In this document: positions 1 through 64,000 of the stretch, piece after piece | How positions within the stretch are numbered: the stretch's first letter is position 1 | How the letters are laid out: every line of letters starts with the position of its first letter | Assembly: GCF_000166355.1 (NCBI RefSeq) | Contig: NC_014652.1 | Location: 2,652,501-2,716,500, forward strand | Length of the DNA: 64,000 nt | From: Caldicellulosiruptor hydrothermalis 108 | GTDB taxonomy: Bacteria; Bacillota; Thermoanaerobacteria; Caldicellulosiruptorales; Caldicellulosiruptoraceae | Reading direction: 5' to 3' | The notes under the pieces: generated by a model | What the model saw: only the letters and a program-made list of their open reading frames with translations | The model's database searches: none | What the model was told of the DNA's origin: nothing | Position numbers and translations under genes: made by a program

Positions 1-696
1 AATTTCAATGGTTTCAAACTCTCAATTAAAAAACGATTAACTTCAAACTCTCTAACTAATAGCCTTACACCAGCCATTAGTTGCTTTTGGATAATAGTCA
101 AAGACATAGAAACAATGAAGAAAATCTTCTGTTCACTAAATAGCAATAAAAACGACATGGTACAATTTTCATATTATTATGGTCTTGATTTTGATGGTAA
201 TAAGGATAATCTCATGGACATTTACACAGCACTAAAAAATAGCTTAAATAAAATAGTAAATAATGCAACAATTGAAGTTCGTGAAATGGCAAGAGAAGGT
301 TTTTACTCTATCCATGGCGGGTTATTATTCATCGGCTTGTTTCTTGGACTTTTGTTTATTATGGCAACAGTGCTTATAATTTATTATAAACAAATTGAAG
401 AAGGCTTTGATGATAGGCATCGCTATGAAATTTTACAGAAAGTGGGTATGACACGTCAGGAGATTAAAAAGTCAATACAAAGCCAAGTACTTTCAATTTT
501 CTTTTTGCCTTTATTCTTAGCAATAGTTCATATAGCCTTTGCTTTTAAAATAATAGTCAAAATGTTACAGGTATTCAACCTTACAAATATACCTTTGTTT
601 GCTCTTTGCACATCTGCTGTTATACTTGTGTTTGCTATATTTTATACTGGCGTGTATGCCCTTACAGCAAAAACCTATTATAAAATTGTAAGTTAG
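1..696 (+). CDS. ABC transporter permease, FtsX/MacB type, 3' part
   Basis: The frame is open from base 1, so the gene starts left of the window. What is visible is about 230 residues: a polar stretch, then membrane segments near 305-370, 470-570 and 595-680. Between the first two lies a short charged loop containing VGMTRQEIKKS, typical of the cytoplasmic loop in FtsX-like permeases of BceAB-type peptide-antibiotic exporters. The product is expected to be the membrane half of an ABC exporter, with its ATPase probably upstream. A terminator follows 20 bases after the stop, so this is the last gene of its operon. The FtsX assignment is fairly safe; the substrate is unknown. Confidence 0.75.
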   Translation, partial: NFNGFKLSIKKRLTSNSLTNSLTPAISCFWIIVKDIETMKKIFCSLNSNKNDMVQFSYYYGLDFDGNKDNLMDIYTALKNSLNKIVNNATIEVREMAREGFYSIHGGLLFIGLFLGLLFIMATVLIIYYKQIEEGFDDRHRYEILQKVGMTRQEIKKSIQSQVLSIFFLPLFLAIVHIAFAFKIIVKMLQVFNLTNIPLFALCTSAVILVFAIFYTGVYALTAKTYYKIVS

Positions 697-715
697 TTTA
701 TTCAATTTTTTGTTG

Positions 716-764
716 CCTTCTGCAGCAAAGGATAGATATTTTAAAAGCTGCGGAGGGTTTTTTT
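716..764 (+). terminator. Rho-independent terminator of the permease operon
   Basis: The arms CCTTCTGCAGC (716-726) and GCTGCGGAGGG (747-757) pair with a few G-T pairs around a 20-base loop and are followed by seven T. It lies just past the stop at 696. Confidence 0.7.
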
Positions 765-827
765 ATTTTTGTGTAAGTATTGCCTAACTTAAAACTTAAA
801 TATTGTATATTGTTTATGTCCTGAAAT

Positions 828-1020
828 GTTCAAATTGCTGAGGATAAAAAATTTTTAAAGCAAGTATGACACAAACCCTTGTATTTGTAGTTGTGGGAAT
901 TGGCATTAGTGCTTTTCTTCACGGCTACATCCCAACAGGTGCACTTGCAAAAATTGCTGGGAAGAACAATCCCTTTACTGTGGTATTTGTAACTTTACTT
1001 GGAATACTCCTTTACTCATT
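828..1020 (+). pseudogene. Remnant of an ArsP-like permease gene (second, decayed copy)
   Basis: The bases match the middle of the intact permease gene at 4850-5821, with clear nucleotide identity from its ATTGCTGAGGA segment through the codons for HGYIPTGALAKIAGKNNPF. The remnant then stops matching near 1020, where the intact gene continues with NAAGIIPLV. A 66-residue open frame (866-1066) survives but lacks both ends of the protein, including the CSCS motif, and its last 15 residues are unrelated. It is therefore a dead fragment. Directly after it comes a remnant of the AraC gene, so a once complete duplicate of the 4.8-7.2 kb region seems to have decayed here. Confidence 0.8.
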
Positions 1021-1063
1021 AAAGAGGTCAATGACTACAAAAAAATCCATTTTTTCTAAATTC

Positions 1064-1213
1064 TAAAGCGCTCATGTCTTAGTGTTTGTGAAACACCCTC
1101 GCAAAGGTTGAACATGAGTAAAAGACTACCTTAAGAGCTATCTCAGTAGTCACTGGCTTGTCGGTTGAAAGAAGCAGGCTGCATGCGTGCTGAATCCTCA
1201 CCTCAATCAAAAA
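1064..1213 (-). pseudogene. Remnant of the 3' end of an AraC-family regulator gene
   Basis: About 150 bases resemble the 3' end of the intact AraC gene (roughly 6325-6480) in the same orientation. Shared landmarks include the TTTGTGAAA, CTGCATGC and GAAGCCTCAC/GAATCCTCAC segments. Translated on the minus strand it still suggests the second helix-turn-helix (HACSLLLSTDKPVT) but with stop codons. Gene order permease then AraC, in the same relative orientation, matches the intact locus, with the thioredoxin-like gene missing between them. Confidence 0.75.
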
Positions 1214-1231
1214 GCCGGGTTTCTAAAAAAC

Positions 1232-1273
1232 AAAAAAGCCACAGATAGTTTGCAGAAAAAATTATTTGTGGTT
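1232..1273 (-). terminator. Terminator after the PIN/partner gene pair
   Basis: On the minus strand a CCACA/TGTGG stem with a long loop is followed by TTTTTTG. It sits 15 bases downstream of the small gene ending at 1288. Confidence 0.5.
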
Positions 1274-1287
1274 TACCTGTTATGAAA

Positions 1288-1461
1288 TTATTGAATAATT
1301 TCCTTCTTTTTTTTCTTTTTCAGTTCCTCTAATTCTCTCTCTACTTTTTTTGCCGTTTCTTCAAAATACCTAATCAATTCTTCTGGAGTCATGCCTTTTG
1401 TTTCTTCGTAGATCTCCTCCTGTATCCTGTGCAGTTCTTTCATCGCGCTTGTTTCAAACAT
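1288..1461 (-). CDS. Small charged protein next to a PIN toxin remnant, possible antitoxin
   Basis: This 57-residue, highly charged, helical protein ends in a lysine-rich tail and contains MTPEELIRYFEETAKKVE. The start was set at the ATG at 1461 because GAGGAG lies 8 bases upstream; a GTG at 1470 would have no spacing. It lies right behind the PIN-domain pseudogene, whose stop codon overlaps its ribosome binding site, so the pair was translationally coupled. Such short helical proteins accompany PIN ribonucleases in many Firmicutes, which suggests an antitoxin or accessory role. No DNA-binding motif is visible, and the function is not established. If it is an antitoxin, its partner toxin is now broken. 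Confidence 0.5.
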   Translation of the reverse strand: MFETSAMKELHRIQEEIYEETKGMTPEELIRYFEETAKKVERELEELKKKKKKEIIQ

Positions 1462-1466
1462 ATTTG

Positions 1467-1944
1467 TCACTCCTCTTCCTCTAACATCATAAGTGGTGAC
1501 ACCAGTTGAATTTCTCTATAACCCATAAGTTTGTTTATTGCGTTTACGCCTTGAATTGTCCTATATCTAACTATATGCTTAAAATTCCATGATACCAAAA
1601 TATCACATTCGTTAATGCTTGCTACTGCAATATGGACTGCGTCGTCGAAAAACCTTGACGGAATTATACATTCATTCACATACTTCTGCGCAAGTTCCAA
1701 AACTTGTTGGTTAATCTCAATTCTCGTGAATTCTATCTGGGACATATACTCTAAATAGCCTGCTTCTTTTTGGTTCCTTGCACTTATTTAATTCAGTTAT
1801 TACTGCACTTGAAATTTATATATTGTATTTTCCTTGTTTAAGCTCCTCCCAAAATTTTCTTGTTATCTGCATATACTCAGGATTATCATGGTGGTCTAAG
1901 TGACTTATAACTGAGGTGTCAAGGTATACTCGTAGCCTCCTCAA
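1467..1944 (-). pseudogene. PIN-domain ribonuclease (VapC-like), broken by a stop and a frameshift
   Basis: Reading from a TTG at 1944, preceded by GAAAGGAG, gives LRRLRVYLDTSVISHLDHHD. The YLDTSVI motif holds the first acidic residue of PIN nucleases. A TAA at 1816-1818 interrupts the frame after 42 codons. The frame resumes (ISSAVITELNKC) and then shifts by one base near 1740 into the 92-residue frame that carries the C-terminal half (FDDAVHIAVASINECDILVSWNFKH, with the conserved D and WNFKH of the family). A functional protein would need both lesions corrected. The 92-residue open frame starting at 1745 is thus only the downstream half. PIN proteins cut RNA at a cluster of acidic residues. 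Confidence 0.8.
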
Positions 1945-2121
1945 TGTTACAAATTTTCTCCTTTCTTACACTAACACCTCTTCCCCGCCTCTGATTTAAT
2001 TATACCATAAGCCAGCGTGTTCTAGAATATATCTTCATTATTATAAAAAATTTTAGTAAAATAAAAGCATTGGTAGAAAACATTCAAGTATTTGAACTTT
2101 GAAGGTAGAGGGAAGATTACT

Positions 2122-2430
2122 TTGAAAAAACCTACGGTCTTAATTGTGGATGATAACCCTGCCGTCTTGGACGGTCTTAAAATCATCCTTGAGCTTGAAA
2201 ATTTTGAGGTTGTAAGCCTTTGCACTAATGCAAAAGAGGCAATAGAGTTTCTCAAGATGTGGCATGCTGACGTTGTTCTTATGGATAAAGTATACTCAAA
2301 TAAGGAAATCGCAAGGATGCTTTTCATCTCTGAAGGTACAGTAAGAAACTACATAACATCCATTCTTCAAAAGTTAAATCTTAAAAATAGAACCCAAATC
2401 GCAGTATACTATCTTACTAAATTTTCTTAA
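2122..2430 (+). pseudogene. NarL/LuxR-type response regulator with a large internal deletion
   Basis: Residues 1-55 are the first half of a receiver domain (VLIVDDNPAVLDGL with the acidic DD pair, then DVVLMD with the phosphoacceptor aspartate). The frame jumps straight from VLMDK to YSNKEIARMLFISEGTVRNYI, the recognition part of a LuxR-type helix-turn-helix. The second half of the receiver, the linker and the first helices (about 90-110 residues in relatives) are missing, but the frame is kept. TTG at 2122 is preferred because AGAGGG lies 9 bases upstream; an earlier TTG at 2092 has no site. It cannot fold as a normal receiver. No sensor kinase lies nearby, so it is probably dead, though a short DNA-binding product is possible. 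Confidence 0.75.
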
Positions 2431-2651
2431 TCTCAAAAGTGTTAGACAGGAACATTTGTTAATCAATTGTTACTCAAAAGTATGCGTGAATAAGTGCTTA
2501 TAAAAAACAAATTGAAAAAACTCATTTGCGATATAACCATAGTTTTTGTTTTTTGCCTATTTTTGTGTTTGCCAGAGTAAAGGTGTTATCCAAAAATGTT
2601 ACTTTCGAAGGTGTAAAATAGAGTTTTTTCTTGTAGCAATATTTTAATGCA

Positions 2652-2798
2652 TTAATGCAAAATATCGTAAATTAGTCTGCCAACAAATTCTCCAATTTTA
2701 AAGGCTAAAAGAGATAATAATCCAAAACCAATAAAAATCAACGATGCCCTTATTATAGGTGGGAATTTCTCCAATTTTGCAATCATCTGTTTTAGCAT
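2652..2798 (-). CDS. Small hydrophobic membrane peptide
   Basis: This is a 48-residue open frame: an amphipathic N-terminus (MLKQMIAKLEKFPP), one strong membrane segment (SLIFIGFGLLSLLAF) and a short C-terminal helix (KIGEFVGRLIYDIL). A GGGGTG about 11 bases upstream could be its ribosome binding site. It resembles in design two other tiny genes of this window, at 43653-43796 and 58590-58721. Function is not recognised; toxin, bacteriocin-like or regulatory peptides share this build. Confidence 0.4.
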   Translation of the reverse strand: MLKQMIAKLEKFPPIIRASLIFIGFGLLSLLAFKIGEFVGRLIYDILH

Positions 2799-2992
2799 TT
2801 ACCAACACCCCAGTTCCATATCGGAGATGATTAATGGCATTTTTTTAATAATTATATCACAGCAATTTTTATTGCAAAATGTAAAATTAATAAAAATATT
2901 AATTGCAAATCAAAGTGTGCAGAAAGAGAAATAAAAGTATGATTTAGGTTATTGCATATGCCTTTGTTAAAGGTAAAAACTGAACTACAAGT

Positions 2993-3178
2993 TCAAATAC
3001 AGTTTGGTTTAACTTTTGCTCCTAACAAGAGCGATGTTACAAACTCGCCTGCTGTGATGTAGTCTATTTTGTTTATCGCTGTTTTAACTGCCTGTGTGAT
3101 TGTCCCAGCCTGTGCTACTGGGAAGGCAAAGGTCAAAAGCAGGCTCAGAATTACAATAAAGCTTACAAACTTTTTCAT
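2993..3178 (-). CDS. Small secreted peptide with signal sequence
   Basis: The 61-residue product starts with a textbook signal peptide: MKKF, a hydrophobic core (VSFIVILSLLLTFAF), then PVAQAG with an AQA cleavage site. The predicted mature peptide is about 37 residues and has one cysteine near its end (VKPNCI). The ATG at 3178 is chosen because GGAGTG lies 7 bases upstream; the TTG at 3184 is too close to it. No modification or export genes flank it. It could be a secreted signal, a bacteriocin-like peptide or a cell-wall peptide; the sequence does not decide. Confidence 0.55.
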   Translation of the reverse strand: MKKFVSFIVILSLLLTFAFPVAQAGTITQAVKTAINKIDYITAGEFVTSLLLGAKVKPNCI

Positions 3179-3266
3179 GGTCAATCACTCCTTTTTTGTT
3201 TTTTTAAACCTCTCATTATTGTTATACCACGCTTTTAGAAAAACAGGCACAGAAATTTTGCCTACT

Positions 3267-3317
3267 AAAAAACAAAAAGCCACGGTCAGGTTTTCCCTGC
3301 AAACCTATACCGTGGCT
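3267..3317 (-). terminator. Terminator between hicBA and the secreted peptide gene
   Basis: On the minus strand AGCCACGGT pairs with ACCGTGGCT, with an inner AGGTTT/AAACCT stem, followed by TTTTTGTTTTTT. It lies downstream of hicBA and upstream of the peptide gene, so it may end hicBA transcripts. A TATAAT-like box near 3360 on the same strand means it could also act as an attenuator ahead of the peptide. Confidence 0.65.
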
Positions 3318-3562
3318 AACTTCCTTTTGATTTACTCATTTGTGTTTTACTCATCTATGAATATATTATACCACTGTAGCTCAAAATTGTAACGACAAAA
3401 AATTTTTGACATTCTGTATAAACACCTAATAGTTGTATTTCTGGGAAGAAATTTAAGTATATTGTAGCATGTTTTTGCTTATTTTGCAAGGAGACTGACA
3501 GCAGAAGACAACCTAAAAGAAATTGCTAAGAGTCTCCTCTTTTTCATGAGATTGGCAAGAAC

Positions 3563-3786
3563 TTAAAGGAGGTCTAAAAACTCTTCTAAACTTATTCCTG
3601 CTTGTTCCAAAATACTTTTTAATGTTCCTCTTGCAACTTCTTCATGCATTGGGATAATTACGATCCTTGTTGGATTTTCTTTTTTAGCTTGAGATGACTG
3701 CCTTTTTGTGCCACTTCCCTGAATCCAGCTTTTTTGAGCGCTCTTATTATTTCCTGTGGCTTTAGTATAGGATACCTGGAAGACAT
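3563..3786 (-). pseudogene. hicA: HicA-like mRNA interferase toxin, frameshifted
   Basis: The ATG directly follows the hicB stop (TAAATG). The frame begins MSSRYPILKPQEIIRALKKAGF and includes KGSHLKL, with the catalytic GSH histidine of HicA. In an A-run at about 3686-3691 only six A are present where seven would continue the family reading (KKENPTRIVIIPMHEEVARGT, then LKSILEQAGISLEEFLDLL). As written, translation ends a few codons later at QQGS. The rest of the domain is intact in the shifted frame down to the TAA at 3563. HicA cuts mRNA; HicB neutralises it. The lesion is either a real inactivation or a homopolymer sequencing error. Confidence 0.8.
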
Positions 3787-3987
3787 TTACACAGCCACCT
3801 CTATGGTAGTTATCAGCGGTGGCATTTGTGGTTTTTGTATTTCTTCTCCCTCGTAGTAAAGTTCAAGAGCTTCTTTTAAGTTAGCTATTGCTTCTTCGAT
3901 GGTTTTTCCTTGTGAAGCTACACTGTTTTCTACGCATTTAGCTATATACCAGTTGTCCTCTTTGCTTACTACTACTGTAAACAACAT
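3787..3987 (-). CDS. hicB: HicB-family antitoxin
   Basis: The 66-residue protein has the small HicB fold: MLFTVVVSKEDNWYIAKCVE, then ASQGKTIEEAIANLKEALELYYE, then PPLITTIEVAV. This is the partly degenerate RNase H-like fold that binds and blocks HicA. The start at 3987 is supported by AAAGGTGA upstream; an upstream ATG at 4053 would add 22 residues not found in the family. It lies before hicA with no gap, so the two were co-translated. There is no clear C-terminal DNA-binding domain, so autoregulation is uncertain. It is intact although its partner is frameshifted. Confidence 0.8.
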   Translation of the reverse strand: MLFTVVVSKEDNWYIAKCVENSVASQGKTIEEAIANLKEALELYYEGEEIQKPQMPPLITTIEVAV

Positions 3988-4044
3988 AACAAAATCACCT
4001 TTTTCGTCTGAAAGTTTTTGCTTACAACTTTTATTATACCACAC

Positions 4045-4092
4045 AAAAAACAAAAACCACAGCTTAAAAGCTGCGGTTTGATTTTTATTTTT
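4045..4092. terminator. Bidirectional terminator-like hairpin upstream of hicB
   Basis: AAACCACAGCTT pairs with AAGCTGCGGTTT around two bases, with an A-rich run on the left and a T-rich run on the right, so it could act in either direction. From here to 4401 no coding or RNA feature was found. Confidence 0.5.
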
Positions 4093-4401
4093 ACATTTTT
4101 GTAGATAGATTTTGAATACAATTTCCCTTGCAGTTTTTTATTATACACTCAGCTTTCAGTTTTTGCAATATAACCCTTTTAATTATTCTCGAATAGCTGT
4201 AAAGAGATATTTACCCCAGCGAAAAATATTGCGAAAACACTAAGGAGAAGGTTATAAAAAGAATTGAGGCTGCCTTCATCCTGAATGAATATAATTAAAA
4301 AGTGTAATGTGCTATTCAAAAGAAACACCAAAAACTGTCAGAATGGGAGTGTAGTCTACTATGAATATTTATCATAATCACGAAATAAGAATCTTCCCAA
4401 A

Positions 4402-4438
4402 AAATCAAGAGTACAAAAAGTGAACTTGATTTTTTTTG
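4402..4438 (+). terminator. Terminator-like hairpin before the ArsR operon
   Basis: AAATCAAG (4402-4409) pairs with CTTGATTT (4425-4432), followed by a run of T. No gene was recognised immediately upstream, so what it terminates is unclear. Confidence 0.45.
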
Positions 4439-4497
4439 TTTATTAGTTTATTATATAATTAAATGCTTATAAATTAAACAAAAGAGAGGTGCAAAAA

Positions 4498-4539
4498 GCA
4501 CAACTCTTTCTTTTAAAGCTGAAAAAAGAAAGATTGTGC
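4498..4539. promoter_or_regulatory. Long inverted repeat upstream of the ArsR-type gene, candidate operator
   Basis: GCACAACTCTTTCTTTT pairs with AAAAAGAAAGATTGTGC with one mismatch around a 7-base centre. It ends 7 bases before the regulator's ATG. ArsR-type repressors often bind such imperfect palindromes in their own promoter, so autorepression is the likely role. As RNA it could also hide the weak translation start. Confidence 0.5.
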
Positions 4540-4546
4540 AAAAAAT

Positions 4547-4843
4547 ATGTCCATGGAAGAAAGGCTTGCAAAGGTATTCAAAGCTCTGTCTCACCCAATT
4601 AGAATAAAGATAGTTCAAAACCTGTTGAGCGGTGAAAAGTGCGTATGTGAACTTTTACAGTTTGTTGAGTTTTCTCAGCCAAACTTATCTCAACATTTGA
4701 AAATCTTAAAAGAAGCTGGTTTGCTTGAACACTGCAAAGTGGGTGCAAATATGCATTACAGAATTAAAAATGAATATGTCAAAGCTCTGCTGAATATTGC
4801 AGAAGCCTTCATAATTGAAAGTCAAAAGACTGAAAGGGTGTGA
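4547..4843 (+). CDS. ArsR-family winged-helix repressor
   Basis: The 98-residue protein is a single ArsR/SmtB winged helix: KVFKALSHPIRIKIVQNLLSGEKCVCELLQFVEFSQPNLSQHLKILKEAGLLEHCKVGANMHYRIKNE. The CVCELL segment carries two cysteines at the usual metalloid-sensing site of ArsR (ELCVCDL type), so it probably senses arsenite, antimonite or another thiol-binding ligand, or redox state. SQPNLSQHLKIL is the recognition helix. It is followed by a permease (6-base gap) and a thioredoxin-like gene, forming a three-gene operon, and is probably autoregulated through the inverted repeat just upstream. Confidence 0.85.
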   Translation: MSMEERLAKVFKALSHPIRIKIVQNLLSGEKCVCELLQFVEFSQPNLSQHLKILKEAGLLEHCKVGANMHYRIKNEYVKALLNIAEAFIIESQKTERV

Positions 4844-4849
4844 TAGCAT

Positions 4850-5821
4850 TTGTTTACTCCAGTTCAGAAATTTGCTGATGTTGTAACTTACAATATTTTT
4901 AAAATCCCGCAGGGTTCAAAGCTTGCAAGTGCTGTGAACTTTTTTATATTTGACACAATCAAGATCTTTATACTTTTATTTTTGATAGTATTTGTGATAA
5001 CATTTATAAGAAGCTTTTTTTCTCCAGAAAAGACAAGAGACATACTCTCGCACAAAAAACAAAATGTATATATTGCCCACATTTTAGCAGCGCTTTTGGG
5101 AATTGTGACACCGTTTTGTTCTTGCTCAGCAGTCCCGCTTTTTATTGGCTTTGTTGAAGCTGGAATCCCGCTTGGCGTGACATTTTCGTACTTGATTGCA
5201 GCGCCAATGGTAAATGAGGTTGCACTTGGACTTCTTTACGCAAATTTTGGTCTTAAAATTGCTCTTATTTACGTGCTGTCGGGTGAGATAATTGCAATTG
5301 CAAGTGGCATTGTAATTGGAAAGCTTAATCTTGAAAAGTATGTTGAGGACTATGTTTTTAAAATCAAAGTTGGAAACGTCCAGATTGCTGAGGACAAAAA
5401 AACTTTAAATCAGCGCCTGAACGAAACCTTTGATTTTACCGTTCAGCTTATAAGAAAAGTTTGGGTATTTGTTATTGTTGGAATTGGAATTGGTGCATTC
5501 TTGCACGGCTACATCCCAACAGGTGCACTTGCAAAGATTGCTGGAAAGAACAATCCTTTTGCTGTAATTTTCGCAACAGCCCTTGGAATACCTCTTTACT
5601 CAAACGCAGCAGGAATTATTCCACTTGTAAGTGAGTTTAGGCGTCTTGGTGTATCTATGGGAACATCGCTCTCTTTCATGATGAGCGTGACAGCTCTCTC
5701 TTTACCTGAGATGATACTTCTTCGCAGGGTGTTAAAGCCACAGCTTTTAGGAATATTTGTGGCAATTGTGGGCTGTGGGATAATTGCAACAGGGTATTTA
5801 TTTAACCTTATTCTTGGGTAA
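4850..5821 (+). CDS. ArsP/UPF0718 (DUF318) family permease
   Basis: This is a 323-residue integral membrane protein with about eight membrane segments in two halves. The first half has the family signature FCSCSAVPLFIGFVEAGIPLG and APMVNEVALG; the second half has NAAGIIPLVSEFRRLGVSMGTSLSFMMSVTALSLPE. The CSC motif is typical of permeases that expel organoarsenicals or related compounds (ArsP). It starts at a TTG after GGGTGTGA. The context, an ArsR regulator before and a small thioredoxin-like protein after, fits metalloid or organometalloid export. A decayed copy of its middle lies at 828-1020. Family is certain from the motifs; the substrate is not. Confidence 0.85.
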   Translation: MFTPVQKFADVVTYNIFKIPQGSKLASAVNFFIFDTIKIFILLFLIVFVITFIRSFFSPEKTRDILSHKKQNVYIAHILAALLGIVTPFCSCSAVPLFIGFVEAGIPLGVTFSYLIAAPMVNEVALGLLYANFGLKIALIYVLSGEIIAIASGIVIGKLNLEKYVEDYVFKIKVGNVQIAEDKKTLNQRLNETFDFTVQLIRKVWVFVIVGIGIGAFLHGYIPTGALAKIAGKNNPFAVIFATALGIPLYSNAAGIIPLVSEFRRLGVSMGTSLSFMMSVTALSLPEMILLRRVLKPQLLGIFVAIVGCGIIATGYLFNLILG

Positions 5822-5853
5822 AAATTTTAAAGAAAGGATGGTGTGATTAGAAA

Positions 5854-6099
5854 ATGGTTATTAAAGTTCTTGGCGGCGGATGTGCAAACTGTAAAAAGCT
5901 AATGGAAAATGCTAAAAGGGCAGCTGAGGAGCTTGGAATTGATGCTCAATTTGAAGAGGTAAAGGACATCGAAAAGATAATGTCTTACGGTGTTATGAGA
6001 ACACCTGCACTTGTTGTAGATGAAAAGCTTATATTCTCTGGCAGGGTTGCAGGTGTTGAAGAGATAAAAGAGGTTTTGAAAAAAGAGGCAGGAAATTAA
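5854..6099 (+). CDS. Small thioredoxin-like redox-active disulfide protein
   Basis: The 81-residue thioredoxin-fold protein begins MVIKVLGGGCANCKKLMENA with a CANC active site, followed by YGVMRTPALVVDEKLIFSGRV carrying the cis-proline (TP) of the fold. It matches in size and motif the small redox disulfide proteins that accompany DUF318 permeases. It probably keeps thiols of the permease or its substrate reduced. It is the last gene of the arsR-like operon, 32 bases after the permease, and is followed by a terminator. Confidence 0.85.
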   Translation: MVIKVLGGGCANCKKLMENAKRAAEELGIDAQFEEVKDIEKIMSYGVMRTPALVVDEKLIFSGRVAGVEEIKEVLKKEAGN

Positions 6100-6118
6100 A
6101 AAGCTATTTTTTATTAAG

Positions 6119-6143
6119 AGGCGGGCAGCACACCCGCCTTTCT
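6119..6143 (+). terminator. Terminator of the ArsR-permease-thioredoxin operon
   Basis: AGGCGGG pairs perfectly with CCCGCCT around seven bases, followed by TTTCT. The T-run is short. From 6144 to 6299 nothing further was seen. Confidence 0.6.
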
Positions 6144-6299
6144 AACTTTCTATGTTGTATTTCCCATCACTCTTTTATCTAACCAAAATTCATTTGAGAG
6201 ACTTACTCTATGTTTCAAAGTTTCAAAGAAAAATTTTTATTCATTAATTTACACAACATCACTGTACACTACAGCTTGCCCTGCTCAGCTCAGACCTAT

Positions 6300-7214
6300 T
6301 TAAGTTCCCCCTCTTTTCCTGAACTCCAGGGCACTCATACCTTTGCATTTGTGAAAAACTCTTGCAAATGTTGAATATGAATCAAATCCAACCTCAAGAG
6401 CAATATCTGTCACAGGTTTGTCTGTTGAGACAAGAAGACTGCATGCATGCTGAAGCCTCACTTCATTCAAAAAGTTGTGAAAGTTGCTCCCAACAAGCTT
6501 TTTGAAAAGCTGGCTTATGTAAGATGGGCTCAAGTGAAACTCTTTCGACAAGGTTTTTAGGTCTATGTTCTGGTTATAATTCTTATGCACATAGTACACA
6601 AGCTGCCAGTAGTCGGTCGGAACAGGAACGCTCTCTTTTTGAGCCCTGTTTTGGACAAAGTCAGAGGCAGGTCTTTGAGAGTTTTTAGCACATGCAAAAT
6701 TTCTGCACCTATCAAAATACGCAACTATCTCCAAAATCTTGGCTTTGAGTATTATCTCTGCCCACACATCCTGCTGGTTATAATATATCCATGCTTCTTT
6801 AAAAAGCCTGTCCATAACTTCTTTTTCCTTGCCTTCAAAGTAGTAATAGGGAAGGATATTTTCGTCATAGCTCAAAAGAAGCTCACCTATTCTGTAAAAA
6901 ATGCTCGATGGTGCTAAAAGCTCTTCAAACGAAATGGCAACAACATAGATTGAAAGAGGGTTTTGCTCTGAATAATCTATTCTGTGAATCTGGTAAGGCA
7001 TGACAATTGAAAATGTGCCGGGTTTTAAGCTGTAGCTGATTGAATTTATGTGTTCTGTCCCCTCGCCTTTTACAACATACATAAACTCAACAAAGTTGTG
7101 CCTGTGAAGCTTAAAATATCTTGGGTCTTCCCAGAAATTCAAGGCAAACTTCTGTGGACGCTGGCTAACATAATCAAAAATCTCTTCTATGTAAAGAGGC
7201 TCTTTTTCAGGCAT
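6300..7214 (-). CDS. AraC-family transcriptional regulator with N-terminal cupin
   Basis: The 304-residue protein has an N-terminal sugar-binding type cupin (FKLHRHNFVEFMYVVKGEGTEHINS, YSLKPGTFSIVMPYQIHRID) over about residues 30-110. It ends in two helix-turn-helix motifs at about 205-300 (DLKTLSKEFHLSPSYISQLFKKLVG and PVTDIALEVGFDSYSTFARVFHKCKG). ATG at 7214 has AAGGGGAAATG upstream. Such proteins activate carbohydrate genes in relatives, but no transporter or glycosidase is adjacent. It converges with the ArsR operon and diverges from queF. A decayed copy of its C-terminus lies at 1064-1213. Confidence 0.85.
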   Translation of the reverse strand: MPEKEPLYIEEIFDYVSQRPQKFALNFWEDPRYFKLHRHNFVEFMYVVKGEGTEHINSISYSLKPGTFSIVMPYQIHRIDYSEQNPLSIYVVAISFEELLAPSSIFYRIGELLLSYDENILPYYYFEGKEKEVMDRLFKEAWIYYNQQDVWAEIILKAKILEIVAYFDRCRNFACAKNSQRPASDFVQNRAQKESVPVPTDYWQLVYYVHKNYNQNIDLKTLSKEFHLSPSYISQLFKKLVGSNFHNFLNEVRLQHACSLLVSTDKPVTDIALEVGFDSYSTFARVFHKCKGMSALEFRKRGGT

Positions 7215-7271
7215 TTATCATTTCCCCTTAACAATTTTAAATCCTCGTGTTAATTTTCATTATACCCCAAT

Positions 7272-7300
7272 TTGCAATGCAAATTAAAGTGTGATAAAAT
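7272..7300 (+). promoter_or_regulatory. Promoter of the preQ1-queF unit
   Basis: TTGCAA (7272-7277) and TAAAAT (7295-7300) are separated by 17 bases, a good sigma-A promoter placed about 25 bases before the riboswitch aptamer. Confidence 0.65.
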
Positions 7301-7324
7301 CTTTTTTACAGGTGTTAAGAACTG

Positions 7325-7362
7325 CCCGGGTCGCGGCAAACCCCGGTCAAAAAAACAAGGAA
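7325..7362 (+). ncRNA. preQ1 class I (type II) riboswitch
   Basis: The sequence CCCGGGTCGCGGCAAACCCC followed by GGTCAAAAAAACAAGG closely follows the Thermoanaerobacter tengcongensis preQ1 aptamer: a CCGGG/CCCGG stem, the GCGGCAAA loop and an A-rich tail that forms the H-type pseudoknot. The tail runs into ACAAGGAAAGGAAG, which holds the Shine-Dalgarno bases of queF, so ligand binding would block translation, as in the known example. Confidence 0.9.
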
Positions 7363-7379
7363 AGGAAGTGCAAATTTCT

Positions 7380-7775
7380 ATGGCTGACAAGTACCAGCAA
7401 AGAAGATTTGACATCTATGGGTATGAAAAGATTGACACAGAGGTTTTAGAAGCAATCCCATACGAATACCCTGAAAAAAGCACTGTTGTTGAATATGTAA
7501 CAGAAGAGTTTTCATCAGTCTGTCCATGGACAGGTCTTCCTGATACAGCAAAGCTCACAATTCGATATATCCCTCACCAAAAACTTGTTGAGCTAAAATC
7601 TCTCAAGTATTATCTTACCTCATACAGAAACGTTGGGATACTGCAGGAGCATGCAGTAAATAGAATCCTTGATGACCTTGTAAAACTGCTTGAGCCAAAG
7701 TTTATGGAAGTGATTGGAGAGTTCCATGAGCGTGGGGGAATATCAACAAAAGTAGTGGCAAGGTATGAAAAATAA
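7380..7775 (+). CDS. queF: NADPH-dependent 7-cyano-7-deazaguanine (preQ0) reductase QueF
   Basis: This 131-residue unimodal QueF reduces preQ0 to preQ1 for queuosine tRNA modification in the cytosol. Visible marks are the active-site cysteine in [11 protein letters not shown], the [17 protein letters not shown] segment (the family's E(S/L)K motif with YR) and the EFHERGGI end, with the His and Glu that close the substrate pocket. ATG at 7380 is the start because AAGGAAAGGAAG precedes it and the residues further upstream are translated riboswitch. No other que genes are nearby. Regulation is by the upstream preQ1 riboswitch. Confidence 0.95.
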
Positions 7776-7793
7776 CACCTTGCCACTTTTTTA
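7756..7793 (+). terminator. Terminator overlapping the end of queF
   Basis: GTGGCAAGGT (7756-7765) pairs perfectly with ACCTTGCCAC (7778-7787), followed by six T. The left arm lies inside the last queF codons. The gene on the other strand ends nearby at 7799. Confidence 0.9.
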
Positions 7794-7798
7794 ATCCT

Positions 7799-8374
7799 CT
7801 ATATGTTGCTGAAAATCTCTTCAGTTGACATTTCAAAACCCGGCAAAGCTGAAGATTTTACCACGGCTGGATGAAAAAATATTCTGCCTCTATCAAATCC
7901 ACCTTCTTCTGCTTGTATAAATACAGCCACGCTTTTTTCCTGAGGATTCACTATCCAGTACTCTTTTGCACCATATTTTTCATATAGTTTTAGTTTTATA
8001 AGATAATCCCTTGCAGATGTGTTTGGAGAAACAACCTCTATAATAAATTCTGGTGCTCCTATAATCCCTTTTTGATCAATCTTAGATTTGTCACAAATGA
8101 CAAACACATCTGGCTGCACAACGTTTTTTATATCCTTATCTTCAGCTCCTTTTGGTGCAAGTATCACGTCCACAGGCGAAATGAAAGGTATGCATTCTTT
8201 TCCTTGCAGAAAAATCCTCAGTTTATGGTATATGTTTCCGCACACATGCTGATGAAAAATCGAAGGAGAGGGAGCTAAATTGTACAGCCTTCCCTCGATA
8301 ATTTCATATCTGTTATCATCTTCTATATTTTTGTACTTATCATAATTGAATTCTTCTAAAATGTAGTCTTCCAT
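7799..8374 (-). CDS. Uma2-family (DUF820) putative PD-(D/E)XK endonuclease
   Basis: The 191-residue protein has the Uma2 pattern: YEIIEGRLYNLAPSPSIFHQHV, then VVQPDVFVICD with the conserved PD, GAPEFIIEVVSPNTSARDYLIKLKLYEKYGAKEYWIVNPQ with the E-x-V and K of the nuclease core, and a short C-terminal strand. The fold is that of restriction-type nucleases, but the biological role of the family is not settled. ATG at 8374 follows AAGGTG. It is alone on its strand, between queF and a gene of unknown function. Confidence 0.85.
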   Translation of the reverse strand: MEDYILEEFNYDKYKNIEDDNRYEIIEGRLYNLAPSPSIFHQHVCGNIYHKLRIFLQGKECIPFISPVDVILAPKGAEDKDIKNVVQPDVFVICDKSKIDQKGIIGAPEFIIEVVSPNTSARDYLIKLKLYEKYGAKEYWIVNPQEKSVAVFIQAEEGGFDRGRIFFHPAVVKSSALPGFEMSTEEIFSNI

Positions 8375-8452
8375 AATGCAGAAGCACCTTTTCAGTATGT
8401 TCTTTTCTACTTTTAATTATACACCATAAAAATTCTGCCAGCCAGCTTCTTT

Positions 8453-9103
8453 CTATTCAGCCCCTTCAAATATATTCACCACAAACTGCAAATTATCAAG
8501 CCTAAAGAGGGAAAAGTTGTCCCAGAAGATGCAGCTTCCACACACAATTAGCTTTCCACCGCTTTCAAACCTTTTTTGAGCAATGAGCACAGGCGATTTT
8601 TTGCCGCTGTCTGTGAGGCTTGTCTTTCTTGCCCTCAGTACAACCTCAGCTCCATTTCCCACCTCAAGCGGAGCTGAGTACGGGAACACAACCTCTTTTA
8701 CACCTTTTCGGTAAAGTTCTACTTCATCTGTTGTTATTATAAAAAGGTCATCTTCTAAATGGTGTATCTCATCCTTTATACCTTCTGGCAATATATCTAT
8801 TCCATATTCTCTTGTTATGCTATTGCAAATCTCAGAGACACCATCTTTGTTTTTGAAATGTGCTGTAAAGATGATTTTCTTGCCCTTTTGCACCAAGGCT
8901 TCTCTTATCTTTTCCTTTTCATCATCGCTGAAGGGATTCTCTGGGTAATTGAAAACTATGGCATCATACTCAAAAAGTCTTTCAAAATCTTCCACTTCTT
9001 CAATTGATATTCCTCTTTTTGAAAGTTCTTTGTAAAGCCCTGAAAAATAGTACCCATCAGAAAGCAGAAACTCTTGATGAGTTGCGCTCCATGCAACTTT
9101 CAT
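8453..9103 (-). CDS. Conserved protein of unknown function, class I amidotransferase-like fold
   Basis: The 216-residue protein (MKVAWSATHQEFLLSDGYYFSGLYKELSKRGI) has alternating strands and helices, with FERLFEYDAIVFNYPENPFSDDEKEKIREALVQKGKKIIFTAHF in the middle and KLIVCGSCIFWDNF near the end. This resembles the GATase1/DUF4350-like group that samples a Rossmann-type fold without catalysis. That comparison is from general appearance only. ATG at 9103 is chosen over a GTG at 9115 because GGTGAG lies 7 bases upstream. No signal peptide or neighbour suggests a function. Confidence 0.55.
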   Translation of the reverse strand: MKVAWSATHQEFLLSDGYYFSGLYKELSKRGISIEEVEDFERLFEYDAIVFNYPENPFSDDEKEKIREALVQKGKKIIFTAHFKNKDGVSEICNSITREYGIDILPEGIKDEIHHLEDDLFIITTDEVELYRKGVKEVVFPYSAPLEVGNGAEVVLRARKTSLTDSGKKSPVLIAQKRFESGGKLIVCGSCIFWDNFSLFRLDNLQFVVNIFEGAE

Positions 9104-9327
9104 CTTCTTTCTCACCCTGCATGTTTTAGTTTTTTCATTATTTGGGTGGACAAATTCTTATTTAATACTTTATATAATTTATTTTACCATCCTCAAAATT
9201 CTTCTCAAAAGCCTTAAAATGTGCAAAATTGTTCTTCATAGGTGTATTTATTTTTTGTCAGAAAGTGATATTATTATATGTGTAACTCTAAAAAGTTCAA
9301 AGTACATAAAAATTTTGAAGGGAGCGA

Positions 9328-10755
9328 TTGACAGGGACAATGCACGGTCAAGAAGACAGAAAAATAAATAAAAACATACTCATCGCAACAACACTTTCTT
9401 CTTTTTTGGTGCCGTTTATGTCAAGCGCAGTCAACATTGCCGCACCAGATATTGCAAAAAGTTTTAAGCTCAACGCTGAAGAGCTGAACCTTGTGATAAG
9501 CATATTTTTGATATTCTCTGCAGCTTTCATTCTTCCCATGGGAAAGCTTTCTGACACATTTGACAGGACAAAGATATTCAAAACAGGGCTTTTGCTGTTT
9601 ACACTTTCAACCCTGATGTGTGCACTCTCAAACACAGTAGAAATTCTTTTTGTCTTCCGTAGCCTGCAGGGATTATTCTCAGCATTCACATTTGTGACAT
9701 CAATGGCAATCTTGATTGAGAATCACTCACAACAAATAAGGGGAAGGCTTTTAGGGATAAACACAGCAGTTGTGTACTTGGGAACATCCTTAGGACCTTT
9801 TTTGGGTGGCGTGCTTGTAAGGCTGTGGGGATACAGAAGCATATTTTTGTTTGGATTTGCCATAGGACTTGTTGGTTCATTTGTGAGTTTATTTTTGCTC
9901 CAAAAAGAAGTGAAAAATACAAAGCAAGCAAAACTGGTTGACAGCCTTAAATCGCTTGACAAAATGGGCACAATCCTGTCGATGACAGGGCTTTTTCTTT
10001 TGATGTACGGAGCCTCCACATTTGAACTGGGAAATACCTCTAAAATTTTGTTCTTTGCAGGGTTAATTTTGATGGTAATTTTTGTTGTTGCAGAGGCAAA
10101 ACTTCAAAATCCCATTCTGGACGTAAAACTGTTTGTAAAAATCCCACAGTTTGGATTTTCAAACTTAGCAGCGCTAATAAACTACAGCTGCACATTTTCT
10201 GCGTCTTACCTTCTGTCGCTGTACCTTCAACTTGTAAAAGCTCTGCCTTCCCAGCTTGCCGGCTCAGTTTTGATTGTCCAGCCACTTTCGCAGGTTATAA
10301 CCTCATTGATTGCTGGCAGAGCCTCTGAAAAGATCGAGCCGCGAAAACTCGCAACAGCCGGCATGGTCCTCACAACCATAGGACTTTTTGTGTTTTCGCT
10401 ATTTAGCAGCAAGACAAGCCTTGTCTTGGCAGTAGCCAACCTTCTTTTGATGGGAATTGGGTTTGGACTTTTTTCATCGCCAAACACAAATGTTGTCATG
10501 AGCTGTGTGCCAAAATCACTCTATGGCACGGCATCATCAACAATATCTGTCATGAGAGTTGTCGGTCAAGCATTCTCAATGGCAATTGTCTCGTTTGTAT
10601 CGATCATGTTTTTGAAAGGCGTAAAACTTTCGCACGAAAATTATTTCCTAATTTTAAAGAGCATGAAGATAAGTTTTCTGGTGTTCGCCTGCATCTCAAT
10701 TTTGGGAGTTGTGGCATCGTACAAAAGAGGAAATATTTATTCTGAAGAAGAATAA
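9328..10755 (+). CDS. MFS drug/solute exporter, DHA2 (14-segment, EmrB/QacA) type
   Basis: The 475-residue protein has about 14 membrane segments. The loop motif GKLSDTFDRTKIF between segments 2 and 3 is the MFS A-motif, and VVYLGTSLGPFLGGVLVRLWGYRSIF is the drug-exporter C-motif of segment 5. Proton-driven efflux of drugs or metabolites is likely. The TTG at 9328 follows GAAGGGAG; an ATG at 9340 is the alternative start. It stands alone between divergent and convergent genes and is followed by a terminator. Confidence 0.85.
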   Translation: MTGTMHGQEDRKINKNILIATTLSSFLVPFMSSAVNIAAPDIAKSFKLNAEELNLVISIFLIFSAAFILPMGKLSDTFDRTKIFKTGLLLFTLSTLMCALSNTVEILFVFRSLQGLFSAFTFVTSMAILIENHSQQIRGRLLGINTAVVYLGTSLGPFLGGVLVRLWGYRSIFLFGFAIGLVGSFVSLFLLQKEVKNTKQAKLVDSLKSLDKMGTILSMTGLFLLMYGASTFELGNTSKILFFAGLILMVIFVVAEAKLQNPILDVKLFVKIPQFGFSNLAALINYSCTFSASYLLSLYLQLVKALPSQLAGSVLIVQPLSQVITSLIAGRASEKIEPRKLATAGMVLTTIGLFVFSLFSSKTSLVLAVANLLLMGIGFGLFSSPNTNVVMSCVPKSLYGTASSTISVMRVVGQAFSMAIVSFVSIMFLKGVKLSHENYFLILKSMKISFLVFACISILGVVASYKRGNIYSEEE

Positions 10756-10761
10756 AAATAC

Positions 10762-10805
10762 AAAAAGGGACAGCTGATAAATTTGGCTGCCCCTTTGCTT
10801 TTTTG
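10762..10805. terminator. Bidirectional terminator between the MFS gene and the convergent gene
   Basis: AAAAAGGGACAGC pairs with GCTGCCCCTTT with one bulge, flanked by A-rich and TTTTTT runs, so it can serve both converging genes. Confidence 0.75.
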
Positions 10806-10812
10806 TATATGC

Positions 10813-11508
10813 TTATTTTAACACCTTTATATCCTCAACAACTGGATTTGACTGGGGACTTTGAGGATTTGTCTTAAAAGTCACCTCAACATCGGTATTT
10901 TCATCAAGATAAGAGACCTTGTCTAAAACCTCGCTTATCTGCAGAACAACATGTTTTTGGTCAAACACAAACTCTGCAAAGTTGTTATCTGCAAGTCCCA
11001 CAAACTTACCTTTTAGGGTCACCTTGTCAGGTTTTTCTATGCTCACAATTCGTGGGCTGCCACCATCTTGAGGTTTTTCAAACTCAACTTCAACAATCTC
11101 ACCCTCTGAAAGATTTAGCCCCTGAGTGAGATTTTCATTAGTCTCAAATTCTTTATAATCAAAATTGGTATTTATAAGAGAAAGTTGAATTGTATGTGCA
11201 TCAACACCACCATCAAATCTTGCAAAAGCTTTGTAAACATCTGACAAAGTGGTTGTATTCTGTTGATTTTGTGAGGATGGCTGGGATGACACGCTCTGTC
11301 CCTGCTGTGTCTGGTTCGGATTGGTTTGTCCAGTCTCTTCTTGTAATTGCTGGGAGGGTTGGTCTGTCTGCAAAGTTTGGTCGACAGCAGCAGGTTTTTT
11401 AGCAAGATACCCTGTCATGTAATATCCAGCCAAAATACCAAGAGCACATACTGCCACAATCAAAACCACAACCCAAACTCTTTTAGTATTGGCTTTTTCT
11501 CTTTTCAT
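10813..11508 (-). CDS. Membrane-anchored extracytoplasmic protein, function unknown
   Basis: The 231-residue protein begins with a short basic stretch and one membrane segment (VWVVVLIVAVCALGILAGYYM). A low-complexity Q/T/S/N-rich spacer of about 60 residues follows, then a compact C-terminal domain of strands (FARFDGGVDAHTIQLSLI, LSEGEIVEVEFEKPQDGG, KVTLKGKFVGLADNNFAEFVFDQKH, VEVTFKTNP). It probably sits outside the membrane on a flexible stalk. ATG at 11508 has AAGGAG about 12 bases upstream, which is somewhat long. It is not recognised as a known family and no partner gene is adjacent. Confidence 0.6.
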   Translation of the reverse strand: MKREKANTKRVWVVVLIVAVCALGILAGYYMTGYLAKKPAAVDQTLQTDQPSQQLQEETGQTNPNQTQQGQSVSSQPSSQNQQNTTTLSDVYKAFARFDGGVDAHTIQLSLINTNFDYKEFETNENLTQGLNLSEGEIVEVEFEKPQDGGSPRIVSIEKPDKVTLKGKFVGLADNNFAEFVFDQKHVVLQISEVLDKVSYLDENTDVEVTFKTNPQSPQSNPVVEDIKVLK

Positions 11509-11606
11509 AGATATTCTAAACTCCTTTTCGGTTACAAAAATCAAATCTACATTCTTAATTTATACCTATTAGTCTACAGCAACAAAAATGCAAAATCAAT
11601 GGAATT

Positions 11607-12662
11607 TTAAGACGCAGCAGCTCTTTTGTAATGCCTGCTTTGTCCTTTTCCATGTCCAACTTTTCTGCCAAGCGAAACAATGATTGACTCAATACAACCT
11701 CTGCACTTTGTGGCATCTTCATTTATACAAATCTTTCCAGGATACAGCTCATATTTGAGTTTGTACTTGAGGTCATTTACGTTCGGCATTACAATGTTTG
11801 CACCGCACATGAGCCCCTTTTGTCTTCCAAGTGGGTCTAAAGTGCCAAGCGCAGTTGTTGCAGGAATATTGGCATCTGGAATCAAAAGCCTCAAAATGGC
11901 AATGCTCTTGAGGGTCAAATCCACCGAACCTTCCTCTGCATCTTTTAGAGGCGTCTGTGGATGAGGAATAAAAGGTCCGATGCCTATCATATCTGCATCC
12001 AGCTCTTTTACAAGAAGTATATCCTGTGCCAAATCATCAATAGTTTGCCCCGGAAGGCCTATCAAAAAACCTGTCCCAAGCTCATACCCAAGATTTTTGA
12101 TCCATTTGAGACACTCTATCCTGTTTTCAAAGCTCATTCCGGGATGATATTTTCTATATAGCTTTTCGTTTGAAGTTTCAAATCTCATCAAAAACCTGTC
12201 TGCCCCGGCATCTTTGAATGCCTTGTACTCATCATACGACCTTTCACCAATCGAAAGTGTTATAGCAACATCCACACTGCTTTTTATCTTCCTTATAATT
12301 GAACACAGACTGTCTTTATTGTAATACATATCCTCACCAGACTGCAATACCACCGTGCGGTACCCCATCTGATACGCCCTTTTCGCAACCTCTACAATCT
12401 CATCTTCCTGCATTCTGTAACGCTGAGCTTGTCTATTGCTTCGCCTCAGTCCGCAGTAAAAACAGTCGTTTTTGCAGTAGCTCGAAAACTCAATAAGCCC
12501 TCTTAAAAAAACCTCGTCGCCAACATGCTCTTTCCTTACCCTGTCTGCCGTTTTGAAAAGAAGATCTCTATCATCACCTTCTGCCATCAGCAAAAGCTTT
12601 ATCTCATCCTTTGTAAGAATATTCTCATGACATGCTTTTTCCAAGATATCTTTTACTTTCAT
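11607..12662 (-). CDS. hydE: [FeFe]-hydrogenase H-cluster radical SAM maturase HydE
   Basis: The 351-residue radical SAM enzyme has the 4Fe-4S motif CKNDCFYC (CX3CX2C) in FSSYCKNDCFYCGLRRSN, and the HydE/BioB-type segments ERSYDEYKAFKDAGADRFLMRFETSN, GTGFLIGLPGQTIDDL and PFIPHPQTPL. It also has a C-terminal Cys pair (TKCRGC) typical of HydE. HydE helps build the dithiomethylamine ligand of the H-cluster with HydF and HydG, neither of which is in this window. Its presence implies an anaerobic H2-producing organism. The ATG at 12662 has a modest upstream site. It is monocistronic here. Confidence 0.9.
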   Translation of the reverse strand: MKVKDILEKACHENILTKDEIKLLLMAEGDDRDLLFKTADRVRKEHVGDEVFLRGLIEFSSYCKNDCFYCGLRRSNRQAQRYRMQEDEIVEVAKRAYQMGYRTVVLQSGEDMYYNKDSLCSIIRKIKSSVDVAITLSIGERSYDEYKAFKDAGADRFLMRFETSNEKLYRKYHPGMSFENRIECLKWIKNLGYELGTGFLIGLPGQTIDDLAQDILLVKELDADMIGIGPFIPHPQTPLKDAEEGSVDLTLKSIAILRLLIPDANIPATTALGTLDPLGRQKGLMCGANIVMPNVNDLKYKLKYELYPGKICINEDATKCRGCIESIIVSLGRKVGHGKGQSRHYKRAAAS

Positions 12663-12841
12663 TTTATTGACTCTCTCCTGTCATAAAGAAAATTTTGAGT
12701 ATTTCTATCTACTTTGCTGCTATTAATTATACCACATTTTAAACAGGTTTAAAAGTCAATTGCCATCCACCTTTTCCCAGAATGGTATACATATTTATTT
12801 TTGTGGTATAATTGAATAAGGAAAGAGGGGAGGAATATTCG

Positions 12842-15289
12842 TTGCAAAGCAAAAATAAAAAAGCAAAAAAACAAACGCCGTTTAGGCTTTTTCTCAAAAG
12901 CTTTGTAAGAACTATTTTAGTACTTTTGATTGCAAGCATGGCAATTTTAATTGGTGCTGGTTTTGGAATGGTCACAGGATACATAAAGGCAATACCAGCA
13001 AATGCTCTGGAGATAATAACTTCTTCTGTAGATACTCAGACAACTATTGTCTACGACCAGAGCGGAAACGAAATTGCCCGGCTTCATGGCAATGAAAACA
13101 GGATAAGAGTACCATATAGCAAGATTCCAAAAAACCTTATAAACGCTTTTGTTGCAATTGAGGATGAGAGGTTCTGGCAGCACAACGGGATTGACATCAA
13201 AAGAATATTCGGCGCAATATTCAAAAACATAAAAACCGGCTCTCTTTCAGAAGGCGCAAGCACAATCACCCAGCAGCTTGTGAGAAACAAACTTTTGAGC
13301 TTTGAAAAATCTTTCAAACGAAAGATTCAAGAGCAATACCTTGCCATTCAGCTCGAAAAAAGATGGACAAAAGAACAGATTTTAGAAGAGTATCTCAACA
13401 CAATTAACCTTGGCAGCGGAGCATACGGGGTTGGAGCAGCAGCGTACACCTATTTCGGAAAGGATGTATCGCAGCTGACCCTGGCAGAGTGCGCCCTAAT
13501 TGCCGGAATTACTCAAAACCCTTCATATTATAATCCTTATGTATTCCCAGACCATGCAAAGAAAAAGCAGGAAATTGTTCTCAAGAAGATGCTTGAGCTT
13601 GGATATATAACCGAACAAGAGTACTTAGAGGCAAAAAATCAGCCACTTGTTTATGTAAAAAAAGACATCTCTGCAGAAAGTGCATACAAACATCCGTACT
13701 TTGTTGATTCTGTGATAGATGAAGCCATTGAAATTCTATCTGAAAAGAAAAGAATTTCCGAGGATGAGGCAGAAAACTTAATCTATGGCGGCGGGCTTAA
13801 AATCTACACAACAATGGACGAAACCATACAAAGTACAATGGAAGATGTCTTTTCAGACCCGTCAATCATGCCAAAGATAAAACACTACGATGCATCAGGA
13901 ATACCACAGCCACAGGCAGCAGCTGTTTTGATTGACTTCAGTACAGGTGCTGTGAAAGGCATTATGGGCGGAAGAGGAAATTTGAAAGGTGTTAGGCTTT
14001 TGAACCGTGCGACAATGTCTGTTCGCCAGCCGGGCTCTGCCATAAAGCCAATTGCTGATTATAGCTTAGCGCTTGAAAATGGTTATACTGCTGCAACTGT
14101 GATTGACGATATTCCTTTTTCAATCGGGGGGTATACTCCTCGAAACTGGTATAAAAGCAATGTTGTATCCGGCAAGCGTGGATACAAAGGATTTATGACA
14201 GTAAGAGAAGCCTTGATATGGTCGGCAAACGTTCCTGCTGTAAAGGTTGCATATAATCTGGGAATTCAAAATGTTTACAGGAATCTAAAAAGGTTTGGTT
14301 TTACAACTCTTGCACCACAGGATATGAACAGTCTTTCAATTGCAATTGGTGGATTTACCTATGGAGTCAAGCCCATTGAGCTGACTGCTGCGTTTGCTGC
14401 AGTTGCTAACAGCGGTGTGTATATAAAGCCCTATTTTATAACAAAAATTGAAGACAAAAACGGTATTACAATATTTGAAAGAACGCCCTATAAGAGAAGA
14501 GTAATGGATGAAAAGAATGCATATATACTTACAAATATGCTCCAGAGCGTTGTCACTGCAAGGATAACAGTAGGTGTCAGATTTTCATACCCTGTTGCAG
14601 GAAAAACCGGTACCACCGATGATAGCAAAGACAGATGGTTTGTGGGATACACTCCAAACTATGCGCTTGGCGTATGGGTTGGCGAAGACAAGCCTGTTGC
14701 ACTGAATTATTTAACCGGGACAAATCCGGCACTGAAAATTTTCAAAGGAATAATGGACAGGGTTGTGAGCCAAAAAGGTGTAAGCTCAGAGTTTATAAGA
14801 CCAGCTGGAATTGTGGAAAGGTATGTGTGTAAAGAGTCAGGCAAACTTGCAACAAGCCTTTGCAAACAAGATCCTCGCGGAAGTCAGGTTATAAAAGAGA
14901 TATTTGCTGAAGGCACAGAACCAACAGAGTACTGCGACAGGCATGTAAAACTTAAAGTTTGCACAGAGTCCAAAAAGCTTGCAACACAGTACTGCCCAAC
15001 AACAATTGAAAAGGTGTTTATAAAAAGAGATAATCCTATTTGGCCAGGTTCTTCGGTTGTCCCACCTGATGATTATATGTACCAAGCACCAACCAGCTAC
15101 TGTGACATTCACAAAGCACCGCAAGAGGTGGTTGTGCCGAAGCAAAACAATACATCACAGCAGCAGGAGCAGTCTTCTGCACAAAGCGAGCAGCCATCAT
15201 CGGCTGATCAGGGCAGCCAGCAAAGCGTTGAAGAAAACCTGCCTCTTGAGAGTGGTACAACACAATCAAGCACTTATTCTTCACAGTAG
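12842..15289 (+). CDS. Bifunctional class A penicillin-binding protein (PBP1A type)
   Basis: The 815-residue protein is N-terminally anchored (TILVLLIASMAILIGAGFGM). Its glycosyltransferase 51 domain (about residues 65-240) carries VAIEDERFWQHNGID with the catalytic Glu, ASTITQQLVRNKLL and KEQILEEYLNTINLGSGAYG. The transpeptidase domain (about 330-670) carries SAIK (SxxK), SAN (SxN) and AGKTGTTDDSKDRWFVGYTP (KTG). The C-terminal tail has paired cysteines and ends in a Q/S-rich spacer. It polymerises and cross-links peptidoglycan outside the membrane. TTG at 12842 is taken as the start because GAGGGGAGG lies 8 bases upstream; the frame is open to 12812. Confidence 0.95.
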   Translation: MQSKNKKAKKQTPFRLFLKSFVRTILVLLIASMAILIGAGFGMVTGYIKAIPANALEIITSSVDTQTTIVYDQSGNEIARLHGNENRIRVPYSKIPKNLINAFVAIEDERFWQHNGIDIKRIFGAIFKNIKTGSLSEGASTITQQLVRNKLLSFEKSFKRKIQEQYLAIQLEKRWTKEQILEEYLNTINLGSGAYGVGAAAYTYFGKDVSQLTLAECALIAGITQNPSYYNPYVFPDHAKKKQEIVLKKMLELGYITEQEYLEAKNQPLVYVKKDISAESAYKHPYFVDSVIDEAIEILSEKKRISEDEAENLIYGGGLKIYTTMDETIQSTMEDVFSDPSIMPKIKHYDASGIPQPQAAAVLIDFSTGAVKGIMGGRGNLKGVRLLNRATMSVRQPGSAIKPIADYSLALENGYTAATVIDDIPFSIGGYTPRNWYKSNVVSGKRGYKGFMTVREALIWSANVPAVKVAYNLGIQNVYRNLKRFGFTTLAPQDMNSLSIAIGGFTYGVKPIELTAAFAAVANSGVYIKPYFITKIEDKNGITIFERTPYKRRVMDEKNAYILTNMLQSVVTARITVGVRFSYPVAGKTGTTDDSKDRWFVGYTPNYALGVWVGEDKPVALNYLTGTNPALKIFKGIMDRVVSQKGVSSEFIRPAGIVERYVCKESGKLATSLCKQDPRGSQVIKEIFAEGTEPTEYCDRHVKLKVCTESKKLATQYCPTTIEKVFIKRDNPIWPGSSVVPPDDYMYQAPTSYCDIHKAPQEVVVPKQNNTSQQQEQSSAQSEQPSSADQGSQQSVEENLPLESGTTQSSTYSSQ

Positions 15290-15375
15290 TGAGAGGGAGG
15301 AATAAATATTTTGAAATTTTCATTGAGCAAAATAAGGTAAAACTCTACGACGCAAAAACCATACATTACAAGAAA

Positions 15376-15406
15376 GGGGCTATCTTTGCAAATAGCCCCT
15401 TTTTTG
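15376..15406 (+). terminator. Terminator downstream of the PBP gene
   Basis: GGGGCTAT pairs perfectly with ATAGCCCC around eight bases, followed by seven T. From 15407 to 15607 nothing further was seen. Confidence 0.95.
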
Positions 15407-15607
15407 ATACCATCATCCTTGTTTGGTCTATTACAAAGATCATTCTATAAGCGCTGTTATACCATTTCAGTCCATTTTCTGAGCATTTTAAAACTATATC
15501 CAAAAAACAATTCAGTCAAATCTTATTTACAAGCAATGATTTACTATTTTGTTATTACATTTATTACCTTTTAAAGCCATGTATATAGATAAACCTGCGA
15601 AATAAAG

Positions 15608-15789
15608 TTTTTGTATTTACCAATTGCTGTCGACCTGTAATCCCCCCAAAAACCCCTGGGGGTCGACAGCAAAAGGTCGTTTTTGGCATCCCTTGACTTT
15701 CAATTGCTTGTGGAATATAATAGAAATAATCTACAGTAGCTTGAAAACTTAACCATTTGTTCCTTGTGAAATTTCTCAAACCATCTACG
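15608..15789 (+). promoter_or_regulatory. CRISPR leader of array 1
   Basis: This is one of four near-identical leaders of about 180 bases (others at 33423, 52493 and 56755). From 5' to 3': a TGCTGTCGACC/GGTCGACAGCA inverted repeat (11 bp, perfect here) around a C-rich centre; TTGACT, 17 bases, then TATAAT; then a conserved run ending TTAACCATTTGTTCCTTGTG just before the first repeat. The promoter drives the pre-crRNA on the plus strand. The palindrome lies upstream of the promoter, so it is probably a protein site. Confidence 0.85.
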
Positions 15790-15884
15790 GTTTGTAGCCT
15801 CCCCGTTGGGGATTGAAACCAGAATACTCTTTTTCTGTTTTATTTACTGCATTTGTTTGTAGCCTCCCCTTTGGGGATTGAAAC
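15790..15884 (+). CRISPR. CRISPR array 1, leader-proximal part (2 repeats, 1 spacer)
   Basis: 30-nt repeats lie at 15790-15819 and 15855-15884, with a 35-nt spacer between them. The first repeat has CCCCGTTGGGG and the second CCCCTTTGGGG in the palindromic core. The array then breaks off into 7.4 kb of foreign DNA and resumes at 23293 with the same repeat variant. Confidence 0.9.
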
Positions 15885-15945
15885 ACGCAGAGCATATATT
15901 ATATGATTCAATAAAATGTTTATACTTTACAGAGGAGGGAGTCAA

Positions 15946-18882
15946 ATGAAAATTAAAACCAAAAAAGTAATTAACATTATTGTTATTTTAGCATTATTAA
16001 CAAATTTATGTATATCAAATACAGCAGTAGTTTATGCAGATACCAATTCTGCAACTGCACAGATTTCAAATGTACAGGTTACAACTACCAAGACAGCAGG
16101 TAGAACTGTAACATACAAGATTAATTCTATAAATCCAGACGAATTAAGCAAAGTAATAAATGATTTTAACAGCAAGTATGGATATTTGGATGTAGAGGAT
16201 ACTATAATTATAGAGTTTCCAGGTGATTATTTATTTAATTTGATTAATGATTGTTTGTTATATGAGTTTGATATTACAAATTATACTAGTAGTATGAGTC
16301 AGTATAGTCACGAAGTCTTAGATAAAAAGTATGGTGCTATGAAAACATCAATTAGTTCTACTAGTCTTTACTCATTTATGAGATACAAAAAAAGCAATGG
16401 TAAGTATAGATATGTTTATGTAGATCCACGTTCTCCATTTAATTTTTATATAGAAGATAAAGATTTTTATAAGTATTTTAAAGTTAAAGAAGATTCAATG
16501 TTTAGCAGTTCTGATGCAAAGCATATTTTTTATTCAAAAGATTTCTTTTCACTAAATCCAATTGGACAATATTTTTTTAATAGATTAAAAATAGCACCTA
16601 TAAGCGGGTATTCATTTATATATCAGGGTAAGATGTATATTTGTGGATTGGAGCCAGCTTATAACTTTTTCAAAGAGTTTTTAAGTAAGCCAGCAGAAAA
16701 TATAGATGATTTACCATTTGAACCTATAGAGTCTGCAGAGGGATTTAAGGTAATTATAGCAAATGCATTGTATAAAACAAGAATTTGTGATACAGAGACT
16801 TCTCTTGAACTTGGTAATATTTGGGATGGACAAATTCCATATCTAATACAGACATTAAAAGATATAAGACAGAAGGCTAAGGAAATGACTAAAGGATGTA
16901 AAGATTTAGTAGATGTGGGATTTAGGTTGGAGAGATTTTTTTATACTGAAGTTAAGTATGACTACAAGTGGTTAGAAGAAGGTGTATCAGCTGTAAAAGC
17001 TGAAAAGATAAAAAGTGATAGTGAATGGAATACTGAAAAAGGGAAAAAATATGCTTGGGCTAAAAGTTCTATTATGAAAATATGGAATTATAGATATGGT
17101 ATATGTCAAGATTATGCACGTTTAGCTGAGGTTTTAGGATTTTACATGGGTTTAAATACATTATATGCTGATAGCAATGATTTAAATCATGCATGGTATG
17201 TTCACGATATATATGGATTACACTGGTCTTCGGATACTTTAGGTACTACTACTGATCATATATTAACACCTGTAACTATATTAACTATAGGTCATCAAAT
17301 GGATAATAAACCTGTTATAAGTGAATTTTTAGAGTGGCATACAACAAGAGGGTTTATAAATTTATTAAAAACTAATAGGAGTTTTGCCGAAAAATTATTT
17401 AAAAAGCTTGTAGACAATTATAGAATACTTTCAACATATTCACCTGAAGTATTTCTTAATGATGATTATAATTATCGTATTTATGACATAAATGGTAAAT
17501 GGGCACCAAATTCTTTTACCCAAGATTTATGGAGAAGAGAAGCTTTATTTGTATTATTTCCAAAATATAAAGAGCCACCTAAGAAAGTAACTTCTATAGA
17601 ACAGGTGTTTAAAGATTTGGATAGTAGGAATATGAATGATTATGAAGTTAGAAATTATTATATATTGTTACAAGATTTATTTAAGAAAGAGCCCAAGTCT
17701 TTAGAGGAAGGCAGACAAGTTCCTATAGATATACTAAGAAAAATTTTAAATTATGTAACAGTTAAAACTGGCAAAGAATATAATTCGTTAAAGGTAAATG
17801 ATGATTTAGAATTAAGATATATTGATAAATTAGATTCATATGTTGTTCTTGATCCAAATATTCTTGTATGCAACAAAGTATATTATACTTATATTTCTTA
17901 TGTCTTCCCTTATGTAGATTTATACTTTTTAGTAAAACCTGTATATAAAAAAGAAGGTATTGCATATGGTATTTATGTAGGTAAGTTACCTAAATCAGGA
18001 GATTTAAACTCAATAGATAACAAGTTTATAGAAGATTATATTAAGAATATACCAATTTATAGAGCAAATCTTGCTGAGAGTGATTTAGCTTTTAAGACAT
18101 TTACAGTAGAAGATGAACCAGTTGTTGATAAATTCGATATAGTGGTTAGAGAGGGAGACACTTTTAAAATAAATGTATCCCAAAAGTATGGATTGCCAAA
18201 CACAAAGTTTAAGTTTATATCTGTATCAAAAGAAAGCATGGATAAGTTATTACAAGGTAAAATATCGGAAGCCAGTTCACAAGTAAGTGAGATAAAATAT
18301 TTAGGCAATTCTACGTTTAAAGCATTGGAACCAGGAATTGTAAAAATTATACCAGTATATGAAGATGAGCAGCTTTTGTTGGATTTAGGTAAGACTTTAT
18401 TAATGTTTTCACCTGATAATAAGAGTAATTATTCTAGTAGTGAGTGGCTTAATAATCACTTTGCATTTAGACAAGATTGTGGTATCATTGATATTTTAGG
18501 CAATTCTTATAGAACAACATGGGGATTTACAAACGAAGAAAAGATTGCTAATAGCACATGGTTTTATACAATACATCCATTTGATGATGAGGCTAGAAGA
18601 TTGTTCACTACTTTTCCAGCAATGTCAATTAAAGTTAAGGTATTACCATCACCTAAAGCTTATTTTAAAACAAGCAAAATAATAGCTAAAGTTGGAGCTG
18701 TAATAACATTACCGATAGCAACTACTGGCAGTGGAGCAAAATATAAGATTGTAGTGTCAAATCCTAATATAGTAGAAATTAAAAATAATAATAGTGTAAG
18801 AATAAAGTCTAAAGGTATAGTTAAACTAACTATTATAAATAGTAATGGAAGTAAGAGCGAATGTATTGTAGAGGTAAAATAG
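15946..18882 (+). CDS. Large secreted protein with transglutaminase-like core and Ig-like C-terminus
   Basis: The 978-residue protein has a signal peptide (KKVINIIVILALLTNLCISNTAVVYAD). A transglutaminase/papain-like core near residues 380-440 shows Cys387 (YGICQDYARLAEVLGFYMG), His415 (NHAWYVHDIYG) and Asp430 (LHWSSDTLG) in the order and spacing of the catalytic triad. The last 70 residues look like a bacterial Ig-like (BIG2-type) domain (IVEIKNNNSVRIKSKGIVKLTI). The rest is unrecognised. It probably acts outside the cell as a protease or cross-linking enzyme. ATG at 15946 follows GAGGAGGG. Codon use is strongly AT-biased. It is the first gene of the foreign segment in array 1, and the next gene also encodes an exported protein. 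Confidence 0.75.
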   Translation: MKIKTKKVINIIVILALLTNLCISNTAVVYADTNSATAQISNVQVTTTKTAGRTVTYKINSINPDELSKVINDFNSKYGYLDVEDTIIIEFPGDYLFNLINDCLLYEFDITNYTSSMSQYSHEVLDKKYGAMKTSISSTSLYSFMRYKKSNGKYRYVYVDPRSPFNFYIEDKDFYKYFKVKEDSMFSSSDAKHIFYSKDFFSLNPIGQYFFNRLKIAPISGYSFIYQGKMYICGLEPAYNFFKEFLSKPAENIDDLPFEPIESAEGFKVIIANALYKTRICDTETSLELGNIWDGQIPYLIQTLKDIRQKAKEMTKGCKDLVDVGFRLERFFYTEVKYDYKWLEEGVSAVKAEKIKSDSEWNTEKGKKYAWAKSSIMKIWNYRYGICQDYARLAEVLGFYMGLNTLYADSNDLNHAWYVHDIYGLHWSSDTLGTTTDHILTPVTILTIGHQMDNKPVISEFLEWHTTRGFINLLKTNRSFAEKLFKKLVDNYRILSTYSPEVFLNDDYNYRIYDINGKWAPNSFTQDLWRREALFVLFPKYKEPPKKVTSIEQVFKDLDSRNMNDYEVRNYYILLQDLFKKEPKSLEEGRQVPIDILRKILNYVTVKTGKEYNSLKVNDDLELRYIDKLDSYVVLDPNILVCNKVYYTYISYVFPYVDLYFLVKPVYKKEGIAYGIYVGKLPKSGDLNSIDNKFIEDYIKNIPIYRANLAESDLAFKTFTVEDEPVVDKFDIVVREGDTFKINVSQKYGLPNTKFKFISVSKESMDKLLQGKISEASSQVSEIKYLGNSTFKALEPGIVKIIPVYEDEQLLLDLGKTLLMFSPDNKSNYSSSEWLNNHFAFRQDCGIIDILGNSYRTTWGFTNEEKIANSTWFYTIHPFDDEARRLFTTFPAMSIKVKVLPSPKAYFKTSKIIAKVGAVITLPIATTGSGAKYKIVVSNPNIVEIKNNNSVRIKSKGIVKLTIINSNGSKSECIVEVK

Positions 18883-19056
18883 TATTTGAATTACTAATAT
18901 ATTTTCAATATCAAGTTGGCTGCATAAAGGAGGCGAGTTTACCTCATACCTCTTTACATTTTTGAAAATTGAACTTCTGCGAGTATTGATACATTTTAAA
19001 TTGGTACTTCAATTAAAGCAATATATCAAATCAATCAATACAGGAGGTGCATTGAA

Positions 19057-21420
19057 ATGATAAAAATTAAATTGAATAAGAAGTCAATTATAGCATTGAC
19101 AGTTGTGGTTGTATTTATTTTAGTATCAGTATTGGGTGCTATATTTTATAATGAAAACACAAAACAAGATACTATGCAGAATATTAATAGTCAGCCTTCT
19201 ACAGATACTGGTGTTAAAAACGAAAAGTCAAATACAAACATTGATAAGTTATTTAACTGGATGAATGTATTTAAAGTTTATGCAGATGCTACAGAAGATA
19301 CAAATGATATTTTAAGCGAAGAAAACATTAAAGCAGTTCCTGTATGGCAGCCAGGAGAAATTAATCCAGTTATATATCAAAAAAATGGAAAATTGTATAG
19401 GCTTAATGATATTCCAATAGAAACATTAGTAAAGTATTGCAGGTTGTTGCATGATATTGAAGTAGTAGATATACTTCGTAAATATAATAATTCTAAGGCA
19501 AGATTTACTGATCGTGTAGATGGTTCAGAATGGTTTCCAACAAAGTGGGGGCTTCTTTATAGAAGAATAGGACAGCCGTTTTATAGTAAAGCAATTTGTT
19601 ATTCTGATGGGTATACTCGTCCTGTAACTTTTATGGAAAAAATGGTAACTTCCTGGTATAGTGATCATTATAATTGGTTCACATTAGTTCCACCAATAAA
19701 AATTAAATATGATACAATAGATGTATCATATGATCCAAATTGTCAATATATAAGCAATCGAAAAAGAGAACTTGCACGCAACTTCATACTAGTACCAAAA
19801 CCTTATATAGATAGATATTTGGCTAATTATCCAACATATTTGCCTTATCAAGATATAAAGGAAGGAATTCCACTTGGTGGAACAAATAAGTTTATATCAG
19901 AAGAAGAAGTTTTGGCTCTTCCACGTGCATTCATGGATGCATCTGAGGAGCTTTTTCCTATCTATTTTAACAGAGACAGAGTAAAATTTGATATAACTAG
20001 GGCTTATACTTATCTTTCTATAAGATTCCTTAAAGATTTTGATACAGAGGCTTATAATAGATTAGCTTCGGTAATCAAAAAGTATAAAATGTCTTTAGGT
20101 AAAGATGCATTTGTATCAGTAAGAATGCAAAACGAACCAGTTATTGTTAATGGAGCAGCATCTAGACAGTATTTTTTGATAAGTTTAAAATTTATGTATA
20201 TAAAACCTACTCTTGATATAAAGCCAAAATTTGCTGCAGTTCCAAATAAAAAAGGAGTTCTGTATTTAATACAACTAGATCCATATACAATTTCATTTGA
20301 AAAATTATACTGTATATCAGAGTTATATTCCAAGCAAGATTTAAGACCATTATTAACAGAGTTAGGTAAAATATACAAAGCAATAGCAAGTGGTAAGATA
20401 GATGGAAATGGATATTTCACATTTTTAAAGAATGTTAAGTTAACAAGTGGGCAGTCTAATTCATTTTTTAAGAACATGGGTAAGCTAGGAGACGAATATT
20501 TGAAGTTAGGTAAATCAAAGAACCCTTTATATGTAGCAGCATCAAGGACTACAACATTCAGAGCAGCTTGTCTGAATTATAATAGAAAGTATATTGTAGA
20601 TATATTCTATGATATATTAAACACCATGGGTTATTTGGATGATTTTAAGCAAGCATGGAATTTAGGAGCAAAATATGCTAGTGCAGTTTATAATACACCA
20701 GATCCAAAAACATTTGATCCGATAAATTTGGTAGATTACCATATATCACAAGATTACTATCCAACTTTCATTTTTGGTAAGGTAGATTTAAATGTAGCTG
20801 GGTTTAATAAATATAAAATAAGAGATTATAAGAATTTCGGCAAAGGCTGGTATAGTTTAGTAAACTATTATGTAATGAATCAGGCAATTAGTAAGAATAT
20901 AGTCAATAAAGATATATTTAGCAAGTATTATAATAACAATTATTTTGTAATGCCAATTAGCACTGATGCATGGGCAACAAAGGATTTTAAGAATTTAACT
21001 CCAGGAGCAACACCACATTTGCATAGTATAATGATTATTACTGGTAGATATCCTGATTTAGATAATAATGGCAAGCCATATGTATACAGATCAACATGGA
21101 ATGGTGTTGTAGGTCCAACACTTCCAATAATCTTTAGGTTATTTCCAGAGTTTGTAAATAAAGATAAGACAAGATACCCATACTTTGCAGTAGAATCTAT
21201 GTTATTTGATGGAATATCATTTTATGATAAGCCAGTTATACCATGGTCAGATATGAATATGTCTAAATCATATAAGGATTTAATACAAAGATCATGGACT
21301 ACAAACTTGGCAATAAAATCAGATGTAAAAGAAGGAAATGATTTTAACCTGTTAACTACAAATGAATATTCTATTCTGCATCGTTGCATATATAATAATG
21401 AATATCAAGTTGTTGAATAA
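19057..21420 (+). pseudogene. Large exported protein of unknown function, 3' end split off by an IS
   Basis: The 787-residue frame starts at an ATG after AGGAGGTG and has one N-terminal membrane segment (IIALTVVVVFILVSVLGAIFY), then an acidic linker (VYADATEDTNDILSEEN) and a long Tyr/Lys/Asn-rich body. Its true 3' end has been displaced. The codons AAT GAA TAT at 21397-21405 are repeated at 22521-22529, and the frame resumes there as KKYIEDAKKNAITQDIIMKN to a TAA at 22634. The final QVVE is encoded by the IS end. The segment PVIYQKNGKLYRLNDIP resembles PVVYVGDELYRIKKDD in the gene at 22719, suggesting related proteins. No family is recognised; it may still be stable because only the last 35 residues are replaced. 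Confidence 0.75.
21397..21405 (+). repeat. Left copy of the 9-bp IS target-site duplication
   Basis: AATGAATAT, repeated at 22521-22529. It reads in frame as Asn-Glu-Tyr on both sides, which confirms the insertion borders. Confidence 0.8.
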
Positions 21421-21451
21421 ATAATTATACCATTAATGTTATTATATAGAA

Positions 21452-22399
21452 CTATAAATTATTCCACGTGTATTTAAAAGAAAATTTACAGTTTTCAATT
21501 TTTTGAATATAGACCTCTATCAAATAAGTAATCATTATCCAGTCCACATGCCTCTTATATGTTCTAAAACCTCTTAACCTTATTTGTTCTAAATTGTATT
21601 CTCCTTTTAACTTCCCAAATAATCTTTCAATTTTTGTCCTTTGCTTATATAACCTTTGTCCTTCCTCACTTCTTAAAAATTCCATATTTTTTACCCTCAA
21701 AATATTTTTTACATTACTAAAATCCTTACTATTTCTCTTATTTACCGCCGCTACAAACTTTATCTCAAGTCTATCTGCCACCTCAAACCACTTCGCACAA
21801 TCATAACCTGCATCCGCTAATATTACTTCAGGTCCAAATATCTTAGCTTCATACAAAAGTTCTACTACTTTACTGTCATGGATATTTGCACGTGTCAACC
21901 ACCATACTATAGGTATAACCTCATCTTCAACTGTTGCCAACACATGTAATTTATACCCATTGTAAAAACCTAAACTAACACATACTCCTACTTCTGCCTC
22001 TTTGTCACCCCTCGAGCTTCTCAAAGGTGTGGAATCTATAGCACAAACTTTTGTCTGCGGAACTATTTCTCTCACTAAAATTCTTGCTATCCCTTCTATA
22101 TACCCTTCTTCAATTACCTTTGCCCATTTCGAAAAATATGAATGATCAGGGCTCTTCTCTATCCCTATAGCCTTTTTAAATTCTTCATCTTCATTTATCT
22201 TGTATTCTAATTCCCTGAAGCTGTTTATCTTGTTTTTGACTTTGTAAACAAAACAAGCTATTATATGGCTTAGCTTAAATTTCTTCGGTCTTCCTCTCCT
22301 GCTGCTCTTTATCTTTAATCCCAGGGCTTTTATTACTTTCTCAATTGTCATAAGTATCTTTAAAAATTTTTGTTTTTGTGTTTTAATAAAATTAGACAT
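21452..22399 (-). CDS. IS transposase, DDE (IS4/IS5-like) family
   Basis: The 315-residue transposase shows the three catalytic residues of the RNase H-like DDE core: Asp in VCAIDSTPLRSS, Asp in VILADAGYDCAKW and Glu in QRTKIERLFGKLK. An N-terminal helix-turn-helix region (RGRPKKFKLSHIIACFVYKVKNKINSFRELE) precedes it. The Y-(2)-R-(3)-E-(6)-K-like pattern around the Glu fits the IS4/IS5 superfamily. The second ATG at 22399 is chosen because AAGGAGG lies 6 bases upstream. That ribosome site is one arm of a perfect 12-bp inverted repeat and would be masked in read-through transcripts. The gene appears complete. Confidence 0.9.
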   Translation of the reverse strand: MSNFIKTQKQKFLKILMTIEKVIKALGLKIKSSRRGRPKKFKLSHIIACFVYKVKNKINSFRELEYKINEDEEFKKAIGIEKSPDHSYFSKWAKVIEEGYIEGIARILVREIVPQTKVCAIDSTPLRSSRGDKEAEVGVCVSLGFYNGYKLHVLATVEDEVIPIVWWLTRANIHDSKVVELLYEAKIFGPEVILADAGYDCAKWFEVADRLEIKFVAAVNKRNSKDFSNVKNILRVKNMEFLRSEEGQRLYKQRTKIERLFGKLKGEYNLEQIRLRGFRTYKRHVDWIMITYLIEVYIQKIENCKFSFKYTWNNL

Positions 22400-22400
22400 T

Positions 22401-22465
22401 GCCATCCTCCTTTGTTAGGTGTTTTTAGTCTTCTCTTATCGTAATTTTACCTCAAGGAGGATGGC
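22401..22465 (-). promoter_or_regulatory. Inverted repeat that can sequester the transposase ribosome binding site
   Basis: GCCATCCTCCTT (22401-22412) and AAGGAGGATGGC (22454-22465) are perfect 12-bp complements 41 bases apart. On the transposase mRNA the 3' arm contains its Shine-Dalgarno sequence. Transcripts started outside the IS would carry both arms and fold; an internal start would leave out the 5' arm. This mirrors known IS safeguards against read-through expression. Confidence 0.7.
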
Positions 22466-22520
22466 TTTTTATATATCTATTTATTGTCTTTTCTGTTAAT
22501 CCCTTTTATTCAACAAGCTA

Positions 22521-22634
22521 AATGAATATAAAAAATATATTGAAGATGCTAAGAAAAATGCAATTACACAAGACATCATCATGAAAAATGCAGGATATAT
22601 CAAGTCACTATTAGGCAACATTTTTGAGAAGTAA
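22521..22634 (+). pseudogene. Displaced 3' end of the exported-protein gene
   Basis: The frame starts with the second copy of the target duplication (AAT GAA TAT) and continues KKYIEDAKKNAITQDIIMKN, then AGYIKSLLGNIFEK, to a TAA at 22632-22634. It joins in frame to codon 783 of the gene at 19057 if the IS is removed. Confidence 0.8.
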
Positions 22635-22718
22635 CTAATAATACAGTTTGCATACAGGGTTACTAGACTATAATAGTAACCCTGTATGCTTATACTAAAT
22701 CAGGAGGTGGTATATTTT

Positions 22719-23300
22719 ATGAAGTATTTTGCAAAGTTCAGGTTAAGAGAAAAGATTAGAGTGAAAAAGTCGTTTATCAGGTTAATTTTTACGTTAGTTA
22801 TCATGATTATTAGTTTCATTGCATCATTTATAGCTAAAGCAGATAGTTCAGATCCAGTTAGTTTTATATATGATCCTGTTGTTTATGTAGGTGATGAATT
22901 ATATAGGATAAAGAAAGATGACTTATATAATTTAAGTATTAGAGGACTTTTTGATTTGTTAAGCCAGAAAAATTATATAAGTGATTTAATGACACCATCA
23001 GTATTAAATAAATCAGATGAAAGTAGTAATGATCTTTATAATTTAATAGCAGAAAAACTTTCAGTTAAGGTATTTCCTTTTTTAAATATTTTAGAACCCA
23101 GTGGCAACTTTTTAATACAATCTGAGTTAAACACAAGGAACTTAAGCATGGGTTTAAGCATAACCGAAAAAGCAGATAATACAGCTATAGCAAAATTAGG
23201 TAATTTATTAAGCAAGGCTTTAGCAGCTGGTTCTCCACTGCTTGAGCAAGTAGTTAGCACAATAAAACTTCCATATGGAATAGTACCAGAGGGTTTGTAG
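22719..23300 (+). pseudogene. Exported protein cut off at a CRISPR repeat
   Basis: The 193 codons start at an ATG preceded by AGGAGGTGG. A basic N-terminus and one membrane segment (LIFTLVIMIISFIASFIAKA) point to export. PVVYVGDELYRIKKDDLYNL resembles PVIYQKNGKLYRLNDIP in the gene at 19057, so the two are probably paralogues, and a full copy would be much longer. The last three codons and the stop (GGT TTG TAG) come from the CRISPR repeat that begins at 23293, so the coding sequence is truncated by the junction. It is the last gene of the foreign segment. Confidence 0.75.
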
Positions 23301-23389
23301 CCTCCCCTTTGGGGATTGAAACGTGCTTAGCAGTTTGCTGCGATTTGTGCCATCTTTGAGTTTGTAGCCTCCCCTTTGGGGATTGAAAC
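23293..23389 (+). CRISPR. CRISPR array 1, middle part (2 repeats, 1 spacer)
   Basis: Repeats lie at 23293-23322 and 23360-23389, identical to the second repeat of the leader-proximal part, with a 37-nt spacer. Foreign DNA abuts on both outer sides. Confidence 0.9.
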
Positions 23390-23739
23390 AAGACTGCAAG
23401 ACTATAGAAGATTTCGGGAGAGTAGCTTTTAAACTACGTTTTATTGATAAGAAAGCAGCTTGGAATGATATATACGAAAAGACTAAAGATTTTGACGTGA
23501 TAGGTTATGTGAAGGAACATTATATTGATTATGTTGAGCAGAACAAAAACGAAATAATAGGGGCTATTATGGAAAACACTGTTGAACCTGAAAAAAGAGA
23601 CGAGATGAGAGAAACAATGCGTGGATGGTTGGACGAGGCAATACGAATGGTTAAGAATGGCGAGGAGTTGTATTGGATGCCTGAACGAATCTTCTATGAT
23701 AGCGTGGCAGTAGCAATGAAAAAGATAGGGGTGAAATGA
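23390..23739 (+). pseudogene. 3' part of a phage- or plasmid-like gene starting at a CRISPR repeat
   Basis: The frame runs out of the repeat (the repeat's TTGAAAC gives Met-Lys and the first base of the next codon) and continues QDCKTIEDFGRVAFKLRFID for about 115 codons to a TGA overlapping the next start. There is no ribosome binding site at the repeat, so the 5' end was lost when the DNA was joined here. The protein part is charged and helical with a Glu/Arg-rich middle; no family is recognised. Overlapping genes of this size are usual in phages. Confidence 0.6.
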
Positions 23740-23933
23740 TGTATGTGATAGCTGTATTGATTAGAGATAAAAGAAACGAAGAAAAGATATACGAAATGAT
23801 AGAAGACGCATTTTCAAGTGATGTGGTAAATGATGAAATACTGAAAAAACGAGAAAAAGTTTTGGAAGAAATTAAAAGCATAGGGGAAATTGAAGTGTAT
23901 AACTACATTCAAAAATATGGAGTTAGTATGTAG
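23739..23933 (+). CDS. Small hypothetical protein of the foreign segment
   Basis: The 64-residue product (MYVIAVLIRDKRNEEKIYEM, then helical Glu/Lys-rich sequence) begins at the ATG of ATGATG, with AGGGGTG 5 bases upstream, and overlaps the preceding stop. It ends 30 bases before a terminator-like hairpin. It is complete but not recognised. It lies inside the 651-bp foreign piece between CRISPR repeats, so it probably came from a phage or plasmid. Confidence 0.5.
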   Translation: MYVIAVLIRDKRNEEKIYEMIEDAFSSDVVNDEILKKREKVLEEIKSIGEIEVYNYIQKYGVSM

Positions 23934-23940
23934 AAGTTAG

Positions 23941-23973
23941 CCACCCAACCCAACAGGGTTGAGGTGGTATTTT
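23941..23973 (+). terminator. Terminator-like hairpin inside the 651-bp foreign piece
   Basis: CCACCCAACCC pairs with GGGTTGAGGTGG with a small bulge around AACA, followed by TATTTTTAT. Confidence 0.6.
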
Positions 23974-24001
23974 TATGCCTTCTTGTAAGGGGGTGAGTGT
24001 C

Positions 24002-24040
24002 ATGGCTGAGAAGGTTAGCAACAGAGCATGGGGCGAAATC
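24002..24040 (+). pseudogene. First 13 codons of a gene cut off by a CRISPR repeat
   Basis: AGGGGGTGA and five bases precede an ATG that reads MAEKVSNRAWGEI and then runs straight into the repeat at 24041, ending at its TGA. It is a genuine gene start with an optimal ribosome site. Its body is missing. Confidence 0.6.
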
Positions 24041-24249
24041 GTTTGTAGCCTTCCCGTTGGGGATTGAAACCTCTCCTTCAGTTCGCTTATATCCACCTTC
24101 TCTACTAGTTTGTAGCCTCACCGTTGGAGATTGAAGGTGGTGGGAGGTTTTGTAGACTCCACGTTTGGGATTGTAAGAAGGTGAATTTTAACCTCTATGT
24201 CGGAAATTGAGAGGAAAAAGTGGGTAGCCTTTTCTTTGTGGATTGAAAA
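24041..24249 (+). CRISPR. CRISPR array 1, distal end with degenerate repeats
   Basis: A good repeat (24041-24070, CCTTCCCGTTGGGG variant) and a 37-nt spacer lead to a damaged repeat at 24108. Three more degenerate copies follow at about 24147, 24186 and 24220, spaced only 34-39 bases apart, so hardly any spacer is left between them. Confidence 0.75.
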
Positions 24250-24255
24250 AAGAAA

Positions 24256-24993
24256 GTGATAGTCACTTCTTGGAATCTGAAATATATTCTGATTGAGAAC
24301 CAGTCAACTGTAAAAAAAGAGATGCAGCAAAAGATTTTAAAGTACATGATAAGATTATGGGCAGAGGAGATAAGAAAAGGAGTACAAATCCTGCCAGCAA
24401 TTATACCGATAGTTGTATACAATGGAATAGGTGAGAGATGGAGTATATCAACCGACCTTATGGAAGCATTTGACATATTTAAGGATGATGTCTTCAGGTA
24501 CAAAGTAGTTGACATAATAGAGCTTGAGGTAAAAGAGTTTTTGGAAAGAGAAAAGGATATACTACTACCTATAGTGTTTTATCTTGAGCAGGTAAGAGAA
24601 GACAGGAGTGAGCTGATAAGAAGGCTTTTAGAGGTTGAGAAGAACTTAAAGAAGCTGAGTAAAAAGAATGTAGATAGATTTTTGGAATGGTCGTATCGGA
24701 TTATCAGACCGAGGTTTTCTGAAGAACAAAAGTCAGAGTACGATAGAGTTGCAAAAAGGGTTAAACAGGAGGGAGTGAATGCCATGGGTGAGTTTGTATC
24801 AAATGTTGCAAGACTTTTAGATGAAGCAAAGACAAAGGATTTTTTGGCAGGGAAACTTGAAGGAAAGCTTGAAGCCACAATAGAGTTTGCAAAAAGATTA
24901 ATAAAAAAGGGATTTAGTGATGAAGAGATTGCAGAGCTTACAAAGCTTCAGATTGAAAAAGTCAAAGAATTGAGAAATTCCATGGTAAATTGA
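24256..24993 (+). pseudogene. Rpn/YhgA-like PD-(D/E)XK gene lacking its 5' end
   Basis: From about 24283 the product matches the intact homologue at 35075-36028 (YILIENQSTVKKEMQQKILKYM against YILIENQSTVKRDMAQKILKYM) and continues in register through RVKQEGVNAMGEFVSNVARLLDEAK to the C-terminal DEEIAELT helix. The first 85 or so residues, including the ADIV catalytic aspartate, are absent; only GTG and nine odd codons precede the match. The family is a nuclease-fold group found in many copies in genomes. The fragment starts just after the degenerate end of array 1, so the deletion joined array and gene. Confidence 0.8.
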
Positions 24994-25021
24994 GAATATT
25001 TGAACATAAAATAGTAAGTAA

Positions 25022-25049
25022 GGGTATCCAAAAAGATGATGGATACCCC
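25022..25049. terminator. Hairpin between the Rpn fragment and cas2
   Basis: GGGTATCC pairs with GGATACCC around 11 bases between two converging transcription units. The T-run is poor on both strands. Confidence 0.4.
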
Positions 25050-25077
25050 CTTGAGGTTTCCCATTTATTTTGATTCA

Positions 25078-25341
25078 CTATGTCATAAAATCCACAGGAT
25101 TTTTTTCAATGCCAATTATTTGCCTTTCTGAGTACCAGGTATTTTGAAATTTGTAGATAATAACTGAATCTTCAGACAAATCCAGTATTCTTTCAAGTTC
25201 GAGAATTAGTCTTCTCAAAGTCCCCTCTGATATATTTCCTTCAAATACCGAATTTTGTACCCATGTAAGATATTGTCTGCATTTTTTCAAAGCTTTTGCC
25301 ACCCGTTTTTCATTGACATCATAAACAAGAATCACAAACAT
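25078..25341 (-). CDS. cas2: CRISPR adaptation endoribonuclease-fold protein Cas2
   Basis: The 87-residue protein has the ferredoxin fold with MFVILVYDVNEKRVAKALKKCRQYLTWVQNSVFEG, the standard Cas2 start (Asp in YDV) and VQNSVFEG. It forms the Cas1-Cas2 integrase that inserts new spacers. ATG at 25341 follows GTAGGAG; four further codons upstream overlap cas1. It is the last gene of the type I-B operon and overlaps the end region of cas1. Confidence 0.95.
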   Translation of the reverse strand: MFVILVYDVNEKRVAKALKKCRQYLTWVQNSVFEGNISEGTLRRLILELERILDLSEDSVIIYKFQNTWYSERQIIGIEKNPVDFMT

Positions 25342-25346
25342 AGCTC

Positions 25347-26339
25347 CTACCACCTTGCCACAAAAGGTTTGTATTCTATATTTTCTAAAAACAATTTTTG
25401 AAGCTTGTATGCCTCCATACGGATGAGCCTTTTGTAACTTACTTGAGTATTTAGTTTCGGATGCATTATAGTAGAGTAGAGCTTTTGGTTGTACTCAGAC
25501 ACAAATAGCTTTTTACCCTGGTCATTTAGAATAATTCCATTTAATTCCTTTTCAAAATGCTTTTCGCTTAGTACTTTCTTGTTTACAAGAGAAAATATCA
25601 CCCTGTCCACTATTATTGGTTTGAAAATTTCAGAAATATCCAAATTCAAAGAAAACTTACGCTGGTTTGTGGAATGAAGATACCCTATGCGCGGGTCAAG
25701 CTGTGTTTGGTAAATCTCCCCAAGAGTTGTGGCATACAATAGTGAATTACCAAAACTAATCAGCGCATTTATTCTGTCAAGAGGTGGATTTTTGCTCCTG
25801 CGGACAAATGTAAAATTTTCGTCATCCAGTATCTTATTAAAACACCTATAGTAGATTTCTCTTATATTCCCCTCCAAAGCCATAAGCGTATTTACATCAC
25901 TGCAGGCGCTTATGTTATGGCGCATTCTTTCGATAGTTTCTATCTCATCTTTTAACATATTTCCACGGGAATTGTAGTACCTCAGAACCACAAGCATGTT
26001 CAAAACAGCACCTTCAACAATTGACCTTGCAATGGTTATTCTTTTATTATAGTCGTTGTAAAATTCTACCTGCTTGAGTATTACAATGCCTGAGTTGTAA
26101 TGTTCGCGCGGGTAGTATGTACCAACGTAGTACTCATACCTGTTGAAAAAGTGTACACATATATTCTTTTCTGTCATGAACTCCAAAAATCTTTTGTTTA
26201 TGTCAACCTCTCCAAATATAAAAACTGATTCTATCTCTTCAACAGGAAAATACTTTTTGCCTTCATCTGTTTCAAACATGATGGTGTTATCTTTCCTTCT
26301 TAAAAATCCCGAATTGAAAACATAAAGGTCTTTTTTCAC
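25347..26339 (-). CDS. cas1: CRISPR integrase Cas1 (type I-B)
   Basis: The 330-residue protein has an N-terminal beta domain (MKKDLYVFNSGFLRRKDNTIMFETDEGKKYFPVEEIESVFIFGEV) and an all-helical catalytic domain with the conserved metal ligands: Glu in ALEGNIREIYY, His in IGYLHSTNQRKFSLNLDISEIFKP, and Asp/Glu in the segment that follows. It inserts spacers next to the leader together with Cas2, with Cas4 trimming the prespacer. It starts with GTG after GGGGTGA. It is the only cas1 in the window, so all four arrays must rely on it or on genes outside. Confidence 0.95.
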   Translation of the reverse strand: MKKDLYVFNSGFLRRKDNTIMFETDEGKKYFPVEEIESVFIFGEVDINKRFLEFMTEKNICVHFFNRYEYYVGTYYPREHYNSGIVILKQVEFYNDYNKRITIARSIVEGAVLNMLVVLRYYNSRGNMLKDEIETIERMRHNISACSDVNTLMALEGNIREIYYRCFNKILDDENFTFVRRSKNPPLDRINALISFGNSLLYATTLGEIYQTQLDPRIGYLHSTNQRKFSLNLDISEIFKPIIVDRVIFSLVNKKVLSEKHFEKELNGIILNDQGKKLFVSEYNQKLYSTIMHPKLNTQVSYKRLIRMEAYKLQKLFLENIEYKPFVARW

Positions 26340-26385
26340 TTCAAATCACCCCGAAAAGTTTTTTTGCGGACAATGGACTTGTTTT

Positions 26386-26883
26386 TCAAGCAAAACAATA
26401 TTCCCTGTAAGCACACTTTGGACAATATCGGCATGTGGCTGCAGGAGGCGGACTTTCTTTTTCAATTATAGTTTCTATCTCAGCTATCATCTTTTCCAAT
26501 TTTTCTTCTTCCTCAGCTGTCAGAACAACCTCTTCTTTTTTTCTTTCCTCTGGATAAAAAAGCACTCCTTTTGCTGAAATTCCTGCTTCTTTTAGTAGCT
26601 TTATATAAAACAAAAGCTGATACCTTGATGCTTCTTTGAACCTTGAAGACTTCTTTGTTTCACCAATCACTATCTCATCTTTGTCCTGATACAGAATGTC
26701 AAACACTGCATTGCCGAATTTTATTTCCTTCTGATCTTTCCTGTAATAATACTCATGAAGAAACCTGCCAAGCACAATGTTATCGTCGTTCTCATCTGGC
26801 AAGATGCTATGTGCCATGAGCCACACCTGTCTTTTGCAGATGTTGTAATACCAGATGTAAACACCTGTCATGTATATATCCAT
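26386..26883 (-). CDS. cas4: CRISPR adaptation nuclease Cas4
   Basis: The 165-residue RecB-like nuclease has a conserved N-terminal cysteine (YYNICKRQVWLM), the PD-(D/E)XK core (AVFDILYQDKDEIVIGETKKSS: Asp, Glu, Lys) and three C-terminal cysteines (CRYCPKCAYREYC) that together hold a 4Fe-4S cluster. It trims prespacers and selects the PAM side. The ATG at 26883 is used because everything further upstream overlaps cas3 in another frame. It lies between cas3 and cas1. Confidence 0.9.
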   Translation of the reverse strand: MDIYMTGVYIWYYNICKRQVWLMAHSILPDENDDNIVLGRFLHEYYYRKDQKEIKFGNAVFDILYQDKDEIVIGETKKSSRFKEASRYQLLFYIKLLKEAGISAKGVLFYPEERKKEEVVLTAEEEEKLEKMIAEIETIIEKESPPPAATCRYCPKCAYREYCFA

Positions 26884-26911
26884 TTTCAAAACACCATCCT
26901 GTTTCTTAAAC

Positions 26912-29335
26912 TCAGGCAAAAATAATATGGTCGTTTGGGTCATACACAAATCCTGTCTTAGAGCTATAGTATCGCTGGCAGGATGTGGGTGGCAAAGATA
27001 ATATTCCTTTTTCTTCATCAAAAATCTGGGCGTATTTTAATGGCACAGAAATTGTGTATTCAAAAAGGATATTTTTGAGTTCAAGGTAGATTTCTCTTCG
27101 TTTGTAATAATCTTTTATGGAAAAAGAGTTTATATACCTTTGATAAGCATCTTCTATTTCTTCATTGTTTCTTATGATGACGCTGACATACCCACCCCGC
27201 TGCTGGATAAGACTAAACCTTGAGATTGTGAGCTCTTCCTTTTCCAGAATACTGTCAAACTTTAAAAGCCTTATTGCCTTCAAAAACTCTTCAGACTTTT
27301 TAAATGATTTATTTTCTTTTATCATCCTGAAATAATTATCAATCAGCATACCATAGTCTCTTTCTTCCACTTCGGGATGCTTCAAAAGAAGTCCTCTTGA
27401 TATTTCAATTGCCGTGTTGCCATAAACTCTTTTTGCAAAGGTTATGCCACTTTCATCTTTCATGTTTACAACCAGCACATTGCCCTGGCTTTTTTCATTG
27501 TGCCTATTGCACCTTCCTGCACACTGGATTATTGAATCAATAGGAGCTATGTCTCTTACTACACAATCAAAGTCAAGGTCTACCCCTGCCTCAATCACCT
27601 GAGTTGAAACAACAATGGGTTTTGCTCCGCTTTCTAACATTTTTTCTATTTTCTTTATAATATCTTTTCTATCTTTTGGTACAAGGCTTGCTGAAAGGTA
27701 AATAACCTCTTTATTTTTGAGGTTGTTTTTTATGCCATTGTAGATTTGATGCGACTGATTTATGGTGTTGGCAACAATCAAAAACGATTTTTCGTCTTCA
27801 TATACCTCTTGTAAGAAGAAATCCACAAATTCAGCTACTTTTAAATCGCTGTGGTGATACATAAGCTTTGTTCTGTTAAAAATTGAATAGTCACAAAACC
27901 CTGCAAGCTCACAAGCATCTTCGAATATAAGCGGTTTTGTGGCTGTCATGAGAATAATCTTGCACCTGAAAAGCTGTGTCAGTTTTCTCAAGACCTCTTC
28001 AACAAGCGGCAAAAGCTCAACATCAATTGCCTGAATCTCATCAAGGAGCAGTACTGAGTCGTAAAAAGTATGGAATTTTTTGAGCATCCTGTTTCTGTTT
28101 GAAATTAAAGTTTCAAGCAGCTGGACAAATGTTGTCACTACAAACCCAGATGTCCAGTTTTCTATAAAGCACTCTGAAGCAACTTTTTCAAATACAGTAA
28201 TTTCATCTGTAATTTCTTTCAAAGCTTCTTCTTTCCCCCTGTACTCAACATCAGTTAAATGATGGTGTTTTAACAAGTACCTGTCTCTGTTTTTTTCAAA
28301 ATCTTCTATTGCCTCAAATAGATTTTCGACAACATGGTAGTTTTGGTCTATTATAGAGGTAAACGGAAGAGCATATATTATCCTTCCAGACTTTTTCAAA
28401 ATCTCTTTCAGTTTTAATGCTGCAAAAACTCCTGCCAAAGTCTTTCCTGTACCAGTTGGTGTTGTGATTGAAAATATATCTTTCTCTTTGTTCTTTTCAA
28501 TATTTGAAAGCACAGCCTCAAACACACTTTGCCTTATTCTCTGCAGATTTTTGTCCTGAGTTGGTTTGATAACTTTGTCTCTTACCACAATAAGTCTATC
28601 TGACGAAGCATAGCAAGGAAACAGTAACTTGTAATTTGCAGCCGACATCTTGTCTGCCCATATGAGAAGAGAATACAACTTTTGCTGGGCAAAATAAAGC
28701 TCAGTTCCATCTTTGAAAGCCTGCGGTATCACACCAATCAAGCGAATGCCATATTCAATTCTTTTAAGATATCTTAGAATATCCTCTATAAAACCCCTTT
28801 GCTGTGCCAAAAACTTTTCAAATTCGTTGCCAAGTCCAATTTTTTCAAGCAAAGGCTTTATATCTTCAGCGTTGCACCTCAAATCCTCAATCTGAACATA
28901 GGCATCATCTATTTTCTGAACAAGGTTTATATCTGCCTTGAAATCTCCTTTAAATTTTTCTGGCAGGTTCTTGCTAATATCCTTGACATCTCCGTGATGG
29001 TGAAGAATGCAAGCGTAAATCAAAAGAGATATGACTTCATCTAAAGAAGCTGGGGGGTTCATCTGTTGTAAGCACAGTCCTTTCTTTTGCATCCAGCAAA
29101 AGACTCCAAAGATGGCTGATAAAAAACCATGCTGTGAATGCTTGCTTGATACACCGCTAAGATGACTTTGAAAAAATGTTGTAAATTTCCCAAAGTCATG
29201 ACAAAGACATATAATTTGCAGTGCTTCTTTTTCCCAGTTCTTAAGCTCAACATTTGCCTCCATAGCATAGTGATAAACTTCAAGAAGGTGATCATAAAGA
29301 AGCTTATCAGGATTTTTGTGAGAATAATACTCCAT
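26912..29335 (-). CDS. cas3: CRISPR nuclease-helicase Cas3 (HD plus SF2 helicase)
   Basis: The 807-residue protein has an HD nuclease domain (LLYDHLLEVYHY, CLCHDFGKFTTFFQ) over about 1-230 and a superfamily 2 helicase: Walker A TTPTGTGKTLAG, DEAD-like box LLLDEIQAID, motif III MTATKP, and motif VI around IIQCAGRCNRHN. Cascade recruits it to unwind and degrade target DNA. It starts at ATG 29335 after AAGGTGGG. A terminator hairpin separates it from cas5, so its level may be lower than that of the effector genes. Confidence 0.95.
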   Translation of the reverse strand: MEYYSHKNPDKLLYDHLLEVYHYAMEANVELKNWEKEALQIICLCHDFGKFTTFFQSHLSGVSSKHSQHGFLSAIFGVFCWMQKKGLCLQQMNPPASLDEVISLLIYACILHHHGDVKDISKNLPEKFKGDFKADINLVQKIDDAYVQIEDLRCNAEDIKPLLEKIGLGNEFEKFLAQQRGFIEDILRYLKRIEYGIRLIGVIPQAFKDGTELYFAQQKLYSLLIWADKMSAANYKLLFPCYASSDRLIVVRDKVIKPTQDKNLQRIRQSVFEAVLSNIEKNKEKDIFSITTPTGTGKTLAGVFAALKLKEILKKSGRIIYALPFTSIIDQNYHVVENLFEAIEDFEKNRDRYLLKHHHLTDVEYRGKEEALKEITDEITVFEKVASECFIENWTSGFVVTTFVQLLETLISNRNRMLKKFHTFYDSVLLLDEIQAIDVELLPLVEEVLRKLTQLFRCKIILMTATKPLIFEDACELAGFCDYSIFNRTKLMYHHSDLKVAEFVDFFLQEVYEDEKSFLIVANTINQSHQIYNGIKNNLKNKEVIYLSASLVPKDRKDIIKKIEKMLESGAKPIVVSTQVIEAGVDLDFDCVVRDIAPIDSIIQCAGRCNRHNEKSQGNVLVVNMKDESGITFAKRVYGNTAIEISRGLLLKHPEVEERDYGMLIDNYFRMIKENKSFKKSEEFLKAIRLLKFDSILEKEELTISRFSLIQQRGGYVSVIIRNNEEIEDAYQRYINSFSIKDYYKRREIYLELKNILFEYTISVPLKYAQIFDEEKGILSLPPTSCQRYYSSKTGFVYDPNDHIIFA

Positions 29336-29385
29336 ACAAATCCCACCTTTTTGATAATATATAAAAACTTTTTTGACAAAACAAG

Positions 29386-29417
29386 AAAAACGCCATCTGG
29401 GCTATCCCCCAAATGGC
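29386..29417 (-). terminator. Terminator-like hairpin inside the cas operon, between cas5 and cas3
   Basis: On the minus strand GCCATTTGGGGGATAGCCC pairs back on itself ending in ATGGC, then TTTTTCTTG. It sits 10 bases after the cas5 stop and about 50 bases before the cas3 start. Confidence 0.7.
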
Positions 29418-29427
29418 AAAAGATTTT

Positions 29428-30180
29428 TTACATCACACAAATGCATTCTTTTCTGTCACCTGAAAATTCTTTTATATAATACACCTTGTCCTGCGCACTG
29501 CTATCCAAATCTACCCAGATAGGATTGAGATTTTCGTCGTGAATATACGTCTTGACCTTTGTGGCAAACCTATCTTTGTCAAAATCGCACGGCATCCTGT
29601 CTTTCATAAGAGCAAGAGAAGAAGCAGACTCTAACTCTAAGCTTAGAGATTTTATTAAGCCTGCATCAAGCACAGTTAAAATACCTGCCCTGCTGTCTTC
29701 CCACCTGCAGGCTTCAAATTCACCCAAAAACTCAGTTTTTGCAGCAAACGGAGCACTGCCAAAGTATATCGGAAATTCTGACTTGCCACTTTCAAGCCTT
29801 GCCCTCAAGAGAGAATATATCTTCTCATCTTTTGGCATAACAAAAACTCTAAAACCTACAAATCCATTGTATCCAGCCAAGATCTCAAGCGGCACCTGTG
29901 TGTGGGTATTTGGATTTTTTAGTTCATTTACAGTTGTTGCTTTTATATAGTTCACCGTCTGTACAATCTTATATGTCCTTTCTATCTTTTGTACTGCAAT
30001 CAAAAGGTTTTCTGCTGAGAGCACCTCATAATAACTATCCCTCTCAAAACCCAAGATAGCTGCAACCATACCTTCAATCACAGTCCTCGGTGGCACCAGA
30101 TACGAAAGCGATGATGAGTTTGTATAAAATTTTCTAAAGTGGGCAAACTTGCCTTTGAGGTCAAACACTAAAAATTTCAT
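29428..30180 (-). CDS. cas5: Type I-B Cascade subunit Cas5
   Basis: The 250-residue RAMP begins MKFLVFDLKGKFAHFRKFYTN, then SSLSYLVPPRTVIEGMVAAILG, the standard N-terminal strand and helix of Cas5 (Cas5h). It caps the 5' handle of the crRNA in the Cascade complex. It starts at an ATG after AAGGTGAG and lies 21 bases behind cas7. A terminator hairpin follows it. Confidence 0.93.
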   Translation of the reverse strand: MKFLVFDLKGKFAHFRKFYTNSSSLSYLVPPRTVIEGMVAAILGFERDSYYEVLSAENLLIAVQKIERTYKIVQTVNYIKATTVNELKNPNTHTQVPLEILAGYNGFVGFRVFVMPKDEKIYSLLRARLESGKSEFPIYFGSAPFAAKTEFLGEFEACRWEDSRAGILTVLDAGLIKSLSLELESASSLALMKDRMPCDFDKDRFATKVKTYIHDENLNPIWVDLDSSAQDKVYYIKEFSGDRKECICVM

Positions 30181-30201
30181 TTTCTTCTCACCTTGTTCTT
30201 C

Positions 30202-31086
30202 CTAAACTTCTTCAAGCTCAAAAGTACCAAATGCATCTTTAAAGTCCACAACATTGCCATCGCAAACAAGGCAAAGGTCGGGGTGCTTGAAATAGTAAAT
30301 CTTTGAAATTACATCCTTGTTCTTATGCAAAAACTCAACCAGGGCTGTGATGTCAAGCTGAACGTCTTCAATTTTTCGCGGTTTTTCGACAACCTCAATG
30401 AGTTTAATGTAATCTCTGAGGTCTCCAAGCAAGGTCTTATCATCTACATACTCTACTCTCATGTAAAGCCTCGGATACTGACCTATCTTGCTTCTGGTTG
30501 CCTGAAGTGGAATTGCTTCTTTCATTGCTCTATCCAAAAACTTTAGGTCATCTTCTGTAAGTCTAGTCTCTTTTGCTCTTCTTGCGCTCACTATTCCAGA
30601 AAAAGCTATGAAAGAGTATTTCACTCTGTAGTCTTTGCCTATAGCACCCTGCTGTTTTTTCTCATCGCTTGCAAAATGGCTTGTGATAGATGCTTCTAAA
30701 AGCTCAACCTTGTTCAGAGAATATCCCCAGTTGAACTGTACAGGCCCGATGTAAGTTCTCGTCTCTTTCTTAATAGGTATTGTTGCACCAAAAAGCCTTA
30801 TGTCAATGAAGGTCTCAAGCTCGTCGATGTCTTCTCCTACGCTTTTGATTACTTCTTCTGGCTTTACGCTCTTGCCTTCAATCTTTCGAACATAAATTGG
30901 AATACCCTGGTCGTCTGCATAATCACGGATATACCTTTTTACACGAACATCTGACACAAGGTTTATCTCTTTTTCCCAATCCATCCTTGGTCGATTTTCC
31001 TCATCTGGGTCACCGTTTGGATTGCAAAGCTTAGCATCATAGGTAAACAAAATCTCGCTGTTCTTATCAATAATCTTCTTTTCCAT
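30202..31086 (-). CDS. cas7: Type I-B Cascade backbone subunit Cas7 (Csh2)
   Basis: The 294-residue protein has the Csh2 start SEILFTYDAKLCNPNGDPDEENRPRMD, with the NPNGDP motif, then VSDVRVKRYIRDY and IDIRLFGATIPI. Several copies coat the crRNA spacer in Cascade. It starts at ATG 31086 after GGAGGG and lies between cas8b and cas5, as in typical I-B operons. Confidence 0.95.
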   Translation of the reverse strand: MEKKIIDKNSEILFTYDAKLCNPNGDPDEENRPRMDWEKEINLVSDVRVKRYIRDYADDQGIPIYVRKIEGKSVKPEEVIKSVGEDIDELETFIDIRLFGATIPIKKETRTYIGPVQFNWGYSLNKVELLEASITSHFASDEKKQQGAIGKDYRVKYSFIAFSGIVSARRAKETRLTEDDLKFLDRAMKEAIPLQATRSKIGQYPRLYMRVEYVDDKTLLGDLRDYIKLIEVVEKPRKIEDVQLDITALVEFLHKNKDVISKIYYFKHPDLCLVCDGNVVDFKDAFGTFELEEV

Positions 31087-31106
31087 CTTTCATCAGCCCT
31101 CCTATT

Positions 31107-33173
31107 TTAATTAGATGTATCCTGAGAGTTTGAAGAAGCATTTAATATAACCTTTTGAGTTTTGTATGCATAACCTGAGAGAATGTAAAAAAGAGTTTCA
31201 TACTTGTCAAGCTTCCATGAATCTATGTGCTTGTCTAAAAGCCTCTTCATCTCGGCAAAAATCATCTCGGTGTATGGCAAAATCTTTTCCTGCCTCAGCT
31301 TGTTGTGAACATCATTGCACAGTCTTATAAGCTTTGGCTTGTCAATCCCATTGTAATTTATCTTGTTCAAAATTGGTTTGTGCCCAGCAGAGTCGTCTTG
31401 CCTATCTTTGGTAGCAAGATATTGTTTTGCTCCTATCTCGCCAATCAAAACTCCAAGCAAAAACAGAGCTGTCTTTGGCTCATCATAATTCATTTGTTGA
31501 ATATAGCTTTTGAGATCGTCGGACAAATTCAGCTGCGCAACATCCATCCCTCTTTTCACCTCCAGACAATCCAAAATTTCTAAAAATCTTATAACAAAAA
31601 CCATTCTGATAACCATTGAAGCAATGTCGTTTCCTATAAACTTTGAAAGGTTATACCCTTCTTTCCCGTAAACAACAACACCTACTGCCTTTATGAAGTT
31701 TTCTATGAGAACATCTCTTGCTATTCTCTTGCCAGAAAAAATAGCATCGTAGATGTTCAAAAGCCTTTGCGATTCTTTGCTCTCACTTATGTTTTTGAGC
31801 CTTATTGGGACGCTGTAATAGATGCTTTCAAGGGAAATCTTAAAAGAAGGGTCATTCCCAATGAGGTCAGTATATTGAGAAAAAACTTTTGATGCTGCAT
31901 TGTAAATTTTGTCGAAAATTGAAGGATTGATGTCGGGTATAAACCTTATTATCTTTGTACTTGCTTGTGCTTCTCTGTAAAAAATCAGGTTCAGTAAAAA
32001 ATAGTGGTTTTGGTCGAAATATGAAAGAAAGTTGTATATATCATCTCGCAGTTTTTCCAGGCTGTTATAGTTCCATGCAGTGTTCAACGAATTCGTGATA
32101 TTTTGGGAAAGTTCTTCTAAATAGTTTTTTGTTAGCTTTGCACTTGTGTAAACAAAAGTTGGCAGAACATATACATCAAAAGAGCCAAGCTGGGTTTTAA
32201 GTTTATTTCTTAAAAATATATCTCCTGCCACAAGCTTTAAAAGACATTTTTCGCATACAGTTATGTTCTTGGCATAGTTCTTTTGGTCAAGATAAGATGC
32301 AAATATATTCTGGTTTGTCGTAAAATATTTAAACTTTGTCTTTTTAAATCCTTCGAATGATAAGTTATCTGTGTCCAAACATATATAACATATATTACCT
32401 TCTTTTTGCTTCTTTTTAGTCTTTTCTGTGCCTTTTTTGACCTGGCGTTTGTATGCAATAACAGCGTCAATATACTCTGGATAGCTTGTCAAAGGCTTTC
32501 CATCAACGCAAAGTACATATAAGCCTATTTGCTGAGGTTTTAGCTCTGTTAATTTCTTTAATCCATTTGTACATTCCTTTGTAAAAATATCTCTCAATTG
32601 CTTAAAAATCTTATCTGTTGATTTTGCATTGTTAATTAGTTCTTTGTAAATCTGTGATAGCGGCTTTTCAGTCAATCTCTTGTTGTCATTTACCACTATA
32701 TTGTCAGTATCTAAAAAATAAACGTATTTTTTCTCTATCTTCTGCTGCAAATACCTCTTTTCTTCATCGATAAGTTCAGAAGACTTGCTTAGATATTCTT
32801 TGACTTTGACAAAATACATATCCAATATTTTTTTACATATGTCAGATACTACAGGTATTTCACATTCAACAAGGTTTGGAATGGTTTCTGTTAGAAAATA
32901 TGCAAAAGATGTCGTAGAAGCAAACCATTGTGACGAATTTGCCCCTTCTGCCGAACCAACATAAACATATTTTTTAGCAGTTTCATCATCAATTTCTTCA
33001 GCACAGTCTATATTAATCTTTTTCTCATTTGTAGAAAAGTCAATTTTTGCAACATATCTCTTTTCATCCCCAGATGGAACCTCAATATCTTCTGTAAGAA
33101 CAGATAAATAGGCATCATTTCCAGATGCATCACCAATTAGAACATCACCAATCTCAACTATTTCCTCTATCAA
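31107..33173 (-). CDS. cas8b: Type I-B large subunit Cas8b (Csh1)
   Basis: The 688-residue protein has a zinc-finger-like segment made of ICYICLD and, about 35 residues on, TVCEKCLLKL (two CxxC pairs), found in Csh1-type Cas8b. The rest is helical, with AKQYLATKDRQDD and a C-terminal small-subunit-like helical part, which in I-B is usually fused. It recognises the PAM and recruits Cas3. The TTG at 33173 is preceded by GAGGTGAG. It heads the operon cas8b-cas7-cas5-cas3-cas4-cas1-cas2. Confidence 0.9.
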   Translation of the reverse strand: MIEEIVEIGDVLIGDASGNDAYLSVLTEDIEVPSGDEKRYVAKIDFSTNEKKINIDCAEEIDDETAKKYVYVGSAEGANSSQWFASTTSFAYFLTETIPNLVECEIPVVSDICKKILDMYFVKVKEYLSKSSELIDEEKRYLQQKIEKKYVYFLDTDNIVVNDNKRLTEKPLSQIYKELINNAKSTDKIFKQLRDIFTKECTNGLKKLTELKPQQIGLYVLCVDGKPLTSYPEYIDAVIAYKRQVKKGTEKTKKKQKEGNICYICLDTDNLSFEGFKKTKFKYFTTNQNIFASYLDQKNYAKNITVCEKCLLKLVAGDIFLRNKLKTQLGSFDVYVLPTFVYTSAKLTKNYLEELSQNITNSLNTAWNYNSLEKLRDDIYNFLSYFDQNHYFLLNLIFYREAQASTKIIRFIPDINPSIFDKIYNAASKVFSQYTDLIGNDPSFKISLESIYYSVPIRLKNISESKESQRLLNIYDAIFSGKRIARDVLIENFIKAVGVVVYGKEGYNLSKFIGNDIASMVIRMVFVIRFLEILDCLEVKRGMDVAQLNLSDDLKSYIQQMNYDEPKTALFLLGVLIGEIGAKQYLATKDRQDDSAGHKPILNKINYNGIDKPKLIRLCNDVHNKLRQEKILPYTEMIFAEMKRLLDKHIDSWKLDKYETLFYILSGYAYKTQKVILNASSNSQDTSN

Positions 33174-33199
33174 TAGCCTCTCACCTCACTTTTATGTTA

Positions 33200-33228
33200 A
33201 TTATACCAATTTTATTTTCAAGATACAA
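33200..33228 (-). promoter_or_regulatory. Promoter of the type I-B cas operon
   Basis: On the minus strand TTGTAT (33223-33228) and TATAAT (33200-33205) are 17 bases apart, 27 bases before the start codon of cas8b. Confidence 0.7.
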
Positions 33229-33303
33229 CCAAATTTTGAACTTGCAATCCTCGTTACTTAGTACACTTTTTAATTTTACATACCATCATTTAATTTTTAA
33301 GGT

Positions 33304-33322
33304 CAAATTTTATGCGAAGTTA
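33304..33322 (-). promoter_or_regulatory. Shared motif AACTTCGCATAAAATTT upstream of the cas operon
   Basis: Read on the minus strand it is AACTTCGCATAAAATTTG, about 75 bases upstream of the cas8b promoter. The same core occurs at 50678-50694, 58853-58868 and 59010-59028, always in sense orientation to the next gene. Probably a binding site for a common regulator. Confidence 0.6.
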
Positions 33323-33422
33323 ATTAGCTTTATATGTCATTTTTTTCATTTTATATTATTTTTGCTTGTGCAAAAATTGACATTTTTAATTATGTACTTT
33401 GTGATTTGTGACGTATTATGAC

Positions 33423-33604
33423 TTTTGTATTTACCAATTGCTGTCGACCTGTAATCCCCCCAAAAACCCCCGGGGATCGACAGCAAAAGGTAAATTCTGG
33501 TATGTGTTGACTTTCAAGAGCTTGTGGAGTATAATAGAAATAACATACAGCAGCTTGAAAACTTAACCATTTGTTCCTTGTAAGATTTCTCAAGCCATCT
33601 ACGG
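33423..33604 (+). promoter_or_regulatory. CRISPR leader of array 2
   Basis: It has the same plan as the leader at 15608. The inverted repeat has one mismatch. TTGACT (33507-33512) and TATAAT (33530-33535) are 17 bases apart. The conserved end includes CTTAACCATTTGTTCCTTGT. It diverges from the cas operon. Confidence 0.9.
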
Positions 33605-34948
33605 GTTTGTAGCCTTCCCTTTGGGGATTGAAACAAAAACTTTGTGGAAAACTAAGTATTTACAAAAGTGGTTTGTAGCCTTCCCTTTGGGGATTGAAAC
33701 CACATCGAAAATGCGGGTAATATTTTTATACTACCGTTTGTAGCCTTCCCTTTGGGGATTGAAACAGAATCGAAGTCATGAAACTTGCAGCTTTGTTTCC
33801 TAGTTTGTAGCCTTCCCTTTGGGGATTGAAACCACTTGCTACAGCACTTGTTATGTCACTGCCTGCATGGTTTGTAGCCTTCCCTTTGGGGATTGAAACA
33901 TGCATATCCCTCTCCGAGCACCCAATTATTAGTTTGTAGCCTTCCCTTTGGGGATTGAAACACGTTGCAAAGCGGTATAGGGGACATGGGCTTGAATGTT
34001 TGTAGCCTTCCCTTTGGGGATTGAAACAAATTATAAATGCTATGGGCCAAATTAAGGTAAGGTTTGTAGCCTTCCCTTTGGGGATTGAAACATGTTAACT
34101 CAATGTATCCTTTTGTTATGAGAAATAGTTTGTAGCCTTCCCTTTGGGGATTGAAACTCATTACCATCTCTTAAAGTAAAAAGCAAACTTAGTTTGTAGC
34201 CTTCCCTTTGGGGATTGAAACTCATTACCATCTCTTAAAGTAAAAAGCAAACTTAGTTTGTAGCCTTCCCTTTGGGGATTGAAACTATAATCTTAGTTTT
34301 ATCTTCTAATGTTTGTGCTTGGTTTGTAGCCTTCCCTTTGGGGATTGAAACTAATATCTGATTTGGAGACTATTACCTTCTCTTTGGGTTTGTAGCCTTC
34401 CCTTTGGGGATTGAAACTTACACCATTATCGTTAATTACTAACTCATAAGTTTGTTTGTAGCCTTCCCTTTGGGGATTGAAACCTATTTTACTCGGTATT
34501 AATTTTCACCATTTTACTCGTTTGTAGCCTTCCCTTTGGGGATTGAAACTCTAGACGAAAATATTGAAGCTATTGTAGAATATGAGTTTGTAGCCTTCCC
34601 TTTGGGGATTGAAACTTACGCAATGAGAGTTCAAACCATCAAGACTATGACTGTTTGTAGCCTTCCCTTTGGGGATTGAAATACCCTTCGTCAAAATTAT
34701 TGATTTTTTTCAATTCAGTTTGTAGCCTTCCCTTTGGGGATTGAAACGGGTAGGGGCCCCAAACGAGCCCTTTGGGCGAGCTTGGCTTGTAGCCTTCCCT
34801 TTGGGGATTGAAACATCAATATGTTTAGTTGTCGTTAGAAAAGGCGGTGGTTTGTAGCCTTCCCTTTGGGGATTGAAACTTGATATCAACAAGTGCTTGA
34901 ATTCTGTGGAAACCATTGGTTTGTAGCCTACCCTTTGAAGATTAAAAA
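33605..34948 (+). CRISPR. CRISPR array 2 (21 repeats, 20 spacers)
   Basis: Thirty-base repeats start at 33605, 33671, 33736, 33803, 33870, 33932, 33998, 34062, 34128, 34192, 34256, 34322, 34388, 34454, 34520, 34586, 34653, 34718, 34785, 34850 and 34919. This array uses the variant CCTTCCCTTTGGGG. Spacers are 32-37 nt. Spacers 9 and 10 (34158-34191 and 34222-34255) are identical. The repeats at 34653 and 34785 have single changes, and the last (34919) is degenerate, as expected at the oldest end. Confidence 0.97.
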
Positions 34949-35074
34949 AATGAAACTGTGAGACCGCTTTTGTGGTATAATTAAATTGGACAAAAAATAA
35001 AACAAACTCAGCATCTTTGGCTGCAGAGTGTAGAATTTTATTCTGAAAAATTCATAAGTCGGAGTGAAATTGCC

Positions 35075-36028
35075 TTGAGCTCTGAAATTCCACCAATGGA
35101 GCATGATACCACTTTTAAGTTCTTGCTCAAAGACAAAAAAGAGCTACTTGTGCTTGTAAAAGACATTCTCAGATACAGCTGGGCAGATGAAATAGATGAG
35201 GAGTCTATAGAATTTGATGACAGCGAATTTGTAACACAGCAGCTATCCCAGCTCAGAGCCGATATTGTTGCAAAAGCAAAGCTAAAAGGAAGAGAAGTAT
35301 ATTTTTATATCCTGATAGAGAACCAGTCGACAGTGAAAAGGGATATGGCACAGAAGATACTGAAGTACATGGTAAGCCTGTGGTGGAAGGAACTTAGCAA
35401 AGGGGCAGAGAACCTTCCGCCTGTTATACCCATAGTTGTGTACAACGGAACAAAGGAAAAATGGAATCTTTCTACTGATTTAATGGAAGCATTTGAGACT
35501 TTCAAGGATGATGTATTCAGATACAGAGTAGTAGATGTGTCTGAAGTAGATGTCAAAAAGATTCTTCAAGAGGAGAAGGACTTGCTAACGCCGATAATAT
35601 TTTATTTAGAGCAGGTAAGAGAAGACAGGGATGAGCTTATAAGAAGGCTTTTAGAGGTTGAGAAGAATGTAGAGAAACTGAGCAATGAGAACGTAGACAG
35701 ATTTTTAAGGTGGGCATATTACATAATACGACCGAGGCTGCTGGAAGAGCAAAAAGAGGAGTATGAAAGGGTAGCAGAAAGAGTTAAACAAGGGGGTGGC
35801 AAAAATATGGGTGAATTTATATCAAATGTAGCAAGACTTCTTGATGAAGCAAGAGCAAAAGATTTCAACCTTGGACTGCAACAAGGTTTGCAACAAGGTA
35901 TTCGTGAAAGTCAAATTAGAATAGCTAAGAAGATGATACAAAAGGGTATAAGAGATGAAGAGATAGCAGAGCTGACCGAACTTGATATTGAGGAGATAAA
36001 GAGATTGAGAAAAGAGCTTTTGAATTGA
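35075..36028 (+). CDS. Rpn/YhgA-like PD-(D/E)XK nuclease family protein
   Basis: The 317-residue protein starts HDTTFKFLLKDKKELLVLVKDIL, then FVTQQLSQLRADIVAKAKLKGREVYFYILIENQSTVKRDMAQKILKYM, which carries the Asp and the Glu-x-Gln of the nuclease core of the transposase_31/Rpn group. A C-terminal helical tail has Gln-rich repeats (GLQQGLQQG) and DEEIAELTELDIEEI. Rpn proteins are linked to recombination-promoting DNA cutting. It begins at a TTG after GGAGTG, with a TATAAT box near 34975. It is the intact relative of the fragment at 24256, and like it sits at the distal end of a CRISPR array. Confidence 0.85.
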   Translation: MSSEIPPMEHDTTFKFLLKDKKELLVLVKDILRYSWADEIDEESIEFDDSEFVTQQLSQLRADIVAKAKLKGREVYFYILIENQSTVKRDMAQKILKYMVSLWWKELSKGAENLPPVIPIVVYNGTKEKWNLSTDLMEAFETFKDDVFRYRVVDVSEVDVKKILQEEKDLLTPIIFYLEQVREDRDELIRRLLEVEKNVEKLSNENVDRFLRWAYYIIRPRLLEEQKEEYERVAERVKQGGGKNMGEFISNVARLLDEARAKDFNLGLQQGLQQGIRESQIRIAKKMIQKGIRDEEIAELTELDIEEIKRLRKELLN

Positions 36029-36042
36029 CAGCAAGAGAATTT

Positions 36043-36094
36043 AACCACAAGTGGCTTTAGAGTTAAAAAGCGGCTTGTGGTTTTTGTTTTTTTA
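36043..36094 (+). terminator. Terminator of the Rpn-like gene
   Basis: AACCACAAG pairs perfectly with CTTGTGGTT around a 22-base loop, followed by TTTGTTTTTTT. Confidence 0.85.
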
Positions 36095-36276
36095 AAGCAA
36101 GAGTAATACAGATTATAGTTTTTGAATATTATTCAAAAGATGACTTATATTATTTCCATTTTGATCAAAAGTCATATCTGTCGACCTCCGGTGGCAAAAT
36201 TTTAAGATTTAATTTGTATGCGATTTCAGAATTGCAGCACATGGATTTGGCAAAACTTCTGGCAGCAGCTGGATAG
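36083..36276 (+). pseudogene. Possible C-terminal gene remnant
   Basis: A frame without a start codon runs from the terminator's T-run to a TAG at 36276 and reads FEYYSKDDLYYFHFDQKSYL, then STSGGKILRFNLYAISELQH, ending MDLAKLLAAAG. The composition looks like real protein, but no ATG, ribosome site or family is visible. It may be the end of a gene deleted when the region was rearranged, or chance. Confidence 0.25.
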
Positions 36277-36404
36277 ACGGAAGGGTTCGATAGGTCTTTA
36301 TCGATTGATTTTTTTTGGCTGATTTGAGTTTTTTACAGATGTTTTGATATGAAAATATTTACAGGAATGTATAAATTAGATATAATAAAATTAAGCTTTG
36401 ACGT

Positions 36405-36500
36405 GTTTGTAGTCTTCCCTTTGGGGATTGAAACCGTCTACTTCTAAAATTTTATCTTGATAATCCGATTGTTTGTATCCTGCCCTTTGGGAATTGGTTG
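36405..36500 (+). CRISPR. Relic CRISPR fragment (2 damaged repeats, 1 spacer)
   Basis: A repeat with one change (GTTTGTAGTC) lies at 36405-36434, a 36-nt spacer follows, and a strongly changed repeat (GTTTGTATCCTGCCC) lies at 36471-36500. No leader precedes it. It is separated from array 2 by the Rpn gene. Confidence 0.8.
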
Positions 36501-36540
36501 CAGTTTGAGGGATTTTGTGATTTTTTGTTTGTGATTTAAC

Positions 36541-36588
36541 AAAAAAGCCACAGACATTAACTTGTTTTGTTATTGCCTGTGGCTTTAA
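36541..36588 (-). terminator. Terminator of the CARF-RelE gene
   Basis: On the minus strand AAAGCCACAG pairs with CTGTGGCTTTT and is followed by a T-run. It lies about 20 bases past the stop at 36609. Confidence 0.8.
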
Positions 36589-36608
36589 AGTTTTTAAGCT
36601 TAATTTTT

Positions 36609-37835
36609 TCACTCTTCCTCAATATCTATTTCAACTAATTTATTTTTATCCATATCTATCATCTTTTTTCCTTTTGCAATTTTCTCGCAGTCATCTTCAT
36701 ACTCATCATGTTTAAGCCAGATTTTGTATATAGATAAGACGCTGTTGATATTGTCGAAATCATAGGCGCATCTGAATACAAATTTACTGCCATTTGATAC
36801 CCCTTTGTAAATATATGGTTTATTTATCCCCCAAGTTTCATTGTGTTGCAGTTCTCCTTTTAAACCTTGATACTCCCTGTAATTTTTGAAATACAATTTT
36901 ACCTTCTTTATAAGTTCCATTAACTGATTATGAATAAAATTCTTATACTGTTCATTTTTATTTATTAATTCTTTTACCTCTGTACTTACCTTTATTGTTG
37001 TATTGATGTAATCTTCAAAAATAAACTGTGCAAAAGCATTTGGGCTTACAATCTCTTGCCCATCAACTACTATTTTTTCGAAGAAATACGGCATTGTGTC
37101 TACAACTTCTTTTTCAGCTTCACTAAGTTCTTGATAACTTAGCTGCCCAGCTTTCAGCAAGTTAGCTATAAAATTTTTGTTTTTTGCAATTAAATCAAAA
37201 TTTATTTCAATAGGAATTGGGGGCACAACAAGCAACTTTTGATCTTTTTCGTACATATACCCAGATGGATAACCAAAAAGAGCACCTGCAACATATCCCA
37301 GATAAGTCATGTATTTGTAGCCACCAATTGGTGCAAAAAAAGTTGTTTCTTTTGAACCCTTTAATAGTTCTTTTGCAACAACTTGCATAAAATTCCCCAA
37401 GGACCTTTGCAATTTCACTTCATTTGAGACATCCACATCTTCTACCTCTGCCATAAAAACTGTTGAACCTTCAAAAATAAGTTCTATTACTTTTTTATTA
37501 ATTAGCGCAGCCATAATGCCATCTGGAGTATCAGAATGTATAATCGAAACACTAAATTTGTCATCCAATAATTCTTTTTCTTTTAGACCATTTAGCATTG
37601 AAAATTCAGCACTTACTTGATTGGGTTTTTCTTTGACCAATCTTTGTATTTCTTCATCTGTTATTTCTTTTTCTTTACATATCTCAGTCAAAACTTTGTT
37701 CAAATCCTGACCCTTGTATGAGTTTTTATTTTCATAGAATTCTTTAAAATATTCATAAAAAACATTGCTCTTTTTTTCACTTGAGAAAAATACTGAAATT
37801 CCACCTGTCATAACAATGTTAGAATATTTTGGCAT
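36609..37835 (-). CDS. CARF-domain protein with RelE-like C-terminus (Cami1-like mRNA interferase)
   Basis: The 408-residue protein has an N-terminal region like the APE2256-type CARF proteins: NIVMTGGISVFFSS, VSIIHSDTPDGIMAALIN, IGGYKYMTYLGYVAGALFGYPSGYMYE, LLVVPPIPIEINFDLI. The C-terminal 80 residues read like a RelE ribosome-dependent RNase: YREYQGLKGELQHNETWG, then GSKFVFRCAYDFDNINSVLSIYKIWLKHDEYE, matching the RelE pattern of L-x-G, R-x-x-Y, then I-x-x-I-x-x-H-x-x-Y. CARF domains bind cyclic oligoadenylate made by Cas10, so this is a candidate type III effector that cuts mRNA on the ribosome. It lies between arrays and near the III-A operon. ATG 37835 follows AAGGAG. The RelE assignment is by pattern only. 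Confidence 0.7.
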   Translation of the reverse strand: MPKYSNIVMTGGISVFFSSEKKSNVFYEYFKEFYENKNSYKGQDLNKVLTEICKEKEITDEEIQRLVKEKPNQVSAEFSMLNGLKEKELLDDKFSVSIIHSDTPDGIMAALINKKVIELIFEGSTVFMAEVEDVDVSNEVKLQRSLGNFMQVVAKELLKGSKETTFFAPIGGYKYMTYLGYVAGALFGYPSGYMYEKDQKLLVVPPIPIEINFDLIAKNKNFIANLLKAGQLSYQELSEAEKEVVDTMPYFFEKIVVDGQEIVSPNAFAQFIFEDYINTTIKVSTEVKELINKNEQYKNFIHNQLMELIKKVKLYFKNYREYQGLKGELQHNETWGINKPYIYKGVSNGSKFVFRCAYDFDNINSVLSIYKIWLKHDEYEDDCEKIAKGKKMIDMDKNKLVEIDIEEE

Positions 37836-37916
37836 TAAAATATTCTCCTTTCTTTATCTTAGTGTTTTGACAATCCTTTTTTGCCCATACAGACGTTCTT
37901 GCTACCTGAGCTATTT

Positions 37917-39308
37917 TTATGGAAACTTTATCAGTATCAAATTCTTTGTCTCTTTCGCAAACTCCAAAAGCCTTTCTGAAAATCCTGTTCTGCTAAAGAG
38001 AATATAAAGTTCTTTTTTCTCAGGAAATACCTTTACATTTTCTGCTTTTTTCTTAAGGTTAAAAAATACATCAATATCAATTACATTTTGCGAATATTTG
38101 CATTCACCAAAAACAACATGACCTGTATTTTTACCAATTCCTACTATATCAATCTCCGACTTTGAATCCCACCACTTGCCTACTCTGTCTAACTGAATAT
38201 CAATCTCTTTTGTTTTTATTAAATCCATTAAAATTTGCCTGCAAATTTCTTCATAAACAAAACTTATGTGATTTGTCACAATTTTTGACTTGATATTTTC
38301 AACTACATATTTAGTATTGTCAAGTTCTAATTGTTCTCTGTAGGGATATACAAACTTAAACCAGAAATCTATAAAATTATCGTTTATAAAATATAACCCT
38401 CTTTTGCTCTTTTCTGGATACTCCTCTGTTATTGGAACTTCTCTTCTTACAATATCAAGGTCCATCAAAGTATTCAAATACTTTGTAAGTTTTGTTTGCG
38501 CTACAGAAAGGCTCTGGGCAATCTGGCTGAGTTTATGGTTTCCAAGCGCAATGCTTTTAATTATCGAAAAATAGCTTCCTACCTCATGAACTTCCTTTTC
38601 AAGCAAAAATACAGGCTCTTCATATAAGAAGCTCTGTCTGCTTAGAATATTTTCTTCAATTGCCTTGTAAATATCGCCTTCAAACTTGAACATCTCTAAA
38701 TATTTTGGAACCCCGCCAACGATGGAATATATCCATATAAATTGGTCCTCTGACACTTCAGGAAAAAATTCTTTTGCTTCTTTGAATGAAAACTGCTTTA
38801 GCTTTATTTGTCCTGTTCTTCTACCGTACAAAGGACTTGAATAAGAAAGAGCATGTTCTTGCATCATTCCCACCAAAGAACCACTCAAAATAAGCATAAA
38901 ACTGTGGTTTTTTAGCTTTTCATCCCAGATTCTTTGAACAACCGAAGCAAAAGCTGGGTTTGTTTTGCACAAGTTTTGAAATTCATCAAATACTATCACT
39001 ACTTTTTTACCAATTTTTGAATTTACTATAACATCAAAAATATCATCCCAACCTACACCAGATAATCTTTCAATCAAAGGATTTTTTAAAAAATTGCTTA
39101 CAGCTTTTTTAAAATACTCTATGTTTTGATTCTCCGCCTCTTCAGAAGCCAAAAAATAAATAGCAGGCTTGTGTTGAATAAATTTTTTAATAAGTGCAGT
39201 CTTGCCAATTCTCCTTCTTCCATAAATAACAACAAGCGATGAATTTTGCTCTCGATACTGTTTCTCTAAAAAATTAAGTTCTTTGCTGCGGTTTATAAAT
39301 CTTCTCAT
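37917..39308 (-). CDS. AAA ATPase of the archaeal/DUF234 type
   Basis: The 463-residue protein begins MRRFINRSKELNFLEKQYRE, has Walker A VIYGRRRIGKTALIKKF, Walker B VVIVFDEFQNL and the family's SGSLVGMMQEHALSYSSPLYGRRTGQIKL. A winged-helix part follows (KLSQIAQSLSVAQTKLTKYLNTLMDLDIVRREVP). The C-terminal DUF234 nuclease-like domain holds the KSEIDIVGIGKNTGHVVFGECKYS motif (Asp, Glu-x-Lys). Such proteins are common in thermophiles and may be toxin- or defence-related; their role is not proven. ATG 39308 follows GAGGTGA. A perfect ACTTTAAAGT-centred palindrome overlaps its promoter. A relative lies at 50752-52137. Confidence 0.85.
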   Translation of the reverse strand: MRRFINRSKELNFLEKQYREQNSSLVVIYGRRRIGKTALIKKFIQHKPAIYFLASEEAENQNIEYFKKAVSNFLKNPLIERLSGVGWDDIFDVIVNSKIGKKVVIVFDEFQNLCKTNPAFASVVQRIWDEKLKNHSFMLILSGSLVGMMQEHALSYSSPLYGRRTGQIKLKQFSFKEAKEFFPEVSEDQFIWIYSIVGGVPKYLEMFKFEGDIYKAIEENILSRQSFLYEEPVFLLEKEVHEVGSYFSIIKSIALGNHKLSQIAQSLSVAQTKLTKYLNTLMDLDIVRREVPITEEYPEKSKRGLYFINDNFIDFWFKFVYPYREQLELDNTKYVVENIKSKIVTNHISFVYEEICRQILMDLIKTKEIDIQLDRVGKWWDSKSEIDIVGIGKNTGHVVFGECKYSQNVIDIDVFFNLKKKAENVKVFPEKKELYILFSRTGFSERLLEFAKETKNLILIKFP

Positions 39309-39326
39309 AAAAATCACCTCATGTTT

Positions 39327-39359
39327 ATTATACTCTATTTTATTATACTTTAAAGTATA
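39327..39359 (-). promoter_or_regulatory. Promoter with a perfect 16-bp palindrome upstream of the ATPase gene
   Basis: TATACTTTAAAGTATA (39344-39359) overlaps the position of the -35 box of a promoter whose TATAAT is at 39327-39332. A similar ACTTTAAAGT core is repeated upstream of the related gene at 50752. A repressor site is likely, perhaps for the winged-helix part of the protein itself. Confidence 0.5.
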
Positions 39360-39547
39360 TTTTGTGTGTCAGCGTGAAGATTATCTTCAATATCATATCA
39401 TCTTTATTTTTTTCTTTTTAAACAATTTTGTTCTTTTCTCTTTACTTGTCAAAAACATTTTTTAGAGATGTTTGATGTGAATGCTGCTAGTTTTTGAGTC
39501 TGTTTAGAATTGAATAAAATGTATTTTCCTTGCCTTGATTAGTTATA

Positions 39548-41341
39548 TTAAAGAGTTCTCAGAAATTCAAGCACAGCATCGTTTGCATTTTGGACATAGA
39601 TAGGCAACGGTACTGCTTCTAAGCCAATTGCATCATAGCTTACAAGTAGCCAGCATCCTTTTTTGAACTTGAATGTCTGCTTGAACATATCTTCACTAAT
39701 ACCAAAAGCATCTGTTATTCTCTCCTGGTCAGACTTTCTCGGGAGCTTGCTGACAAAGTATGTATGCGGCTGTGCCATAATATTGGTGTTAAGGTAAGTA
39801 ATCCTCTGGGTTGCAATACCTATCCCCAAGCCAAATTTTCTTCCTCGCCTTGCTAAGTGCATCACAACCTCACTTGAACGCTCGTATGAATCCTTTGCAT
39901 CCTGTGGAATGAACTCATCAGCCTCGTCAAATATGAAACTTACAACAGGGTCAATCTTGCCGCTTCTGCGCCTGTCTTCAAAAATTGCCATGCCAATCTG
40001 ATATGCAAGATTTCGCAGCTCGTCCGGGTCATGCGACTGGAATATTATAAGCGCTTTGTCGTCTGGTCTGTTGAGGATATCAATAAGTTTTTTCTGGTCA
40101 ATAACATTTTCATTTGAAAATCCAAACTCTTTAAGTTCCTCATACCTCTTTTTCAGCTCATTTATAAAAAGCTCTAAATTAGAACGCGCTATTGAACCAA
40201 GAGTTTCATCAGAAAGATACTTGCTTTCTATATGCTGAATAAGCGCATAGCAAACATTAGCATTCAAAGGATTTGTCTTTTTTAAAAGCTGTTCATAAAG
40301 TTTTTTTACCGTTGCTTCACTTTTCCCTAAATTCCCTTTTAAAAGCGTTCTTTCATGCATTCTGGCAAAATCAGCAACAGCTATGTCGCCACTCTGCCAA
40401 ATCTTTACTTTTCTGCTGTTCAGAATCTTATAAAATGCCTTTTTGAATAAATCTTTATACCCTACAAGCCCTTTGGGATACAGTGCAGAGTTTACAACAT
40501 CAATTGTTGCTTTTTTCAAAAGTTCTTTGTACTCAGGTGAGTTTCTATCTGCTTTCATAAGCGATACTAACGAACCTACAAATGTTTTTTCACCAATACC
40601 TATAATCATACTATTTTCAAGCTTTACCAAAAGGTCAATAAGCAGGGTTGAATATTCACCCATTAGGTCAAATATAACAATTTTCACAGGAAGATTTGAT
40701 TCTGTTAATATTTTTCTTACAAGAGTGCTGAGAAGATTTGATTTTCCTGCCCCGGTAAAGCCAAACACGCCAAAGTGCACTCTCAAAAGCTCTTCGACTT
40801 TAAGCAAAATTTTTACATTTTTATCTCTTATCAGATGTCCAATTTCAATAACATCGCCACTTTTGTCTATATCATGGTTCAGAATACGATTTGTCAACTC
40901 CTCATCAAGCAAGAACGCCTCTGCACCAACCATGGGAAGATTTGACTCTATCCCTATCGAAATACTTTGGTCGCTGTCGATTATAATCTCAAAATTTGTC
41001 GGAATTGCAAGGCATTTTATCTTTGTTGCATCGTCCAAAGGCTCATCCTCTTGCTCTTCCCAGTCGCGATAAATATTTTCGGCTGCTTCTGTCAAAAATC
41101 CCGGATACCCGGAAAGGTCATTGTCAAGTCCATAATGAAGCGGTACTACAGATGTAATTTCTAATATGCAGTATCGAATCTTGTCAGATGTTGACGAAAA
41201 ATTCTGAACAGCCAGAAGCGCACCTTCTTTTATTTCATTCATTGCCTTTTTTGTATATGCAAACCAGATTTCAGCTCTGTATCTTGAATATACGTCGCTA
41301 TCATATTTCATCATGCGCCCAACAATCTCTGTATTGAACAT
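39548..41341 (-). CDS. HerA-type DNA translocase ATPase (DUF87)
   Basis: The 597-residue protein has an N-terminal barrel (HAS-like) part, Walker A FGVFGFTGAGKSNLLSTLV, VKIVIFDLMGEYSTLL, Walker B VVSFIFDEADEF, and the arginine-bearing RSSEVVMHLARRGRKFGLGIGIATQR typical of hexameric HerA/FtsK pumps. HerA works with the nuclease NurA in end resection, and in some bacteria the pair acts against phage. The preceding gene encodes a NurA-domain protein, 5 bases away, so they form an operon. ATG 41341 follows GAGGAGTGA. Substrate and role here are inferred. Confidence 0.85.
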   Translation of the reverse strand: MFNTEIVGRMMKYDSDVYSRYRAEIWFAYTKKAMNEIKEGALLAVQNFSSTSDKIRYCILEITSVVPLHYGLDNDLSGYPGFLTEAAENIYRDWEEQEDEPLDDATKIKCLAIPTNFEIIIDSDQSISIGIESNLPMVGAEAFLLDEELTNRILNHDIDKSGDVIEIGHLIRDKNVKILLKVEELLRVHFGVFGFTGAGKSNLLSTLVRKILTESNLPVKIVIFDLMGEYSTLLIDLLVKLENSMIIGIGEKTFVGSLVSLMKADRNSPEYKELLKKATIDVVNSALYPKGLVGYKDLFKKAFYKILNSRKVKIWQSGDIAVADFARMHERTLLKGNLGKSEATVKKLYEQLLKKTNPLNANVCYALIQHIESKYLSDETLGSIARSNLELFINELKKRYEELKEFGFSNENVIDQKKLIDILNRPDDKALIIFQSHDPDELRNLAYQIGMAIFEDRRRSGKIDPVVSFIFDEADEFIPQDAKDSYERSSEVVMHLARRGRKFGLGIGIATQRITYLNTNIMAQPHTYFVSKLPRKSDQERITDAFGISEDMFKQTFKFKKGCWLLVSYDAIGLEAVPLPIYVQNANDAVLEFLRTL

Positions 41342-41346
41342 TCATT

Positions 41347-43197
41347 TCACTCCTCATCATCAAACTTGAGGCTATCTCGGAATTTCCTAAAAGTCATATT
41401 GAGCGGGTCTTTTCTGTAAAGCTGCTGACTGCTCTGGATTATACCCTTTGCAAATCTCAAGAGGGTTTTAGCACCTCTGTCTGCCTTGTGAAGCGGTTCT
41501 GGATAGCCAATCACTTCAGGAAAATGGTTTCTTGTAAGAACGTCCAAAAAATAGATGTTCATCGCCTGGCCCCAATTTATAACATTTTTATCAATGTGAA
41601 TAAAAGGTGATATCCTTCCAAGCTTGCTGTTGTTGACCAACTCTACATCCAGAAACTGCTTGTCAAGGGCTGGATGTAAAAGCCTCTCAACAAAAATGGC
41701 ATGACCCATCTTGCACTGATTTTTTAATCTTTGCAGATAAAACTGAGCTATTGACTTTGCAAATATTCTATCATCTGAAACTATGTGGCCTTTCACGCCT
41801 GTGATGTTGTTGTTCCTGTCCACAAACAAAGTGGTAAACGCAGAGTCGAACTCAACAGAAGACCACGGGGCACAAAGCTCAGTGCTCAAAGCTGCGCAGT
41901 TTTCGAAAACAAGCCTGTCGCTCATGGCTATCTGTAAGTTATTTGTTTTAAAATTTTCCTCGACAATTTGCAGCATATTCTGGCTTGAAAGCACATTCAA
42001 AAAATTTCGACAAAAATAGCGCGATTTTGAGTCTTTCACTATCCCAATTAAAAAGACATTCTTCTCCCAGCACTTTTCAATCAGGGCTCTTATGCCAATT
42101 GATATTAAAAAACTTATATCATCGTGAGAAATTAGCTTTTTTATATTGCTCTTTTCAGATAAATTCGAAAACTCTAATGCTGTCGGATTTTTTCGGACAA
42201 ATATTTGGTTGCAGATATAATCAAAAAAGCTTACAAGATAGTTCCATCGTTGGGATAAGTTTACCAATAGCTTTATTCCTGCTACTTTATCATCTTCCAC
42301 AACACCTGTTGCATTCAAAAATTTTATAATTTCTTTTATATCATCTATGGAAAGCTGGCAGATTTCCGCAAGTTCCTTATATGTAAAGAAGGTTTTCTGA
42401 TTTTGGCTGCAAATCTCATCTAATTTTGACAAAAGCAGTGCATAGCTGCGATATTTTTTCTTTGAAGGCACTCCAAGTTCTTTATTGTACGGATGTGAAA
42501 GTGCAATGATAACGTCTGACAACTTTATTGTGTCGTTAAGATACTTATATCCCAGATAGTTTGTATTCTTATAATTTACATATGGTACTCTTAAAAGTGT
42601 GCTTGGTGCTAAGTCCAAAAGAATTATCTGCGGCATATCAACTGTTGATGATGACACAACATGGTAAGCTAGGTAAACCTCTGCAAGCTTCATCAGAGAT
42701 GTGTGAAGGTTTAATATCTCTTGTACATCTTTGTCTGAGTAAAACTGCATCTGATTTAGCTCGTGCGAATTTGCCACAAACTCTATCTCGTAAGGATAAA
42801 CCGGAAGATGCGCCATCATAGTTACATCCCGAGCAAAGTCCCATCGCTCATACTTGATTTTTTCACCCTCATGCTTGATTATTATTTTTCCTCTTGCTCC
42901 ATAAGCGCCTGCAAAGAAGGTTATAAAATTGCTACCTTCATCTTTAATGCATGTTCCGTCTATTGCAACAAAGTTTATCTCATTTTTGCCAAAAAATCCC
43001 TCTATCTTTTGCCTGAGATTGTGCCTGAAAGGCTGGCTTTCAAAATATTTTCTCCAGTCGATTATGTAGTCTTTCAATATTCTGCTGTAAAAGTCTTGCA
43101 GGTGCTTTAAACTTTTCTCCAAGTTCTCATCATATCTTTTCATTGAGGTTTTTATAGAATCTTTCCAGTATCCATACATCTGAGAGAGCTTGGACAT
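41347..43197 (-). CDS. NurA-domain nuclease, partner of HerA
   Basis: The 616-residue protein has a NurA domain: the first metal-binding Asp in INFVAIDGTCIKDEG, FFAGAYGARG, then a long insertion with a small winged-helix-like part (KTFFTYKELAEICQLSIDDIKEIIKFLNATG). A later acidic segment GHIVSDDRIFAKSIAQFYLQRL leads to the C-terminal HFPEVIGYPEPLHKADRGAKTLL, where a conserved His, Glu and Asp complete the site. It is longer than archaeal NurA (about 340-450). The frame allows a TTG at 43203; the ATG at 43197 has AAAGGT about 10 bases upstream. It heads the nurA-herA operon. Confidence 0.75.
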   Translation of the reverse strand: MSKLSQMYGYWKDSIKTSMKRYDENLEKSLKHLQDFYSRILKDYIIDWRKYFESQPFRHNLRQKIEGFFGKNEINFVAIDGTCIKDEGSNFITFFAGAYGARGKIIIKHEGEKIKYERWDFARDVTMMAHLPVYPYEIEFVANSHELNQMQFYSDKDVQEILNLHTSLMKLAEVYLAYHVVSSSTVDMPQIILLDLAPSTLLRVPYVNYKNTNYLGYKYLNDTIKLSDVIIALSHPYNKELGVPSKKKYRSYALLLSKLDEICSQNQKTFFTYKELAEICQLSIDDIKEIIKFLNATGVVEDDKVAGIKLLVNLSQRWNYLVSFFDYICNQIFVRKNPTALEFSNLSEKSNIKKLISHDDISFLISIGIRALIEKCWEKNVFLIGIVKDSKSRYFCRNFLNVLSSQNMLQIVEENFKTNNLQIAMSDRLVFENCAALSTELCAPWSSVEFDSAFTTLFVDRNNNITGVKGHIVSDDRIFAKSIAQFYLQRLKNQCKMGHAIFVERLLHPALDKQFLDVELVNNSKLGRISPFIHIDKNVINWGQAMNIYFLDVLTRNHFPEVIGYPEPLHKADRGAKTLLRFAKGIIQSSQQLYRKDPLNMTFRKFRDSLKFDDEE

Positions 43198-43418
43198 GGG
43201 CAATCATACCTTTCAATTTTGATTTATCTTTAAAATAGTTTATACCCTTTATTGAGCGTATTTTACATAAAATATTTTTATATAATATCTTTCGACACAT
43301 ATTGACATAATCCTCTATTTTAATGCAATTTTCAGAAAAATTGATTTTTTATTAGCTTTATCTTTGATTTTTAGATAATGATTGGCATTATTTTGCATTA
43401 TTGTTATTATATTTTTCA

Positions 43419-43445
43419 ATTGCTTTTGACCTGCATTCCCCCTTT
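43419..43445 (+). other. Possible relic of a CRISPR leader
   Basis: CAATTGCTTTTGACCTGCATTCCCCC resembles the start of the four leaders (CAATTGCTGTCGACCTGTAA followed by C-rich sequence). The promoter and the repeats that should follow are gone. The rest of 43204-43570 shows nothing else. Confidence 0.35.
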
Positions 43446-43570
43446 GTGGAGCGAAATACTAAATTGTCCAAAGAACAGTAATATGCAGATAATGTATGTT
43501 TGTAGTATATGCCTGAGAATTGTGGAACGGTCTGGAATGAAATGAGAGTATGATCCTTTTCAGAAAAAGA

Positions 43571-43613
43571 AAAAAAGGGCTTAGGAAAGCCATTTTGTGC
43601 TCTCAAGCCCTTT
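43571..43613 (-). terminator. Terminator after the small peptide gene
   Basis: On the minus strand AAAGGGCTT pairs with AAGCCCTTTT around a long loop and is followed by a T-run. It lies 40 bases after the peptide's stop. Confidence 0.65.
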
Positions 43614-43652
43614 TAGAGTGTTGTCAGAAGCTATTATTTCTTAGCAAATACA

Positions 43653-43796
43653 TTAATTCTTAGCAAGCGCCTTTATAAAGCCCTGCCAAAGCCCTTTTAT
43701 AACAAACCCTAGAACAACAACAATTGCAAAAACTTTTAACCCTTCTGCAAGCCCATTGAGCATTATTGATGCGCCAAGAAGAGAACTTAGCGACAT
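43653..43796 (-). CDS. Small hydrophobic membrane peptide
   Basis: The 47-residue peptide reads MSLSSLLGASIMLNGLAEGL, then a membrane segment (FAIVVVLGFVIKGLW) and a basic C-terminus (IKALAKN). A strong GAGGTGAG lies 4 bases before the ATG and a terminator follows, so expression is likely. It is isolated between the III-A operon and nurA. The build matches the peptides at 2652 and 58590 and resembles class II bacteriocins and small toxins, but there is no export gene. Function unknown. Confidence 0.6.
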   Translation of the reverse strand: MSLSSLLGASIMLNGLAEGLKVFAIVVVLGFVIKGLWQGFIKALAKN

Positions 43797-43927
43797 CGCT
43801 TCTCACCTCGTGGCACTTTCCTACTACTTATAATTTACCCTCTATGAAAAGCTTACAAAAGTCAATTTTTCTGCGAAGAAAATTGGTTTGCAGCCTGCAC
43901 AAGCTGAATAGCAGAGTTTTACAAAAT

Positions 43928-44551
43928 CTACTTTACACAAAACATCTGGCAAAACATGTCAAGAAGCTCTGTTGAGGCAAATACTTCGTATCTACCAAAA
44001 TACTCAATTCTTGAAGGAACCACATGCTGTTTTTTCAAGCCATCTTTTATGACAAAGAAAAACCTCTGGTCTTCTGGATATGCTCCAAACCTTTGGTAGT
44101 AGATGCTCAAAAGCTGCCTTCTTAGCATCTCTGAAAAAATCTCTGGCTGTCTGTCATATTCTAAGCAAGCCCCGTCTTTTTGAGCAAACACACCGCTGAG
44201 CAAATTTCCACTTGTCTTTGGCTGCTGCGTCCTGCATGAAATTCTCTTCAAGTAAATGCCATCAAACAAACCATTTAAACTTTCATAAATCTTTAATATG
44301 TTCTGTGTAACAAGCTCTAAAAAAGGTGTGGCAAGGTATATTCTAAAATCTTCGAACACCCATATGCCATCTTCAACCTCTTTTTTGTTTTTTGTTCTAA
44401 TGGGTGAGATGGTAAACTGCTCTGTAGCAAGAAGACTCTTCAAAGCTTCATATACCTTAGAGTAATAAGAGGATGGCAAAAATACGCCATCCTCCCTTGC
44501 CCAGAAATGAAATGTAAAGTATTTTGCCACTTTTTCATCACAGCCCATCAT
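43928..44551 (-). CDS. Cas6-like pre-crRNA endoribonuclease, short at the C-terminus
   Basis: The 207-residue RAMP-like protein overlaps csm5 by ATGA. The order FTISPIRTK, then IYLATPFLELVTQNILKIYE, then DGACLEYDRQPEIFSEMLRRQLLSIYYQRFGAYPED, then VPSRIEYFGRYEVFASTELLDM resembles Cas6 of type I-B/III systems. Two parts expected of Cas6 are missing: the glycine-rich loop that normally follows the last helix, and a clear N-terminal catalytic His. The protein stops at MFCVK. It may be an unusual or truncated Cas6, or a structural RAMP of the III-A complex. No other cas6 is visible in the window. Confidence 0.55.
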   Translation of the reverse strand: MMGCDEKVAKYFTFHFWAREDGVFLPSSYYSKVYEALKSLLATEQFTISPIRTKNKKEVEDGIWVFEDFRIYLATPFLELVTQNILKIYESLNGLFDGIYLKRISCRTQQPKTSGNLLSGVFAQKDGACLEYDRQPEIFSEMLRRQLLSIYYQRFGAYPEDQRFFFVIKDGLKKQHVVPSRIEYFGRYEVFASTELLDMFCQMFCVK

Positions 44552-45714
44552 CTAATGGTTACTTTTATCCAGCCGGGGACTGTGTAAACTTGCCCGTTTT
44601 TGAAGATTATCCTTCTTGTCTTCGGGAAAAGTTCTGGGTAAATCCTTGACAGCCCACCAACTTTTTCAAGCTTTTCAAAATGAGATTTAGTAAAAAATAT
44701 CCCCACAGTCTTTGACAAATACCCTGTTGAAAATCCTATCTGAATTAAAAACTGGTTTGGTTCAAGAGAGTTCAAAATATTCAAAAGCTTATGGTACTCT
44801 GAGACAATCTGAGCTTGATTGTACTTGCTGTAGAAATTTATCTCTCTTTGAATGTAATCTTTAGCAACAGCCCTCATAACCTCTGCTAAAAACTCTGAAG
44901 GAGAAACTACTGAAACATTCATGCCAATTTTCTCTTTAAGCCCACTTACAACCTCGTTCCCATCAACAAAGTCCTTCTCAACCTTCATGCTGCCAAAAAC
45001 TTTAACCCCGGGCTTTATCCCCTCTGCAAGGATTGAAGAAGATTGTTCTGGGTTATCTACGTTGTTTGTTTTACCCTCTTTCACCCCTGCAAACCACTTA
45101 ACTTGACCGTCACAGATGTTCATGACTTTTATCTCAAAAACTGCTGCATCATCTGGATTTACAAAACTGCTATCGCTTATCTGAAGATATTTAAAGGGTG
45201 ATTCGTTCGGTGATGAAAATACTTTCTTATCTGCGTCGCTGCTAAGATGCTGCGGGTCAACCTTACCTTTTTGGTTCAGGCAATCTTCATAGTGCTTTAT
45301 TAAATCCTTCCTGAGCGCCTTTGTCACAAAAGACCTTATCGCACCTTTGAATGACGACCCTGGAATATAAAATCTTCCTGCGCTCTTGACAAAAGCCACA
45401 ATCTCTCTTGGAAGCTTTTGAACCCCCTCAAGCTTTAGCTTGTACTTTGAGAATCGCCTGAAATCTATGTTGTATTTTGTCATGACATTGCGGATGTTGA
45501 AATCTTTGAGGTTTCCTGAAAGTCCGCGTGTCAGCTCATCAACAAAGCTTTCCTTGAAAAGATTTTCTTCAAGTAGCCTATCGAAGTTTATAAAATACAA
45601 ATAATCGCCGTCTCTGACAAACTCAAAGCTCTGGATTTTGTCCTGCCCGCCAATTACAGTTGGGGTCAGAACTTCTATCTCATATACCCTGCTTTCAAAA
45701 CATTCAGTTGCCAA
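44548..45714 (-). CDS. csm5: Type III-A effector subunit Csm5
   Basis: The 388-residue RAMP begins YEIEVLTPTVIGGQDKIQSFEFVRDGDYLYFINFDRLLEE and contains FYIPGSSFKGAIRSFVTKAL, the G-S-S-x-K-G motif of Csm5. It ends in strands that close the second RAMP fold. It caps the 3' end of the crRNA in the Csm complex. A TTG start at 45714 follows GGGGTGA, overlapping csm4 by a few bases. It is followed by the Cas6-like gene. Confidence 0.9.
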   Translation of the reverse strand: MATECFESRVYEIEVLTPTVIGGQDKIQSFEFVRDGDYLYFINFDRLLEENLFKESFVDELTRGLSGNLKDFNIRNVMTKYNIDFRRFSKYKLKLEGVQKLPREIVAFVKSAGRFYIPGSSFKGAIRSFVTKALRKDLIKHYEDCLNQKGKVDPQHLSSDADKKVFSSPNESPFKYLQISDSSFVNPDDAAVFEIKVMNICDGQVKWFAGVKEGKTNNVDNPEQSSSILAEGIKPGVKVFGSMKVEKDFVDGNEVVSGLKEKIGMNVSVVSPSEFLAEVMRAVAKDYIQREINFYSKYNQAQIVSEYHKLLNILNSLEPNQFLIQIGFSTGYLSKTVGIFFTKSHFEKLEKVGGLSRIYPELFPKTRRIIFKNGQVYTVPGWIKVTIR

Positions 45715-46714
45715 TCATCATCACCCCTTCCGGCAGGGGAACCAAAAACGCAAGCCCAAAACAATATACCCTGTGCTGAGAAAACTTCTGAGGTGTTACA
45801 TCAACCACCCTGCCGCAAACTTTTCCTGAAAATACAGTCCCTTCTGCAAATGCTCGTACAGCTTTTCTCTTTATGCCAAGCCCTGCCTTTGAGTAGATGT
45901 AGCCGCTTCGCGTCAAAATTTCATAATACAGCGCACTTTTTATCTCATCTTCACTTTGGGGATTTACAAGTGACAGGCTCATGTAATATTTTGCCCTGTC
46001 ATTTTCTTCTAGCATGCTACTTTCTACAAACTTAGCTTCAAAGCTTCCAAGCCCGCAGGTTCTATCGCCGCCAAGTCCTTCATCGCCCAATAGTCTTATT
46101 GCTGCTTTGACTTTGTTTTCTAAGCTCTGGTCGTTTATTCTGAGATAAAACCACAGTCCCGCATTATCTTTGAACTCAAAGTGAGAAAAATAGTATATGT
46201 TCGAGGAAGAACTTAGCCTGTCTATTGAAACCCTTGCCCTTTCTTTAATTTTTCCCAAGGATGGTGCTTTTTCGCTATCATCAAATTTGTGAAGCATATC
46301 TTTGGGCAGCAAGAAGCTCCCTGCTACTTTGTATTTTCCTGGGAAATTGCTGAGCAAGTCTTTTTCTCTTATGAATTTCACCTTTTTGATTTCCTTGTCC
46401 TTTTCAACCTCAATTATGCCTTTATCCTTGTAAAGATGAAGGTTCAACCCAATCGGTTTTGGTACAAAAAATTCATTACCGACATACGGCATCGTGGAAG
46501 AAATCTCAAAAGGCAGACTTTTCTGCAAAAAACTCTCCACCAGCTGGTTTGTACTACTGTTGCCGTACAATAGTGAGTATGCGTTTATTATCCCCGACAT
46601 CAGCGTGTCTGAATGCGCAAACGTCTGGGTTATATTGTATATCTTTTCCTTTTCGCCGATGTGAAGAGGTGTGGTAAAGTGCATTAATACCCTGTACAAT
46701 TTGCCTTTGCCCAT
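45704..46714 (-). CDS. csm4: Type III-A effector subunit Csm4
   Basis: The 336-residue RAMP starts YRVLMHFTTPLHIGEKEKIYN, then FAHSDTLMSGIINAYSLLYG, the Csm4 pattern with HSDTL. It ends with LGDEGLGGDRTCGLGSFEAKF, the glycine-rich loop of the first RAMP fold, followed by the second half. It binds the 5' tag of the crRNA and contacts Cas10. The ATG at 46714 follows AAGGTGA; earlier in-frame starts lack a site. Confidence 0.92.
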   Translation of the reverse strand: MGKGKLYRVLMHFTTPLHIGEKEKIYNITQTFAHSDTLMSGIINAYSLLYGNSSTNQLVESFLQKSLPFEISSTMPYVGNEFFVPKPIGLNLHLYKDKGIIEVEKDKEIKKVKFIREKDLLSNFPGKYKVAGSFLLPKDMLHKFDDSEKAPSLGKIKERARVSIDRLSSSSNIYYFSHFEFKDNAGLWFYLRINDQSLENKVKAAIRLLGDEGLGGDRTCGLGSFEAKFVESSMLEENDRAKYYMSLSLVNPQSEDEIKSALYYEILTRSGYIYSKAGLGIKRKAVRAFAEGTVFSGKVCGRVVDVTPQKFSQHRVYCFGLAFLVPLPEGVMMIGN

Positions 46715-46741
46715 CTTTATCACCTTTTTAAATAACAAATT

Positions 46742-47569
46742 CTACTTTGTTGCAAGTTTAAGCTGGTCCAGGCTTGGTGCGGTTGCAATTGGTTTTAGGT
46801 CATTACTGTCTTTTTCATAGTCGCTTGAATCTTTGTAAACTATTTCAATGTCCACAAACTTGACTTTACCGTTTCCTCTTGAACCTTGACCTCCCAAGTA
46901 ATCATCTTCTAAAAGCTTCATTGCTTTGATGAACTTGCTCAAATAAAGCTGACCATCGTCGCTGCCGTCAACCTCGTACCTGTTGACAACAAACTCTGCA
47001 GAAAATTCAGCGCCTGCAGGAACTCTTTCGCTCTGTCTTGGATTTGCCTTTGAGGTTATTCTGTCTATGTTGTTCTCAAATTTTACTTCTGTCCACTCAA
47101 GGTCAAGGTTCTCTTTCATCTCGTCTGTGATAGAGCTTTCTATCAGCTTTGCATCGCGAACAATGAGCCTTGTGGGGATGACTGCGTCAGAAAAATCTCT
47201 TCCTTCTGCCTTAGGGTCTTTCAAAAATTCTTTTTTGGTAACATGCTTACCATGATTTCTACCAAAAAGTCCACAAACTGGACATTCTTTGTCATCGCAC
47301 ATGTGAATGCATATCTCTGGTTTGTCACCTTTCTTAACTGCCACAACCATCAGATCATCTTTTACTTTGCCCTCTGCAAACTCCATAAGAGATCTCATCT
47401 TACCCTTGAGAGAAGAACCTGGAATGTAAGGCTTGCCTTCTGCATCTTTCACAACTGCATTGTCAATTCCGCCTATCTCAATGCTGTTGTTGCCCTCACC
47501 AATGTGAAGACCTGTTACAGCTTTAATCTTGCACTTTATGATGTATTTTCCTTTCAAGATTACATCCAT
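46742..47569 (-). CDS. csm3: Type III-A backbone subunit Csm3
   Basis: The 275-residue protein starts MDVILKGKYIIKCKIKAVTGLHIGEGNNSIEIGGIDN, with the catalytic Asp of target RNA cleavage expected in GGIDN, then PYIPGSSLKGKMRSLME. A zinc-binding cluster lies at CIHMCDDKECPVCGLFG, and the G-rich LGGQGSRGNGKVKF closes the fold. Copies of Csm3 cut bound target RNA every six bases. ATG 47569 has GGGGGAG 10 bases upstream. Confidence 0.95.
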   Translation of the reverse strand: MDVILKGKYIIKCKIKAVTGLHIGEGNNSIEIGGIDNAVVKDAEGKPYIPGSSLKGKMRSLMEFAEGKVKDDLMVVAVKKGDKPEICIHMCDDKECPVCGLFGRNHGKHVTKKEFLKDPKAEGRDFSDAVIPTRLIVRDAKLIESSITDEMKENLDLEWTEVKFENNIDRITSKANPRQSERVPAGAEFSAEFVVNRYEVDGSDDGQLYLSKFIKAMKLLEDDYLGGQGSRGNGKVKFVDIEIVYKDSSDYEKDSNDLKPIATAPSLDQLKLATK

Positions 47570-47597
47570 GGCAATAGTCTCCCCCTTTTGAGATTTT

Positions 47598-48008
47598 TTA
47601 TTGGTCGCCACCAAAGTATTTGTGATATGCAACAGCTGCTTCAAAAAAGTCTTTGAACCTGTTTAGAGCCTCTGGGCTCTTTTCTGCAACAGGAAGAGCT
47701 TTGTCGATTATTTCCTGAAAATGTTTCATTTTTTTAAATCTACCTGCGGTGTACGCAAGCTTTGCTTTCAAAAGTTTCAGTTTGTATTTGTAATTGTCAT
47801 CTTCTGGAGAAAGTCTTTTTACCTCAGTAAACAACTTTCTGATCTGAGTAATGGTGACGCCTGACTCCTTTAAAAGTTGACCTGTCTTTTCAGCAACATC
47901 TGAAAAAGCCTTGCCATCCTTGTCTTTTTCAGGGTCAATAGCAGTTTCAATCTTGCTCAAAATATCATTTTTCAAAGCTAATGCATTGTTACCACCTTGT
48001 GCTGGCAT
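47598..48008 (-). CDS. csm2: Type III-A small subunit Csm2
   Basis: The 136-residue helical protein has the Csm2 pattern TGQLLKESGVTITQIRKLFTEVKRL, LLKAKLAYTAGRFK and FKDFFEAAVAYHKYFGG. It lines the groove that holds the target RNA. ATG 48008 follows GAGGGTGA; a GTG at 48014 is possible. It lies between cas10 and csm3 as usual. Confidence 0.93.
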   Translation of the reverse strand: MPAQGGNNALALKNDILSKIETAIDPEKDKDGKAFSDVAEKTGQLLKESGVTITQIRKLFTEVKRLSPEDDNYKYKLKLLKAKLAYTAGRFKKMKHFQEIIDKALPVAEKSPEALNRFKDFFEAAVAYHKYFGGDQ

Positions 48009-48039
48009 AACCACTTCACCCTCTCCCCAAAATTGATTT

Positions 48040-50535
48040 TTATCTTCTCAGCTCAAGTTCAGCCCAGCGCGCTGCCAAGTAAGAGTGTTTGTAAAGACTA
48101 TTTGTCTCTTTGCAAATTATTCTCCATAAAACCTCATCAAGAGCTTTTTCAATTCTGTCCTTAGGATTAGAATACCTCTCTTTCAGCCTTGCCATGAAAT
48201 ACACAAATCGCCATGCCTTGAAAAGTTCTTCTTGGGTCTGTGCCATCTTTTTAAGACTGCAAACGGCATAGATGCCGTTTATAAGCGCTTTTGAGACATT
48301 TTTGTTCCCAACAAGGTCAGCAATCGATTCTTTGAGTTTTTTCAAATCCTCAAACTCTTCCCAGCCAACAAAGTTTGCACCAAATGCAAAACAGTCCTTT
48401 TTCTTACCATTTTCCCTTTCATACTCTTTTGCCTGCTCCAAATGCTCGCCGCATACCATCGCAACCCTGTAAATGGGATATTTCTTATCTGGTGCTATCT
48501 CAAAGCCCATCGAAAGAGTGACATCAGAGTTCCAACAAGAAAAGCTTCTGAATTCTGTGTAAATCTTATGCGCTGTCTGTGGAAGAACATCCCACTGGCC
48601 AAGTATGCAAAAGTCATCCCCACCTGCGTAGATGACCATGATATTCCCATTTTGTTCTTTTATCAGTTTGTTGAAGTAGTAGCCAAAGAATATCGAAAAC
48701 TCCTCTGACAATGTCATCACTCTTGAAATCGAATTATCTTCTCCAAGCCCCTTTTTGAAGATGTCGCCAAGATTGTCAACATCTCCTCGAACAATGCCCC
48801 ATGTTTTAATCCCTTTTGCTGACTCTGCTATATCCTCTATAAGCATTGGTACTCTTTCATCTTCACTTTTGAACGGTACATGGGTTGAGATGTCAAGATC
48901 TTCATAGAACTCGCTCTCAAATTCTGATTTTGGCCCTTTTTGCCCTTTTTCAATTTCCGTTTGCTTTCTCTGCAAATCTTCTATCCTGCTTCTGTCCAAA
49001 ATCAGCGTGTTCGCAACGCTTTCATAGTGATTGGAAAATTGAACGTATCTACCAAAAGCTTTAAGTACATTGTGAATATCAGAAAATTCTGAAAACTCTT
49101 TTTCTTTTCCCCATGAATCAATAATGAACAAACTTTTCATAAGCTCATCGCCAAGCTGAACAAAGCTTTCGCAAAAACTACAAAAATCTGGATTATCTTC
49201 CTTTGGTTCTATCTTTCTTCCACAGTGAGGACACTTTTGTTCATAATCTTCCCATGGCTCGAAAAATTCCATTTTTGACTCTTCAATCACGTCTTTGAAC
49301 TTGCAAACCTTCTTTCTCTGGATATTTCTTGAAACCCTATCGAAACAGTCGCCAAAGTTGTGTGCAAAGTCGTAAAGATCAACCTCTGCAGCTTCTAAAA
49401 GCACGCTCAGAGCTCCTCTGTGTGCAGAAAAGAGAATTTTGTCGATTTTTTGTTGATACTGCGGAAGTTTTCCCATAAAATACCCCGGCATCAGAAGGTA
49501 AAAGTGCCCTCCACCGTTGTATATGAGGTTGCAGATTGGCATGTTTTCTTCTTTGAGGATGTATCTTGCAATGGTGTCAAGCAAAAATGAGATGTAAAAT
49601 GACTTTGCCTTGAGAGCCTTCAAAGCTCCGTCCATCTTTGTGTCAAAAACAAAATCCTGAATTCCAGACACATCGCCTTTCACAAGGCAAAAGTATGGAT
49701 AGTCACCCTTTTTTATCGCAGATTCATTTCCAGGTAAAAGCTTTGTGTTGATTGCCTCCAAAACTCTTACTCTTTCATTTTCCTGGGAAAACTCTTTTTT
49801 CAGCTGCCTGTCAAGACAAAATGCAATTGCAGCAGTTGACTTGCTGTGCGACCAGAGAGAAATATCAGGCTGCGAATAGTAAAAAGCAGATGGAATGTTG
49901 TATGTGTAAATTCTAAGCAAGTTGTAAATGGCAGTTGCAAAGTCTTCTAAGTCAAATGAACTACCAAAACCATCTCTCAGAGCATTTACTTTTCTGGAAA
50001 ACTCTGCCCATAGGTTTTGATAGTCTTCTTTTGCATTTGTATTGAAACTATTAGAAGGTGGTTCAACTTCATACCTTTTTTTCAGAAGCTTATAATAAGG
50101 TGTTTTCGTATTTCTCTTTTTTTCATCAAGGCTTATTTGGGACAAAACAGAGATTAAGTACTTTGACTTGTCATCTGCTGCTTCTTCTTCGCTTAAGTCT
50201 TTTCTGTCGACTTTTGCTGAGATCTTGTCAGCAACGCTTATCAAAAGCTGCTGGTATGAAGATGGTCTGTGATGATACAAAACAAGAGATGTGACCGTTT
50301 TTAAACTTTCTGGCAAAAAATGTTCGGCAAAAAACGCACTCCATTCCTGATGACGCGGAGCATACTTTCCTTCTTCTCGGTAAAATGCTTCATATTCTCT
50401 TGAGATGTTCTTTTTAGCATCAGGGTTTTCTGTTCTCATATAAAATTTGCCAATATCGTGCAAGATTGCGCCAAGAAAAAGAGTATAGTCAAAGTTTTTA
50501 TCTTCTTCTCTTTGATGAGCATTGTAAAAAATCAT
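48040..50535 (-). CDS. cas10: Cas10/Csm1: target-activated DNase and cyclic oligoadenylate synthetase
   Basis: The 831-residue large subunit has an N-terminal HD nuclease domain (FLGAILHDIGKFYMR, HD near residue 25), two palm domains, a zinc ribbon (CPHCGRK, CSFC) near residues 430-460, and the cyclase motif GGDD in IMVIYAGGDDFCILG near residue 636. Both active sites are intact, so target RNA binding should trigger ssDNA cutting and synthesis of cyclic oligoadenylate for the CARF proteins at 36609 and 53544. The ATG at 50535 follows GAAGGTGG; the frame is open 18 codons further. It heads the III-A operon. Confidence 0.95.
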   Translation of the reverse strand: MIFYNAHQREEDKNFDYTLFLGAILHDIGKFYMRTENPDAKKNISREYEAFYREEGKYAPRHQEWSAFFAEHFLPESLKTVTSLVLYHHRPSSYQQLLISVADKISAKVDRKDLSEEEAADDKSKYLISVLSQISLDEKKRNTKTPYYKLLKKRYEVEPPSNSFNTNAKEDYQNLWAEFSRKVNALRDGFGSSFDLEDFATAIYNLLRIYTYNIPSAFYYSQPDISLWSHSKSTAAIAFCLDRQLKKEFSQENERVRVLEAINTKLLPGNESAIKKGDYPYFCLVKGDVSGIQDFVFDTKMDGALKALKAKSFYISFLLDTIARYILKEENMPICNLIYNGGGHFYLLMPGYFMGKLPQYQQKIDKILFSAHRGALSVLLEAAEVDLYDFAHNFGDCFDRVSRNIQRKKVCKFKDVIEESKMEFFEPWEDYEQKCPHCGRKIEPKEDNPDFCSFCESFVQLGDELMKSLFIIDSWGKEKEFSEFSDIHNVLKAFGRYVQFSNHYESVANTLILDRSRIEDLQRKQTEIEKGQKGPKSEFESEFYEDLDISTHVPFKSEDERVPMLIEDIAESAKGIKTWGIVRGDVDNLGDIFKKGLGEDNSISRVMTLSEEFSIFFGYYFNKLIKEQNGNIMVIYAGGDDFCILGQWDVLPQTAHKIYTEFRSFSCWNSDVTLSMGFEIAPDKKYPIYRVAMVCGEHLEQAKEYERENGKKKDCFAFGANFVGWEEFEDLKKLKESIADLVGNKNVSKALINGIYAVCSLKKMAQTQEELFKAWRFVYFMARLKERYSNPKDRIEKALDEVLWRIICKETNSLYKHSYLAARWAELELRR

Positions 50536-50677
50536 TTTTATTGCCCACCTTCTTTTTTGTTGTGTATTCGACAGATTCAGTAATAACAATACACTTTATA
50601 CCATTATACAACAAAATATCTTTGAAGAAAAGATTTACAGGGAAATAATATACCCTTTTTTGATAATTGAAAAGTTC

Positions 50678-50694
50678 AAAAAATATGCGAAGTT
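50678..50694 (-). promoter_or_regulatory. Shared motif AACTTCGCAT upstream of the III-A operon
   Basis: Read on the minus strand AACTTCGCATATTTTTTG matches the motif at 33304 (I-B operon) and lies about 150 bases before the cas10 start. Here it is part of a GCGAAACTTCGC inverted repeat. Confidence 0.55.
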
Positions 50695-50751
50695 TCGCTT
50701 CTGATTCTTTAAATGATTCTTTAATTACACAAATGATCTGAACTATTTTTT

Positions 50752-52137
50752 CTAAATGTCAAATTCACTAATTAACAACACATGAGGATTTTGTTTAGCA
50801 AAACTTATTACCTCATCTGTAAAACCACTTTTTGAAAATAACACGTAGAATTTTTCACTGTAATTAAAAATCATGCTTTTTTCTATTAGATTATTTAAAA
50901 CAGACATGTCAACCTTTTGGTTTCTCCATTTGCATTCACCAAATAGTATGTTATCGTTATCAAATGCTACTATATCAATTTCTTCTTCACGCTTTTTATA
51001 AGGATTATTCCCCCACCATTTACCTATATTTTCAAAAATGAAAGGTAATCTTTTTTCCTTGTTTAAAACTTTTAGGTAATCCATACATATCTGTTCATAA
51101 ACCTCCCCAATAAACTCATTCATGGAAGGTTTGATTTTATTCTCAACAACTTCATCAATCAATCCCTGTTCAATTAAAGTCTTGTTGGTAAAAACAAATC
51201 GATACCAGAATCTAAAGAAATTATCCTTAATTCTGTAAATGCTTTTTCTGCTCTTTGCCTCCGAGAAAAGAGGAGTTACCCTCTCAAGAATTTTTAAATC
51301 TATAAGTACAGAAATATATTTTGCACATTTATCAACTTCAACTCCTACTTTTGTAGCTATCTCATTTAATTTGCTGCTGCCTGTTGCGATAGCTTCTATT
51401 ATCGAATTATACAAAGCAGGTTCTCTTACCTCTTGCCTTAAAAGCAGTTTTGGTTCTTCATAAAGATAAGATGACTTGTCCAATATTTTTGTCTTGATGT
51501 TTTCGTATATGTCTTTTGTGCTGTCAATGATAATCAAATATTGGGGAATTCCTCCCAAAACTCCATATGCAATTACCTGATCTTCAAAACTATAATTAGG
51601 GAAAAACTCTCTACTTTCAAAAAAACTAAATGGCTCAACTATTAACTGAGCAGTTCTTCGTCCATACAAAGGGCTTTTATAGCTTAAAACTTCCTTTTCA
51701 ATAAAACTTACCGAAGATCCACAGACAATCAAAAAAAGTTTGGTGTTCTTTAAATGATGGTCAATCAAATTTTGCAGGAGTGATGGTATACTTTTGTTTG
51801 CATTTACTATATAAGGAAATTCGTCAATTACGACAACTAATCTTTTATCCTTTGCTTGCTGTGCTAAAAATATGAATGCCTTCTCCCATGACTCAAATTG
51901 GCTTATCAACCCTCCAAGGTTAAAATAAGACAGTACCTTATCTGAAAAAGATTCAAGGCTAATTTTATCATTGTATTCCTCAGCAACAAAGAATATTGAG
52001 GGTTTATTTTTGCAAAACTCAGTAAGCAGAGTAGTTTTTCCAACACGCCTTCTTCCATACACAACAACAAAGTGAAATTTGTCTTCGTTATAAAGCCTGT
52101 TTAATGTTTCAAGTTCATACTTTCTTCCAACAAACAT
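50752..52137 (-). CDS. AAA ATPase of the archaeal/DUF234 type, second copy
   Basis: The 461-residue protein begins MFVGRKYELETLNRLYNEDK. It has Walker A VVYGRRRVGKTTLLTEF, Walker B LVVVIDEFPYI, CGSSVSFIEKEVLSYKSPLYGRRTAQLIVEPFSF, a winged-helix part (KLNEIATKVGVEVDKCAKYISVLIDLKILERVTP) and a C-terminal nuclease-like KREEEIDIVAFDNDNILFGECKWRNQKVD. It is a diverged relative of the ATPase at 37917 with the same domain order. Its mRNA leader holds four 15-bp repeats with the same ACTTTAAAGT core found before that gene. It lies between the III-A operon and array 3. Role unproven. Confidence 0.85.
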   Translation of the reverse strand: MFVGRKYELETLNRLYNEDKFHFVVVYGRRRVGKTTLLTEFCKNKPSIFFVAEEYNDKISLESFSDKVLSYFNLGGLISQFESWEKAFIFLAQQAKDKRLVVVIDEFPYIVNANKSIPSLLQNLIDHHLKNTKLFLIVCGSSVSFIEKEVLSYKSPLYGRRTAQLIVEPFSFFESREFFPNYSFEDQVIAYGVLGGIPQYLIIIDSTKDIYENIKTKILDKSSYLYEEPKLLLRQEVREPALYNSIIEAIATGSSKLNEIATKVGVEVDKCAKYISVLIDLKILERVTPLFSEAKSRKSIYRIKDNFFRFWYRFVFTNKTLIEQGLIDEVVENKIKPSMNEFIGEVYEQICMDYLKVLNKEKRLPFIFENIGKWWGNNPYKKREEEIDIVAFDNDNILFGECKWRNQKVDMSVLNNLIEKSMIFNYSEKFYVLFSKSGFTDEVISFAKQNPHVLLISEFDI

Positions 52138-52146
52138 AAAATCACC

Positions 52147-52216
52147 TACTTTAAAATTACTAACTTCAGAGTTACTAACTTTAAAGTTAATAACTTTGAA
52201 GTCAATAAATATTATA
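52147..52216 (-). promoter_or_regulatory. Promoter and 15-bp tandem repeats upstream of the second ATPase gene
   Basis: TATAAT on the minus strand is at 52211-52216. Between it and the ribosome site are four 15-bp units of the type TTACTAACTTTAAAG with changes (from about 52157 to 52203). Each unit is near-palindromic around ACTTTAAAGT. They look like an operator array in the 5' leader. From 52217 to 52492 nothing further was seen. Confidence 0.55.
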
Positions 52217-52492
52217 ACACAGTTTTAGTTAGATTTCTATTGTGTTTTTGATTTTTCTGAAGTTCACGCCATCTTATGCTAAATTTAATTCTTCTTTGTA
52301 GCTTGGATTAATTATTCTTCAGCTATATTCTCTTTTTTATCCTTATCCAAATCTATCGGATGCATGTGTTTCAAATTAAAAAAGGAGCGAAATGAAATAT
52401 TATTTACATCTACTCCTGTATATTGTATTTTTGTTTATACATTTTATTCCATATATTTGCATGTACTTTGAAATATAAGGCATAATTTAGCT

Positions 52493-52673
52493 TTTGTATT
52501 TACCAATTGTTGTCGACCTGCAATCCCCCCAAAAACCCCCGGGGGTCGACAGCAAAAGGAAGTTTTTGGCATCCCTTGACTTTCAAAAGCTTTAGGGGTA
52601 TAATAGAAATAACCTACAGCAGTTTGAAAACTTAACCATTTGTTCCTTGTGATATTTTTCAAGCCATCTACGG
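52493..52673 (+). promoter_or_regulatory. CRISPR leader of array 3
   Basis: Same plan as the leaders at 15608 and 33423: GTCGACC/GGTCGAC inverted repeat, TTGACT and a TATAAT box 17 bases apart, and the conserved CTTAACCATTTGTTCCTTGTG end. Confidence 0.9.
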
Positions 52674-53032
52674 GTTTGTAGCCTCCCCTTTGGGGATTGA
52701 AACAAAACTAAGATTTGGGCTTGAAGGAGGAAGAGTTCAGTTTGTAGCCTCCCCTTTGGGGATTGAAACTAGCGTCAATAAACAGAAATTGGTTGTTAGG
52801 GTCTTGTTTGTAGCCTCCCCTTTGGGGATTGAAACAACATTAATGAAGGTAATATAGAAATAGCTTTTGAGTTTGTAGCCTCCCCTTTGGGGATTGAAAC
52901 AAAATACTATAGCAGAGCTCAGGCGATTGAAAGCTAGTTTGTAGCCTCCCCTTTGGGGATTGAAACACTTTTCACTTGCTCTTTCATATAATCTAATACA
53001 GTGTTTGTAGCCTCCCCTTTGGGGATTGAAAC
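52674..53032 (+). CRISPR. CRISPR array 3 (6 repeats, 5 spacers)
   Basis: Identical 30-nt repeats start at 52674, 52740, 52806, 52871, 52937 and 53003 (variant CCTCCCCTTTGGGG, as in array 1), with spacers of 35-36 nt. There is no degenerate last repeat; the sixth is perfect and abuts a truncated gene. Confidence 0.97.
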
Positions 53033-53439
53033 ATATGCTAAAACGTGCCAGACTTGTTTTCAGAGCGCTGATGGCTGCAAAGAGATACTTTAGAATAATC
53101 CCTGCTAAAAGAGGTCTGTGCCTGGTCTACAGATTCTCCATTTTATCCACTGTCTCAAATCCTGAACTTCCCGTAGATATAAACCAGCCAACAGAAATAA
53201 TTGAATATGAAGGTGTGAAGTGGTCCGTTGAAGAATTTGTTTCGCTTGTTGTCATCGGTGAAGTTGATGTGAACAGAATAAAATCAGTAGTCGAAAAATT
53301 TGAAAACAATTGGAAGAGGAAATACCCGAAATTAAGAGATAGAGAAATTCAAAAGTATATAAACAAAATAAAGGATGAAGATTTGGAAGAAATGAGGAAG
53401 ATTTGGGATGCTTTTGTAAATGCTGTAAATGGACAATAA
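53033..53439 (+). pseudogene. 5'-truncated copy of the gene at 59112, joined to array 3
   Basis: Starting at AAAACG, three to four bases after the last repeat, the sequence matches the gene at 59112-59657 to its end (KRARLVFRALMAAKRYFRIIPAKRGLCLVYRFSILSTVSNPELPVDINQPTEIIEY against the same with few changes). The first 55 or so residues, including MPIEDDYTTLFELIKSI, are missing. A frame can be read from the TTG inside the repeat, but there is no ribosome site. The family is unknown. Confidence 0.8.
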
Positions 53440-53464
53440 ACTCTCCTCAAGAGCAAACCAAGAT

Positions 53465-53514
53465 AAAAAAGCCACGCAGAGAACAAAGAAGATTTTTCGT
53501 CTCTGCCGTGGCTT
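53465..53514 (-). terminator. Terminator of csx1
   Basis: On the minus strand AAGCCACGGCAGAGA pairs with TCTCTGCGTGGCTT with one bulge, followed by TTTT. It lies about 30 bases past the csx1 stop. Confidence 0.8.
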
Positions 53515-53543
53515 AATTCTTACATAAATTTACAAACATCAAA

Positions 53544-54965
53544 CTATTCTATTCTATCTTTCAGCCAGCAGTTGATTACATTAAAATTGGTATTAAATGC
53601 ATATCTTACAAAAATTGTGCTGCCTTCTGTCCTTATCTCTGTTATATTTCTTTCAAATCCGCTGTGCGCAAAATAATTTCTGTCAATTGGCTCGCCCACC
53701 GGCTTTCCAGGATCAATTATCTTGTAAAGTCCTGTCCAGCTACCGATATCATCCATTTGTTCTAATATTTTTTGCGTATTTGATATTTCATTGCTGAGCA
53801 TAACATAGTTTGTAGGTACTCTGAATGTTGAATAAATCTCAAAAAAGTCTCTCTTGAGAAGATCCAGATCAATTCCTGTATCCTGACAGAACATAGTTAT
53901 ATTGTGCTTTTCCAGCACATTTACAATCCCAATGTAAAATCCCAAACTCAAAATTGCATCTATGTAAGCTCTTTTATTGAGGTTGGGAGACTTTTGATAA
54001 TCGCTGCAAAGCTGACCCTTGGCATGCTCAATTAGCTTGAAAATCTCTTCCTTTATCTCATCTACAGAGTGGTAGTGCTGATAGTAAAGATACAAAGGAA
54101 CGTTATTTTTTATGGCAGAAAACAAAAGGCAGAACATTTCTATCTTCTCTCTTAATTTCTTTCTTTTTTCTCTCACCTGCTGTTTGAGCTTTGCTGCCTC
54201 TTGCCCTTTTGTGCCGTTGTTTTCTGGGTCAGGATAAATATTTCTCAAAAATGAAAAGTTGTACTCTGCTGCCTCTTTTCGTTTAATTGGAGATGAGAAA
54301 AATGCCGTAAATCTTTGCTGCTGAATGTGTATCTCAAAACTTTTTGCTGAACTTCCTATAATCGGGTCAGAAAAAGTGATGCATATCTTTGGCACTTTGC
54401 TTTCATCAAGCCAATTCATAAGATTTGAAAAGACAGCAAAGTGTCTTGCAGCCTCCAAAATTGCAGAAATATAAATGTTGTGTCCGCTTGAAATGTCAAG
54501 GTAAAGATCTTCAAGTTCACCTTTCAAGTATCTTTCTATCATGTCAAAAAGAATCTCAAGCACAATATCATCATAGCTTGCATCAAGAAATGTTTCCATA
54601 TACTCACCAAGAGAGTGAACAATAAGCTTTTCGTCCCTGCACCTTTCAAGATCTATTCTATCTATAAACTCATCTGGATTTTTCAGGTAGTCCGATGGAT
54701 CTTTAAAGATGGCTGCAAGTTCTTCTTTCAAATTGGCTGGCTGAATGTATTCAGGAAGTCTACTGTTCAGAACAATGCTAACGGGATATATGACAACGGT
54801 TTTTGCCTCACAGCCTCTTTTGCGAAGAAAATCTCGCAACACAGTTGAAGAAAGTTCAGACTCTCCGCTCTCCTCAACTATCTCACCATTGAAATTTTTA
54901 ATATAAAACTTTTTAGTAGCTATTGCAGGATTATCCAGTCTCCCAACTTGGTATATTACTTTCAT
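53544..54965 (-). CDS. csx1: Csx1-type CARF-HEPN ribonuclease
   Basis: The 473-residue protein starts MKVIYQVGRLDNPAIATKKF. Its CARF half includes LEDLYLDISSGHNIYISAILEAARHF, corresponding to the D-x-T/S-H-G motif of the MJ1666/Csx1 family, and KICITFSDPIIG. The C-terminal helical half carries EPIDRNYFAHSGFERN, whose R-x4-H is the HEPN RNase active site. On binding cyclic oligoadenylate from Cas10 it should cut single-stranded RNA and slow the cell or phage. ATG 54965 follows GGAGAGGAG; the frame is open 12 codons more. It stands alone between array 3 and a DUF1848 gene. Confidence 0.85.
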   Translation of the reverse strand: MKVIYQVGRLDNPAIATKKFYIKNFNGEIVEESGESELSSTVLRDFLRKRGCEAKTVVIYPVSIVLNSRLPEYIQPANLKEELAAIFKDPSDYLKNPDEFIDRIDLERCRDEKLIVHSLGEYMETFLDASYDDIVLEILFDMIERYLKGELEDLYLDISSGHNIYISAILEAARHFAVFSNLMNWLDESKVPKICITFSDPIIGSSAKSFEIHIQQQRFTAFFSSPIKRKEAAEYNFSFLRNIYPDPENNGTKGQEAAKLKQQVREKRKKLREKIEMFCLLFSAIKNNVPLYLYYQHYHSVDEIKEEIFKLIEHAKGQLCSDYQKSPNLNKRAYIDAILSLGFYIGIVNVLEKHNITMFCQDTGIDLDLLKRDFFEIYSTFRVPTNYVMLSNEISNTQKILEQMDDIGSWTGLYKIIDPGKPVGEPIDRNYFAHSGFERNITEIRTEGSTIFVRYAFNTNFNVINCWLKDRIE

Positions 54966-55053
54966 TTGATTATCTCCTCTCCTCAGAAAAACATTTTGCA
55001 TTTATTGCTAAATTTTTCTTCAGTATAATTTAATTATACCCTATTTTCTCCTC

Positions 55054-55102
55054 TAAAAAAAGAAAAAGCTGCAAAGAGAAGTAGCAATAGCCCTCTTTAC
55101 AG
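55054..55102 (-). terminator. Terminator overlapping the end of the DUF1848 gene
   Basis: On the minus strand GCTGTAAAGAG pairs with CTCTTTGCAGC with a bulge and is followed by TTTTTC. Confidence 0.6.
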
Positions 55103-56197
55103 CAAAGTTCCCTGCTTTGTTTTTTTGAGATAATCCAAAATTTTTTCTACAAGCCAATTATTAGAATTATCTTCAAGAGAAATTTTTTCATATTCGTAAA
55201 AATCAAGCTGTGTCATTAATTCTTTTTGGTTTGCCTCTGCTTTCAAAATAGCTTCTTTGTCAAGTTTTATAGAGCCATCTTTTTCCCTTATTCTTATTTC
55301 ATCCTTTTCAAGATCAAGTCTACTACACAGAAGTGGTGAGTTGACATCATATTTTTTCGCATTTTTGAGGATTGAATTTCTGCTAAAATTTGCATAGCAG
55401 TAAGTGCAAAAGTGTTTGCATGTGTTGAATATCCCAAGGTCTATGCTCTGGACACATCCGCACGCTTGACGCTGGTTTTTGTCTTTTTTAAAGCTTGCTG
55501 TCCAGTAGGGGTCCTTTTCTCTTTTGAGCTGCAAAATAAGCTCGCCATCTACACAATGCGCTTTTTTTAGCCCCAGTTCTTCGACCGGTAGATCTTCTGC
55601 ACAGGTCTCAACACTGAGGTTATACTTTTTCCCAATGCTGCCCATCGCACCAAAGAGATTGTAAAGCTCTTCTGCCGCAAGATCTTTGGCATTTATTCTA
55701 TTTAACTCATCCACTGCCTTGCTGTAAAAGTCAACATAGCTTATTATGCACTTTTGCGTATAGGGTGAAAGCTTTTCGCAAAGCTCTTCGAACTTTTCTT
55801 TGTGGTATTCCAAATCCATCTTATCTGTGATAATAATAGGGTCATACCGCCAGATAACTCTCTTTTTGCCTATCATGTTTGAAAGCTCTATAAAGGTTTC
55901 GATGACCTCATCCTTCGAAGGAATGCCAGGCTCTATGTCTTTTCCATAAGGGGTAATTGTGAACTGAAAATAATAAGTGTATTCTTCCAGGTATTTGAGC
56001 TTGTCCAAAAAATTCTTGGGATTCTTTGTCCAGAAAACTATGGCATCAACATCTTTTGGATGGAGCGATACTGCAAAAACCTGAGTCAGTCTCATAGGGT
56101 TTCGGTACATTGCAAAACCTTCTTTTATTCTGTTTATAAACCAATCGCCATAAAAGGCTGGAATATCTGTCCTTCTACTTGCACTTATTATCACCAT
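55097..56197 (-). CDS. DUF1848-family protein with cysteine cluster
   Basis: The 366-residue protein begins MVIISASRRTDIPAFYGDWFINRIKEGFAMYRNPMR, the DUF1848 signature (SASRRTDIPAFYG). It has VDAIVFWTKNPKNFL and VIWRYDPIIITD, then a cysteine cluster QACGCVQSIDLGIFNTCKHFCTYCYANF containing CX3CX2C, which suggests an Fe-S cluster reminiscent of radical SAM and spore photoproduct lyase-like enzymes. The reaction is not known. The ATG at 56197 directly follows the preceding gene by 15 bases. It lies between csx1 and array 4. Confidence 0.8.
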   Translation of the reverse strand: MVIISASRRTDIPAFYGDWFINRIKEGFAMYRNPMRLTQVFAVSLHPKDVDAIVFWTKNPKNFLDKLKYLEEYTYYFQFTITPYGKDIEPGIPSKDEVIETFIELSNMIGKKRVIWRYDPIIITDKMDLEYHKEKFEELCEKLSPYTQKCIISYVDFYSKAVDELNRINAKDLAAEELYNLFGAMGSIGKKYNLSVETCAEDLPVEELGLKKAHCVDGELILQLKREKDPYWTASFKKDKNQRQACGCVQSIDLGIFNTCKHFCTYCYANFSRNSILKNAKKYDVNSPLLCSRLDLEKDEIRIREKDGSIKLDKEAILKAEANQKELMTQLDFYEYEKISLEDNSNNWLVEKILDYLKKTKQGTLL

Positions 56198-56212
56198 CTC
56201 AGCCCCTTTTTG

Positions 56213-56668
56213 CTAAACTAAACTAACATCAGCATTCTTAACAAGCACAAGCTGTGCACTTCTGTACTGATTCCACATCTCAAAATAGTTCTTTAACTCC
56301 TCTGGAACACTTTCCATGTCAATCTCACACTTTGAATGAGCACCACCAAAACAAAGGCTTGGGTCACTGTTGTATGGAAAGTAATATTTTAACACTGCGA
56401 TATTGTAATTGATCCAAAACTTGCGAGCCAAATAATCAAGGATTTCTCTTCCTTTTACTTCTTCAGGATTCCTCAAAGCATACTGTTGTGTGACGTTTGT
56501 ATCGTTGAAAATTATCATAGTAGATTTTGGTAATATCTCGAAAGCTTTTACAACAAATTTCTCAGCAAACCTCTTAACAAAAGCTACATCATAGTATTTT
56601 GCCATGTCTGAAAGAACGTACTGAAATGAGATGATATTGGGCTTTTCGCACCTTTTGATGCATGCCAA
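56213..56668 (-). CDS. Hypothetical protein, possibly 5'-truncated near the array 4 leader
   Basis: The frame gives up to 151 residues (MACIKRCEKPNIISFQYVLS, then FVVKAFEILPKSTMIIFNDT, ending QLVLVKNADVSLV). The only start is a TTG at 56668 without a ribosome site, and the frame stays open some codons upstream. It lies 87 bases from the leader of array 4, so the true start may have been lost when the array moved in. It is 15 bases ahead of the DUF1848 gene and so co-transcribed with it. No family recognised. Confidence 0.45.
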   Translation of the reverse strand: MACIKRCEKPNIISFQYVLSDMAKYYDVAFVKRFAEKFVVKAFEILPKSTMIIFNDTNVTQQYALRNPEEVKGREILDYLARKFWINYNIAVLKYYFPYNSDPSLCFGGAHSKCEIDMESVPEELKNYFEMWNQYRSAQLVLVKNADVSLV

Positions 56669-56754
56669 GCTGGGTTTTGTCAGCTTTTTCTTGCTATGTT
56701 ATTACATTTTTGTCCATTTTGCTTCGTGTATCTTGTGATTTCAGTTTTTAGCTA

Positions 56755-56933
56755 TTTTGCATTTACCAATTGCTGTCGACCTGTAATCCCCCCAAAAACC
56801 CCGGGGGTCGAGAGCAAAAGGCAATTTATGGCATGTGTTGACTTCCAAGAGCTTGTGGGGTATAATAGAAATAATCTATAGTAGCTTGAAAACTTAACCA
56901 TTTGTTCCTTGTGGCATTTTTCAAGACTTCTAC
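56755..56933 (+). promoter_or_regulatory. CRISPR leader of array 4
   Basis: Fourth copy of the leader: inverted repeat with one changed base (GTCGACC/GGTCGAG), TTGACT and TATAAT 17 bases apart, and CTTAACCATTTGTTCCTTGTG before the repeat. Confidence 0.88.
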
Positions 56934-56963
56934 GGTTGTAGCCTTCCCGTTGGGGATTGAAAC
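56934..56963 (+). CRISPR. CRISPR array 4, first repeat
   Basis: One repeat (variant CCTTCCCGTTGGGG, with a T-to-G change at position 2) follows the leader. It is followed by 495 bp of phage-like DNA instead of a normal spacer; the next repeat is at 57459. Confidence 0.85.
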
Positions 56964-57052
56964 ATTATTACGAAGATTTAGACACTTTAGAGCAAGAACT
57001 TGATACAAATATACTTGACAATTTTGAACTTGATGAGGAGGCACCATTTTGA
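56964..57052 (+). pseudogene. 3' end of a phage-like gene starting at a CRISPR repeat
   Basis: The frame runs out of the repeat as HYYEDLDTLEQELDTNILDN, then FELDEEAPF, to a TGA that overlaps the next ATG. It is acidic and 29 codons long. Its beginning is missing. Confidence 0.6.
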
Positions 57053-57288
57053 TGGTATATGAAGTTACTTATAACAATTCAAGACTTGTGTTTGAAGGAA
57101 AAGAAATTAACTATTTCAAGATTTTAGAGGCTTTAGATAAGCTTAGAGATTTGCGTGACTATATTGAACTGTTTTACACTGAGTATTCTGGTCTTCCTCT
57201 TACCTCCCTTCCATATGATGTTTTACTTGATATTTTTACAAACTATCTTGACTTTATAGGTGTACAAATAAAGGTTATAGGTAGGTAA
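57052..57288 (+). CDS. Small phage-like hypothetical protein
   Basis: The 78-residue protein (MVYEVTYNNSRLVFEGKEIN, then YFKILEALDKLRDLRDYIEL, ending in IGVQIKVIGR) starts at an ATG overlapping the previous stop (TGATG) with GAGGAGG upstream. It is complete. It is not recognised; position just before a recA-like gene suggests a phage replication or recombination accessory protein. Confidence 0.55.
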   Translation: MVYEVTYNNSRLVFEGKEINYFKILEALDKLRDLRDYIELFYTEYSGLPLTSLPYDVLLDIFTNYLDFIGVQIKVIGR

Positions 57289-57296
57289 ACTTTTTT

Positions 57297-57458
57297 ATGG
57301 GTGACAAGGCAAAAATAATTGAACTCATGAAAGCTATTAATAAAGCTAAAGGTGGAAATGTGATAGGTTTTTTGGTGAGATAGCACCAAAATATATTCCG
57401 GTAATTCCAACTCAATCACTAATTCTGAACAAACAGCTAGGTATTGGTGGATTTCCAT
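57297..57458 (+). pseudogene. 5' fragment of a phage recA-like gene, frameshifted and cut by a CRISPR repeat
   Basis: From ATG at 57297 the product reads MGDKAKIIELMKAINKAKGG, NVIGF, then after a one-base shift in a run of six T (near 57366-57371) FGEIAPKYIPVIPTQSLILN, KQLGIGGFP, where the repeat begins. This matches the N-terminal region of RecA, whose consensus has V-x-V-I-P-T-G-S-L-x-L-D-x-A-L-G-x-G-G-x-P just before the Walker A loop. The ATPase core itself is missing. Confidence 0.7.
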
Positions 57459-57583
57459 GTTTGTAGCCTCCCCGTTGGGGATTGAGGAGGGGAAGGGTCC
57501 CCCTCTTTGGGGATTGAGAGGGAGAGGGAACCTTACCTTTGGTGTTTGAGGTGTGGGAAAGGTTTCCTTTGGGGTTTGAGAGG
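57459..57583 (+). CRISPR. CRISPR array 4, distal repeat and spacerless degenerate repeats
   Basis: A nearly complete repeat starts at 57459. G-rich degenerate copies follow at about 57494, 57524 and 57555 with a period of only 30-35 bases, so practically no spacers are left. Confidence 0.65.
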
Positions 57584-57653
57584 AAGAAAATGAAGACTCT
57601 TCTTAAATAATTGAAATGGATTGTATATTAAAATTTTAACTTCAGGGAGAATA

Positions 57654-57694
57654 AAAAGATGCCAGGGAAAAAGAAACAGCTTCCCGGCATCTTT
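57654..57694. terminator. Terminator between array 4 and the convergent gene pair
   Basis: GATGCCAGGGAA pairs with TTCCCGGCATC with one bulge, with an A-run on the left and TTTT on the right, so it can work in both directions. Confidence 0.8.
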
Positions 57695-57716
57695 TATATG
57701 CAGTTTTAAATTGACA

Positions 57717-58073
57717 TCATTCCTCTATTATATCCTCTCCTTCATCTTCTAACCCTTCTGGATACATATCCTCAGGATCTGCGTAGTGGCATACATTAAA
57801 TGTTGTAACATCAACTGATGATACCGGTGAGTTGATCGGAAAGAGTGCCATTGTAAGAGAAATGCAACCTTTTTTCAAATCTTCTATTAGCATTTCAAGT
57901 CCTATTTTGTCTTTATCAAGAATAATTGTTTTAACTGGGGGAATTTCAAATTCTGATACTGAACAATCAGCGTCAAGACCAGCTTCATTATCAATTCCAG
58001 CTTGCTTAAGAGCTTCTTCATAAGGATCATAATCTCTTATCTTTTCCTTTATAACTTCAATTGCTTTTTTCAT
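57717..58073 (-). CDS. Hypothetical acidic protein coupled to a zinc-finger protein
   Basis: The 118-residue protein starts MKKAIEVIKEKIRDYDPYEE, has a compact middle (VSEFEIPPVKTIILDKDKIGLEMLIEDLKKGCISLTMALFP) and an acidic tail. Its ATG lies inside the last codons of the preceding gene (17-base overlap), which argues for translational coupling. There is no clear separate ribosome site. Not recognised. The pair with the zinc-finger protein could be a toxin-antitoxin-like or RNA-binding unit, but nothing proves it. Confidence 0.5.
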   Translation of the reverse strand: MKKAIEVIKEKIRDYDPYEEALKQAGIDNEAGLDADCSVSEFEIPPVKTIILDKDKIGLEMLIEDLKKGCISLTMALFPINSPVSSVDVTTFNVCHYADPEDMYPEGLEDEGEDIIEE

Positions 58074-58560
58074 CTACTGTTGACATGTAGACAATGCCAC
58101 ATTTTTTGCAAACCATATATGCAACATTTTCAAAATTCAGGGTGTATCCTGCCACTTTGACATTGACTCTTTTGCCCCATTCAATTTTCATCTCACCACT
58201 TCCGCATTCAGAACATATTGAAGGGGATAAAACTTTAATTAGAATGTTATCATACTTAAAGTGATCTTTCTTATCTATTTTGTCTTTTATAGTTTTTATT
58301 TTTGTATTCCAGCACTGGGCAGGATTGCAGCTTGAGTCTTTTTCTTCTTTGTTATTAGGGCAAAGTCCAACCCAGCCAGGACACTTTTTTGCCTGCAAAT
58401 ACTCTTTTGGCCTTTTGAAATTGCCAATTTCATCTTTTAATAGTTCTCTCAAGCTTGCAAATGTTCTCAAACTTTCTCCAACATAATCAATCAAAGTTTG
58501 TTCATAATAAGATTCATGCAGTTTTATTACACCATCTTCATCGATATAAAAATAACTCAA
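58057..58560 (-). CDS. Protein with C-terminal YgiT-like zinc finger
   Basis: The 167-residue protein begins LSYFYIDEDGVIKLHESYYE and has a first Cys group (KKCPGWVGLCPNNK, SCNPAQCW). Its end reads SICSECGSGEMKIEWGKRVNVKVAGYTLNFENVAYMVCKKCG, the YgiT/MqsA-type finger with two CxxC pairs flanking a small barrel. In MqsA this finger belongs to an antitoxin. TTG at 58560 follows GGTGGTGA; GTG at 58572 is possible. It is upstream of, and overlaps, the 118-residue gene. The shared motif at 58853 lies about 290 bases upstream. Confidence 0.6.
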   Translation of the reverse strand: MSYFYIDEDGVIKLHESYYEQTLIDYVGESLRTFASLRELLKDEIGNFKRPKEYLQAKKCPGWVGLCPNNKEEKDSSCNPAQCWNTKIKTIKDKIDKKDHFKYDNILIKVLSPSICSECGSGEMKIEWGKRVNVKVAGYTLNFENVAYMVCKKCGIVYMSTVDEKSN

Positions 58561-58589
58561 CCCTATCACCACCTTGGTTCTTTGGTTCT

Positions 58590-58721
58590 TTATATCCTAA
58601 AAAAGCCTTTAATAATTCCTAAGATAAATCTAAACATTAAATATAAAATTCCAAGCGAAATGAGTATTAGCGGCAGGAGGATTGGAGCAAGGATAATCAA
58701 GATAATGACGGCAATCACCAT
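58590..58721 (-). CDS. Small hydrophobic membrane peptide
   Basis: The 43-residue peptide is almost entirely hydrophobic: MVIAVIILIILAPILLPLIL, then ISLGILYLMFRFILGIIKGFFRI. AGGTGG lies 11 bases before the ATG. It may be co-transcribed with the zinc-finger gene, 30 bases downstream. Same size class as the peptides at 2652 and 43653. Function unknown; a coding role is plausible, not proven. Confidence 0.45.
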   Translation of the reverse strand: MVIAVIILIILAPILLPLILISLGILYLMFRFILGIIKGFFRI

Positions 58722-58852
58722 CCCATCTTTTGCCACCTCTCAAGGTAAAACATTTTTCATCTAAGCTTTAATAACTCTATTTTTCTTATACCCTCATCAC
58801 ACTTTATTTCTCACATACAGTTTACAACCAGCCACATTTTTGATCAACTCCA

Positions 58853-58868
58853 AAATTTATGCGAAGTT
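58853..58868 (-). promoter_or_regulatory. Shared motif AACTTCGCATAAATTTTG upstream of the zinc-finger gene group
   Basis: Third copy of the motif, on the minus strand, in sense orientation to the genes at 58721, 58560 and 58073. See 33304, 50678 and 59010. Confidence 0.55.
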
Positions 58869-59009
58869 TAAAGATCAAATTTATCAGGTGAGATTAAAAA
58901 TTTATTTCACCATGAATTTTTGCCATAAACAACACAGCCTCAAATACTTTATTCTCAAGGAATTACTGCACAATTGAGAAAATTACAGTTTAAACTCTAA
59001 TCAAAAATC

Positions 59010-59028
59010 AACTTCGCATAAAAATTTG
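59010..59028 (+). promoter_or_regulatory. Shared motif AACTTCGCATAAAAATTTG upstream of the gene at 59112
   Basis: Fourth copy, on the plus strand, about 85 bases before the start codon, in sense orientation. It faces the third copy 150 bases away. Confidence 0.55.
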
Positions 59029-59111
59029 TCTTTCCAAAGAGAATAAAACTCAGTTAAAATAACCTTCGCTGCTGCTTGCAGCAAAAAAAAAATTAAAGGG
59101 AGATGGTAAGC

Positions 59112-59657
59112 ATGCAGCGAAAATCACTTCTTGAAAAGCTCTCATCAATAAGATTTCGCCAATACGTTTTGCAAGAAGAAGGTTTAAACTCCTGGTGGGA
59201 TTTTAGAATGCCAATTGAAGATGATTACACTACACTGTTTGAGCTGATCAAATCAATAAAACGCGCAAGGCTTGTGTTCAAAGCTTTGATGGCATGCAAA
59301 AGATACTTTAGAATAATTCCTTCAAAAAAAGGTCTGTGCCTTGTCTACAGATTCTCCATTCTCTCAACAGCAAAAAATCCAGAACTTCCAGTTGACATAA
59401 ATCAGCCAACAGAAATAATAGAATACAACGGCATAAAATGGTTTGTCGAAGAATTCGGTTCTCTTATTGTCATCGGTGAGGTTGACGTAAACAAGGTTAA
59501 AAGAATTGTCGAAAAACTTGAAGAAAACTGGAAGAAAAGATATCCAAAGATAAGAGAGAGGGAAATTAAAAAGTATATTGACAGCATAAAGAATGAAAAC
59601 ATAGAAGAAATGCAAAAAATGTGGGATTCATTTGTGGATGTTGTAAATGGAGACTAA
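59112..59657 (+). CDS. Conserved protein of unknown function, intact relative of the fragment at 53033
   Basis: The 181-residue protein starts MQRKSLLEKLSSIRFRQYVL, then MPIEDDYTTLFELIKSIKRARLVFKALMACKRYFRIIPSKKGLCLVYRFSILST, then PVDINQPTEIIEYNGIKWFVEEFGSLIVIGEVDVNKVKRIVEKLEENWKKRYPKIREREI. It has a basic, aromatic middle and a charged helical end, with no membrane segment, which would suit nucleic-acid contact. ATG at 59112 has GGGAGATGG 5 bases upstream; the ATG at 59103 has no spacing. The shared cas-operon motif precedes it, and a truncated copy is fused to array 3. No known family recognised. Confidence 0.65.
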   Translation: MQRKSLLEKLSSIRFRQYVLQEEGLNSWWDFRMPIEDDYTTLFELIKSIKRARLVFKALMACKRYFRIIPSKKGLCLVYRFSILSTAKNPELPVDINQPTEIIEYNGIKWFVEEFGSLIVIGEVDVNKVKRIVEKLEENWKKRYPKIREREIKKYIDSIKNENIEEMQKMWDSFVDVVNGD

Positions 59658-59765
59658 CAAAAGGCTGTCTGCAGTTTTCGCAGGCAGCCTGGCGACCATA
59701 GGGGAGGTAAACTTCCCACGATAGGCCCATGGCTTTGCGCCCCAGGTTTCCCTGTGTTTGCCCTT
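59658..59765 (-). ncRNA. Class I cyclic di-GMP riboswitch (GEMM-I) with terminator
   Basis: On the minus strand the aptamer reads GGGCAAACACAGGGAAACCT, GGGGCGCAAAGCCATGGGCC, then a second hairpin and TATGGTCGCCAGGCTGCC. It shows the GEMM-I landmarks: AAACC with a GAAA tetraloop stem, GCGCAAAGCCA, GGCC/GG..GCC pairing and the closing stem with GGCTGCC. Directly after it GGCTGCCTGC pairs with GCAGACAGCC and TTTT follows, overlapping the closing stem: a terminator platform. The next DNA on this strand is antisense to the gene at 59112-59657. Confidence 0.85.
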
Positions 59766-59847
59766 TTCAGGAATTCGCTTTGTGTTCAATACAATTTAAT
59801 TTTATTCCATATTTACAACATAAAACAATCTAATTTTTAAAACTCTG

Positions 59848-60660
59848 CTACTGTCTTTTAGGCTCCCATAGATATTCAACTGATGGTTTTTTAGAAACAG
59901 GCTGGGGGTATAAGCACATGAGCTGTTTGATTTCTTTATCTATGCAGCAGCTTACCTTTAACCCAAGCTCTTTTGCCTTTTCATATGTTATTGGAAAATC
60001 ATGTGTGTATTTGCCCTCAACAAGCTCTTTTGCTATGTTCTGAGCAACATCGTCTGGGTAGTTGCCAGATAGAAGCTCTAAAACCACTTCTTTTGTTTGT
60101 TTTATAGCTTTTTTGGCAATGTCTGCTAATATCAATGTTTTGTCATCAATCTCATTGAGCGTTTTTTGCTTTACAACCTCCAAGATAGACACTGCTGGAA
60201 ATTCGCCAATCTGAGGGTCAACAGGACCTAAAACTGCATCCTCTGACATTACAATCTCATCTGCAGCAAGTGCAATGAGCGTCCCACCTGACATTGCATA
60301 GTGCGGAACATGAACTGTGACTTTGCCTTTGTGGCGTTTTATCGCTCTCGCAATCTGGGTTGATGCTAAAACAAGCCCGCCCGGTGTGTGAAGAATTATA
60401 TCAAGCGGGATTGATGGGTCAGTCATATTGATTGCCCTGATTACTTCCTCTGAGTCGTTTATGTCAATGTATTTGTATATTGGAAAGCCTAAAAAGCTCA
60501 TAGTTTCTTGCCTGTGAACAAGTAGTATCACCCTTGAACCTCTTTTTTTCTCTATTTTAGCAATGAGCTTCTGCCTTGCAGACTCAAGCATCCTTTGTTT
60601 CATAACAGGCTGAAGAGAACTTGCTATGATGAAAAATATAAGCAAATCCCAAAAGCTCAT
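59848..60660 (-). CDS. SDH/ClpP-fold serine protease, membrane-anchored (DUF114/SppA-like)
   Basis: The 270-residue protein has an N-terminal hydrophobic segment (FWDLLIFFIIASSLQ), then the ClpP-like fold: LDIILHTPGGLVLASTQIARAIKRHKG, VPHYAMSGGTLIALAADEIVMSEDAVLGPVDPQIG. The Ser of MSGGT is the nucleophile. HTPGG and the DPQIG segment are family hallmarks of SDH-type and signal-peptide-peptidase-like enzymes. It probably cleaves membrane-associated peptides. ATG at 60660 is about 10 bases from AAGGAGA. It is 18 bases behind a rhomboid protease gene, so two membrane proteolysis genes form an operon. Confidence 0.85.
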   Translation of the reverse strand: MSFWDLLIFFIIASSLQPVMKQRMLESARQKLIAKIEKKRGSRVILLVHRQETMSFLGFPIYKYIDINDSEEVIRAINMTDPSIPLDIILHTPGGLVLASTQIARAIKRHKGKVTVHVPHYAMSGGTLIALAADEIVMSEDAVLGPVDPQIGEFPAVSILEVVKQKTLNEIDDKTLILADIAKKAIKQTKEVVLELLSGNYPDDVAQNIAKELVEGKYTHDFPITYEKAKELGLKVSCCIDKEIKQLMCLYPQPVSKKPSVEYLWEPKRQ

Positions 60661-60686
60661 GTCATGCACTCTCCTTCTTAAGAATT

Positions 60687-61415
60687 TTAATAATATCTGT
60701 AATAAAAGATTTCATCATCGAAAAAATTATTGTATCTGCGGTACTTCTTTTTGAAGAAATTAACTGTAAGTGCGCCAAACACAAATCCACCAATGTGAGC
60801 CCACCAAGCAATTCCACTTCCAAACACAGGTCCAAACAGCTCTAAAATCCCAGATGATACCTGCGACAAAAACCACAAACCAAGATAAAATACCGCTGGA
60901 ATGTTTACAAAAAGAGGAATAAACCCAATCGGTATGAGTGTAACAATACTTGAAAGTGGGAACATTAGAAAGTATGCACCCATCACACCTGCGATTGCAC
61001 CGGATGCTCCAACAACCGCAACAAGAGAGTGTGCATTGAAAAACCAGTGAGTATAAGCTGCAGCAAATCCGCTAAGAAGATAGAAGATTAAAAACTTAAA
61101 GTGTCCAACTCTGTCTTCAACATTGTCGCCAAACAGCCAGAGCGACCACATGTTGGATATAAGGTGCATCCAACTTCCGTGCATGAACATCGAACATATT
61201 ATTGGCCATATGGAATAGATAATTCCTGTTATAAGTCCATTAGACAGCGCCCTTGAAAATTTTTCTGGAATAAATCCATATCTGTAAACAAGCTCCTGCG
61301 TCGCTTCAGGCGGAATGGATACCTGAAATAAAAAAACAAGAACGTTTATAATGATTATAAACCACGTCATAAAAGGCTTTTCTCTGCTTGGAATTGTATC
61401 TTTTAGTGGAATCAA
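60687..61415 (-). CDS. Rhomboid-family intramembrane serine protease
   Basis: The 242-residue membrane protein has about six membrane segments. It shows the rhomboid marks SMFMHGSWMHLISNMWSLWLFGDNVED (the H-x-x-x-N pair), the nucleophile in VVGASGAIAGVMGAYFL (G-x-S-G) and the partner His in AWWAHIGGFVFGAL. It cuts membrane helices of substrate proteins. TTG at 61415 follows GGGAGG. It heads the operon with the SDH-type protease. Confidence 0.92.
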   Translation of the reverse strand: MIPLKDTIPSREKPFMTWFIIIINVLVFLFQVSIPPEATQELVYRYGFIPEKFSRALSNGLITGIIYSIWPIICSMFMHGSWMHLISNMWSLWLFGDNVEDRVGHFKFLIFYLLSGFAAAYTHWFFNAHSLVAVVGASGAIAGVMGAYFLMFPLSSIVTLIPIGFIPLFVNIPAVFYLGLWFLSQVSSGILELFGPVFGSGIAWWAHIGGFVFGALTVNFFKKKYRRYNNFFDDEIFYYRYY

Positions 61416-61512
61416 TCTTTTTGCCTCCCTTTTTATAAAGTTGATTTTGTTTGAGTATTCATATTTTTAATACCCATCTTTTGTATTGTTTATTCCTATT
61501 CAGAACTCATAT

Positions 61513-61558
61513 AAAAAACAAAAGCTGCAGAGAAAACATTTCAGTTTTCTGCAGCTTA
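61513..61558 (-). terminator. Terminator of the type III-B (cmr) operon
   Basis: AAGCTGCAGAAAAC pairs with GTTTTCTCTGCAGCTT with a small bulge on the minus strand and is followed by TTGTTTTTT. Confidence 0.85.
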
Positions 61559-61588
61559 AAAGCATTTTATCACTATCCACTGCTTATC

Positions 61589-62503
61589 TTATGGTTTCAG
61601 CATCCCCTTATATAAGAAATAGTTTCCTAAATAATTATAATCTCCATTTTTTGATTGCATGTTACTTACAATTTTACTACCTATGTTTATATAATAACTT
61701 GCTCTTGAAACTTCAGATATATTTTTTGAAAAGTCAAACTCGGCAATAAGTTTAATCTCGCCTTCAAAACATTCTTGTCCAGAAAATTTTACATACTGTT
61801 TCAAAGGACTTTCTAAAGCAATATTTGCTCTCCCATCTTGTTTTATATTCCAGGAATTTAAATCCTCTTCTTTTTTAATCTCCTGAACATCAAATAACTC
61901 TAACTTGCCATATCCATACTTAATATCTCCACCAACAAAAAGTGTCGAAAAATATCTTTTTAAAAGGTCTTCATTGTACTCTTCTTTGTCTTCAAATCCT
62001 ATAAGTCCAATCCAGTAAAGTGAACAATTATCTATCTTAGATTTTGGAAGAATAAACTCAAATTCATGAAGACTTTCGTCTTTTGCCTTTCTGTTTACAG
62101 GTTCTACTGCAGTTGAAACAATAACATCAACAAATTCAAATCTAAATTCATCAAGGCTAACAAAATTGTTATTATCTTCATCAAATTCCGATATGGGAAC
62201 CTCTACAAAACCAAATTCACCTTTTTCGTATTTCGGAAACAGACATTTTAAGCTACTTAAAATTTGATTTTTATCTTCATTTTTGCTACATGCTTTTGCA
62301 GGATAGAAGTTTGTAATCTTTGTAAAGAACTCTTTGCTCTTTTCAATATCTTTAAACTTATTGAACCTAAGATAAGTATTTGTTAATGCTCCCCACATTG
62401 TCCAACCGGGAATAAAGGCTGCAGTTTCGTTTACAACTCCCCATATAAAAGAACCAATGTGAATTGGCTGAGCTTGTGAAAAAATTAGTCTATACCATTT
62501 CAT
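61589..62503 (-). CDS. RAMP-superfamily subunit of the type III-B (Cmr) locus
   Basis: The 304-residue protein begins MKWYRLIFSQAQPIHIGSFI, then WGVVNETAAFIPGWTMWGAL and TNTYLRF, like the first strand and the P-G-x-x-x-x-G-A helix of Csm5/Cmr1/Cmr6/Csx10-type RAMPs. It has a glycine-rich loop VGGDIKYGYGKLELFD in the middle. It overlaps cmr5 by four bases and ends the operon. Position after cmr4 and cmr5 fits Cmr6 or Cmr1; the sequence alone does not separate them. It should contact the 3' side of the crRNA complex. Confidence 0.75.
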   Translation of the reverse strand: MKWYRLIFSQAQPIHIGSFIWGVVNETAAFIPGWTMWGALTNTYLRFNKFKDIEKSKEFFTKITNFYPAKACSKNEDKNQILSSLKCLFPKYEKGEFGFVEVPISEFDEDNNNFVSLDEFRFEFVDVIVSTAVEPVNRKAKDESLHEFEFILPKSKIDNCSLYWIGLIGFEDKEEYNEDLLKRYFSTLFVGGDIKYGYGKLELFDVQEIKKEEDLNSWNIKQDGRANIALESPLKQYVKFSGQECFEGEIKLIAEFDFSKNISEVSRASYYINIGSKIVSNMQSKNGDYNYLGNYFLYKGMLKP

Positions 62504-63051
62504 TTTGAATCCTCCATAGCTTTTGCATGGTAGCGGGCATAGATAAGAATTTTTTCAAATAGTTCTTTGAAGAAAAGTAAGTTCTCTAAATTATTGGCCA
62601 AGTCTAAAAAATATTGGTTTATTTTTTCCTTTATTTCTTCTTCCTTCTTTAATTTTTCTTTCTCTTTCTGGCGCTTTTCCTCTGCTTTTTTATTTCTTTC
62701 GTCTCCTTGTAATTGTTCCAAATCATTCTGTAGGTTATTTATCTCATTTGCAAGGCTATTTATTTCCTCTGTTAACTCTGAGACTTTTTCCAAACTACCA
62801 TTTTTTATATAATTGCTAACTTTCTCAATTTTGCTTGATAATTTAATAATTTTCGGTACCTCTACTCCAGTTTTATGATTTCTATTACTACCTTTCAGCT
62901 TATCTAACGCATATACCCACATTGCATAAACCCCGTCGTTGCAAAGAACACCCAAAAGCTTGTTTATTTCATTCTCATCTAATATCTTCTCATTTACAAG
63001 CTCAAAAGCTATTTTATTTATTGTGTGTTCTAACATATAATCTTCGCTCAT
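62500..63051 (-). CDS. cmr5: Type III-B small subunit Cmr5, with a coiled-coil extension
   Basis: The 183-residue helical protein contains YMLEHTINKIAFELVNEKIL, LLGVLCNDGVYAMWVYALDKLKG (shared by Cmr5), then a coiled-coil-like stretch of about 80 residues rich in Glu, Lys and Asn (about 85-155), and ends FFKELFEKILIYARYHAKAMEDSK. Usual Cmr5 proteins have about 120-150 residues. It overlaps cmr4 and the next RAMP gene by ATGA each. ATG 63051 follows GGAGGTGA. Confidence 0.7.
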   Translation of the reverse strand: MSEDYMLEHTINKIAFELVNEKILDENEINKLLGVLCNDGVYAMWVYALDKLKGSNRNHKTGVEVPKIIKLSSKIEKVSNYIKNGSLEKVSELTEEINSLANEINNLQNDLEQLQGDERNKKAEEKRQKEKEKLKKEEEIKEKINQYFLDLANNLENLLFFKELFEKILIYARYHAKAMEDSK

Positions 63052-64000
63052 CTTTGTTCACCTCCAGAAACAGTTTTACTATCTTCTGTAGATTGGATGC
63101 TTGTATTTTTATCATCCTCTGTTTCTTTTCTTTTGAGCTCTAATTTTAATCTTCCAAAACCTCTTGTGGTCATACCACCTATACCTAATGTCTCAAAAAA
63201 GTGTTTAGATTCACTGAGGGCCTCTATTAGGGCACATGATGAAGGTAATTCACCTGCTTTTGATTCCAGTTCCGCAAAAGCTGATTTATCAAATATTCTT
63301 AGATCTCCGTAGAATATAGTTCCTCTTGGTATAGCTTCAGAAGTAAACAGCGCTCCCTCTTTTGCTGCCCCTGTTATTGGATTTATTGAGACAGATGTTC
63401 TTACTTCAAGATTAGAGTTTACAATTTGAGAAAATAACTTTTCAGGTACTATTACAACATTTTCTGGTTTCAATTCAAAATTTTCAAATTTCACTTTCTC
63501 TAAATCAATTGAAAAGCTTTCTCTTGTGCATGGAAGATACATCCATCCAAGATTTATATACTCTTTTTCACTTTTTTCAGCTTGCGCTTCTTTTTCTTCA
63601 TTTTGTATCAAAACTCTAAAAAATTGCTGACCACTTGATTGTGACTGGTCACTTGCATTATCACCTAGCTTCTTAAATAGACCAGCACACTTTAAAACTT
63701 CTTCTGTTGTTATCCATTTTGTTCCATAAAGAGTAAATACAGGGAAGAATAAAATGTGCAAATCACTAAAATATATCATGCCCTGCCAGCTGAAATCTTT
63801 TTTTGAAAATCCGAATCCTTTGCAAACAATGCAGTGTCCACAGTGCCCTGTTTTACCTTCTTTATCTTCAGTATATGGTGAATTTGACAATTCTTCTTGT
63901 GGTGTATTATCCTGCCCTGCACATGTAATTTTTGCTACAACGTTGCCATTAAATGAATACCAACCAGTCAAGCTATTCCATTCGTTAGAATTCTTTTCAA
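63048..64000 (-). CDS. cmr4: Type III-B backbone subunit Cmr4, 5' end beyond the window
   Basis: The frame is open to the right edge, so the N-terminus (with the first RAMP strand) is outside; the TTG at 63971 is not the real start. Visible are a zinc-type Cys cluster (HCGHCIVCKGFGF), SWQGMIYFSDLHILFFPVFTLYGTKWITT, which is typical of Cmr4 (new strand, then F-x-D-x-x-x-x-F-P-V), and ETLGIGGMTTRGFGRLKLEL, the glycine-rich loop. Cmr4 copies form the backbone and cut target RNA. A Ser/Thr/Lys-rich tail ends the protein. Further cmr genes are expected to the right. Confidence 0.85.
   Translation of the reverse strand, partial: EKNSNEWNSLTGWYSFNGNVVAKITCAGQDNTPQEELSNSPYTEDKEGKTGHCGHCIVCKGFGFSKKDFSWQGMIYFSDLHILFFPVFTLYGTKWITTEEVLKCAGLFKKLGDNASDQSQSSGQQFFRVLIQNEEKEAQAEKSEKEYINLGWMYLPCTRESFSIDLEKVKFENFELKPENVVIVPEKLFSQIVNSNLEVRTSVSINPITGAAKEGALFTSEAIPRGTIFYGDLRIFDKSAFAELESKAGELPSSCALIEALSESKHFFETLGIGGMTTRGFGRLKLELKRKETEDDKNTSIQSTEDSKTVSGGEQR

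Follow-up and report, generated by a model that had tools for sequence, protein, structure and literature searches.

The window analysed here is a 64,000-nt stretch of DNA (G000:C1:2652501–2716500) from a 2.77-Mb single-contig genome, and it holds several CRISPR arrays built from one repeat family, which resembles that of Caldicellulosiruptor. With near-identical repeats, a leader and adjoining I-B cas genes, these are CRISPR arrays of type I-B (Table 1). Their normal spacers are 32–39 nt long (mean 35.8, s.d. 1.3, n = 29), 36 nt being the commonest length; two neighbouring spacers, at 34158–34191 and 34222–34255, are identical, a spacer–repeat duplication. One array contains two slots of a different size. 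Near its leader, two intact repeats flank a 7.4-kb segment with large genes of a secreted-protein-like kind, and near its trailer end another pair of intact repeats encloses exactly 651 bp, far more than the Cas1–Cas2 ruler allows for a spacer here.

Inside the 651 bp lies a compact slice of gene order. The first gene is open from the repeat edge to its stop, and its sole upstream start codon is a TTG within the repeat. A complete small gene follows, and then an intrinsic terminator with a predicted hairpin of −21.1 kcal/mol (z = −4.2; 0 of 200 shuffled sequences equally stable) and five U residues directly after it. Finally, a ribosome site, AAGGGGGTGA, precedes an ATG, from which the reading frame runs for 13 codons until the repeat cuts it. 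All four elements had been described in the first-pass annotation, and on re-examination each holds as described. No integrase, transposase or att site was found in the 651 bp.

Table 1 Repeats, spacers, fragments and genes discussed in the text (window positions unless a contig is named)
Feature	Position	Strand	Remark
Leader of the fragment-bearing array	15609–15789	+	89% copy at 33423
Repeat, one 35-nt spacer, repeat	15790–15884	+	Repeats start at 15790 and 15855
7.4-kb segment, genes and IS	15885–23292	+	Repeats exactly at both edges; last 36 nt after TTA
Repeat and normal 37-nt spacer	23293–23359	+	
Intact repeat, left boundary of 651-bp fragment	23360–23389	+	
651-bp contiguous phage fragment in spacer slot	23390–24040	+	
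Phage gene 1, without 5′ end	23390–23739	+	Open to stop at 23739; no start of its own
Phage gene 2, complete, 65 codons	23736–23933	+	Part is the target of a normal 39-nt spacer in G005
Intrinsic terminator	23940–23974	+	Common to fragment and phages
First 13 codons of a phage gene	24002–24040	+	Cut by repeat; gene normally precedes scaffold and capsid genes
Candidate former spacer S2 (last 38 nt of 651-bp fragment)	24003–24040	+	After TCA; putative
Repeat, right boundary of 651-bp fragment	24041–24070	+	Junction common to G000 and G002
Normal 37-nt spacer	24071–24107	+	Matches in G000 and G007 preceded by TTA
Degenerate terminal repeats (trailer end)	24108–24249	+	
Rpn-family nuclease gene, 5′-truncated	24256–24993	+	
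cas2, cas1b, cas4, cas3, cas5b, cas7, cas8b (type I-B)	25078–33173	−	
Array C	52674–53032	+	Last repeat abuts interior of host gene
Host gene without first codons, fused to repeat	53033–53439	+	Same junction in G005
Repeat left of fragment 2	56934–56963	+	
Fragment 2, oversized, 495 bp, phage-like	56964–57458	+	98% ortholog with same ends in G007
Degenerate terminal repeat right of fragment 2	57459–57488	+	
Rpn-family genes near arrays	24256–24993; 35096–36028; L042:1576–2529; L074:360–1289; L012:8265–9230; L013:9694–10443		

Several lines of evidence identify the 651 bp as phage DNA. First, 10 of the 61 genomes searched with the fragment, the source genome (G000) included, gave some match, and in two of these (G009 and G036) the terminator and the gene start after it sit in phage head gene clusters. 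There the order is minor head gene, small gene, terminator and a full-length version of the gene that is cut in the fragment, with scaffold- and capsid-like genes coming after it in G009; these head-cluster gene names are tentative. Second, the fragment's terminator and gene start also occur in IMG/VR phages and in a prophage carried by a related genome, and in both settings they lead into a full gene of about 115 codons. Relatives of this downstream gene are encoded on nine IMG/VR contigs, and in the six contigs read in detail the order is a minor head gene whose C-terminus varies, a small gene that varies too, and the downstream gene. Third, ordinary spacers are directed at this region: G005 has a 39-nt spacer whose match lies in gene 2, and three spacers in G011 match the downstream gene region. 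Because head-cluster homologs and ordinary spacers converge on one stretch, we conclude that the fragment comes from a phage region that CRISPR samples and, judged by homology and gene order, is contiguous phage DNA in a spacer slot.

The head protein itself matches Phage_min_cap2 (PF06152) by Pfam in all three phage proteins scanned, the SPP1 gp7 model scoring under its cut-off for these proteins. The minor head proteins of three phages (L026, L027 and L028) have a common N-terminus and differing C-termini, each accompanied by its own small gene. Such pairs of minor head gene and small gene are candidate toxin–immunity cassettes.

The first-pass annotation had suggested a search for a contiguous match in a phage or plasmid genome. 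Homologs from phage head regions support a phage source; the exact donor, and with it the PAM beside the fragment's own left end, was not found, the 651 bp giving only short, weak matches in collections of phages (8 records) and plasmids (4 records). Protein searches of IMG/VR with gene 1, gene 2, a two-row alignment and the 79-codon gene of a second fragment (see below) returned no match, nor did gene 1 against the genome contigs or the array-1 spacers of G002 against seven related phage records.

The history of the slot can be read from G002, a sister species that carries the orthologous array. Over 101 bp through the right junction (GAAATC/GTTTGTAG) the two species are 96% identical, whereas the left part in G002 consists of the final codons of a minor head gene together with an 82-codon gene that has a nearly identical counterpart in phage L026; this left part, too, begins exactly at a repeat. 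In one old slot on the trailer side, the two species therefore differ in phage allele and in left end while having the right junction in common. New CRISPR spacers enter at the leader end, a route by which old slots keep their content; here the content of an old slot at the trailer end differs between species, and insertion at the leader cannot account for it. The earlier proposal that phage or plasmid DNA was inserted as an oversized spacer is thus supported as far as phage DNA in a spacer slot is concerned, and is not supported as a single step. In a third genome, G001, a mini-array contains a homolog of the fragment that has partly decayed; it too starts exactly at a repeat, at a different point of the sequence, and it extends into the next gene, ahead of a transposase gene. 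Gene 2 is frameshifted in this copy.

The window contains a second oversized fragment of 495 bp, in which a complete 79-codon gene stands between the tail of one gene and the beginning of another that by eye is recA-like. In G007 its ortholog is the oldest spacer of an array that otherwise has normal spacers; the near-identity and shared ends of the two copies establish fragment 2 as vertically inherited. The recA-like frame is broken in both G000 and G007. A DNA pattern search for the recA-like gene matched two contigs, both unrelated. In view of the frameshift in gene 2 and of the broken recA-like frames, we do not claim selection on the captured genes, which perhaps have no function.

Repeats are also joined directly to gene interiors. 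In array 2 of G002 a perfect repeat is followed by a piece of a tape-measure-like phage gene and then an IS; at this array end (L013:2911–3160) the tape-measure piece is internally deleted relative to phages L100 and L101. In array C of the window a perfect repeat runs into a host gene (window 53003–53439; G005 copy at L073:5320–5440, minus strand); a 78% paralog of this host gene lies at window 59257. In G004 (L080:606–1750) and G007 a perfect repeat is fused inside a gene that we tentatively call DUF975-like, the fusion point being at a different place in the DUF975-like gene preceding the 7.4-kb segment.

These junctions come from 12 genomes of the genus, which contain about 1,113 repeats at ≤2 mismatches. 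The survey of gaps between repeats was partial: it covered 37 of the 84 loci with repeats, mainly in G000, G001, G002, G004, G007, G008 and G010, and left aside G003, G006, G009, G011 and most of G005. Four apparent gaps were set aside on inspection: a 492-bp gap in G010 reflects an isolated trailer repeat rather than an oversized spacer, those in G007 and in array 1 of G002 are filled by variant repeats, and a 1.7-kb gap in G001 comprises an array end and an Rpn gene. Rpn-family genes adjoin CRISPR arrays in several genomes, and all six scanned exceed the TIGR01784 cut-off. The family is named for recombination-promoting nuclease, and because of this name its presence beside many arrays hints at a possible link.

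Several ends of the fragments resemble the ends of spacers. Left ends begin exactly at the 3′ end of a repeat in G000, G001, G002 and array 2 of G002, and of the eight distinct left junctions the four that have a homolog crossing the flank were entered into a count. The nearest homolog shows TTA directly before the start in three of the four: fragment 1 of G002 (compared with phage L026), the G001 fragment (compared with the window sequence) and array C (compared with its nearest homolog in G010, the other five of six homologs having TCA). The fourth, array 2 of G002, has CTG in phages L100 and L101. As TTA makes up only 2.4% of the trinucleotides in the window, three or more of four is unlikely by chance (around 5 × 10−5 at that frequency). 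TTA is thus likely to be the PAM, judging from these flanks, an assignment kept from being firm by the GTT and TAG flanks at the matches of two other spacers. The normal spacer just right of the 651-bp fragment has an 88% match elsewhere in its own genome (G000:C1:392978–393018), also with a TTA flank, and is a possible self-targeting spacer.

At right ends, TTA precedes the last 36 nt in two of three cases, the 7.4-kb segment and the G007 copy of fragment 2; the window copy of fragment 2 has TAA at 36 nt from its right end, and the 651-bp fragment has TCA at 38 nt rather than TTA at 36. The probability of two of three by chance is 0.002 for exactly 36 nt, 0.014 for 35–37 nt and 0.036 for 34–38 nt, and somewhat higher in AT-richer segments; the test is weakened because TTA, at 2.4% in the window, reaches 4.3% within the 7.4-kb segment.

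These observations can be brought together if the fragment arose when spacers already resident in the array underwent homologous recombination with their protospacers, an account to which we give about an even chance of being right. An array would have held two resident spacers, S1 and S2, taken in the same orientation from sites of one phage region that lie a few hundred bases from each other. Crossovers within both spacers, each over about 36 bp of homology, would replace S1–repeat–S2 by contiguous phage DNA from protospacer 1 (P1) to protospacer 2 (P2), either in one exchange with a phage fragment or through two successive single crossovers, integration at S2 and then deletion from S1 to its target. 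The product would be repeat, P1 to P2, repeat, with the repeat taking the place of the PAM of P1. Both ends of a fragment would thus once have been spacers: the common right end would be the old S2, and the differing left ends different S1 spacers. Where the target lies on the host chromosome beside the array, a crossover would delete the DNA up to the target and fuse the repeat to the interior of a gene; it would also remove the PAM of the target and so would relieve autoimmunity. Interference cuts or self-targeting may have driven such events.

Replacement of the left part in place, in a trailer slot, favours homologous recombination through spacers, and we count as further evidence the repeat–gene fusions of array C (G000 and G005) and of the DUF975-like gene (G004 and G007). 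Against it, no genome with ordinary S1 and S2 as still separate spacers was seen among the 61 searched with the fragment, 12 of them from the genus. For RecA, 36 bp is a short stretch of homology. The flanks other than TTA described above, at left junctions, right ends and spacer matches, also count against this account, as does the failure of the other array-1 spacers of G002 to match the related phage records.

The main rival is that Cas1–Cas2(–Cas4) integrated one long unprocessed prespacer, or that half-site integration linked the PAM end of the prespacer to the repeat, with the other end repaired later. Exact repeat boundaries on both sides and PAM-like left flanks at three of the four testable junctions fit integration as well as they fit recombination, and pre-existing spacers are not required. 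However, all 29 normal spacers measured lie within 32–39 nt, intermediate lengths are absent from the arrays surveyed, and the right ends resemble canonical spacer ends in two of three cases. Long-prespacer integration also has to contend with the different left parts that share one old slot and one right junction in G000 and G002, and it would require intrachromosomal half-site events for the chromosomal fusions. We consider it possible but, on the whole, unlikely.

Recombination could also have acted on phage DNA that had entered by another route. Here the right end and some phage DNA would have entered once, through integration or as a decayed prophage within the array, and later left ends would be deletions between new spacers and the resident phage DNA. 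The nested left ends in G000 and G001, and the two left ends in the region of the DUF975-like gene, do resemble such stepwise trimming. The fragments of G000 and G002, however, represent two different alleles and cannot be derived from one insert by nested deletion, so a superinfecting phage would have to recombine as well, and neither an integrase nor an att site is seen in the 651 bp; we hold this history to be decidedly improbable.

Still less credible is a repeat-bounded mobile unit, or a cluster of chromosomal genes around which repeats were inserted: the neighbouring 7.4-kb segment does carry host-like genes and an IS, but the 651 bp lack a transposase, their homologs are phage head-region genes and CRISPR targets in a synteny that contradicts this origin, and the chromosomal homolog with repeats inserted around it, named in the first-pass annotation as the finding that would overturn a phage source, did not turn up. 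Finally, an assembly or sequencing artefact, which repeats can in general provoke, has next to nothing in its favour here, because the right junction recurs in G002 and fragment 2 recurs with the same ends in G007, both of them other species.

Recombination between spacer and target, our preferred reading, has precedents. In staphylococci, spacer–target recombination with phages has been reported (Watson 2018; Varble 2019; both cited in PMC8616872), and, as described there, homology between spacer and protospacer recombines the array with the phage, as proposed here. In those systems the array travels with phage particles, whereas here phage DNA appears fixed between two repeats, is inherited across species and belongs to a type I-B system. 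Self-targeting spacers are known to lead to deletions of their target (Vercoe 2013 and others, cited in PMC8616872); there, too, a spacer and a chromosomal target end in a deletion, but here the endpoints of the deletion would be precisely the repeat and the start of the protospacer, so that the array becomes fused to its target.

Other known systems are alike in part. In Streptococcus pyogenes, phages that have inserted at repeat-like terminal sequences likewise place phage DNA at the end of a CRISPR array (PMC3089615); those cases rest on att-site homology and involve whole prophages, in contrast to the small fragments here, with no att site or integrase seen. In Sulfolobus, spacer loss through recombination between repeats also remodels arrays with exact repeat boundaries (PMC3025118), but spacers are lost and the accessible portion of that report describes no gain of phage DNA, whereas here phage DNA is gained. 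The donor-type phages recall the MuF polymorphic toxins of temperate phages in that the C-terminus of the minor head protein varies and a small gene, variable as well, comes next (PMC5576092), although their head proteins best match Phage_min_cap2 and the toxin and immunity roles here are putative. A literature search, with subscription journals mostly outside its reach, found no report of gene-sized phage fragments in spacer slots. Spacer–target recombination is already known; that it should leave pieces the size of genes fixed within arrays appears to be new.

The captured pieces may still have consequences for the cell. The first 36 nt of the fragment, which remain behind a repeat, could act as a guide, and the whole small genes that were captured may confer immunity to MuF-like toxins borne on the phage head. 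Carried further, the arrays of the genus would be traps that also grow by recombination: phage or self DNA cut during interference would recombine with spacers, perhaps helped by Rpn, and leave gene-sized memories with a working left guide, and whole phage genes, including candidates for immunity to the toxin that the phage carries on its head. We offer this last extension as a long shot.

Spacers that recombine with their source virus represent an outcome of CRISPR immunity that has rarely been noticed in nature. If recombination made these fragments, recorded spacers would double as recombination sites, for the entry of phage genes and for the excision of self targets, and the fragments would be natural fossils of spacer–target recombination. 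The same process would account for the fusions of repeats to gene interiors, and programs for array detection that set an upper limit on spacer length may split such arrays in two.

What the first reader, a model, noticed from the sequence alone, without database searches (positions are those of the whole stretch)
56964..57458. 495-bp phage-like slice with a recA-like gene start inside array 4
The only interval of the leader-adjacent array 4 is not a spacer but 495 bp carrying a gene tail, a whole 78-codon gene and the start of a recA-like gene (VIPTQSLILNKQLGIGGFP) cut by the repeat. It lies directly next to the leader, the position of the newest acquisition. This is the clearest case for capture of a long invader fragment by a CRISPR array.
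Basis: partly seen in the sequence, partly recalled or inferred. Interest (0 to 1): 0.85.

Follow-up and report, generated by a model that had tools for sequence, protein, structure and literature searches.

The report
Inherited oversized phage slice in CRISPR
A 495-base piece of what is most likely phage DNA sits between two CRISPR repeats where a 36-base spacer should be; related genomes show it is an old, inherited relic at the far end of the array, and one of a small recurring class in this genus, not the newest capture.

Summary
The 495-bp interval is real: it lies exactly between a leader-adjacent repeat and a degenerate terminal repeat, and holds a gene tail, an intact 78-codon ORF and a frameshifted recA/uvsX-like gene start cut by the repeat. 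It is not the newest acquisition. A congener (G007) has the same interval (98%) as the last interval of a 13-interval array, beyond 12 ordinary spacers; a third species has an array at the same site without it. The window's array is therefore either a collapsed copy or one that never grew. A survey of 12 species (about 1,050 ordinary spacers of 34-39 nt) found three more repeat-bounded oversized intervals (399, 650, 264 bp) and one open-ended piece, all near array ends. The 399-bp one is a contiguous slice of known IMG/VR siphophages, 80-85% identical in the five best; the 495's own donor was not found. Both left ends that can be tested abut a TTA, fitting the T[T/C]N PAM derived here. Orthologous arrays of G000 and G002 share one right end but have different left ends. 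I favour recombination of phage DNA with two pre-existing spacers over capture of one long prespacer, but only narrowly. Probably an inert relic; the recurrence is the interesting part.

The parts
56755..56934 (+). CRISPR leader of this array, homologous to the leaders of the window arrays at 15790, 33605 and 52674
   Evidence: 86-92% repeats with 52492-52673; alignment of leaders
56935..56963 (+). leader-adjacent repeat, 29 nt, one T deleted (GTTGTAGCCTTCCCGTTGGGGATTGAAAC)
56964..57458 (+). oversized interval, 495 bp, phage-like, conserved at 98% in G007 between repeats
56964..57052 (+). tail of a gene cut on its 5' side by the repeat (YYEDLDTLEQELDTNILDNFELDEEAPF*)
   Evidence: read directly
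57052..57288 (+). intact 78-codon ORF; protein identical in G007 (two synonymous changes); no relative found
57297..57458 (+). start of a RecA/UvsX-like recombinase gene, frameshifted in the T-run at 57368-57373 and cut on its 3' side by the repeat
57459..57485 (+). terminal repeat with degenerate 3' end (GATTGAGG instead of GATTGAAAC)
57486..57582 (+). degenerate repeat remnants beyond the last repeat (old array trailer), part of which is shared with G007 and G004
23390..24040 (+). second oversized phage-like interval in the window (about 650 bp) between repeats; orthologous to the 399-bp interval of G002, with the same right 100 bp and a different left part

Best explanation
Shown: an old, inherited, oversized interval at the leader-distal end of a long-resident CRISPR array. 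It looks adjacent to the leader here because the array either lost its younger spacers or never added any after the split from G007. Shown for the 399-bp sister interval, inferred for the 495: the DNA is one uninterrupted phage slice. Inferred mechanism: both ends of such an interval began as ordinary spacers (S1 on the leader side, S2 on the far side) from the same phage and in the same orientation. DNA of an infecting or resident phage paired with S1 and S2, and everything between them in the array (repeat, or repeats and spacers) was replaced by the stretch of phage DNA lying between the two protospacers. Such a slice yields no normal crRNA and could truncate or burden transcription of spacers beyond it, so it survives only at the array's old end, where little lies downstream and deletion is rare. 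The confidence below is for the whole including the mechanism; the descriptive part alone I put at about 0.9.
For: Same interval, 98%, last of 13 intervals in G007; an array at the same site without it in G004. Three more repeat-bounded intervals, 399, 650 and 264 bp, among about 1,047 ordinary spacers of mostly 34-39 nt. The 399-bp slice is contiguous with phage contigs L089-L094. PAM from 23 spacer-protospacer matches is T[T/C]N in 16 of 23, against about 0.10 background. Donor sequence left of the 399-bp slice is TTA, and the G001 piece begins after TTA in its G000 homologue: 2 of 2, p about 0.01. A T[T/C]N also lies one spacer length from the right end: TCA at 38 nt (399 and 650), TTG at 36 nt (264), TTA at 36 nt (495 in G007). 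Orthologous arrays of G000 and G002 (flanks 92-93%) share the right 100 bp (96%) and right junction but have unrelated left parts, expected if S2 is fixed and S1 differs. Terminal units resist deletion and arrays can collapse onto the leader repeat (PMC8047081). Longer prespacer mimics integrate poorly at the repeat-spacer junction in one studied Cas1-Cas2 (PMC8390005).
Against: All three independent intervals lie in the phage sense orientation, whereas 19 of 23 matched ordinary spacers are antisense (Fisher p about 0.013), so S1 and S2 would have to come from the minority class unless conversion of useful antisense spacers is selected against. No array still carrying separate S1 or S2 spacers was found. 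The right-end PAM signal is weak (p 0.03-0.06 with the G007 version of the 495, 0.16-0.23 with the window's own version, TAA). The T[T/C]N PAM was derived from spacers of the same genomes and then applied to few intervals. The donor of the 495 itself was not found, so neither of its ends can be tested directly.
Confidence: 0.45

Rival explanations
1. One rare oversized acquisition: Cas4-Cas1-Cas2 joined the two ends of a single 495-bp phage fragment to a leader-adjacent repeat, perhaps one complex at each end, and the array grew in front of it before being lost again in this lineage.
For: Exact repeat junctions on both sides in all repeat-bounded cases; TTA at both testable left ends; no need for two precursor spacers; sense orientation of 3 of 3 is unremarkable (1/8) without selection; cas1 and cas4 of type I-B are in the window.
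Against: Longer prespacer mimics were inhibited at the repeat-spacer side in a studied Cas1-Cas2 (PMC8390005); does not predict the shared right end with different left ends in G000 and G002 nor a PAM one spacer length from the right end; the intervals are last in arrays of 13, 27 and 3 intervals, about 1 in 1,000 if capture were uniform, so selection must be added.
Confidence: 0.33
2. Resident prophage remnant: leader and repeats were placed into, or recombined with, phage DNA already in the chromosome, and the slice is what remained between two array pieces.
For: In G001 a phage piece directly follows the last repeat, runs beyond the right end used in G000 and G002, and ends near an IS30-like transposase gene; arrays in this genus often abut truncated genes.
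Against: No phage sequence outside the repeats of the 495 in G000 or G007; the downstream flank is collinear host DNA that also borders an array in G004; both genes are cut exactly at repeat borders; PAM-like left ends.
Confidence: 0.1
3. Newest acquisition.
For: Adjacent to the leader in this one genome.
Against: Leader-distal in G007 behind 12 spacers, 98% identical, with the frameshift shared.
Confidence: 0.02
4. Retained cargo: the array keeps the 78-codon ORF because its protein is useful, for example as a defence or counter-defence factor driven by the leader.
For: Protein identical in G000 and G007: 2 changes in 237 nt, both synonymous, against 9 in 258 nt elsewhere in the interval (Fisher p 0.065); start codon overlapping the previous stop with GAGGAGG upstream.
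Against: No relatives anywhere; the difference is not significant; the other intervals carry different genes.
Confidence: 0.05

Closest known systems
Ordinary CRISPR spacers of this genus (type I-B and III arrays)
   Same: foreign DNA between two repeats; leader, repeat, PAM-like left end, inherited in arrays
   Different: 264-650 bp instead of 34-39 nt; carries whole small genes; sense rather than antisense orientation; near the leader-distal end only
Conserved trailer-end (anchor) spacers and array collapse (review PMC8047081)
   Same: oldest unit retained at the degenerate terminal repeat; the leader repeat can end up next to it
   Different: the retained unit is a phage slice more than ten times longer than a spacer
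Ectopic (non-leader) spacer acquisition, e.g. S. thermophilus CRISPR3 (PMC7999890, abstract only)
   Same: repeat-flanked foreign sequence away from the leader
   Different: ectopic acquisitions are reported there as spacers, not slices of several hundred bp
Erroneously long spacers from degenerate repeats (CRISPRDetect, PMC4869251)
   Same: appear as oversized intervals near the 3' end of arrays
   Different: the 495 and 399 intervals contain no internal degenerate repeat; the 399 is uninterrupted phage sequence
Prophages of this genus and IMG/VR siphophages (L089-L102; G009 prophage about 905-934 kb)
   Same: source of the 399-bp slice and of the right part of the 650-bp slice; targeted by the genus's spacers
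   Different: intact phage genomes, not array parts; none contains the 495 sequence

Membership tests
CRISPR spacer | bounded on both sides by direct repeats of the array | tested here: met
CRISPR spacer | uniform spacer length (here mostly 34-39 nt, mode 36) | tested here: not met
   495 bp against 1,047 ordinary spacers
CRISPR spacer | derived from a mobile element | tested here: inconclusive
   UvsX/RecA-like gene start but no donor in phages, IMG/VR, GTDB contigs or plasmids; met for the sister 399-bp interval
CRISPR spacer | protospacer flanked by the system's PAM on the leader side | tested here: inconclusive
   not testable for the 495 (no donor); TTA for the 399 and for the G001 piece; PAM T[T/C]N
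CRISPR spacer | processed into a crRNA that guides interference | not testable with these tools
   needs RNA data
Newest (leader-end) acquisition | absent from sister lineages or leader-proximal in them | tested here: not met
   present and leader-distal in G007
Prophage remnant | phage sequence continues beyond the interval into the flanks | tested here: not met
   flanks are leader and degenerate repeats followed by host genes
CRISPR type I-B adaptation module nearby | cas1 and cas4 of type I-B in the same locus | tested here: met
   NCBIfam TIGR03641 and TIGR00372

The most novel reading that the evidence does not exclude
CRISPR spacers can act as homology arms through which phage DNA recombines into the array, so that arrays gradually pick up slices of phage genomes carrying intact genes. 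This would be a route of gene flow from phage to host, and an erosion pathway of immune memory, distinct from Cas1-Cas2 acquisition.
Probability: 0.35. Interest if true: 0.8.

Novelty: new variant of a known kind. Interest (0 to 1): 0.55.

Why it matters
Spacer length is held to be set by the Cas1-Cas2 ruler. A recurrent class of intervals up to about 20 times longer, one of them a proven uninterrupted phage slice with a PAM-like left end, means that either the ruler fails occasionally or arrays exchange DNA with phages by recombination. Either way phage genes can enter the chromosome inside an array. Such intervals may be missed by array finders: CRISPRDetect, for example, extends arrays over gaps of at most 125 nt by default (PMC4869251), so they may be under-counted. 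Orthologous pairs such as G000 and G002 make the two mechanisms directly separable by sequencing more strains.

Tried and rejected
Donor search for the 495: GenBank phages by DNA and protein, IMG/VR by the 78-aa ORF and by the recA start, GTDB contigs, 398 genomes of the phylum (two weak hits, judged chance because they lie in unrelated contexts), plasmids. A weak tblastn hit of the 78-aa ORF in L145 lies antisense inside another ORF and was dropped. RecA-like hits in G005 and G008 (E 0.03) are membrane-type proteins, chance. Campbell-type integration of a whole phage at one spacer: the two ends would repeat the same spacer, and they do not. A phage-borne repeat as entry point: 18 matches at up to 7 mismatches in the viral loci, none resembling a true copy. 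Precursor spacers S1 or S2 in any surveyed array: none. Protein donors for the left part of the 650-bp interval: none in IMG/VR; the 264-bp interval has no match in the phage collection. No structure prediction was run for the 78-aa orphan: no homologues for an alignment.

Full report
Observation. The 495-bp interval 56964-57458 exists as described, between a 29-nt leader-adjacent repeat and a terminal repeat with a degenerate 3' end. The same repeat occurs in seven clusters in the window, all on the + strand; four of them have a homologous leader. The interval carries a gene tail ending at 57052, a 78-codon ORF overlapping it (57052-57288), and a RecA/UvsX-like gene start at 57297. That gene is frameshifted in a T-run, and the frameshift is shared with a second species. 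The RecA assignment rests on alignment to the host RecA at the right place, PHROG 97 and Pfam RecA below its cut-off.

Age. The interval is unique in its own genome. Of 41 genomes searched it is found elsewhere only in G007, at 98%, again exactly between repeats, but there it is the last of 13 intervals behind 12 ordinary spacers, next to the degenerate terminal repeat; the downstream flank is collinear at 95%. It is therefore older than the split of these species and leader-distal by origin. In the window genome the younger spacers are absent, either lost by collapse onto the leader repeat (a process reviewed in PMC8047081) or never added. G004 has a leader-bearing array followed by the same downstream DNA, ending in ordinary spacers and degenerate repeats without the slice, so the site was already a CRISPR array rather than a prophage into which a leader was inserted.

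Not alone. I fetched the CRISPR regions of all 12 species held for the genus and parsed 70 arrays of three or more repeats and 1,047 ordinary spacers, mostly 34-39 nt with mode 36. Three more repeat-bounded oversized intervals of phage-like coding sequence emerged: 399 bp in G002, about 650 bp in the window itself (23390-24040) and 264 bp in G005. In G001 a phage piece follows the last repeat with no repeat on its right. Apart from the 650, which is followed by one ordinary spacer, the repeat-bounded ones are the last regular interval of their array. Other long gaps between repeats hold host genes and were not counted.

Donor. The 399-bp interval is a contiguous slice of siphophage contigs in IMG/VR, 80-85% identical in DNA for the five best, from the tail of a head-morphogenesis-type gene through a small ORF to the start of the next gene (gene names from my own reading of the sequences). 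A related prophage is present in G009. Spacers of this genus match these phages, so the phages are its natural targets. No donor was found for the 495 or the 264; the phage origin of those two is an inference.

PAM and orientation. Twenty-three spacer-protospacer matches give a 5' motif T[T/C]N in 16 cases, against about 0.10 expected. Donor sequence immediately left of the 399-bp slice is TTA in the donor phages aligned. The left end of the G001 piece falls directly after TTA in its G000 homologue (read by hand). Nineteen of the 23 spacers are antisense to the phage genes, as expected if RNA-targeting type III systems (Csm1/Cas10) shape retention; the oversized intervals are all sense (Fisher p 0.013).

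Mechanism. Two readings remain. In the first, two ordinary spacers from one phage served as homology arms and phage DNA replaced what lay between them. It predicts PAM-like left ends (seen in 2 of 2), a PAM one spacer length inside the right end (TCA at 38 nt, TTG at 36 nt, and TTA at 36 nt in G007 but TAA in the window; p 0.03-0.23) and, when the far spacer is fixed, the same right end with different left ends. That last pattern is what the orthologous arrays of G000 and G002 show: 96% identity over the right 100 bp and the same repeat junction, unrelated left parts. In the second reading, Cas1-Cas2 joined one long fragment. This needs no precursors and fits the sense orientation better, but it runs against the ruler behaviour seen in one studied Cas1-Cas2 (PMC8390005) and does not explain the shared right end. 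No precursor spacers were found. I commit to recombination at 0.45 against 0.33 for long acquisition.

Function. No evidence of function. The 78-aa protein is unchanged between the two species while the rest of the interval has nine changes, but the difference is not significant (p 0.065). The gene fragments are cut, the leader repeat carries a deletion, and the simplest reading is an inert relic.

Limits. The event count is small (three independent intervals); the PAM was learned from the same genomes; phage origin of the 495 itself is inferred; no transcript data exist; the literature search covered open-access papers only and found no report of this class, which is weak evidence of novelty.

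Noticed in passing
window 23390-24040: Second oversized phage-like interval (about 650 bp) between repeats: a gene tail, a 65-codon ORF, and the start of a phage gene (MAEKVSNRAWGEI) cut by the repeat; orthologous to a 399-bp interval in G002 with a different left part.
   Followed up: yes
window 15885-23291: 7.4 kb with two large secreted-protein genes, a transposase and a 204-codon ORF whose end is overrun by a repeat lies between a leader-bearing two-repeat array and leaderless repeats; the whole of 15790-24250 may be one interrupted array.
   Followed up: no
window 53003-53439 and 59103-59657: The last repeat of the six-repeat array is fused to a gene lacking its N-terminus; a full-length paralogue lies at 59103-59657.
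   Followed up: partly
window 24256-24993 and 35075-36028, and many loci of the genus: Rpn/YhgA-like genes (named from memory) sit directly downstream of many arrays, sometimes truncated at a degenerate repeat.
   Followed up: no
window 57486-57582; L026 12428-12533; L029 1092-1199: Array ends carry runs of degenerate repeats ending in GATTGAGG separated by only 7-10 nt.
   Followed up: no
window 34191-34320: Two neighbouring spacers of the 20-repeat array are identical (TCATTACCATCTCTTAAAGTAAAAAGCAAACTT), a tandem duplication.
   Followed up: no
genus-wide: Ordinary spacers of the genus are antisense to phage genes in 19 of 23 matches, with a T[T/C]N motif 5' of the protospacer.
   Followed up: partly
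L176-L178 (G009:C1 about 905-934 kb): Apparently intact prophage of the siphophage group targeted by the genus's arrays; one G005 spacer matches it 39 of 39.
   Followed up: partly
L062 reverse complement, 458 onward (G005): The last repeat after the 264-bp interval abuts a gene on the opposite strand that appears truncated.
   Followed up: no
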